Of a DNA stretch of 27,835 nt, positions 1-27,835 are shown one piece after another. The notes below the pieces were generated by a model. That model was not told where the DNA came from. It did no database searches and saw nothing but the letters and a program-made list of their open reading frames with translations. The position numbers were made by a program, and so were the translations under genes. Numbering within the stretch: position 1 is the first letter of the stretch; each line of letters opens with the position of its first letter. The DNA is from a virus. The stretch lies in IMG/VR virus record IMGVR_UViG_3300020470_000164, positions 1 through 27,835 of that record; one strand, 5' to 3'.

Positions 1-6
1 CTAACA

Positions 7-198
7 ATGAAAGGAAACAAATTAACCCCAGAAAAAGCACAAGAATTAACACGTGATTTACTCGAAATAGTAACACAAAAGAGCAGTCAATCGTATAGTC
101 TATTAGAGGTAATAATTGACCAATATTTGTACTCACTAAATGATAAAGAAGTAGAAGAATTAGAGGGTATATTAGTTAACGAATTTGGGTACGATTAA
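7..198 (+). CDS. Small hypothetical phage protein (63 aa), acidic, helical
   Basis: This open frame encodes 63 residues starting MKGNKLTPEKAQELTRDLL and ending EFGYD. The composition is rich in E, L, K and Q with regular hydrophobic spacing, which suggests two or three helices. It has no signal peptide, membrane segment or recognisable catalytic motif. The start is only six bases from the window edge, so the upstream ribosome-binding region cannot be judged and an earlier in-frame start cannot be excluded. Its stop is one base before the ATG of the next gene, which suggests co-transcription and translational coupling. I do not recognise the family. Small genes of this sort fill early and accessory regions of T4-like cyanophages. 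Confidence 0.6.
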   Translation: MKGNKLTPEKAQELTRDLLEIVTQKSSQSYSLLEVIIDQYLYSLNDKEVEELEGILVNEFGYD

Positions 199-199
199 C

Positions 200-388
200 A
201 TGTCTAAGTATACACCAAAGAAGGGTAATAATACCCCAGAAAATGATAGAAATGCACTGTTAAAAAAGGCATATATTGAGTATCATTCTCCGTGGAATAC
301 TAAGGAGGAAAAATCACATTGGAAAGGGGTAATTACTGCACTATCTGATAACAACTATACATGGAGTTTTCCACAGATAGAGGAGTAA
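200..388 (+). CDS. Small hypothetical phage protein (62 aa)
   Basis: The protein begins MSKYTPKKGNNTPENDRNAL and ends WSFPQIEE. I chose the ATG at 200, one base after the upstream stop codon, rather than the in-frame TTG at 185. The TTG would overlap the previous gene and has no better ribosome-binding site. It has a basic, polar N-terminus, an aromatic middle (YIEYHSPW) and a second conserved-looking stretch (HWKGVI). No membrane segment or known domain is visible, and I do not recognise the family. The last codons contain TTTTCCACA, the first of a cluster of such sites that continues into the non-coding region, so part of this sequence may be under dual constraint. The tight junction with 7-198 suggests an operon pair. 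Confidence 0.65.
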   Translation: MSKYTPKKGNNTPENDRNALLKKAYIEYHSPWNTKEEKSHWKGVITALSDNNYTWSFPQIEE

Positions 389-400
389 ATCTGTGGAAAA
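367..400. repeat. Perfect 10-bp inverted repeat at the end of the 62-aa gene
   Basis: TTTTCCACAG (367-376) and CTGTGGAAAA (391-400) are perfect inverted copies separated by 14 nt that include the stop codon of the upstream gene. It can be read as two divergent DnaA-like boxes or as a hairpin. No T-tract follows on either strand, so it is not a typical intrinsic terminator. Confidence 0.7.
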
Positions 401-675
401 GTGTTATAAATGGGGTTCTAAATGTAATAATAAATATAAGGTTGTGTTGTATACTTTTCCACAAAGGTGTTAATAATAGGGATAAATATGTGGATTAAAT
501 GTGAAGAATTGGTTGATAATCTGTGGAATAAAGGTGATACTTTGTAGTGATTTTAGCGAGCAGTTTATCACACTTTCTCTCAGAAGTCAATAGGGGGTTT
601 ATAACAGTTAACAGACCCACGGTTTTTGTTACATAACGGCAATAAATACACTCACGAACTTGACACTTTTCCACA
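367..675. other. Cluster of cyanobacterial-type DnaA-box-like sites (candidate origin or regulatory region)
   Basis: The 9-mer TTTTCCACA occurs exactly four times in 309 bp: 367-375 (+), 392-400 (-), 455-463 (+) and 667-675 (+). A one-mismatch copy lies at 522-530 (-, TATTCCACA). Two-mismatch copies (TAATCCACA) lie at 489-497 (-) and 795-803 (+). As I recall it, TTTTCCACA is the reported cyanobacterial DnaA box; the E. coli form is TTATCCACA. The stretch at 401-450 between the boxes is AT-rich. Positions 389-720 otherwise contain no convincing gene. A 19-codon ATG-initiated frame at 488-547 is too short to support. Origin function, or DnaA-responsive control, is inferred. Confidence 0.45.
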
Positions 676-688
676 GTCATCTTATAAT
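660..688 (+). promoter_or_regulatory. Perfect-consensus sigma70-type promoter (P1)
   Basis: TTGACA at 660-665 and TATAAT at 683-688 are separated by exactly 17 bp. Transcription would begin near 695, about 25 nt before the ATG at 721. The spacer contains an exact TTTTCCACA (667-675), so a protein bound there would compete with RNA polymerase. Early genes of T4-like cyanophages are read by host sigma70-type polymerase, which fits this element. Confidence 0.85.
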
Positions 689-720
689 GAATTGTATACA
701 CTCAAAGCACCGTATTTCTC

Positions 721-882
721 ATGCCTTATTATCACACAGTAGGCACACAGAAAAGATATAGAATTACACTGGATTTGTCAGTAGAAAGTGATTTTAATCC
801 ACATGATATTGACTACAGAAAGTTATTCGAATTGGATGGTGATTATGAGGACGTTTCTGTATACGTAGAAGACCTAAATTAA
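721..882 (+). CDS. Small hypothetical acidic protein (53 aa) behind promoter P1
   Basis: The frame starts ATG CCT TAT TAT and encodes MPYYHTVGTQKRYRITLDLS, continuing through FNPHDIDYRKLFEL to an acidic C-terminus VYVEDLN. The alternating pattern (KRYRITLDLSVES, then EDVSVYVEDL) predicts two beta-strands flanking a short helix. No catalytic or metal-binding motif is visible. There is no Shine-Dalgarno sequence, but the perfect promoter P1 sits 33 nt upstream, which is the main reason to accept the gene despite its size. It is the only plausible gene between 389 and 1208. It may be an early regulatory or host-takeover protein, but that is a guess from position. Confidence 0.65.
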   Translation: MPYYHTVGTQKRYRITLDLSVESDFNPHDIDYRKLFELDGDYEDVSVYVEDLN

Positions 883-891
883 CAGTACATT

Positions 892-1012
892 AGTAACACT
901 TAGCAGTACACACAGTTGTTGACAGTAACTGTGTGATATGTTATAATACTAAGTAACACATAGGACACGCACAGTTATTAACAGTCCCATGCGTGTAATT
1001 TGCCATGCGTAG
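892..1012. repeat. Imperfect tandem duplication of a ~60-bp promoter/operator unit
   Basis: Unit 1 spans about 892-951 and unit 2 about 952-1012. Both begin AGTAACAC[T/A]TAG (892-903 and 952-963). Both continue with a closely related 16-mer, CACAGTTGTTGACAGT at 911-926 and CACAGTTATTAACAGT at 970-985 (14 of 16 identical). Each unit has an inverted repeat around that 16-mer: CACACAGTT/AACTGTGTG (909-917/927-935) in unit 1, and ACACGCA/TGCGTGT (965-971/990-996) in unit 2. Only unit 1 keeps good -35 and -10 boxes. A further ACAGTTATT at 1027-1035 may be the remains of a third unit. Confidence 0.6.
919..947 (+). promoter_or_regulatory. Perfect-consensus sigma70-type promoter (P2) with operator-like dyad over the -35
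   Basis: TTGACA (919-924) and TATAAT (942-947) are separated by 17 bp. A perfect 9-bp inverted repeat, CACACAGTT (909-917) and AACTGTGTG (927-935), encloses the -35 box. This is the geometry expected of a repressor operator that blocks polymerase. Transcription would start near 954 and read toward the 73-aa gene at 1209 through a long leader. Confidence 0.8.
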
Positions 1013-1208
1013 ATGATGCGTATCGGACAGTTATTATGCGCCTTATGTGTTATTAAGGGCGGCGGCGTTGCGTATATAAAAAAAGCAAACAACCCTAACC
1101 TACAGAGGCGACAAATCGAGAGAGAAATATTAATAGAAAAAAAATTTCTGGCCAGTAAAAACGCCCTTATTACCTTTTCATATATAATAAAATTTTCCCC
1201 AATATAAT
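948..1208 (+). other. Gene-poor leader between P2 and the 73-aa gene
   Basis: I see no convincing gene here. An open frame from 1013 to 1207 has low-quality composition, no ribosome-binding site, and begins inside the repeat region. The stretch contains three ATGCGT hexamers (989-994, 1005-1010, 1016-1021), two of them within 8-bp CCATGCGT repeats 16 bp apart. It also has an 8-bp complementary pair, TAAGGGCG (1054-1061) and CGCCCTTA (1162-1169), about 100 nt apart, and a GC-rich patch at 1057-1072 that stands out in this AT-rich DNA. A structured 5' leader is possible but not established. Confidence 0.35.
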
Positions 1209-1430
1209 ATGCAAGATATAGATGATACTACTTACCATATCTACGCAAAGGATAAGTGTCTATATCATAATTTAAATCAGGAAGACTTTGAAGAGAAATG
1301 GGAGTTATTAAAAGTAATGATTGACCTTCTTGGGGGTGATTATAAGGAGGAAGATTTAAGTTATGAGAGACTTGCGCCCAAAGTGGGTTACGGAGGTCCT
1401 GGTAAAGTAATCGAAGAACATTCATATTGA
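1209..1430 (+). CDS. Conserved-type cyanophage hypothetical protein (73 aa)
   Basis: The protein starts MQDIDDTTYHIYAKDKCLYH and ends VGYGGPGKVIEEHSY. The N-terminal half looks like a beta-hairpin (TYHIYAKDKCLYHNL), followed by a helix with many acidic and aromatic residues (EDFEEKWELLKVMIDLLG) and a glycine-rich tail. The pattern resembles small hypothetical proteins I associate with T4-like cyanophages, but I can name no function. There is no Shine-Dalgarno sequence; an AT-rich stretch precedes the ATG. Its stop codon overlaps the -35 box of promoter P3, so the next gene has its own promoter embedded at the end of this one. Confidence 0.7.
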   Translation: MQDIDDTTYHIYAKDKCLYHNLNQEDFEEKWELLKVMIDLLGGDYKEEDLSYERLAPKVGYGGPGKVIEEHSY

Positions 1431-1455
1431 CAAATACTATATAAACTGTTAAAAT
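1427..1455 (+). promoter_or_regulatory. Near-consensus sigma70-type promoter (P3) for the glycosyltransferase-like gene
   Basis: TTGACA (1427-1432) and TAAAAT (1450-1455, one mismatch to TATAAT) are separated by 17 bp. Transcription would start near 1462, about 17 nt before the ATG at 1479. The -35 box overlaps the TGA stop of the 73-aa gene. The spacer also contains TATATAAA, somewhat like a phage late promoter, so dual use is conceivable. Confidence 0.7.
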
Positions 1456-1478
1456 TAAAATGAAGCGAGTATTTAAGT

Positions 1479-2246
1479 ATGGCTAAAGGATTTAAAGTCA
1501 AAACAGTTGCACCGAAAACCAAAGAACCAGAATGGGATATCGATGCAATTAAGCAAAGAATGAAAGGAAAAGCAATTGTCTTCTGTTTACCAGGAAGAGG
1601 TTGTTCGTATATCTTTCTAAAGAACTTTGTACAACTGTGCTTTGATATGGTACAGAATGGAATGAGTATTCAGATTAGTCAGGATTACTCTTCTATGGTT
1701 AACTTTGCACGTTGTAAGGTATTAGGTGCAAATGTACTCCGTGGACCAAAACAAATACCTTGGGATGGTAAACTTACATATGACTATCAGTTGTGGATTG
1801 ACTCAGACATTGTATTTGATACTAACAAATTCTGGCAATTATGCGATCTAGCAGTTGATAAGGACGGTAATGAAAAAGAGATCGTTGCTGGTTGGTATGC
1901 TACGGAAGATGGTAGTACTACTTCGATTGCTCATTGGTTAGAGGAAGAAGATTTCAGAAAGAACGGTGGTGTTATGAATCACGAAACCGTTGAGACTATG
2001 GGTAAGCGTAAGAAACCATTTACTTGTGATTATACAGGTTTTGGTTGGGTAATGATTAAGAATGGCGTTTTTGAGAAGTTAGAGTATCCTTGGTTTGCTC
2101 CTAAGATGCAAGTCTTTGAGAGTGGAGATGTTCAAGATATGTGTGGAGAAGACGTATCGTTCTGTTTAGATGCACAAGACGAAGGTTTTGAGATATGGGC
2201 GGATCCTCGTATTCGTGTAGGTCACGAAAAAACTCGTGTAATCTAA
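1479..2246 (+). CDS. GT-A-fold glycosyltransferase-like protein (255 aa)
   Basis: The protein probably transfers a sugar from a nucleotide-sugar donor; donor and acceptor are unknown. After a basic N-terminus comes a beta-strand with a possible donor-site loop (AIVFCLPGRGCSY, about 31-43). Later WIDSDIVF (106-113) carries the D108-S-D110 triad typical of the metal-binding DXD motif of GT-A enzymes. A TGFGWVMIKNGVFEKL segment, then CGEDVSFC (E224, D225), resembles the acceptor-side ED motif. A late histidine (GHEKTRVI, H249) could be the third metal ligand. There is no signal peptide or membrane segment, so it should be cytoplasmic. Glycosyltransferases in T4-like phages modify DNA or virion proteins; with tail genes downstream, virion modification is possible but inferred. 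Promoter P3 precedes it, and its stop overlaps the next start (TAATG). Confidence 0.75.
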   Translation: MAKGFKVKTVAPKTKEPEWDIDAIKQRMKGKAIVFCLPGRGCSYIFLKNFVQLCFDMVQNGMSIQISQDYSSMVNFARCKVLGANVLRGPKQIPWDGKLTYDYQLWIDSDIVFDTNKFWQLCDLAVDKDGNEKEIVAGWYATEDGSTTSIAHWLEEEDFRKNGGVMNHETVETMGKRKKPFTCDYTGFGWVMIKNGVFEKLEYPWFAPKMQVFESGDVQDMCGEDVSFCLDAQDEGFEIWADPRIRVGHEKTRVI

Positions 2247-2401
2247 TGGATCGTATTAGTAAAATCATCTACCATTCTACTACAGATGACTTATGGGATC
2301 TCTCCGCAGAGATCCTCACCGAACTCTCTCGTAGAGAGAACATTCAGTACCGCATAAAAGCAACGGAGGAATCCGTGCAAAAGAAACTTTTATCCTTATG
2401 A
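2246..2401 (+). CDS. Small hypothetical protein (51 aa), translationally coupled
   Basis: I chose the ATG at 2246, which shares one base with the upstream stop codon (TAATG). A longer in-frame reading from 2195 would run back through the glycosyltransferase gene in another frame. The protein starts MDRISKIIYHSTTDDLWDLS and ends QKKLLSL. It is predicted to be helical, with charged and leucine-rich stretches (DLWDLSAEILTELSRRENI). No known domain or membrane segment is visible. It overlaps the next gene by ATGA at 2398-2401, so the three genes from 1479 to 2490 should be translated from one mRNA by termination-reinitiation. Function unknown. Confidence 0.7.
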   Translation: MDRISKIIYHSTTDDLWDLSAEILTELSRRENIQYRIKATEESVQKKLLSL

Positions 2402-2490
2402 TTATGGCACTCGCTTCGTGGCTCGGTCTTTTTATAGTATTGAGCATTGGCTTTGCAGTATTTTATTTTTCCCTTTATAACCCACATTAA
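2398..2490 (+). CDS. Very small single-pass membrane protein (30 aa)
   Basis: The frame starts at the ATG that overlaps the preceding TGA (ATGA) and encodes MIMALASWLGLFIVLSIGFA followed by VFYFSLYNPH. About 22 consecutive hydrophobic residues form one membrane helix with a short polar C-terminus and no charged N-terminal tail. Very small membrane proteins are common in phage early regions and can act on the host envelope or on lysis timing, but nothing here specifies a role. The overlap with the gene before it and the two-base gap to the gene after it are the main evidence that it is translated. An internal ATG at codon 3 is an alternative start. Confidence 0.55.
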   Translation: MIMALASWLGLFIVLSIGFAVFYFSLYNPH

Positions 2491-2492
2491 CT

Positions 2493-2639
2493 ATGGCTAA
2501 AATGAAAGCAGGAGTCCTTGGTACACAAGTTATTGAGGCACATCCGAAGAAAACTCGACAAGGTAACTCAGAACATAGTAAATTATCCGCAACCTCTCGT
2601 AATAAAAAACGAAAAAAATACCGAGGTCAAGGCAAATAA
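2493..2639 (+). CDS. Small, strongly basic cyanophage protein (48 aa)
   Basis: The protein starts MAKMKAGVLGTQVIEAHPKK and ends in a run rich in lysine and arginine (SRNKKRKKYRGQGK). The second half is almost entirely K, R, N, S, T and Q, as expected of a disordered nucleic-acid-binding tail. The first half holds a short hydrophobic patch (GVLGTQVIE). It resembles a small basic protein often seen in T4-like cyanophages (MAKMK... ...SPKKTRQG...YRGQG), for which I know no function. RNA or DNA binding is inferred from charge. It begins two bases after the previous stop, ends the cassette, and is followed ten bases later by an intrinsic terminator. Confidence 0.75.
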   Translation: MAKMKAGVLGTQVIEAHPKKTRQGNSEHSKLSATSRNKKRKKYRGQGK

Positions 2640-2648
2640 TTAGATTTA

Positions 2649-2688
2649 GTGTCTAAATAGCAACAAAATTGCTTTTAGGCACTTTTTT
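2649..2688 (+). terminator. Rho-independent terminator closing the glycosyltransferase cassette
   Basis: GTGTCTAAATAGCAA (2649-2663) pairs with TTGCTTTTAGGCAC (2669-2682) in a 14-bp stem with one bulged T and one G-T pair. The loop is five bases (CAAAA), and TTTTTT (2683-2688) follows immediately. It separates the upstream sigma70-driven cassette from the baseplate genes. The left arm also contains TCTAAATAG, loosely like a late promoter, but the hairpin explanation is stronger. Confidence 0.85.
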
Positions 2689-2706
2689 ATTGCCATCTAA
2701 CAAAAC

Positions 2707-2711
2707 GGAGG
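2707..2711 (+). promoter_or_regulatory. Strong Shine-Dalgarno (GGAGG) deciding the start at 2717
   Basis: GGAGG lies five bases before ATG 2717. Most other genes in this window have no Shine-Dalgarno sequence. The site rules out the longer in-frame reading from 2669, which begins inside the terminator hairpin. Confidence 0.8.
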
Positions 2712-2716
2712 ACAAC

Positions 2717-2878
2717 ATGGAACCTGGAATGCTTAGAGAAATCGCTCATGATCAATTAACACCGAAAAAAAGCAATAAAATGGAGAGTGCTCAAGACTTT
2801 TATGAGAGAATGGTAGACCAAGATGATCTTTATTGTAATGAAATTGAAAGTTATGAGGTAATTACAGAGTACCGTTAA
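2717..2878 (+). CDS. Small hypothetical acidic protein (53 aa) with strong ribosome-binding site
   Basis: The protein starts MEPGMLREIAHDQLTPKKSN and ends YEVITEYR. It is predominantly helical and acidic (SAQDFYERMVDQDDLYCNEIE), without membrane segments or a known catalytic motif. The start is set by a GGAGG five bases upstream. It lies between the terminator at 2649-2688 and the gp25 late-promoter-like element, so its own promoter is not obvious. It may be transcribed by read-through or from a late promoter overlapping the terminator hairpin. The efficient ribosome-binding site in a region where neighbours lack one suggests a need for high expression. Function unknown. Confidence 0.7.
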   Translation: MEPGMLREIAHDQLTPKKSNKMESAQDFYERMVDQDDLYCNEIESYEVITEYR

Positions 2879-2884
2879 CTTACC

Positions 2885-2895
2885 TTAATAAATAA
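2885..2895 (+). promoter_or_regulatory. Candidate T4-type late promoter upstream of gp25
   Basis: TTAATAAATAA at 2885-2895 resembles the T4-type late -10 element TATAAATA (AATAAATA here). It is 24 nt before the gp25 start and has no accompanying -35, as expected for gp55-directed late promoters. In AT-rich DNA this octamer can arise by chance, so support comes mainly from its position at the head of the baseplate block. Confidence 0.45.
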
Positions 2896-2918
2896 CTTAT
2901 ATTCCTATACAATTCCTG

Positions 2919-3320
2919 ATGCCAGCTCAAAGAGTAAGCAAAGCATTTAAAGATATAAGCATGTCATTTAAGTTTAACCCCTTAAGTGGTGATTTGATTG
3001 GTTTGAAAAATGAAAATGCGATTGCAAGGTCTGTAAGGAACATAGTATTAACAAGTCCAGGTGAAAAAATACACGATCCTGAGTTTGGTTCAAATATAAG
3101 TGCTCTTTTGTTCGAAAATGTAGATGAAGTATCTGCAATTGGTATTCGTGATGAAATTGAGAACTCTTTAAAGAATTATGAACCTAGAATTGAATTAGAA
3201 GATGTTATTGTTGATCCAAATTACGATAATAACCAATTTGATTGCATTATTACGTATAGAATCGTTGGTATCGACGTTCCACCAACACAATTAGAATTTG
3301 CGCTGCTTCCATCACGATAA
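2919..3320 (+). CDS. 25: Baseplate wedge subunit gp25
   Basis: This is a T4 gp25-like baseplate wedge protein of 133 aa (T4 gp25 is 132 aa). The family is homologous to TssE of type VI secretion and initiates sheath polymerisation at the baseplate. The diagnostic core motif EPR is present at residues 88-90 in NYEPRIELEDV. Upstream, a helix-rich region includes RSVRNIVLTSPGEKIHDPEF, where the LTSPGE(K/R).(H/D)P.FG pattern is typical of gp25/GpW-like baseplate proteins. The older label 'lysozyme-like' for this family does not imply enzyme activity. Its TAA is followed directly by the ATG of gp6 (TAAATG), so the two should be made in proportion, consistent with gp25 and gp6 acting in the same wedge. 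Confidence 0.93.
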   Translation: MPAQRVSKAFKDISMSFKFNPLSGDLIGLKNENAIARSVRNIVLTSPGEKIHDPEFGSNISALLFENVDEVSAIGIRDEIENSLKNYEPRIELEDVIVDPNYDNNQFDCIITYRIVGIDVPPTQLEFALLPSR

Positions 3321-5252
3321 ATGGCTCTTTTAAACTTTACTAGTCTGGATTTTGACCAGATTAAGACAACTCTTAAAGATTATTTAAGATCTAACTCTAA
3401 TTTTACAGATTATGACTTCGAAGGGTCAAATTTGTCGTCAATTATTGATGTTTTAGCATATAATACCTATATTAATTCATATAATGCCAATATGATCTCA
3501 AATGAGGTCTTTATTGATAGTGCAACATTAAGAGAAAACGTTGTTGCACTGGCAAGAAACATCGGATATATCCCAAGATCACGAAAATCATCAAAAGCAA
3601 CCATAAGTTTTACTGTAGAAGCAGGAATTACACCTCCTCCAAGCACTGTAACCCTTAAAAAAGGACCTGTTGCGAGTACAGGCAACTCTTTTGGAGGAAC
3701 TTCTTACGTTTTTGGTATTACAAAGGATATTACGAAACCAGTTATCGACGGAATTGCTAATTTTTTCGATATTAACGTATTTGAAGGGTCTGTTGTTGAC
3801 CAATCCTTCACTTTTTCGACTGCAAACGTAAATCAAAGGTTCGTTTTATCAAATGCGGGGATAGATTTAGACACTTTAGAGGTAAATGTACGTCCAAGTG
3901 CTACTTCTTCACTCAGATCTGCTTATACAAGGCAAGATTCGCTATTTGATGCCAATTCTGGGTCTTCAATTACTGGAAAATCACTAATTTACTACCTTCA
4001 AGAGATAGAAGATGAGCAATATGAGGTAATTTTTGGTGATGGTATCTTCGGAAAAGCATTAGATGACGGAAATATCGTCGAAGTGTCCTATATTATTAGT
4101 AATGGACCAGAAGGTAACGGAATTAGTAACCTTGCATTTAGTGGAAGGTGTACTTATAGCAGAAATGCAGTCGAAAACACTATCACTAGTGGTATATCCT
4201 TAATCACCGCTGAGAACCCCTCCAGTGGCGGTGAGTTGATCGAAAGCGTTGACTCCGTTAAAAAGTATGCACCGCAGATTTATGCTACTCAGAACCGTGC
4301 TCTGACTGCAAATGACTATGAAATCCTAATTCCTAACAAAATTTACCCTGAAGCAGAGTCAATTTCTGTATATGGAGGTGAAGAACTAGTTCCTCCTCAA
4401 TATGGAAAGGTTTTTATTAGTATAAAACCAAGAGTTGGTGATTTTGTACCTAATGCAATCAAGGAAAATATCAAAAGAGACCTTAAAAAGTATGCTGTAG
4501 CAGGTATTGTACCCGAAATTCTTGATCTTAAGTACCTATTCCTCGAAACAGACAGTAAAGTTTACTATAATTCGAATTTAGCACCCAATTCACCCTTTGT
4601 TTCTTCCGTTATTCTGTCAAATATCAATAAATTGGCAGAATCTGCTGAATTAAATAAGTATGGTGCAAGGTTCAAATACAGTAAATTCTTGAAAGTTATT
4701 GACCAAAGTCACGAATCTATCACTTCAAACATCACTACTGTTCAAATGAGAAGAGATTTGAGACTTGCAGTTGATCAATTTGCTGAATATGCTATTGATT
4801 TTGGTAATCAATTCCATATTTCATCAATGGAAGGGTATAATATTAGGTCTAGTGGATTCAGAGTACTGGATATCACACCTGATGTTTACCTATATGACCT
4901 ACCAAACACTGATAAAAAGACGGGAACTATCAATTTGTTCTCTCTAGATTCTCCAGGATCAACTACACCAACTATTCAGAGGCAAAATATTGGTGTTGTT
5001 GACTATATTAAGGGACGTATTACCTTAAATCCCATCAATATTACTGCTGGAAAAACTAAAGATAACCAGCAAATCATGGAAATTTCGACAATTCCTGAAT
5101 CAAATGACGTTATTGGATTACAGGATCTTTATTTGCAACTAGATACTAGTAACGTAGAGATGGTTGTTGATGAAATTGCCTCTGGTGCTGATCCATCAGG
5201 TTCTACATACACCGTTACACCAAGTTATAACGCTAAGAAGATCGTAAGATAA
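3321..5252 (+). CDS. 6: Baseplate wedge subunit gp6
   Basis: The protein is 643 aa, close to T4 gp6 (660 aa). It starts MALLNFTSLDFDQIKTTLKD, the usual N-terminus of this family, followed by YNTYINSYNANMISNEVFID and ARNIGYIPRSRKSSKA, also family-typical. A baseplate-J-like core lies near residues 325-400, with LTANDYEILIPNKIYPEAES, a GG-containing turn and YGKVFISIKP. In T4, gp6 dimers form the inner ring that joins wedges and closes the baseplate around the hub. There is no frameshift or truncation. It begins directly after the gp25 stop and ends four bases before the giant gene, in the same order as T4 25-6-7-8. Confidence 0.92.
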   Translation: MALLNFTSLDFDQIKTTLKDYLRSNSNFTDYDFEGSNLSSIIDVLAYNTYINSYNANMISNEVFIDSATLRENVVALARNIGYIPRSRKSSKATISFTVEAGITPPPSTVTLKKGPVASTGNSFGGTSYVFGITKDITKPVIDGIANFFDINVFEGSVVDQSFTFSTANVNQRFVLSNAGIDLDTLEVNVRPSATSSLRSAYTRQDSLFDANSGSSITGKSLIYYLQEIEDEQYEVIFGDGIFGKALDDGNIVEVSYIISNGPEGNGISNLAFSGRCTYSRNAVENTITSGISLITAENPSSGGELIESVDSVKKYAPQIYATQNRALTANDYEILIPNKIYPEAESISVYGGEELVPPQYGKVFISIKPRVGDFVPNAIKENIKRDLKKYAVAGIVPEILDLKYLFLETDSKVYYNSNLAPNSPFVSSVILSNINKLAESAELNKYGARFKYSKFLKVIDQSHESITSNITTVQMRRDLRLAVDQFAEYAIDFGNQFHISSMEGYNIRSSGFRVLDITPDVYLYDLPNTDKKTGTINLFSLDSPGSTTPTIQRQNIGVVDYIKGRITLNPINITAGKTKDNQQIMEISTIPESNDVIGLQDLYLQLDTSNVEMVVDEIASGADPSGSTYTVTPSYNAKKIVR

Positions 5253-5256
5253 CCAC

Positions 5257-8200
5257 ATGGCACAGAAACGGATTCCAGTTAATAAAACTGTAAAGGACCA
5301 ACTTCCTTCATATGTTAAGGAAGAAAGTCCTTTAGTTGGTGAATTTTTAAGTGCCTATTATCAAGGGCAAGAATATCAAGGTGGACCACTTGATATTGTT
5401 AATAATTTAGATACTTATATAAAATTAAATGAAGCTACCAATCTTGTAGGGTTTACCACACTCTCAAGTGCTGTTTCTTCGTCAGATACTGAGATAAACG
5501 TAAATAGTACTCAAGGATTTCCTCCTAGTTACGGATTATTGAAGATTAATGACGAAATTATCTCGTATACTGGTGTAGGAACTAATAAATTTACTGGTTG
5601 TATACGTGGATTTTCTGGTATTACGTCATTTACGAACCCAGACGAACCAGAAGAGTTCCTTTTTTCAGAATCTAAGGCAAAAGCACACGCAGTTGGCATT
5701 GGAACTTCCTCTGGTCAAGTAGAAAATTTAAGTGTTTTATTCTTAGAGGAGTTTTTAAAGAAGTCTAAAAAGCAATTTTTACCAGGATTCCAAAAAGATC
5801 TGAATACTGGGTTAAATCAACCTCAATTTATTAGACATTCTAAGGATTTTTATAACTCTAGAGGGACGGATGAGTCCTTCAAATTGATGTTTAAGTCACT
5901 TTGGAATGAAAATGTTGATATTATTAGACCAGCAGATTACGTAATATCTCCCTCAGACGCAAATTATAGAAAAACTCGTGATCTTATTGTAGAACCAATA
6001 CAAGGAGATCCAGCAGATTTGGTCAATATGACCCTTTTTCAAGATCCGTTTGAGAATCTTGCTAAAGCATATGGTCCTGTATCCGCCGTAGAACGCATCA
6101 GAGTGGGTCTTTTAACAGATACCTACTTTAAGGTAAGTATTGATGCTTCGTTCGGTACAGGCAGTTCTGACGAACTATTATATGGTAATTTTGGTGTACA
6201 TGCTAATTCTATGGCAGTTGGTGCTGTTGGAGCAGCACAAACCTATATTGACGTTGATTCCACCATAGGATTCCCTCAGAAGGGTTCTTTAACCTTTAAG
6301 TATAAGAATGGTACAACTGGAATTGCAACATATTCTAATACGACAATTAACCAGTTCTTAGGTGTTGTTGGAGTTACAACAACAATTAAAGATACTGAAC
6401 TTATTAAACAAAATACCTACGTTTACGCTCAAGGTAAAGCAGAAGAAAATGCAGGTATTACTACGAATGGTATAAGATGTAGGATTACTGGTGTATTAAG
6501 TGATTTGGAAATTCCAAATACTTATTATCAGAAAAAAGGTGCAAAAATAAAATTAAAATCTTTAGGTAAAGTAGCACCTATTGGTGATTTTAAATCTCTT
6601 GGTTGGATGAGTAATGTCCAAGCAAGATATAATCTTGAATCATCTCCTGGTGCTGCTGCAGGTGTGAATGTAGATACGGATGGTGTTTATCTTTATGATG
6701 CTTCTAATAATACATTTACTATAACAACCAAGGATTTTCATAGAATTAGAATCAATGAAACTGTAACTTTACAGAATAAAGATGCTACTCTAGATGGAAC
6801 ATATACTGTAACTGATGTTCTTAGTGCTAATAAAATTAGAATTAGGGGTGGTGCTATTGCTGTTGGAAATCGTGATAAGGTTATTAGTGTAACCAGATTA
6901 CAGAATAAACCCAATAATAATGGTACAGATCCTTGGAATAGTCATTCACATATAAACAATTATACTGCAAATATACAGAACGTGTATATGCAGGAGGTTG
7001 GTTATGCTCATACTGTTAGTACAATTAAGAATTTAGTTGCTTCTAACTCATTACCATCATTTGCTGATGCTCCATTTAACCCAAGTACGCAGAAAATTAG
7101 TCTTTCTGGTACATTTAATGGTGGTGATACGATAATTGGAATTACAACTGGTACAAAAGATCATAATTTCTTCACTGGTGATGCAATCTATTATACACCC
7201 CAAAAATATGATTCTGGATTAGTTCAATCATTACTTTTTCCTGAAGGATTGTATTTTGTAGAAAGAATTAACCATAATGACGTAAAATTAGCAAAATCTG
7301 CTTCTAACTTATATGATGGTAACTATCAGAAGATAAATGAGGATACTGTTCAGAGAACTATTACTAATAATATCTTTGAAAAGTATGATTTCCATAATAA
7401 GCAACTTTTACCACAAAAACTCTTTAGAGAACTTGATATTCCAGTTTATGATGGTAAAAAGTATCCAACAAATATTGGTTATAATGGAATATTAATTAAT
7501 GGTGTTGAGGTTTTAAGTTATAAATCTAGAGATCTTTGCTATTACGGAACACTTAATTCTGTTGATGTTATTGGTGGAGGAAGATATTATGATGTTATTA
7601 ATCCACCACAACTTGCTGTCAATGATGGTGGTATTGGATATGGTGCTACTGGATATGTTGCAACAAGAGGTAATTTCCAAGAAATTAGAATTTTAGACCC
7701 TGGTTTTGATTATACTGAGGTTCCTATAATTTCAATTAGTGGAGGTAATGGTAAAGGTGCGGAAGCAGAATGTAAATTATCAACAGTACCACATGAAGTA
7801 GTCTTTAATGCTGGTAATCTTTCTCAAACAGTCGCTATAGCAACTGATGTTATATACGATAATCCAGGATATAACGTTGGTTTCTTAACCTATCATAAGT
7901 TTAGAAATAATGAGAGAGTTGTATATGATACATTTGGTGAAAAAGGACTAGTTGGATTGGATACTGGTGCTGTTTATTACGTTAATACTCAGCAAAGATA
8001 TGGAACCACAGGATTCACAACTATAACAAGTTGGGTTGGATATGCTGGAACTACTTGGTATTCTAATAAGACTATTAGATTGCATACAGATCTTAATGAG
8101 TGTATTGCTGGTGTTAATACGGTATCAATAACTGCCTTTGGTGAAGGAAACCATGTATTTAGATCTTTAAATGGAAAGGCACAGGTAACTAGTATTAAAG

Positions 8201-11200
8201 TTACTAATCCTGGTGAAGGATATGAGAATAAGCAAAAAACTTGTCTTCCAGTAGGAATTAATACGGCACTTGATAGAATTACTATTGAAAATCATGATTA
8301 TAAATCTGGTGAAATTATCACTTATAATTCAGATACTGATGGAACTGCTATTCAAGGACTTTCTAGTGATAAAGAATATTATGTTGATGTTATAGACGAA
8401 AATACATTTAGATTAGCAACTGTTGGAGTTGGTACTACAGCAAAGGATTTCTACTATAAAACACGACAATATGAGAATTTAAGATCTGTTGGTGTTGCAA
8501 CTCATACTTTTAATTACCCACCAATTAAGGTAGAAATAACTGGTGCTGTTGGTATTAGTTCGATTGAAGGAAATACTTTCCAATGTATTCCTCAACCAAT
8601 TGTTAGAGGTGAAGTAACTTCTATTCACCTAACAGAAAATGGTGTTGGTTATGGATCTTCTGAAATATTGAATTTTAATAGACAACCAAATATTGATCTT
8701 TATACTGGAAGAAATGGTGAATTATTGCCTATTGTTGATGCTAAGGGTGAAATTATTGACGTTGCTATTAACAATAGAGGAGATTCTTATAATACACCAC
8801 CATCCATTTCTGTTGCAGGTGTTGGAACTGGTGCGGAGTTAGTTCCCGAAATTATTGATGGGCAAATCCGTTCAGTTAAGATTATTAAGAAAGGTGTTGG
8901 TTATGGACAGTCTACAACTGCTCTTACTGTAGAAGCAGCAGGTGAATTTGCAAGTTTCCTTGGTAATATTCAAACATGGCAAGTTAATGAGGTACAAAAG
9001 AATTATGCAAATATAGATGGTTCAGATGCTTTCTTAGATAAACCAACTCAAATTAGTCGTGGATTGCAAGCTTCATATGCATATGCTCCAAGAAGTTTAA
9101 GAAAGGTTATATATCAAAATGATGGTGATGGTAATGCAATTTATGGTAGTAGAGACCTAACTCTTCTAAATGGTTCAACTGAAGAAGATAAATCAAGACA
9201 TTCACCCATTATTGGATGGGCATATGATGGAAATCCCATTTATGGACCATATGGTTATGAAAAGAGCACTGGTGGAAATATAACTCAGTTAAGAAGTGGT
9301 TATTCTGTAGATCTTAAGACTAATAGACCTCCTACTTCTATTTTCCCACAAGAATTCTTTATAGAAGATTTTACATGGAATACAAATACTGATGAGAAAT
9401 ATTTGGATGAAAATAATGGAAGATATGGTATAACTCCAGAATATCCTAAAGGAACATATGCTTATTATGCTACATTTGATACTAGTTTAACATCTGGAAA
9501 TCTACCTTCTGGTCAAACTGATCCTTTTGCCAATTATAAGAAACCTGCTTTCCCATATTTACTTGGTAAGAATTATGATGCAACACCAAATGAATTTAAT
9601 ACGTTATCAAAGAATAATCAGGAAGAAATTGATCTGAATAAGACGACATGGGTTAGAAATACTGAACCATACGAATTACTTCAGGATGATAGTTATTATG
9701 ATTATTTGAAACAATCTTATAAGTATGTAACTCAAGATTCTACTGTTAAATACGCTGAAGAAGGTAAAATTGATAAAGTTGGAATTGTTACTGGTGGATC
9801 CAGTTATGCTGTTGGTGATAAACTTGTTTTTGAGGAAGAAGTTGCTGATAATTTCCAAGCAGTTGCTAGAGTATCAAAATTAGAAGGTCCTGGTATTGGA
9901 ACTATTAGTGTAACTAATACCAAATTGAATCATATTAAATTCTATCCATCTGCTGAAAGAAATAAATTTATTGGTATTCATACAACTCCAATTGGACTTA
10001 GAAATACTGATAAGGTTTATGTTTCTGGAATGTCTACCACTAATTCTAGTATTGGTGGTAGAACTTACAATATTGGAATTTCATCTGCAAGGTTAATTGT
10101 ATCTGAAGGTATTGGAACAGTTGGTGCTACTGGACTTGTTACTTACTTTAGTGTTCAGGGTAAGTTAGCGTATCCAAATGATCCTGCTAATGATACATCA
10201 ATAAGAGAAAATGATATCTTAACTGTTGGTATTGGTACTAGAAGAGAAGAAATTAAAGTATTATCTGTAGATTCTATATCAAATAGACTAAGAGTTCTAA
10301 GAAATCAGAATGGTACAACTTCACCTGAAGTTGATACTACTGGATTTGCACATTCAATTAGAACAAATATAGAAGAGCGTCCTAGAAAATTCACTATTGA
10401 TGTTGGGTTTGAAACTTCATTTAATAAAAATATTGATAAAGAATATTATTTTGATCCAAGAGAATCATTAGGATTGGGTACAACTGATGGTGTTGGTATT
10501 GGAACTACTGTAGTCTTTGAAAATCCTGGTGGTGGTGTGACTAAATTATTTGTTCCTTCACGTCATATTTACTTACCAAATCACAAATTACAAACTGGTG
10601 ATAGTGTAATTTACAATAGAAATACTGGAAACTCTATTGGTATTGCAACAAATCCACTTAATGCAGCAGCAGTTAATCCTTATACAACCAATTTGCCAGA
10701 GAATGTTCCTCTATATGTTGCAAAATTAGGTGTTGATTTTATTGGATTATCAACTGTTAGAGTTGGTTTAGGTACTGACGGAGATACTTCTTTCAATAAC
10801 GATATCTATACTGGTATTGCAGCAACAACAAAACATCAAGGATTGGTTTATTTCTTGGGTATTGGAACTGGTAGATACCATAGTTTAACCGTAAATTATG
10901 ATAGTACCGTTACAGGTTCTGCAGAAAAGAATCTAGTAACTGTTGCGGTAGGTGCAACACATGGATTAAAGAATAATGATACGGTTTACTTAACTGTTGA
11001 TGCTGGAATTACCACAACAGTACCTGTTAAGTACAATAAAGCAAACAGAAAACTAATTGCTAGAACATTAGATTTCACTGCTGCTGGTATTACAACTGCT
11101 TCATCAACAACGGATATTCCAAGTTCTATAACAATTTTAAATCATGAGATGACTACTGGACAGAGAGTTGTTCATACAACTTCTAGTGCTGCTGGTAATT

Positions 11201-14200
11201 TGGTAAATGATGAAGAATATTTTGTATATGTTATCAATAAAGATATTATTAAACTTTGTGGAAGTAGATTCCAAACAATACAGAAGAAACCTAAGTTTGT
11301 AGACATACCAACAACTGGTACTGGTACACTTAATTTGGTAAACCCACCATTAGAATTTTATAAAAATGGTACAGTAACATTTGATTTATCAGATTCTTCT
11401 TTAAGATATACTGTTGGTGCTACAAATTATCCTGCATTTGAGTTTAAACTATATAAAGATTCTAATTTTATTCATGAGTATACTTCAAATGAATTAGAAG
11501 AATCTTTTGAGGTTAATAGAACAGGTACAATTGGTGTTGATGGTAAAGTTACATTGAAAGTTAATCAATATACACCAAAAATACTTTATTATAATTTAAT
11601 TCCAACTACAGATAGTCAAAACTTAGATATAAACAAAGAACTTGTTTTAGATAAGAAACTTATTGGAAATAATGAAATTAATATTAAGACTAGTCGTTAT
11701 GCTGGTCAATATGATGTTCTTGCAACAACTTCTAGCGAGTTTACTTTTGATGTAGACAAATATCCAGAAGTTCCATCATATACGGCATCAGCAACAACAA
11801 AATTAGATTATCAAACAACTTCTAAGAATGCATATGGTCCTATTGCTCACATTGCTCTTGCTGATAAAGGAAGAGGATATAAGAGAATACCTGGAATCAG
11901 TACTGTAACAACAGACACTGGATCTGGTGCTATCCTAGAAGCATCTAGCACTAGTATTGGTGTACCAAAGACATTTGAAATTGAAAATATTGGTTTTGAT
12001 TATCCATCAGACTTTACATTAAGACCACAATCAAAACTTCCTTCAGTTATTAAAATTGAAGCACTATCTGGTTTTGAATCAATTGGTATTACTTCTTATG
12101 GTAGAGGTTATAACCAACCCCCTGCTTTGGTTGTAGTTGATGGTAGAACTGGATTAAAAGTTGATGATGTTGATTTAAGATACAATTTAGAAACACCAGA
12201 TGAACCAGGATATGTTGATATCATTCAGAATACCTATGGATTATCTAGTGTAACTCCAAGAATTATTCCTGTAGCGAATCCTAACGGAATTAGAGTTACA
12301 AGTTTGGTTTATGATGCTTCTACAGACACTGTAAAAGCAGAAATGAAGGTTGCTTACAGTCTTACTGAGGAATTCCCAATTGAAGTTGGTGATAGAGTAT
12401 TTGTTGAGAATGCTAGTGTTGGTGTTGGTTCAACTGGACAAGGATATGACTCTCAATATTATGGATATAATACTTTTGAAGTTACTCAAATCCACCAAAA
12501 CTTAGGTAATGTTGGTGTTGTTACTTACAGCATGGGTGGTAATGTTCCTTCTGGTGCAGTACCTGGTAATTTTGATTCTGCTAATTCTTCTGCGATATTA
12601 GTTAAAGAAAGAGATTTCCCACAATTTGCACCTAAGTTAGTACCCAATATCTTTAATGCGAATGAAACTCTTAAATCTGAGACTAGTGTTGGTCCTGTAC
12701 AAGGTCTTGCATATGAATATGATCCAGAAAGTAAGTGGTTAACTGTTGAAACATCGGGTGATTTTGAAGTTGATAGACTTATTGAATCTTTAGAAACTGG
12801 TGCTAAAGGAACAGTTTCTGAAATTGTTATGACATTTGATTCTAATTATATTCTTGATTATTTCTCTATAGTCAATAATGGTTGGGAATATCAAACTGGA
12901 TTCTTAAATGATAGTTTACAGAAAGTACATGATAACGAATATTATCAGAGTTTCTCATATGCGATTAAATCCAGAGTATTCTTTGATACTTGGAAAGATA
13001 TTGTTAATACATTAACTCATACTTCAGGGTTTAGGAAATTCAGTCAGTTACAAGTTGAATCTCAACTTCCTGTAGCAAATCAAAGTGCTATGGTTGTTGG
13101 TCTTGCAGGAACTGTTACTGGAATTATTAATATTCAGAATGAAGAGAGTTTGCATGAAGTTAATAACTTTGATTTAGTTACAGAGAACTTAAAGGATAGA
13201 TCTCCTGCTGCTGGTAATTTCTCTGATGAAATTACATTTAAGAATCGTATTTTGATGGATTATGCTGAATCTGTTGGAAATAGGGTTCTTAAAATAGATG
13301 ATCTTTCTTCAGAATTCAGTAGCAATCCAAGACAAGAACCTTGGTCTGAAGTTGCAAGATTTGATATTGCTAATAATAAAGAAAATAGATTTATTGTTTA
13401 TGTAAGAGATAGATTATATACTGACGAAAGGCAGATAATGATGGTTAATGCATTATTCGATCCTGTTAGTGGTAAATCATTAATTAACCAATATGGTGCT
13501 GTTGATACTGTTCTTGATTTGGGATCAATGGACACTGCTGTTGATGGTACTGATGCAGTTCTTCAATTCCATCCAATTAAGTCTGAGAAGAACAACTATA
13601 ATGTTATAACACTTTCATACAACCTTGATGAACTTGGATTTACTACATCATTAACTGCAATTGGTGCTACAACTATTGGATCTTCATCAAATCCACCAGG
13701 TGCATTGGTAAGTATTGGTTCATCTAACGTTTTAGGAACAGGTGGGCAGGAAATCAAGATTGCTACTGTTGGTACAGCGTCTACTACTGGTTTAGGAACT
13801 GCTGGTAATGCAACTAATGAGTTATACAACCCAAGATCTGCTAAAGTTATTGTTGCTATTGCTACAAGTGAAGGTTCTGTAGAATATGATGAATTAAGTA
13901 TGATCTATTCTGGTGTAGGTAATACCAGCATAGTATGGCACGAATATGGTCAATTAGCAATTCATAATAGAAGAGATAATCTTGCTGCAGAACCATTAGG
14001 TACATTCAGACCTTATGTTGTTGGTGTAGGAACCACTGCTGCTATAGAAATTGGATACACACCTAATGCTGGTATCCAAACTGCTTGGATTAACTCCATT
14101 ACCATTGGAATTTCATCAGAATCCTTTACTGGTATTGGAACTCTTCCATTACAAAATGCAGCGTTAATTGCTAAATCAACCACAATTCCATCTGCTGGAT

Positions 14201-17200
14201 CACCTGCTGCTGTTGGTATAGCAAGTTATAAGGATGATTTTGATGGTGCTTATGTTTTAGTACAAGTTAAAGACACTACGAATGATAGATATGAATTCTC
14301 TGAAGTAATGATGGTTGATGACGACAATACTGTCTCTATCAGTGAGTATGGTAATTTACAGGCAGGAGTTGGTGCATTTGAAGGTTTGGGTACTATCAGC
14401 GCAAGAAGAGCATCTGACGGTTCTTGTAAGTCTGAGTTAACGTTTACACCACCCGCTAATACTGCAGTAGAAGTTAAGACATTTGTTCAAGCACTTAAGG
14501 TTGAAGAAAATTCTGCAGATACGAATAAGATAGAACTTAATTCTGGTTCTATTCAGAGTAATTGGGATGTATATGGTGGAACATTCTATGATAAGAAGAC
14601 TGAATTTGGAATATTACATAGCGGAAATCAAGTATTTGAGAAGAATTTTGATGGATCTGATACTGATATTGTAGATTTGACGAATAACACCATTACAATG
14701 CCAAATCATTACTTTGTATCTGGTGAAGAAGTTACGTATTCAGTTAGAACTGCTATTAGTTGTGCTGCTACAACTGGTATTGGTACTACTGGAGACAGGA
14801 TAGGAATTGCTAACACATACTTTGCTGGAATAGGAGAAACTGTAGGATATCTTCCAGATTCAGTATTCATCATTAAAGTTGATAATACAAAGATTAAATT
14901 AGCAAGATCTGCAGAAGATGCATTAAAACAGATTGTTGTTCCTATAGATTTAACTTCTGTTGGTGTGGGAAGTACACATACAATTACAAGTAAGAACCAG
15001 AATACTAGAGGTTTAATTACAGTCGATAATATTATTCAAACACCTGTTGTGAATAGTGAGGTTAAGTCTGGATTATCAACGGATCTTGGTAAGAAAGTAG
15101 ATCTTCTCTATATGACTGGTATAACATCATTCTATAGTGGAGATGATATTAAGATCAATGATGAAATAATGAAGATAGTTGCTGTAGGTCCTTCTGCAGG
15201 TGCTACTAATGCTGTTAAGGTACATCGTCATTGGATGGGTACACAACTTGGATTCCATAGTGGATCTCCAACTGGAGTTGGTGATACAGTAACAAAACTT
15301 GTTGGTAATTATAATATTGTTGGAAATACCCTTAATTTCTCTGATGCACCATTTGGTGGAGAACCTCCTGTAGGTCATTCAACAAGTATGCCAGATGAAA
15401 GAGATTGGATTGGTATCACCACTTACTCAAGTTTCAGTGGTAGAGTCTTTATGAGATCTGGTGTTCTTGGATCTAATTACGATGCTTATACAACAAATCA
15501 TGTAATAGATGATCTATCAGAACAATTTGATAGTAAGAGCACTCAGCAGACCCTGAAGGTTGATGAATCTAATGTTACTGGTATTGCTACCAATAATGGT
15601 ATTGTTCTTATTAATGGTATTTTACAGGGTGCTGGTGCATTAGCAAATTATGATTTAATTGAAGCAGCAGGAATCACTTCAATTAGATGGACTGGTACAG
15701 CATCATCTACTGTATATGATCCAAATAATGCTACTGTTCCTGTTGGTGGTATTATAGTTTCTGTTGGATCAACTGAAGGTGAAGGATATCAACCATTAGT
15801 TTCTGCTGGTGCAACTATTCGTTTTGCTTCTTCTGGTGTTGTTACTTCTGTAAGTATTGGTAATACTGGTTCTGGTTATAGAGTAGTTCCTGGACCTATT
15901 ACGGGTATTGGAACAAGAGTTGGTATTGCAACAGAAGTTAAGGTTGGTGTAGCATTATCTAATACTGGAACTCCAACTATCCAATATATTGGTACTGCAG
16001 CAGTTGTTAATGGTAGTATTGTAAGTATTGCTGTTACATATACAGATCCAGTACCAGGATTCCCAGGAACTGCTTCTTCCACATTTGATGCAATAATTGA
16101 CGCACCATTACCTTATGAGAATATACCACTTTGGCATCATTCTTCTTCTCCAGGTGTTGCGGGAACAGGTGCATTAGCAAATATTACTGTTGGTATGGGT
16201 GGAAGTGTAATTGACTTTGAGATTACTAATACTGGTTATGGATATAAAGCAGGTGAAATTTTAACTATACCAACAACATATGCTACTGGTGCTGGATCAA
16301 CTGTTGGAATTCCTACAGCATCCAATTGGGATGGAGATCCTGCATTTAAGTTAACTTTAGATAGAGTTCATCATGACGAGTTCAGTATGTGGACTATGGG
16401 TGAAATTCAACCACTTGATGACTTCTCAAGTTACTTTGATGGTGTTAGAAAAGCATTCCCAATTACTGTTGGTGGTGATTCTTATGCTATTCAGGCAAAA
16501 ACAGGTTCTGGTATTGTAATTGCTGAGACATTAATTCTTACTATTAATGATGTTCTACAAGTACCTGGTGAAGGATTCACCTTTAATGGTGGTGGTACTA
16601 TAACAATGACTGAAGCACCTAAGAAAGGTGATACCTGTAACTTCTTCTTCTATAGAGGAACTGGTGGTGCTGACGTGCTTGATAGAGATATTATTGAAAC
16701 TGTTAAAATGGGTGATGACCTGACAGTTGGTTCTGATCGCGCATTTAACCCTATCGATAGGTTTGAGAATCCAAGAACAGTTTCAGAAGTTAAATCCTCA
16801 GACCAAGTTGATACTAACCAATACTATGGTGTTGGATTGGGAGATGATGCCACAGAATCAAGACCTGTTAAATGGTCTAGACAACTTGAAGATAAGTACA
16901 TTGATGGTAGAGTTGTTCGTAAGGATCGTCCTTTATATGAACCAAATTTATACCCAACAGCATACTTAATTCAGGGAGTTGGTATTGGTTCCACTACTGT
17001 TTGGGTTGATAACTGCAAACCATTCTTCGATCCATTAAATGAAAACCCAGTTAATAGAGGTTTCCAGAAAGATATTCAAATCGTTAATGCAAGTAATGAG
17101 TATGAAATATTTGCTGGTGCAGCTGCAACTGCTATAGTTTCTGCTGCTGGTACTATACAATCAATTGCTATAGGTGATAGTGGTAGAGGATATACAGCAA

Positions 17201-17991
17201 CTCCTACAATTACCGTTCAGGTTCCTGTTGGTGTAGGTGGTACTCCATTTGTTGGGATTGGTACAACTGCTGCTGCTAAAGCAACTGCAACGGTAACTAA
17301 TGGTGTTGTATCAGGAATTACAGTTACAAGTCCTGGATTAGCATATACACATGCAAATCCTCCTCAAGTATTAATTACTCCTCCAGTATATGTTAGAGAA
17401 GAAAATACCATTGACGTATATGAAGGCGATTATGGATTAATTACTGGAATTGGTACAACTTCAACAAGCGGTGTTACTACTGGAATTACATTTGACTTGG
17501 TTATACCTGCAGATTCTCCTTTAAGGGATTCTAAAGTTGCAGCACCAAATGCTATTTCCAGAAGCGGATTATCTACAGGATATTACTTTATGGTTAATGG
17601 ATCAAATGTTGGTAGTGCTGTCACGTCACTAGATGCTGCTGGTAATTATGTTGGTCTTGGAACAACTGCTGTGGATAATATATATCAAGTTGTTCATCAT
17701 GTTGGAGTTTCAACTGGAACTATTGGACTTGGAGTAACAGAAGTTCAGAGAATAACTGTTAGTGTTCTTAGTTGGAATGGATTGGATTCAACTGTTGGTG
17801 CATCAGGAACAACTACTATCGGAATTAGTAGTGACTTTATTGGTGAGTATAGTTGGGGTAAGATTCAGTTCTCTGATAGAATGAAATCTCAAGCATATAC
17901 TGTTACGACAAGCAACGGTGTTGCTGGAATTAAGACGGGTCCACAGATCAAACGGAAGTTTGCATTGAAATCTACAAATTATGTCGTCTAA
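5257..17991 (+). CDS. Giant modular virion protein (4244 aa) in the gp7 position
   Basis: This lies between gp6 and gp8, the slot of T4 gp7 (1032 aa), but is about four times longer. The N-terminal part (about 1-300) has a family-typical block, SRGTDESFKLMFKSLW (201-216) then VDIIRPADYVISPSDANYRK, seen in giant tail proteins of T4-like phages. It probably anchors the protein to the baseplate. The rest is beta-rich and built of recurring modules: GxGY modules (769-838, 973-998, 1117-1230, 1503-1550, 2194-2300, 3527-3610, 3649-3675, 3965-4045); histidine/turn modules ending in 'kLA.S' (from about 486, 632, 1006, 1765, 1956, 3143); DDLS modules (2679, 3416, 3718); and 'EYG' modules (2723-2790, 2872-2950, 2994-3085). 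A degenerate YHYH-like domain spans about 1240-1435. There is no signal peptide or membrane segment. The role is probably peripheral baseplate or fibre attachment, by position. Confidence 0.85.
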   Translation: MAQKRIPVNKTVKDQLPSYVKEESPLVGEFLSAYYQGQEYQGGPLDIVNNLDTYIKLNEATNLVGFTTLSSAVSSSDTEINVNSTQGFPPSYGLLKINDEIISYTGVGTNKFTGCIRGFSGITSFTNPDEPEEFLFSESKAKAHAVGIGTSSGQVENLSVLFLEEFLKKSKKQFLPGFQKDLNTGLNQPQFIRHSKDFYNSRGTDESFKLMFKSLWNENVDIIRPADYVISPSDANYRKTRDLIVEPIQGDPADLVNMTLFQDPFENLAKAYGPVSAVERIRVGLLTDTYFKVSIDASFGTGSSDELLYGNFGVHANSMAVGAVGAAQTYIDVDSTIGFPQKGSLTFKYKNGTTGIATYSNTTINQFLGVVGVTTTIKDTELIKQNTYVYAQGKAEENAGITTNGIRCRITGVLSDLEIPNTYYQKKGAKIKLKSLGKVAPIGDFKSLGWMSNVQARYNLESSPGAAAGVNVDTDGVYLYDASNNTFTITTKDFHRIRINETVTLQNKDATLDGTYTVTDVLSANKIRIRGGAIAVGNRDKVISVTRLQNKPNNNGTDPWNSHSHINNYTANIQNVYMQEVGYAHTVSTIKNLVASNSLPSFADAPFNPSTQKISLSGTFNGGDTIIGITTGTKDHNFFTGDAIYYTPQKYDSGLVQSLLFPEGLYFVERINHNDVKLAKSASNLYDGNYQKINEDTVQRTITNNIFEKYDFHNKQLLPQKLFRELDIPVYDGKKYPTNIGYNGILINGVEVLSYKSRDLCYYGTLNSVDVIGGGRYYDVINPPQLAVNDGGIGYGATGYVATRGNFQEIRILDPGFDYTEVPIISISGGNGKGAEAECKLSTVPHEVVFNAGNLSQTVAIATDVIYDNPGYNVGFLTYHKFRNNERVVYDTFGEKGLVGLDTGAVYYVNTQQRYGTTGFTTITSWVGYAGTTWYSNKTIRLHTDLNECIAGVNTVSITAFGEGNHVFRSLNGKAQVTSIKVTNPGEGYENKQKTCLPVGINTALDRITIENHDYKSGEIITYNSDTDGTAIQGLSSDKEYYVDVIDENTFRLATVGVGTTAKDFYYKTRQYENLRSVGVATHTFNYPPIKVEITGAVGISSIEGNTFQCIPQPIVRGEVTSIHLTENGVGYGSSEILNFNRQPNIDLYTGRNGELLPIVDAKGEIIDVAINNRGDSYNTPPSISVAGVGTGAELVPEIIDGQIRSVKIIKKGVGYGQSTTALTVEAAGEFASFLGNIQTWQVNEVQKNYANIDGSDAFLDKPTQISRGLQASYAYAPRSLRKVIYQNDGDGNAIYGSRDLTLLNGSTEEDKSRHSPIIGWAYDGNPIYGPYGYEKSTGGNITQLRSGYSVDLKTNRPPTSIFPQEFFIEDFTWNTNTDEKYLDENNGRYGITPEYPKGTYAYYATFDTSLTSGNLPSGQTDPFANYKKPAFPYLLGKNYDATPNEFNTLSKNNQEEIDLNKTTWVRNTEPYELLQDDSYYDYLKQSYKYVTQDSTVKYAEEGKIDKVGIVTGGSSYAVGDKLVFEEEVADNFQAVARVSKLEGPGIGTISVTNTKLNHIKFYPSAERNKFIGIHTTPIGLRNTDKVYVSGMSTTNSSIGGRTYNIGISSARLIVSEGIGTVGATGLVTYFSVQGKLAYPNDPANDTSIRENDILTVGIGTRREEIKVLSVDSISNRLRVLRNQNGTTSPEVDTTGFAHSIRTNIEERPRKFTIDVGFETSFNKNIDKEYYFDPRESLGLGTTDGVGIGTTVVFENPGGGVTKLFVPSRHIYLPNHKLQTGDSVIYNRNTGNSIGIATNPLNAAAVNPYTTNLPENVPLYVAKLGVDFIGLSTVRVGLGTDGDTSFNNDIYTGIAATTKHQGLVYFLGIGTGRYHSLTVNYDSTVTGSAEKNLVTVAVGATHGLKNNDTVYLTVDAGITTTVPVKYNKANRKLIARTLDFTAAGITTASSTTDIPSSITILNHEMTTGQRVVHTTSSAAGNLVNDEEYFVYVINKDIIKLCGSRFQTIQKKPKFVDIPTTGTGTLNLVNPPLEFYKNGTVTFDLSDSSLRYTVGATNYPAFEFKLYKDSNFIHEYTSNELEESFEVNRTGTIGVDGKVTLKVNQYTPKILYYNLIPTTDSQNLDINKELVLDKKLIGNNEINIKTSRYAGQYDVLATTSSEFTFDVDKYPEVPSYTASATTKLDYQTTSKNAYGPIAHIALADKGRGYKRIPGISTVTTDTGSGAILEASSTSIGVPKTFEIENIGFDYPSDFTLRPQSKLPSVIKIEALSGFESIGITSYGRGYNQPPALVVVDGRTGLKVDDVDLRYNLETPDEPGYVDIIQNTYGLSSVTPRIIPVANPNGIRVTSLVYDASTDTVKAEMKVAYSLTEEFPIEVGDRVFVENASVGVGSTGQGYDSQYYGYNTFEVTQIHQNLGNVGVVTYSMGGNVPSGAVPGNFDSANSSAILVKERDFPQFAPKLVPNIFNANETLKSETSVGPVQGLAYEYDPESKWLTVETSGDFEVDRLIESLETGAKGTVSEIVMTFDSNYILDYFSIVNNGWEYQTGFLNDSLQKVHDNEYYQSFSYAIKSRVFFDTWKDIVNTLTHTSGFRKFSQLQVESQLPVANQSAMVVGLAGTVTGIINIQNEESLHEVNNFDLVTENLKDRSPAAGNFSDEITFKNRILMDYAESVGNRVLKIDDLSSEFSSNPRQEPWSEVARFDIANNKENRFIVYVRDRLYTDERQIMMVNALFDPVSGKSLINQYGAVDTVLDLGSMDTAVDGTDAVLQFHPIKSEKNNYNVITLSYNLDELGFTTSLTAIGATTIGSSSNPPGALVSIGSSNVLGTGGQEIKIATVGTASTTGLGTAGNATNELYNPRSAKVIVAIATSEGSVEYDELSMIYSGVGNTSIVWHEYGQLAIHNRRDNLAAEPLGTFRPYVVGVGTTAAIEIGYTPNAGIQTAWINSITIGISSESFTGIGTLPLQNAALIAKSTTIPSAGSPAAVGIASYKDDFDGAYVLVQVKDTTNDRYEFSEVMMVDDDNTVSISEYGNLQAGVGAFEGLGTISARRASDGSCKSELTFTPPANTAVEVKTFVQALKVEENSADTNKIELNSGSIQSNWDVYGGTFYDKKTEFGILHSGNQVFEKNFDGSDTDIVDLTNNTITMPNHYFVSGEEVTYSVRTAISCAATTGIGTTGDRIGIANTYFAGIGETVGYLPDSVFIIKVDNTKIKLARSAEDALKQIVVPIDLTSVGVGSTHTITSKNQNTRGLITVDNIIQTPVVNSEVKSGLSTDLGKKVDLLYMTGITSFYSGDDIKINDEIMKIVAVGPSAGATNAVKVHRHWMGTQLGFHSGSPTGVGDTVTKLVGNYNIVGNTLNFSDAPFGGEPPVGHSTSMPDERDWIGITTYSSFSGRVFMRSGVLGSNYDAYTTNHVIDDLSEQFDSKSTQQTLKVDESNVTGIATNNGIVLINGILQGAGALANYDLIEAAGITSIRWTGTASSTVYDPNNATVPVGGIIVSVGSTEGEGYQPLVSAGATIRFASSGVVTSVSIGNTGSGYRVVPGPITGIGTRVGIATEVKVGVALSNTGTPTIQYIGTAAVVNGSIVSIAVTYTDPVPGFPGTASSTFDAIIDAPLPYENIPLWHHSSSPGVAGTGALANITVGMGGSVIDFEITNTGYGYKAGEILTIPTTYATGAGSTVGIPTASNWDGDPAFKLTLDRVHHDEFSMWTMGEIQPLDDFSSYFDGVRKAFPITVGGDSYAIQAKTGSGIVIAETLILTINDVLQVPGEGFTFNGGGTITMTEAPKKGDTCNFFFYRGTGGADVLDRDIIETVKMGDDLTVGSDRAFNPIDRFENPRTVSEVKSSDQVDTNQYYGVGLGDDATESRPVKWSRQLEDKYIDGRVVRKDRPLYEPNLYPTAYLIQGVGIGSTTVWVDNCKPFFDPLNENPVNRGFQKDIQIVNASNEYEIFAGAAATAIVSAAGTIQSIAIGDSGRGYTATPTITVQVPVGVGGTPFVGIGTTAAAKATATVTNGVVSGITVTSPGLAYTHANPPQVLITPPVYVREENTIDVYEGDYGLITGIGTTSTSGVTTGITFDLVIPADSPLRDSKVAAPNAISRSGLSTGYYFMVNGSNVGSAVTSLDAAGNYVGLGTTAVDNIYQVVHHVGVSTGTIGLGVTEVQRITVSVLSWNGLDSTVGASGTTTIGISSDFIGEYSWGKIQFSDRMKSQAYTVTTSNGVAGIKTGPQIKRKFALKSTNYVV
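7561..17391 (+). repeat. Dispersed GxGY protein-repeat modules inside the giant gene
   Basis: A pattern of hydrophobic strand, two or three residues, [N/D/T/E]-x-G-x-[G/D/S]-Y, short turn, P, strand recurs many times. Examples are VTNPGEGY, LTENGVGY, IIKKGVGY, LADKGRGY, ITSYGRGY, IGNTGSGY, ITNTGYGY and IGDSGRGY. Copies tend to be paired 30-60 residues apart, with a GxGAxA-like strand between them. Related copies occur in gp8 (211-300) and in the 2548-aa protein (1944-2013). The coordinates mark the outer limits in this gene; the copies are not contiguous. Confidence 0.75.
8974..9561 (+). other. YHYH-like domain with the signature histidines missing
   Basis: Within the giant protein, SPIIGWAYDGNPIYGPYGY (1316-1334) and NGRYGITPEYPKGTY (1387-1401), followed by FPYLLG (from about 1432), match the conserved blocks of YHYH domain proteins as I remember them. 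The position that would carry Y-H-Y-H reads YAYA (1274-1277), and the later tyrosine cluster reads YAYY (1401-1404). The assignment rests on the two conserved blocks; the alignment of YAYA to YHYH is my inference. Confidence 0.65.
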
Positions 17992-18024
17992 ATAATAAAA
18001 AAAGTATTTCTTAACGTAGGTTCA

Positions 18025-19575
18025 ATGTCTGCTATTATAACTGATCAGATAAGAATATTGAATGCGAAGAACTTCGTTGCTGGTGTCTCCACCAACACAA
18101 ATTCTTATTATGCGTTCGTAGGTCTTCCTAATCCAACAGGAATTAGAACTGATTGGGACTCTGCTCCGCCAGCACCTGTAGATAGTTTTTCGGATTCGAA
18201 TGACTATTGGGATAGTATGATAGCGGTTAAGAAAATAACTCCTGCAGACGTTAAGCAAATCGTTAAGAAGAATCAATGGGCATCTGGTACAACTTACGAT
18301 TATTATAGACAAGATTATAGTATCACTAATGCACCTCCCAACTCTGGTGGTACAACTCTATATACAGCAAACTTTTATGTTGTAAATAGCGATTATCGAG
18401 TTTATGTTTGCTTACAAAATGGATCTACTCCAGAAACACCCGACGGAAAACCTTCTCTAGATGAACCAACATTCACCGATTTAGAACCGAGAGTTGCTGG
18501 TACTTCTGGTGATGGATATATCTGGAAGTATCTTTATAGTATTAAACCAGCAGATTTAATTAAATTTGATTCTACTGAATTTATGCCTGTTCCCGCAGAT
18601 TGGGATACAAGTACTGAAGATAGTGCTATTCGTAATAATGCTGTTGATGGTGGTATTAAAATTGTTGTTATTAAAAATAGAGGAACTGGTATAGGTACTG
18701 CTAACCAGACTTATACAAGAGTTCCAATTAAGGGTGATGGATTTGATGCAGAATGTACGGTTGTTGTTAATAATGACCAGCAGATAGAAAGTGTTACTAT
18801 TTCAAACGAAGGTTATGGTTACACTTATGGTAATGTTGATCTTGCTGCTGGATCAGTACCAACTCCAACTTCTCCACCAACACTAGATGTTATAATTCCA
18901 CCTCCTGGTGGTCATGGTAAGGACATTTATCGTGAATTAGGTGCTACTAATGCACTTCTCTATGCAAGAATTGAAAATGACGCAGAAAACCCAGACTTTA
19001 TTACTGGTAACCAAATCGCAAGAATAGGTATTATTGAGAATCCTTATGCTTGGGGTTCTACTCAGTTACTTACTCTTGATAAAGCATCTGCAACTTATGC
19101 TTTACGTTTAACTGGTACTGGTTATAGTTCTGTTAGTTTTCCTGCTGATGGATTAATTACACAAACAACTGGTACTGGTGTTACTGCAGTTGGTAAGGTT
19201 GTTAGTTATGACCAAACCACAGGAGTATTGAAGTATTGGCAAGATAGAACCATTGCTGGTTTTAACACTGTTGGTACTGCACAAACAAATCCAGTTTACG
19301 GTTATAATACAACAAGGTTTACTGCTGATCCTTCAGTGGGTGGTAATAGAATTATTGTTGGTGGTAGTGCAAACTTGTCTATTAGTACTACATTTACTGG
19401 CCTCTCTACGGCAATAAATAATAGGACCTACTACCTTGGTCAATCATTTACCAAAGGTGTGTCCAACCCAGAAGTTAAAAAATATTCTGGAAACATGATT
19501 TACGTTGATCATAGGCCTTCCATTACACGATCTTCCAACCAAAAAGAAGATATCAAGATCATATTACAGTTCTAA
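18025..19575 (+). CDS. 8: Baseplate wedge subunit gp8, enlarged
   Basis: The C-terminal block SGNMIYVDHRPSITRSSNQK then EDIKIILQF aligns well by eye with the T4 gp8 end (SGEMIYMENRPPI... EEINILFTF). The N-terminal part has matching features: an early YAFVGLPNP strand, a DSNDYWDSMIAVKKI segment, a W/Y-rich middle, then GDGYIWKYLYSIKPAD like T4 GDGYVWEYLFEIPPD. gp8 dimers link gp7 and gp10 within each wedge. This copy is 516 aa against 334 aa in T4. The extra length includes an insert near residues 211-300 with GxGY modules (VTISNEGYGYTYGN), the same module as in the giant gene upstream. A 33-nt gap precedes it, one of the longest within the tail block, with no Shine-Dalgarno sequence. Confidence 0.9.
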   Translation: MSAIITDQIRILNAKNFVAGVSTNTNSYYAFVGLPNPTGIRTDWDSAPPAPVDSFSDSNDYWDSMIAVKKITPADVKQIVKKNQWASGTTYDYYRQDYSITNAPPNSGGTTLYTANFYVVNSDYRVYVCLQNGSTPETPDGKPSLDEPTFTDLEPRVAGTSGDGYIWKYLYSIKPADLIKFDSTEFMPVPADWDTSTEDSAIRNNAVDGGIKIVVIKNRGTGIGTANQTYTRVPIKGDGFDAECTVVVNNDQQIESVTISNEGYGYTYGNVDLAAGSVPTPTSPPTLDVIIPPPGGHGKDIYRELGATNALLYARIENDAENPDFITGNQIARIGIIENPYAWGSTQLLTLDKASATYALRLTGTGYSSVSFPADGLITQTTGTGVTAVGKVVSYDQTTGVLKYWQDRTIAGFNTVGTAQTNPVYGYNTTRFTADPSVGGNRIIVGGSANLSISTTFTGLSTAINNRTYYLGQSFTKGVSNPEVKKYSGNMIYVDHRPSITRSSNQKEDIKIILQF

Positions 19576-19581
19576 AATACT

Positions 19582-22500
19582 ATGGCTCAGCAAACCAATC
19601 TCAATGTCAGTCCATATTTTGACGACTTTGATTCAAAAGCCAATTATCATAAGATTCTTTTTAAACCTGGATATCCTGTTCAGGCAAGAGAATTAACTGG
19701 CCTTCAATCAATTCTTCAAAATCAGGTTGAAAAGTTTGGACAACACTTCTTTAAAGAAGGTGCTAAGGTAATTCCTGGAAATACAGCGTATTCTCCAGAA
19801 TATTTTGCTGTTGAGTTAAATAATGACCATTTAGGAACTCCCGTTAGTTATTATATTGATCAGTTAATAGATAGAAAAATAATTGGATTAACATCTGGTG
19901 TTACTGCTATAATTAATAAGGTTTTATTAGCAGAAGAGTCTGATAGAGGAAATCTGACCATCTATATTTCATACATGTCTGCTGGTGTTGAAAATAGTGA
20001 TCAAAAAACATTCTTAGATGGAGAACTATTAACTGCTGATAGTGATATTGTATCTGGACCATCTAATAACGCTTTTATTCCTTCAGGTGAATCTTTTGCT
20101 TCTTGTATTGCTACAAATGCAACATCTACTGCATCATCATTTTCAATATCTAATGGTGTTTATTTTATAAGAGGTAATTTTGTTGATGTACATGATGAGA
20201 CCATTCTTTTAGACCAGTATGGTAATGATGCGAATGCTAGAATTGGATTAAGAATTGAAGAAGATATTATAAATGCGGATGAGGATCCAACTTTAGGAGA
20301 TAACTCAAAGGGTTTTAATAACTATGCTGCTCCTGGCGCAGATAGACTTAAGATTACTGCTAGTTTATATGCAAAACCACTTGATGATTATAATGATTCC
20401 AATTTTATTGAATTGGCAGTTGTTCAAGATGGTTTTTTAAGATCTCAAACAAAGAATACAGAATATAGTCATATTGCAGAGGAACTTGCTCGACGTACAT
20501 ATGCAGAATCTGGTGATTATACAATTACTCCATTTGATGTAATAGTTAAAGATTCTTTAAATGATAATCTTGGTAATAATGGTGTATATGAAGAAGGTCA
20601 ATATACTCAGGCAGGAACATTAGCGTCTGATGACCTTGCAGTATATCAGGTTGGTCCTGGTAAAGCATTTGTTAAAGGATATGAGATAGAAACTATTGCT
20701 TCTAACTTCTTGGATTGTCCAAAACCAAGAACTACTAAAAAATTAGAAGGTCAAGGTATAGTTTATAATACTGGAACATCACTACGACTTAATAGAACTA
20801 ATGGACTACCAACTGTAGGTATTGGTAATACTTACATTGTTAGTTTGAGGGATCAAAGACTTGATGATAATGGGATGAAAGTCTCTGGTAATGAAATTGG
20901 TCTTGCTAGGGTTTATGACCATGTATTAGAATCTGGTTCATATTCAGCAACTAATGCGGATGTTAATGAATGGGATATTGCTCTTTATGACGTACAAATG
21001 TCATCAAAGATAACACTAAACGAATCTGCTACTCTTTCTGTTCCAACATTTATAAAAGGAAAGTATAGTGGAGCAACTGGATTTTTAAAGGATGCTGTTA
21101 CTAATAGTGCTTCGCTAGATGTTTATGAAAAAACAGGAGAATTTATAGTAAACGAACCTTTTGAATTTAATGGTGTACCTGATGGTGAGTCTCGTGTTGC
21201 TATTGCTGTTACTTCATATGGGTTATCTGACGTAAAAGCAATTTATGGTGGGCCACAGTTAGGTAATGTTGGTGCTGCTAAAACATTTAATGCTGACGTA
21301 AAGCAGAATATTGCTTATCGTTTTGGATCCGCTACTGTTGGTGCTGCAAGTAATGCTTATGTAAGTACTGTTACATGCGAAAACGAATTATTCCCAGGAA
21401 AGATTAAAGTTGGTAATATTGTTTCTTTTGGTGGTCTTGGAAACAATGTTCCTACTTATGCAAGAGTTACTGCTAAAACAGCATCAAATATCAGTGTAAC
21501 TGGCGTTTCAACTGTTACTGGAATTGTATCAGGTGAATTGCCAACATCATCATTGAATGTATCTGACCTCCAACTCGTTAGTTCACCGTCTCCAAGTGCT
21601 CAGGAAACAAGTTTATATACTTTGATGCCTAAGCAGTTTATTTCTGATGTAGACCTTACCGACGCATCTTTATCTATTAGAAAGGTTTATACTGTTAATA
21701 TTGTTGGTGGACAACTTGATAATGCAATAGAATCTGAGGCAAATGAAACTTGGTTACCGTTTGATGAAGAAAGATATTCATTAGTAAGAGCAGATGGTAC
21801 AACAGTAAGACTTACTGACAATATGTTCCAATTTACTGCTGGAGCAACTAATTTACAGATTAATTGTGGTGGTTCTGATTCTTCTGGATGTACACTTGTA
21901 GCAACTTTAAAGAAAACTAATGTTTCAGCAAAAATTAAGAGGCAAAATAGAGTAAATTCGGTTGTTATTAATGCTTCTTCTCTTACTGGATCTGGTATTG
22001 GTGCAACAACTAGAAATGATGGATTAGTTTCTGGTAATTATCCATTAGGAACAAGAGTTCAGGATAATAGAATTGTATTGAATACTCCAGACGTTAATAA
22101 AATTCTTGGTGTTTTTGAATCTACTGATACAGCATCTCCAAGTGCTCCAAAGATGACTTTGGTCTCTTTAAATGGTCCTAGTGGAAAAACTACTGATTTA
22201 GTCATTGGTGAACAGATTCAAGGTTCTGATAGTGGTGCTATAGCAGTTTATGCTGAAAAATTAACTGATGCACAAATTACATTTGTTATTCAGAATGAAA
22301 CTTCATTTAAAGAAGGTGAAGTTGTTACATTTAAAGAATCTAAAGTTCAGGGTGTTATTAGTGTAATTGATATTCCTAGTAAAAATATTTCTGGAAACTT
22401 TACCTATAGTAAGGGTCAAAGACCAACATTTTATGATTATGGTTTCCTTATTAGAAGAAGTAATGCGAAAGCACCGACGAAATCATTAAAAGTTTATTTC

Positions 22501-25500
22501 TCTAATGGTTATTATGAATCAACCGATCAAGGTGATATTACAACAAAGAATTCTTATAATACCTGGGATTATTCTAGAGATGTTCCATATATTAATGGAG
22601 AAAGAGTTACTGATACTATTGATATAAGACCCAGAGTTAGTGATTTTGTTGTACTTGAAAATGTAAGATCTCCATTAGAATTCTATGGAAGAGCATTTAA
22701 CGGAACTGGTAATTCTGCAAAGAATATTTTAGCATCAGACGAATCGATTACTACCAATTTCTCACATTATGTTGGTAGAATTGATAGAATTTTCTTATCA
22801 AAAGATGGAAGATTCCAAGTACAATATGGTGATCCATCAGAGAAGAGAGATAGACCACCAACAGTTGATGATGCTATAGAGATTGCTAGTATTGAATTAG
22901 CACCATATTTGTTTGATACTGAGAAAGGTTCATCTCTTGACTTCATGAAGTATAAGAGATATAGAATGAAAGATATTAAGGATCTTGAGGATAGAATCAA
23001 GAATCTTGAATATTACACATCATTATCTCTTCTTGAGACAGAAACTGCGAATATGTTTATTCCAGATGCTGATGGATTAAACCAATTTAAATCTGGATTC
23101 TTTGTTGATAACTTTTCTGGTCTTAAACCACAGGAAAGTGCATTTAAGATAAAAAACAGTGTAGACCCAACAAATCAGGAATTAAGAGCACAACATTATA
23201 CTACTTCAATTGATCTTGAAGTAGGTCCTGTTGAAGGTGTAAGTGCTGATTCTGATCCATCATTCTTAACTCCAGAAGGTACTAATGTAAGAAGAGGTGA
23301 GAATGTTGTTACTCTTGACTATACTGAAAAGGAATGGTTAAGTCAGCAATTTGCTACTAGAACTGAGAGTGTTACACCATTCTTGGTAAGTTTCTGGCAA
23401 GCAACATTAAAATTAACTCCATCTTCTGATACTTGGACTGACACCGCAAGGATGAAAGCGAAGATTGTTAAGCAGGAAGGTAACTTTGCTGGTGTTATGG
23501 CGCAAGCAATGCAGCAGTTTGGGGTTGATCCTCAGACTGGTTTACAACCAATACAATGGAATGCTTGGGAAACTTCTTGGACTGGACAAGAAATTACAGA
23601 CCGTAAAGAAAGACGAACAGAAGTTCAATCATCAGAAAAAGAAGAGATTATTAAAGCAGGTTGGATTAACGGTGGTAGTGGTGTAAACCATTCCCAGATG
23701 ACTGTTACTACAAATACACAGGTTTATGAAGACACCATTCGCGATACTTATGCTACTGGTGTATCAAGAAGAAGTGGTAGTAGGAAAGTAGTTACTGAGC
23801 AGTGGGATAATGAGTCTATGGGGGATAGAATGGTTAGTAGAGATTCTATTATGATTATGCGTTCTAGGAACATTGAATTTAGAGTCACTAAGTGCAAACC
23901 ATTAACTCAGTTATATGCATTCTTTGATGGAGTTAACGTTACTAAGTATTGTACTCCAAAATTATTAGAAATTTCAATGCTATCTGGTACTTTCCAGGTT
24001 GGTGAAACTATAGAATCAGCTACAGTTCAAGACTGGGGAGAAGGTACAGATTCTCCATATATAAGATTTAGATGTGCTCAAGCAAATCATAGAACTGGTC
24101 CTTATAATGCACCAACTGAAGTTTATACTAAGAATCCATATCTTTCACAAGTTGGTGCAACTGGTCTTGAAACATTCTTAGGAACACCAGGTACGGTTCA
24201 ACTTGCAAGTACTGGTAGTGCTGATATGCCAGCAACATATTCTGCTACATCAACTATTTTGAATGTTGATACTCGTTCTCTTAGCGATGAAGCACAAGGA
24301 ACATTTATGGGATATGTTAGAAAAGATATTGCTTTGAGAGGAAAAACAAGTGGTGCATTAGCAAAAGTCACCGATGTTAGATTGATATCTGATCTTGGTG
24401 CTAATTTAGTTGGATCATACTATCTTCCAAATCCAAATAGTGGAAACCATCCTAAGTTTGAAACTGGTAAGAAGACATTCACTATTATTGATAACAATAC
24501 TAATGATCAGGACAATGCTGATACTATTGGTGAAGAATCTTATACTGCTACTGGAACTTTAGAAACAGTTCAGGAAACTATTGTTTCTACTAGAAATGCT
24601 ATTGTTCAAACAAAACCAACACAGCAAAAGAAAGACGTTAAGAAATTTACAGGATCTGCTGTACTTAAGACTGAGACTATTAGTAGTACTAGTTCAACAA
24701 CGAAAAAAGATGTTTGGTACGACCCTCTAGCACAATCTTTCCAAGTTACTGAAGAAGGAGGTATTTTCCTTACTAGTTGTGAAGTTTACTTCCAAACTAA
24801 GGATGATATGGATATTCCTGTAACCTTCCAAATCAGAACAATGGAAGGGGGAATGCCGACGCAAAAGATTTTACCATTCTCAGAGATTGTCAAATCTCCT
24901 GCAGATATTAATGTGTCTCCGACAGGAACTGTTGCAACAAAATTTGTCTTTGATGCACCAGTATTCCTTGAAGGTAGTAACACTGAATATTCTATAGCAT
25001 TAGCATCTTGGTCTACCAAGTATAAGGTCTTTATATCAAGAATTGGAGAGTCTGATTTATTAACTGATGAATTCATTTCTCAGCAACCTTATTTGGGTTC
25101 ACTATTCAAATCTCAGAACGCATCTACATGGGAACCAAGTCAGTGGGAAGATCTTAAATTTAAACTTTATAGGGCAGAATTTGAACCACAAGGAACTTTA
25201 GAACTTTATAATCCTATTCTTTCTGAAGGTAATAGGCAAGTTGCTAAATTAATGGCCAATTCTGTTAATATTAATTCAAGAAAAGTTAGAGTTGGTATTG
25301 GAACTTCATTAAGAGATACTGTTCTTACCGCTGGAAATAGTGTTTCTCAGCAAAATTCAAATGCTACTGGTAACTATGTTGGTAATGCTGGCATAGGAAC
25401 AGGTACAATGGGTATTGTTAATGCTGGATTGGGATATACTCCAACTTCTGGATCTTATCAATTTACTGGTGTTGGTCTTACCAATATAACCGCTGGTGGT

Positions 25501-27228
25501 GATGCTATGACTGCTGACGTTTATATTACAAATGGAGTAGCAGCTGCAGCAACAATAAAGACATCTGGTTCTGGATATAAGAGAGGTGATGTTCTTGGAA
25601 TTACCAGCATTGGAAATCTTAATGTTGGTAGAAATGCTAGATTATCTGTTGTTTCTATTGGTAATACAAACGAAATAATTCTTGATAACGTTCAAGGAGA
25701 TTTTGTGGTTGGTGCTGCTAATACTATGATGTTTACGCATCCAATAACAGGAATCGTAACCACAATGAATAGTAATAGTACTGGTGGTGGCGCATGTTCT
25801 CCAGAGAAGATAACAACTGTTAGTGATGGATTACACTTTACTGTTGATCATAGAAATCATGGTATGCATCATGAGACGAATTGGGTAGAACTTTCTGGTG
25901 TCCAATCAGACGTTTTACCAACTAAATTGACATTACCTTATAATGTAGATTCTACTGCATCTATAGCTGTTGAAGACTCAAGTTCTTTTGGGACTTTTGA
26001 AAATGTTGCTGTTGGTGCAACTAACCCAGGGTTTGCAAAAATTGGTGATGAGGTTGTTAAATATACTTCTGTTTCTAGTGGATCACTTGGTGGAATTACC
26101 AGAGATACTGCTCCAGGTAATAACAAAGCAAATTATCTGAAAGGTGAACCTATATTTAAGTATGAACTTGGTGGAGTTGACTTACAGAGAATTAATAGAA
26201 CTCACAAGTTGAGTGATACGACGGATAGAGATCCAAATCCAATCTCATTTGATCATTATACACTTAAAATTGACACTTCTCAAGGTTGGACTGCTGGAGG
26301 AGGTAACTTAGGATTAGTTAATAGAACTACTGGAAATAGTTTCCCAATACTTTATTTCAACGAATCAAAATCTACTGGTGGATTTAATACTAAGGCATCT
26401 CAGAATATACCATTCCAGATCATTTCACCTAACGTACAGAATTTAACTGTTCCTGGAACTAATGTGACTGCTGTAATGAGAACTGTTTCTGCTACCAGTC
26501 TTAACGATGGTATGGGACAAGGTGCTGATTTACCATTCCAAGATAAAGGATATGAATCAATTACTTTGAACAAATCTAATTATTTGACTTCTCCTAGAAT
26601 GGTTGCTTCTAGAACTAATGAAAATAATCAATCAGTTCTTCAAAACTTCCCTGGTAATAGATCACTAGGATTTACTTTAACATTAGAAACATCGGATACA
26701 AAATTAACTCCTGTTATTGACCTTGAAAGGATGAGTGCTATTACTATTTCAAATAGAATTGACGCACCAGTCAAGAACTATAAGACTGATAATAGAGTTA
26801 ATACTATTCAAGATGATCCATCTTCTTGTCAGTATATCTCCAAAGAAAATCAATTAGAGAATTCTGCAACTTCTATTAAGATTATGTTGAATGCTAATAT
26901 TAATGAGTATTCTGATATAAGAGCATTCTATGCAATTAGTGATAAAGCAAACTTTGATCCAGTCTTCATTCCATTCCCAGGATTTAAGAATCTGGATGCT
27001 CAAGGTCAGATTATTGAAGTTGATCAAAGTGATGGTAGACCTGATAAGTTTACACCTAAAGAGGATGTAGGTAAATTTAAGTCTAATGAGTTGCAATTCA
27101 GAGAGTATACATTTACTGCTAATGATTTACCAACCTTTAAAAACTATAGAATTAAATTTATTCTTACTTCGTCAAACCAAACTTGGGTTCCAAGAGTTTC
27201 TGAACTTAGAGTTATTACTTTAGCATAG
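19582..27228 (+). CDS. Giant DUF4815-type virion structural protein (2548 aa)
   Basis: The N-terminus, with YFDDFDSKANYHKILFKPGY, PVQARELTGLQSILQNQVEK and FFKEGAKVIPGN, is the DUF4815 signature found in tail proteins of T4-like cyanophages and other large phages. More conserved DUF4815-like blocks occur to about residue 1180, including YVGRIDRIFLSKDGRFQVQY (1062) and RMKDIKDLEDRIKNLEYYTS (1126). A second conserved domain begins at VWYDPLAQSFQVTEEGG (about 1710) and runs to QPYLGSLFKSQN (about 1840), a beta-rich domain common in phage baseplate/fibre-connector proteins. GxGY modules lie at 1944-2013 and a 'GDEVVKYT...TRD' module at 2121-2180. It occupies the place of T4 gp9-gp12, so a role at the outer baseplate holding fibres is likely but inferred. 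Six bases separate it from gp8. Confidence 0.85.
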   Translation: MAQQTNLNVSPYFDDFDSKANYHKILFKPGYPVQARELTGLQSILQNQVEKFGQHFFKEGAKVIPGNTAYSPEYFAVELNNDHLGTPVSYYIDQLIDRKIIGLTSGVTAIINKVLLAEESDRGNLTIYISYMSAGVENSDQKTFLDGELLTADSDIVSGPSNNAFIPSGESFASCIATNATSTASSFSISNGVYFIRGNFVDVHDETILLDQYGNDANARIGLRIEEDIINADEDPTLGDNSKGFNNYAAPGADRLKITASLYAKPLDDYNDSNFIELAVVQDGFLRSQTKNTEYSHIAEELARRTYAESGDYTITPFDVIVKDSLNDNLGNNGVYEEGQYTQAGTLASDDLAVYQVGPGKAFVKGYEIETIASNFLDCPKPRTTKKLEGQGIVYNTGTSLRLNRTNGLPTVGIGNTYIVSLRDQRLDDNGMKVSGNEIGLARVYDHVLESGSYSATNADVNEWDIALYDVQMSSKITLNESATLSVPTFIKGKYSGATGFLKDAVTNSASLDVYEKTGEFIVNEPFEFNGVPDGESRVAIAVTSYGLSDVKAIYGGPQLGNVGAAKTFNADVKQNIAYRFGSATVGAASNAYVSTVTCENELFPGKIKVGNIVSFGGLGNNVPTYARVTAKTASNISVTGVSTVTGIVSGELPTSSLNVSDLQLVSSPSPSAQETSLYTLMPKQFISDVDLTDASLSIRKVYTVNIVGGQLDNAIESEANETWLPFDEERYSLVRADGTTVRLTDNMFQFTAGATNLQINCGGSDSSGCTLVATLKKTNVSAKIKRQNRVNSVVINASSLTGSGIGATTRNDGLVSGNYPLGTRVQDNRIVLNTPDVNKILGVFESTDTASPSAPKMTLVSLNGPSGKTTDLVIGEQIQGSDSGAIAVYAEKLTDAQITFVIQNETSFKEGEVVTFKESKVQGVISVIDIPSKNISGNFTYSKGQRPTFYDYGFLIRRSNAKAPTKSLKVYFSNGYYESTDQGDITTKNSYNTWDYSRDVPYINGERVTDTIDIRPRVSDFVVLENVRSPLEFYGRAFNGTGNSAKNILASDESITTNFSHYVGRIDRIFLSKDGRFQVQYGDPSEKRDRPPTVDDAIEIASIELAPYLFDTEKGSSLDFMKYKRYRMKDIKDLEDRIKNLEYYTSLSLLETETANMFIPDADGLNQFKSGFFVDNFSGLKPQESAFKIKNSVDPTNQELRAQHYTTSIDLEVGPVEGVSADSDPSFLTPEGTNVRRGENVVTLDYTEKEWLSQQFATRTESVTPFLVSFWQATLKLTPSSDTWTDTARMKAKIVKQEGNFAGVMAQAMQQFGVDPQTGLQPIQWNAWETSWTGQEITDRKERRTEVQSSEKEEIIKAGWINGGSGVNHSQMTVTTNTQVYEDTIRDTYATGVSRRSGSRKVVTEQWDNESMGDRMVSRDSIMIMRSRNIEFRVTKCKPLTQLYAFFDGVNVTKYCTPKLLEISMLSGTFQVGETIESATVQDWGEGTDSPYIRFRCAQANHRTGPYNAPTEVYTKNPYLSQVGATGLETFLGTPGTVQLASTGSADMPATYSATSTILNVDTRSLSDEAQGTFMGYVRKDIALRGKTSGALAKVTDVRLISDLGANLVGSYYLPNPNSGNHPKFETGKKTFTIIDNNTNDQDNADTIGEESYTATGTLETVQETIVSTRNAIVQTKPTQQKKDVKKFTGSAVLKTETISSTSSTTKKDVWYDPLAQSFQVTEEGGIFLTSCEVYFQTKDDMDIPVTFQIRTMEGGMPTQKILPFSEIVKSPADINVSPTGTVATKFVFDAPVFLEGSNTEYSIALASWSTKYKVFISRIGESDLLTDEFISQQPYLGSLFKSQNASTWEPSQWEDLKFKLYRAEFEPQGTLELYNPILSEGNRQVAKLMANSVNINSRKVRVGIGTSLRDTVLTAGNSVSQQNSNATGNYVGNAGIGTGTMGIVNAGLGYTPTSGSYQFTGVGLTNITAGGDAMTADVYITNGVAAAATIKTSGSGYKRGDVLGITSIGNLNVGRNARLSVVSIGNTNEIILDNVQGDFVVGAANTMMFTHPITGIVTTMNSNSTGGGACSPEKITTVSDGLHFTVDHRNHGMHHETNWVELSGVQSDVLPTKLTLPYNVDSTASIAVEDSSSFGTFENVAVGATNPGFAKIGDEVVKYTSVSSGSLGGITRDTAPGNNKANYLKGEPIFKYELGGVDLQRINRTHKLSDTTDRDPNPISFDHYTLKIDTSQGWTAGGGNLGLVNRTTGNSFPILYFNESKSTGGFNTKASQNIPFQIISPNVQNLTVPGTNVTAVMRTVSATSLNDGMGQGADLPFQDKGYESITLNKSNYLTSPRMVASRTNENNQSVLQNFPGNRSLGFTLTLETSDTKLTPVIDLERMSAITISNRIDAPVKNYKTDNRVNTIQDDPSSCQYISKENQLENSATSIKIMLNANINEYSDIRAFYAISDKANFDPVFIPFPGFKNLDAQGQIIEVDQSDGRPDKFTPKEDVGKFKSNELQFREYTFTANDLPTFKNYRIKFILTSSNQTWVPRVSELRVITLA

Positions 27229-27229
27229 T

Positions 27230-27454
27230 ATGTCTTACGTAAAAGTACAAGATCAACCAGGATTAATTAAAGATGATTCTACTGATCAAATAGTTAACAC
27301 AAATACTCATGAGTATGAATCATATCTTGCTCGTCGTAAAGCAAGAAAGAATGAAAAACAAAAACAGTTAACTGTTGAGGAAGATCTTGCAAATTTGAAA
27401 GGTGAAATTAGTGAAATTAAGTCCCTACTAAAGGAGTTAGTCAATGGCAAGTAA
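27230..27454 (+). CDS. Small coiled-coil protein of the tail block (74 aa)
   Basis: The protein starts MSYVKVQDQPGLIKDDSTDQ and has a middle basic segment (YLARRKARKNEKQKQ). It ends in an amphipathic heptad helix (VEEDLANLKGEISEIKSLLK), a likely coiled coil. The N-terminal pattern 'V....GL.+D..+..I.N.+...Y..Y...R' is familiar from small proteins in structural blocks of cyanophages, where they may be minor virion components or linkers. I know no demonstrated function. It begins one base after the stop of the giant gene, and its last 11 bases overlap the next gene, so translation is coupled on both sides. Confidence 0.8.
   Translation: MSYVKVQDQPGLIKDDSTDQIVNTNTHEYESYLARRKARKNEKQKQLTVEEDLANLKGEISEIKSLLKELVNGK
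27431..27436 (+). promoter_or_regulatory. Shine-Dalgarno (AAGGAG) inside the 74-aa gene for the next gene
   Basis: AAGGAG lies seven bases before ATG 27444 and within the coding sequence of the preceding gene. It supports the overlapping start of the fibre-like gene. Confidence 0.7.
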
Positions 27455-27835
27455 GAAAATTACTTTCGATCCAGATGCTGGAGCTTCATATGCTGCTAAC
27501 TTCAATATGCTTGGCGGTGCTAATTTTATAGCAAATTTTGAGGTTGTAGGTACTTCAGGAACTGCATTTGATTTTACTGGTTATTCTGGTTCATCTCAAA
27601 TGACCAAAAGTGTTTCGATTGGTTCTACTGCTAATCCTGCAGCAACTTTTAATGTGGGATTTACAAGTGCTGCTGGTGGAAGGTTCCAAGTTTCTCTTGG
27701 AGGAACAGATACTAAGACTATAAGTGAAGGTAGATATGTTTATGATGTCGTTGTTAGTTCTGGGAATACCTATTACAGGATTGTTGATGGAACAATTTTA
27801 GTTCAACCAGGTATTTCATCAATCACCGCACTATA
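27444..27835 (+). CDS. Partial fibre/baseplate-upper-protein-like gene (first 130 aa)
   Basis: The gene starts at ATG 27444 with a good Shine-Dalgarno sequence and stays open to the window end, so the C-terminus is missing. The visible part begins MASKKITFDPDAGASYAANF. It then follows a pattern common at the N-terminus of phage minor tail and baseplate-upper (BppU-like) proteins: strand, FDFTGYSGSSQMTKS, a polar strand, GGRFQVSLGGTDTKTI, EGRYVYDVVV, then a strand and VQPGISS. In that family the domain attaches receptor-binding parts to the baseplate. It is rich in G, S, T, A and V, with no signal peptide. It continues the tail block and overlaps the coiled-coil gene by 11 bases. Assignment to a fibre-attachment domain is by pattern, not by alignment. 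Confidence 0.65.
   Translation, partial: MASKKITFDPDAGASYAANFNMLGGANFIANFEVVGTSGTAFDFTGYSGSSQMTKSVSIGSTANPAATFNVGFTSAAGGRFQVSLGGTDTKTISEGRYVYDVVVSSGNTYYRIVDGTILVQPGISSITAL

Follow-up and report, generated by a model that had tools for sequence, protein, structure and literature searches.

A helically phased array of cyanobacterial-type DnaA boxes upstream of the baseplate genes of T4-like cyanophages, a candidate replication origin or regulatory site

To our knowledge, T4-like phages are regarded as DnaA-independent, and the locus described here raises the question of why a T4-like cyanophage would carry a cluster of what look like binding sites for the replication initiator of its host. The window analysed in this study comprises an entire viral record, 27,835 bp long, from a T4-like cyanophage. 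A motif scan of the whole window found the four exact copies of TTTTCCACA listed below and no further exact copy in the 27,835-bp record, in agreement with the sequence-only reading, which had reported four exact copies and one copy with a single mismatch near 367-675 and none elsewhere. The features to which we refer throughout are the following.

367-375, + strand: exact DnaA box 1, overlapping the last codons of an ORF that ends at 388
392-400, - strand: exact DnaA box 2, inverted, 25 bp after box 1
401-454, no strand: AT-rich spacer separating boxes 2 and 3, about 74% AT by eye count, with ATAAATA at 430-436; candidate unwinding element
455-463, + strand: exact DnaA box 3, 63 bp after box 2
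489-497, - strand: weak box-like site TAATCCACA with the core TCCACA
522-530, - strand: weak box TATTCCACA, one mismatch
547-573, + strand: conserved element GTGATTTTAGCGAGC-N4-TATCACAC, adjoining the array and used as a box-independent search key
642-648, + strand: conserved ATAAATA string between the element and the sigma70-like promoter
660-688, + strand: putative sigma70-like promoter TTGACA-N17-TATAAT, in relatives at about -60 of the ORF start
667-675, + strand: exact DnaA box 4, within the spacer of the sigma70-like promoter; it follows box 3 by 212 bp (20.2 turns)
721-882, + strand: 53-aa ORF, PHROG 12516, downstream of the putative promoter
1479-2246, + strand: 255-aa protein, phrog_1574, some relatives of which are named glycosyltransferase; anchor gene for finding relatives
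2919-3320, + strand: baseplate wedge gp25, a synteny anchor
3321-5252, + strand: baseplate wedge gp6, identified by synteny with S-SM2 gp6; an anchor in common with T4 gene 6

The claim that such a cluster is far beyond chance was borne out. When the whole window was randomised 300 times by a first-order Markov model, three copies of TTTTCCACA occurred in 2 of the randomised sequences and four in none, while among 20,000 Markov copies (360 bp) of the region 389-720 there were 175 with one copy and none with two. The window thus holds, above chance, at least three exact copies within a few hundred bp, which is what defines a cluster of cyanobacterial-type DnaA boxes. Copies of TTTTCCACA with at most one mismatch number 15 over the whole window against 13.6 expected, and since these show no window-wide excess the signal lies in the exact motif and in its clustering. 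The accompanying statement that the DNA between the boxes is AT-rich holds for 401-454 but not for the region overall, which is barely AT-richer than the rest; GC is 0.32-0.34 in the segments 1-500 and 251-750.

The nine-letter motif is reported (PMC4674748, PMC6323995) to be the DnaA box of most cyanobacteria, found beside dnaN, and the first of these papers describes Prochlorococcus as lacking a DnaA box near dnaA. In the DNA upstream of dnaN of 11 host genomes (Prochlorococcus, Synechococcus and relatives) we found 2-5 sites with at most one mismatch in every case. Exact boxes precede dnaN in just three of these hosts, the other eight having one-mismatch sites only, so the phage boxes are often nearer to the consensus than those of the host itself. 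A DnaA C-terminal domain was found in none of 21 cyanophages and not in T4, and we infer that host DnaA is the natural ligand of the array. The published motif, the near-matches upstream of host dnaN, the conservation of the locus and the helical phasing of the sites together support the assignment of the boxes to the cyanobacterial DnaA type, made in the sequence-only reading. Host DnaA very likely binds the array, judging from a motif that equals the published box, is confined to the locus and is helically phased, from the lack of a phage DnaA and from the position corresponding to T4 oriE. A separate observation concerns the hosts: in at least 7 of 14 picocyanobacterial genomes, two inverted exact copies of TTTTCCACA stand precisely 44 bp apart (G057 C2:53998/54042, G058 C2:241054/241098, G059 C10:171472/171516, G060 C8:5082/5126, G061 C9:18655/18699, G062 C6:70487/70531 and G065 C12:22175/22219). 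The pair is intergenic in the three loci that were read (L434-L436), with no dnaN match there, and it may serve the host for DnaA titration or regulation.

The same motif recurs at the same place in relatives of this phage. A search with the 255-aa protein retrieved 80 relatives in IMG/VR, and the resulting anchor set of 84 loci (these relatives and four named phages), taken together with the window, has 54 exact boxes in 121 kb at 2,700-300 bp before the anchor gene versus 2 in 330 kb of flanking DNA. One-mismatch variants of the 9-mer mostly show little or no enrichment across the locus in this set; TTATCCACA, ATTTCCACA and TTTTTCACA are enriched there, on very small counts. The 21 complete named cyanophage genomes have 0-11 exact boxes each, and seven of them (S-SM2, P-TIM68, DSL-LC02, P-SSM7, S-RIM2, Syn19 and S-CAM3) have a close cluster, defined as at least two exact boxes within 100 bp, all such clusters lying 1.5-5.6 kb upstream of gp25. 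The other 14 have no close cluster, so the array is not universally needed; two of these, S-SCSM1 and S-SSM4, each carry just one box, roughly 5-6 kb before gp25. Conservation at the locus was therefore found to be real in that the cluster recurs there and the motif is rare elsewhere, but patchy across relatives.

Two controls for ascertainment bear on this point. Location-blind scans of IMG/VR for box pairs, both same-orientation and inverted, yielded at least 215 new loci, and 118 of the 215 listed passed the mapping cut-off of 80 bits or more for a protein match in S-SM2 or P-TIM68. Among the box-pair matches listed, 103 of the 118 mappable loci had their nearest match in the block before gp25/gp6, which makes up 9.7% of S-SM2 and 6.5% of P-TIM68, whereas the reversed motif, given the same treatment, yielded at least 120 loci, with 17 mappable and one in the block among the matches listed. 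The second control was a scan of IMG/VR with the conserved, box-less element beside the array, which retrieved 36 loci; for locus counts 25 were kept (near-duplicates and those with less than 300 bp upstream were dropped), while base totals use all 36 stretches. At least one exact box was present in 19 of the 25 non-redundant loci, at least two in 17 and at least three in 15, and the 36 stretches held 65 boxes in 12,282 b upstream versus one in 239,555 b elsewhere. Being both location-blind and box-independent, the two controls identify the cluster as a conserved feature of the locus.

Relatives of the 53-aa ORF are present in 89 of 318 loci, and 69 of these 89, which have 350 bp upstream, were kept as a small-ORF set, reduced to 62 by removal of near-duplicates. 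The notion that variant boxes replace exact ones in box-less relatives was rejected: 15 of the 18 non-redundant loci without an exact box in -600 to -150 do not have even a one-mismatch site there, which implies that in most box-less loci the array was lost or another signal is used. The 12 nearest upstream regions were too divergent for their global alignment to be of use. The scans also reached beyond this phage group, in that 87 of the 215 listed loci had no cyanomyovirus homolog at all; phased box pairs occur in other viral contigs, in one next to an integrase (L113) and in another with terminase and portal genes (L137), and the 10.5-bp period is shared, among the matches listed, by same-orientation pairs whose loci have no 80-bit homolog (n = 62, R 0.46).

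The distances between the boxes are constrained as well. Box 1 is the first member of a +,-,+ trio in 21 of the 40 non-redundant loci with the 3' element, and in the trio set, comprising 21 non-redundant loci with boxes in this order, the distance from box 2 to box 3 is 63/64 bp (7 loci), 74/75 bp (12) or 85 bp (2), with none between these classes (n = 21, R 0.95 at 10.5 bp). Box 1 and box 2 are 24-26 bp apart in 20 of the 21 and 35 bp, one turn more, in the remaining one. In the 12 loci with both, box 3 and the promoter box are 168, 186, 189, 210-212, 220-221 or 242 bp apart (R 0.78 at 10.5 bp). The nominal p-values for phasing are too small because relatives share ancestry, and the discrete classes are the better evidence. 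Box distances that step by whole helical turns point to sites that must lie on one face of the DNA for a protein complex to assemble there. An arrangement of boxes conserved at one locus with constrained spacing, as an origin would call for, is thus present, although it is absent in part of the relatives.

S-SM2 and other lineages carry, in place of the trio, same-orientation boxes about 21 bp apart. Same-orientation pairs among the matches listed, with near-duplicates removed (n = 107), gave R 0.50 at 10.5 bp and R 0.20 at 3 bp, whereas pairs of the reversed-motif control, again among the matches listed (n = 82), gave R 0.56 at 3 bp and R 0.18 at 10.5. We considered the 21-bp spacing as an artefact, given that the control also peaks at 21, and rejected it: the control does so within a 3-bp coding rhythm, but the boxes follow 10.5. 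Neighbours in (-,+) order pooled over all loci show weak phasing among the matches listed (n = 31, R 0.34, p 0.03) because unrelated arrangements are mixed, and the phasing is strong only in the trio architecture.

In the clade of the window, a box (+) is followed after 24-25 bp by a box (-), an AT-rich spacer with ATAAATA, a box (+), weak box-like sites and then the element, and from the element on the order is GTGATnTTAGCGAGC-N4-TATnACAC, ATAAATA, TTGACA-N17-TATAAT and the small ORF. The core TCCACA is 5-fold enriched in array regions when exact boxes are excluded, and TATTCCACA is the most frequent weak site among 44 box-bearing loci. The ATAAATA string at 642-648 resembles the late-promoter consensus and presumably has a promoter role. 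The array is intergenic, upstream of gp25/gp6 and just before the 53-aa ORF, and gp25, gp6 and then a very long ORF follow to its right in the order of S-SM2. In several phages the box pair lies over the 3' end of a gene, which makes the array partly coding: the inverted pair reaches into the end of a coding gene in the P-SSM7 record (45973-46004; P-SSM7_077, T4-GC 383) and that of an ORF in S-RIM2 (48123-48154) and in the window (367-388, ORF ending at 388). The 53-aa ORF belongs to a PHROG without an assigned function and has no Pfam match and no solved relative; its model (mean pLDDT 78, moderate confidence) has a single short helix. After this ORF the window has a second, intergenic sigma70-like promoter sequence, TTGACA-N17-TATAAT, at 919-947, and a second conserved non-coding element at 1089-1121, around CCCTAACCTACAGAGG(C/T)GACAA(A/T)TCGA, before an ORF at 1209; this element is nearly identical in S-SM2 and SynMITS9220M01 and has no Rfam match.

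Taken as a whole, many T4-like cyanophages have a regularly spaced set of DnaA boxes at the same spot in their genomes, which suggests that they recruit the host initiator, most likely for DNA copying or for timing a nearby gene. The reading that we prefer, and to which we give about an even chance, is that host-DnaA sites arrayed over 367-688 act as, or within, an origin from which T4-like cyanophages replicate. This origin would correspond in position to T4 oriE, which counts in favour of the reading. Host DnaA would occupy the three strong boxes and the weaker sites beside them, forming a single complex on one face of the DNA that would strain the AT-rich DNA separating boxes 2 and 3; the strained spacer would then open and let in the helicase and primase of the phage. 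A box in or near the promoter that is in phase with the array would link this complex to transcription of the early ORF next to it, either providing a transcript for priming or allowing shut-off upon DnaA binding. The spacer is inferred to be the unwinding element from its composition. Just outside the arrays (75 bp, 39 loci), mean AT is 0.70-0.74 versus 0.596 genome-wide in S-SM2 and 0.657 in P-TIM68, a modest difference that is no more than suggestive of an unwinding element, AT-rich intergenic DNA being common. A DnaA-trio motif, expected beside a box in such origins, has been described (PMC8287927). GC skew, which the sequence-only reading had proposed as a check, lends no support to an origin: cumulative G-C rises through the locus with no turn in S-SM2 and P-TIM68, and no skew switch was found at the locus in these two genomes, whose nearly one-directional genes blunt the test. 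Initiation in T4 takes place via R-loops, and a gp59-like helicase loader is present in 16 of the 21 cyanophages; there is thus no obvious need of a DnaA route. We propose tentatively, and with less confidence than the origin reading itself, that a large group of lytic T4-like cyanophages assemble host DnaA on an oriC-like array, in the place of oriE and accompanied by a phased promoter box, to start replication, such that phage replication or early expression would follow host DnaA activity and thereby the cell cycle or daily rhythm, and that array-less lineages have switched their start.

The explanation that ranks next after an origin, though in itself unlikely, is a DnaA-responsive promoter switch, in which DnaA bound to the array and to the promoter box would form a loop and repress or activate the 53-aa ORF and the genes behind it, reading host DnaA activity with no need for replication to start here. 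As in DnaA-regulated promoters, where a box overlaps or adjoins the promoter, 667-675 lies inside the putative promoter 660-688, with box 4 between -35 and -10, and the promoter box stands near whole turns from box 3 over 168-242 bp. A box downstream of the element is present in 14 of 40 non-redundant element-bearing loci, its place varying by lineage between the promoter spacer (the window, L006, L027), a position just after -10 (L009) and one upstream of -35 (L239, L215, L281), but the other 26 have no promoter-proximal box. About 150 bp separate arrays like that of S-SM2 from the promoter downstream of them, and the box-less lineages L085 and L082 retain both promoter and ORF, which speaks against a switch. 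The box in the promoter, with its phasing, argues for a regulatory role, which would account for it as well as an origin does and is compatible with one.

It is improbable that the array is a decoy resembling datA, its strong boxes multiplied with the phage copies so as to soak up host DnaA and block re-initiation in the host. The exact consensus of the phage boxes, set against the one-mismatch sites upstream of dnaN in 8 of 11 hosts, would suit such a role, but a decoy needs neither a fixed locus nor helical steps, and here the +,-,+ order and the phasing are conserved. Somewhat less probable still is that another protein, phage-coded or host, uses a motif that equals the DnaA box by chance. 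The match to a DnaA array is one of sequence, and the adjacent element GTGATnTTAGCGAGC could be the site of a second protein; the full 9-bp identity with the cyanobacterial box argues against this idea, as do the enriched weak sites beside the boxes (TATTCCACA, TTCTCCACA, TTATCCACA and ATTTCCACA), which are also box-like. It is very improbable that the inverted repeat 367-378/389-400 acts at the RNA level, as a hairpin or terminator, and not as a DNA-binding site, in spite of its perfect 12-bp stem and folding z-score of -3.8 on the + strand, since no T run follows the stem, pairing beyond the 9-bp box is lost in the relatives L239 and L301, and many arrays are same-orientation (S-SM2, L080) and unable to fold in this way. 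Same-orientation arrays occupy the same locus, so we rejected the hairpin as a general reading and regard it as a by-product of two inverted boxes; no Rfam match was found in window 1-2400 at E up to 1.

In the literature searched, outside which most subscription papers fall, we found no published description of DnaA boxes in cyanomyoviruses and none of how replication starts in T4-like cyanophages, and a full-text term search of a comparative genome paper (PMC3037559) found no mention of DnaA or of a replication origin. T4-like cyanophages are among the commonest viruses of the sunlit ocean, and a conserved, helically phased candidate array for host DnaA is a precise and testable candidate for an origin or a sensor of host state that could tie infection to the Prochlorococcus and Synechococcus cell cycle.

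The proposed origin can be set beside several known systems. The cyanobacterial oriC of Synechococcus PCC 7942, Anabaena 7120 and Cyanothece 51142 has the same 9-mer TTTTCCACA (PMC4674748, PMC6323995) and shares with the phage array several copies within a few hundred bp, an intergenic location and AT-rich DNA nearby. The phage array differs in lying upstream of baseplate genes with neither dnaN nor dnaA beside it, and it is a candidate origin from sequence. Plasmids and temperate phages also have origins with DnaA boxes, P1 oriR being an example, and the phage array resembles oriR in placing host DnaA boxes on an extrachromosomal replicon. P1 has its own initiator, RepA, whereas the cyanophages are lytic and T4-like and no phage DnaA was found in them. 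Titration sites of the datA kind and DnaA-regulated promoters such as that of dnaA consist of clusters of strong boxes or have a box near or inside a promoter, and both traits are found in the phage array, which differs in being phage-borne and in combining array and promoter box at one conserved locus. The closest parallel in position is T4 oriE, whose rep_origin is annotated at 79,355, 1.7 kb upstream of gene 6, which starts at 81,081, so that both oriE and the phage array lie upstream of gene 6 in a T4-like genome. According to PMC3016281, T4 origins tend toward late regions and oriE carries a cluster of repeats of undefined role. These 12-nt repeats, RepEA and RepEB are further traits by which oriE is recognised. 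The motif TTWTNCACA is absent from the T4 oriE region (74-86 kb) and the surrounding gene content differs; both sites hold a repeat cluster, any homology between them would be conjectural, and the array could offer a functional counterpart for the unexplained repeats of T4 oriE.

Follow-up and report, generated by a model that had tools for sequence, protein, structure and literature searches.

The 4,244-residue protein encoded in the gp6-gp8 slot of this viral fragment is very probably the gp7 of its cyanophage, a wedge scaffold of the T4 gp7/P2 gpI/TssG type with an anchor in two pieces. The two pieces, A and B, stand 105 residues apart in T4 gp7 and 2,317 apart here, and because the A-B gap forms a series that runs from about 105 to 2,317 residues, the giant can be read as a gp7 anchor that is split by a very large insertion and extended by a tail. 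The window (the whole stretch of DNA analysed, a 27,835-base viral fragment with linear ends) carries gp25, gp6, the 4,244-codon gene, gp8 and a DUF4815/VrlC-type gene in that order, and hence the gene order gp25-gp6-gp7-gp8. Its wedge genes and the main parts of the giant (numbered by residue of the protein) are the following.

2919..3320, plus strand: gp25, sheath initiator / wedge subunit (Pfam GPW_gp25)
3321..5252, plus strand: gp6, in T4 the partner of gp7 in the (gp6)2-gp7 wedge trimer (Pfam Gp6-like, E = 3.5e-16; phrog_219)
5257..17991, plus strand: the giant gp7 gene, as assigned here; ATG start, 4,244 aa, 458 kDa, free of internal stops, with full-length collinear relatives (PHROG 2885 "baseplate wedge subunit", E = 0)
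5269..5442, plus strand: anchor part A0, residues 5-62, helical N-terminus (HMM matches in relatives; low-confidence AF2 helices)
5710..6150, plus strand: anchor part A, residues 152-298, with DFY..KG..SFK.LFK.L at 192-222 and then a beta domain (matches T4 gp7)
5926..12873, plus strand: insertion between A and B, residues about 224-2539, 2,317 residues against 105 in T4 (HMM distances)
12874..13068, plus strand: anchor part B, residues 2540-2604, D..YYQ.FSY.I.S....W..IV..L.H..GF (genome-scan profile; hhalign)
13069..17988, plus strand: C-terminal tail, residues 2605-4244, 1,640 aa, nearly absent after B in S-CREM2 and S-H34
18025..19575, plus strand: gp8, wedge subunit, next after gp7 in all relatives (Pfam Phage-Gp8; phrog_438)
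19582..27228: DUF4815/VrlC-type protein, 2,548 aa (phrog_358)

The original prediction took this to be one gene of 12.7 kb in the gp7 slot, and the gene bears that out. The frame at 5257-17991 is free of stops and its product aligns end to end with that of the isolate SynMITS9220M01 (44.8% identity over 4,294 columns), with full-length identities of 40.3% to Bellamy and 39.4% to S-SM2. The long frame is likewise open, for most of its length, in dozens of independent IMG/VR loci, with identically ordered parts. Nucleotide differences from a 67%-identical relative (L016) run at 0.25, 0.19 and 0.45 for codon positions 1, 2 and 3, a pattern that purifying selection on a protein would give. There is next to no chance that the gene is an artefact of sequencing or assembly, whether by fusion of genes or as a chimaeric contig. 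The window comes from a metagenome and has linear ends, which would allow for such an error, but the full-length gene recurs in complete isolate genomes as well as in the dozens of loci and its changes are biased by codon position, and we count this reading as refuted.

The giant matches PHROG 2885 along the profile (E = 0, 3154 bits; the matching pieces cover profile positions 5 to 4177), and with its many same-slot cyanophage relatives it belongs to an already known kind of gene. Relatives of its N-terminal 533 residues occur in 462 phage records, nearly all of them cyanophages, and the slot order gp25-gp6-X-gp8-VrlC is conserved among the isolate relatives. The architecture is common to hundreds of cyanophages, and the giant is not a peculiarity of this phage. 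Collinear same-slot genes in cyanophage isolates encode 3,884 to 5,195 aa (in annotated records, P-SSM2 5,195, P-HM1 4,446, P-TIM68 4,307, S-SM2 4,156, SynMITS9220M01 and Bellamy 4,067, S-SRM01 3,895 and S-CAM9 3,884 aa), while half-size proteins fill the slot in S-H34 (1,942 aa) and S-CREM2 (1,937 aa) and a same-slot open frame of about 6,200 aa is found in S-ShM2 (L009:13138-31125). Proteins of the gp7 type in which both anchors occur are between 503 and about 6,200 residues long. The S-ShM2 protein also has a further 600 residues between A0 and A, a second insertion point. The PHROG 2885 proteins of SynMITS9220M01, Bellamy, S-SM2 and P-SSM2 agree with the giant in slot, domain order and length class and differ from it in sequence only; the three nearest isolates have 4,067-4,156 against 4,244 aa and show 39-45% identity over the full length. 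Some annotators have already named the gene gp7 (in P-SSM2 and others), and the gp7 name is therefore not new; elsewhere the gene bears conflicting labels ("virion structural protein", "head closure Hc2", "baseplate wedge initiator").

The N-terminus had been described as conserved and anchor-like, and profile matches to T4 gp7 confirm it. Searched against all PDB sequences, an N-terminal profile gives significant matches to T4-type gp7 alone (E = 1.8e-5, T4 residues 728-758), and a refined, tighter profile reaches T4-type gp7 at E = 1.5e-7. The hhalign program pairs residues 189-296 of the giant with 725-814 of T4 gp7 (seven T4-type gp7s) at E = 2.4e-9; the anchor A score is 84.7 against a shuffle maximum of 28.2, and none of 60 column shuffles is comparable. 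When a T4 profile of the anchor region is used reciprocally, the top 16 of 2,073 ORFs are all gp7-slot ORFs. The beta domain of anchor A matches domain V of T4 gp7. An AF2 model of residues 1-840 (mean pLDDT 69) is aligned by VIA-align to T4 gp7 702-846 (5iv5) with 25% identity, Z of 8.2 and an rmsd of 13 Å, the last because domains shift relative to each other. Unrelated structures give similar Z values, and so the weight of this comparison rests on the 25% identity and its agreement with the sequence alignment. Part A0 has HMM matches in all cyanophage gp7s and in those of phages Cr30, OC, Ps15, phiM12 and HTVC008M, and we assign it, by analogy with XM1 gp17, to a putative core bundle with gp6.

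These matches have clear limits. The OC gp7 sequence searched directly against PDB by phmmer gives no match, and only profiles reach T4 gp7. The N-terminus of the window gp7 finds nothing in NCBIfam, and the giant is matched by none of the Pfam T4 gp7 domains (Gp7_helical, Gp7_5th, Gp7_6th). PF23786 (Baseplate_wedge) scores 13.8 bits with the whole giant and 18.2 bits with its N-terminus, below the curated cut-off of 27 bits, which the compact relatives do reach. Profiles made from T4 gp7 residues 1-640, from its helical segment by itself and from domain VI find no convincing match in the giant. By its slot, its anchors A and B and its uniqueness, the giant is, judged from sequence, a gp7-type wedge protein, and one that falls outside the T4-type gp7 subfamily (phrog_964), whose remaining domains it lacks.

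Anchor B is the part that the first reading of the sequence missed, having treated the extra mass as simply appended after an N-terminal anchor. With a second anchor half at residues 2540-2604, in mid-protein, most of that mass becomes an insertion within gp7. Anchor B matches T4 gp7 "SYYVMKIKSNLPSSRWKSDVIRFVHPVGFG" (from about 860 to 889), and A followed by B in the giant is collinear with T4 gp7, where A lies at 725-758 and B at 863-888. Run over 12 complete cyanophage genomes, a B profile built without T4 sequences picks out a single strong site per genome, located every time in the ORF that also carries anchor A; in the T4 genome its sole site within threshold is gene 7 (E = 0.0019), 105 residues past A. 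The hhalign score of B against T4-type gp7 is 34, where shuffles score 17.6 +/- 3.3 with a maximum of 31.4, and four of the five best matches in the reciprocal search fall on B. Compact gp7s show both anchors strongly with cyanophage profiles (in OC, Ps15, Cr30 and phiM12, E of 1e-14 to 1e-20 for A and 1e-14 to 1e-18 for B); the OC protein has A at 9e-19 and B at 1e-18, 104 residues apart.

It is possible in principle that the giant is a true gp7 whose B is coincidental or separately recruited, leaving an N-terminal anchor with a long appended stalk and no insertion, and we hold this to be unlikely. Pairwise, B against T4 is only marginal and weak taken alone (hhalign P of 0.0026 with a probability of 12%, PDB E of 0.2, reciprocal E of 0.12-1.4), and B in isolation is not folded in the AF2 model of residues 1940-2720 (pLDDT under 50), a failure to be expected if its folding needs A and gp6. 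Against an appended stalk, each gp7 examined has a single B, compact ones such as that of OC with its T4-like spacing of about 105 residues among them, and in all seven T4-type gp7s B lies at one equivalent aligned position. The minimal cyanophage gp7s, moreover, end shortly past B (12 aa in S-CREM2, 47 aa in S-H34), as if B closed the protein.

A-B distances were measured with HMMs in 23 proteins and 43 IMG/VR loci. The gap is 105 residues in T4, 104 in OC, 265 in Ps15, about 530 in HTVC008M, 552 in Cr30 and 807 in phiM12; among cyanophages it is 1,617 in S-H34, 1,645 in S-CREM2, 2,151-2,352 in oceanic phages, 2,317 in the window and 2,746 in S-ShM2, and the 43 IMG/VR loci have a median of 2,216. 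A short gap probably came first: it is common to T4 and OC, and the minimal relative in XM1 is only 242 residues long. The family name is known; the literature searched contained no description of the split anchor or of the insertion series.

One account of this region runs the other way. A published comparison of pelagi- and cyanomyophages describes T4 gp7 as absent and apparently substituted by VrlC (PMC7029224), in which case the gene at 19582-27228 would have replaced gp7 and the giant would be an unrelated decoration or fibre protein occupying the slot. The failure of the three Pfam T4 gp7 domains to match the giant sits well with that account, yet we consider it very improbable and disagree with it, as gp7 appears to be present both in cyanophages and in the pelagiphage HTVC008M. 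Anchor profiles link T4 gp7 and the giant in both directions, and HTVC008M gp055 (L105:33435-36485), a protein of 1,016 aa in the gp6-gp8 slot labelled "head closure Hc2", carries A0, A and B despite that label. Phages phiM12, Ps15 and S-CREM2 have an anchored gp7 as well as a large gene after gp8, which in phiM12 and Ps15 is called VrlC-like. VrlC was itself considered as the gp7 substitute and rejected, because searches for both anchors came up empty in VrlC, in the window as in HTVC008M. A separate gp7 elsewhere in the genome, which the original prediction named as a refutation, did not turn up: in 12 complete cyanophage genomes the T4 gp7 profile matches nothing outside the giant gene, and each of these relatives has one A and one B site besides weak spurious matches. 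The gp7 identity first suggested by the slot is upheld, and strengthened by the anchor profiles in both directions and by the lack of a second gp7 in those relatives. In S-CREM2, proteomics of virions detected the 1,937-aa orthologue through 91 unique peptides that cover 27% of it (PMC10665884).

Some smaller observations belong here. The HTVC008M proteins gp059 and gp062, labelled "baseplate wedge initiator", have no anchors. GY modules recur in neck/gp14-type proteins, which may explain the mislabelling of gp055. Residues 53-122 of the window gp7 weakly match the phrog_358 profile, and gp7 and the VrlC-type giant may therefore share an R-like module.

Set beside better-known systems, the giant resembles T4 gp7 (PDB 5iv5, phrog_964) in the gp6-gp8 slot, the anchor A motif, the domain V-like domain and the order of A then B, and differs in missing the 640 residues before the anchor and domain VI after it, and in its A-B gap. 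The compact gp7s of Ochrobactrum phage OC, Stenotrophomonas phage Ps15, Caulobacter phage Cr30 and Sinorhizobium phage phiM12, all of the PF23786 type, have both anchors like the giant; unlike it they are 503-1,007 aa long, with gaps of 104-807 residues and no YHYH-like domain. (The phiM12 gp7 also matches TIGR02242 at E of 1e-5, below the family cut-off.) HTVC008M gp055 (phrog_3465) shares the slot and all three anchor parts with the giant and differs in its length of 1,016 aa and its gap of about 530. XM1 gp17, P2 gpI and TssG, minimal wedge subunits, form a two-to-one trimer with a gp6-type protein, as proposed for the giant; XM1 gp17 has 242 aa and no large insertion, and for the XM1, P2 and TssG subunits no direct sequence match to the giant is shown.

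The insertion and the tail contain three families of repeated modules, one copy of which (R copy 1) lies between A0 and A, and one recognisable domain.

5473..5622, plus strand: R module copy 1, residues 73-122, between A0 and A (iterated HMM)
6226..6375, plus strand: R module copy 2, residues 324-373 (iterated HMM; VIA-align fold)
Residues 663-690 and 3204-3243: H modules (HMM)
7522..8919, plus strand: GY modules, residues 756-835, 973-1003, 1065-1140 and 1139-1221 (iterated HMMs)
Within 7522..8919, plus strand: H modules, residues 936-968 and 1035-1090, interleaved with the GY modules (iterated HMMs)
9187..9489, plus strand: YHYH-like domain (PF14240), residues 1311-1411 (Pfam E = 3e-20, 73 bits against a cut-off of 25)
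11200..11352, plus strand: H module, residues 1982-2032 (HMM)
11815..12021, plus strand: GY module, residues 2187-2255 (HMM)
Within 13069..17988, plus strand: tail GY modules, residues 3515-3594, 3635-3672, 3953-3994 and 3997-4070

The giant had been pictured as thousands of residues assembled from a few reused modules. The repeats are real, with about 13 repeat pairs against 0-2 in shuffled controls of the same tiling, but their reach was overstated, for the GY (nine merged copies), H (five) and R (two) families together make up only about 20% of the residues. The fold of R copy 2 is like that of the small beta domains in tail-tip proteins of phages Chi, lambda, JBD30 and GP4 (VIA-align Z of 8-9.6). 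All 13 tested proteins from cyanophage isolates have the YHYH-like domain, and all 11 tested non-cyanophage gp7s lack it. In place of the domain's signature stands YAYY in the giant and YAYF in nearly all relatives where the motif was located, which likely reflects the loss of any histidine-based function. Residues 453-550 match V-ATPase B-subunit barrels, which we take as no more than a widespread barrel fold, and the matches of residues 1940-2720 to E1 FCCH-type and eIF2gamma-type beta barrels (Z of 7.6 or less) are too common to interpret.

After B there are 1,640 residues in the giant, 12 in S-CREM2, 47 in S-H34 and 2,669 in P-SSM2. In S-SSM7 (L012:18989-38083) the gp7 region is made up of two genes, of 3,007 and 3,001 aa, that are separated by a gp9/10-like connector, and the second large gene carries segments of the tail of the window protein. 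The short-tailed gp7s and the separate S-SSM7 gene mark the tail as separable, lost or absent in some phages.

How such a protein might work can be pictured from its relatives. The T4 (gp6)2-gp7 and type VI secretion (TssF)2-TssG complexes each have a core three-helix bundle and a trifurcation (PMC6300606), and the gp7 orthologue of XM1, gp17, holds tailspikes by an anchor-domain loop (80-106) and by its C-terminus (PMC10457771). By analogy, the cyanophage gp7 would join a pair of gp6 copies in every one of the six wedges of the baseplate, with A0, A and B folding together on gp6. If A and B meet there, the 2,317-residue insertion would be held at both ends, much like a closed loop, leaving the trunk at the position of T4 gp7 domain V, and the 1,640-residue tail would leave the wedge as a free arm. 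Six copies come to a computed 2.75 MDa at 458 kDa each, and six loops and arms, up to that mass, would surround the baseplate. They could do peripheral work done in T4 by the other gp7 domains and by separate proteins: enclosing the dome, holding or replacing receptor-binding appendages, and passing a contact signal to gp6 and gp25. We infer, on these analogies, a peripheral shell or receptor platform made of insertion and tail, which may, as first suggested, be visible as a collar, skirt or fibre network.

A bolder form of this idea makes insertion and tail the main host-recognition apparatus, replacing separate tail fibres, and we regard it as rather doubtful. The XM1 orthologue does hold spikes at a loop and at its C-terminus. 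In SynMITS9220M01, whose gp7 has 4,067 aa, the stretch from VrlC to the neck genes contains no more than three small ORFs, whereas S-H34, with a gp7 of 1,942 aa, has seven annotated fibre genes beside gp25, and an inverse relation of gp7 size and fibre-gene number is possible; the contrast, however, spans two genomes only and the fibre genes of these two regions. The fold comparison of AF2 models of residues 1-840 and 1940-2720 found no fibre or known receptor-binding fold, the order of parts in the insertion is no more variable than in the rest of the protein, and the YHYH domain has, to our knowledge, no proven sugar binding. That the wedge subunit of oceanic cyanophages is a host-contact organ, whose gp6-pinned loop and free tail replace fibres, must likewise be considered improbable; were it true, receptor contact would pull directly on the trunk that triggers sheath contraction. 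The three small ORFs of SynMITS9220M01 (L106:109-914) lie in a region where pelagiphages reportedly keep a fibre island.

T4-like cyanophages and pelagiphages rank with the most abundant marine viruses, and the literature searched yielded no baseplate structure of a marine T4-like cyanophage. The two-part anchor locates gp7 in cyanophages where one account holds it to be missing, and accounts for the conflicting annotations of the gene. The boundaries of A0, A and B are exact guides for atomic models or for the expression of fragments, and they turn the role of a 2,300-residue insertion and a 1,600-residue tail into a direct structural and genetic question. The gp7 series, from 503 to about 6,200 residues, offers a good case of protein growth by insertion at a fixed point.

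Rfam and tRNA searches gave no match. At its right-hand edge the fragment cuts through an ORF of at least 130 aa (27444-27833). Positions 1479-2246, directly upstream of the wedge operon, hold a conserved gene of 255 aa (phrog_1574) with a weak glycosyltransferase-like match, whose DNA is 76-79% identical in several cyanophages and is among the best conserved in the window.
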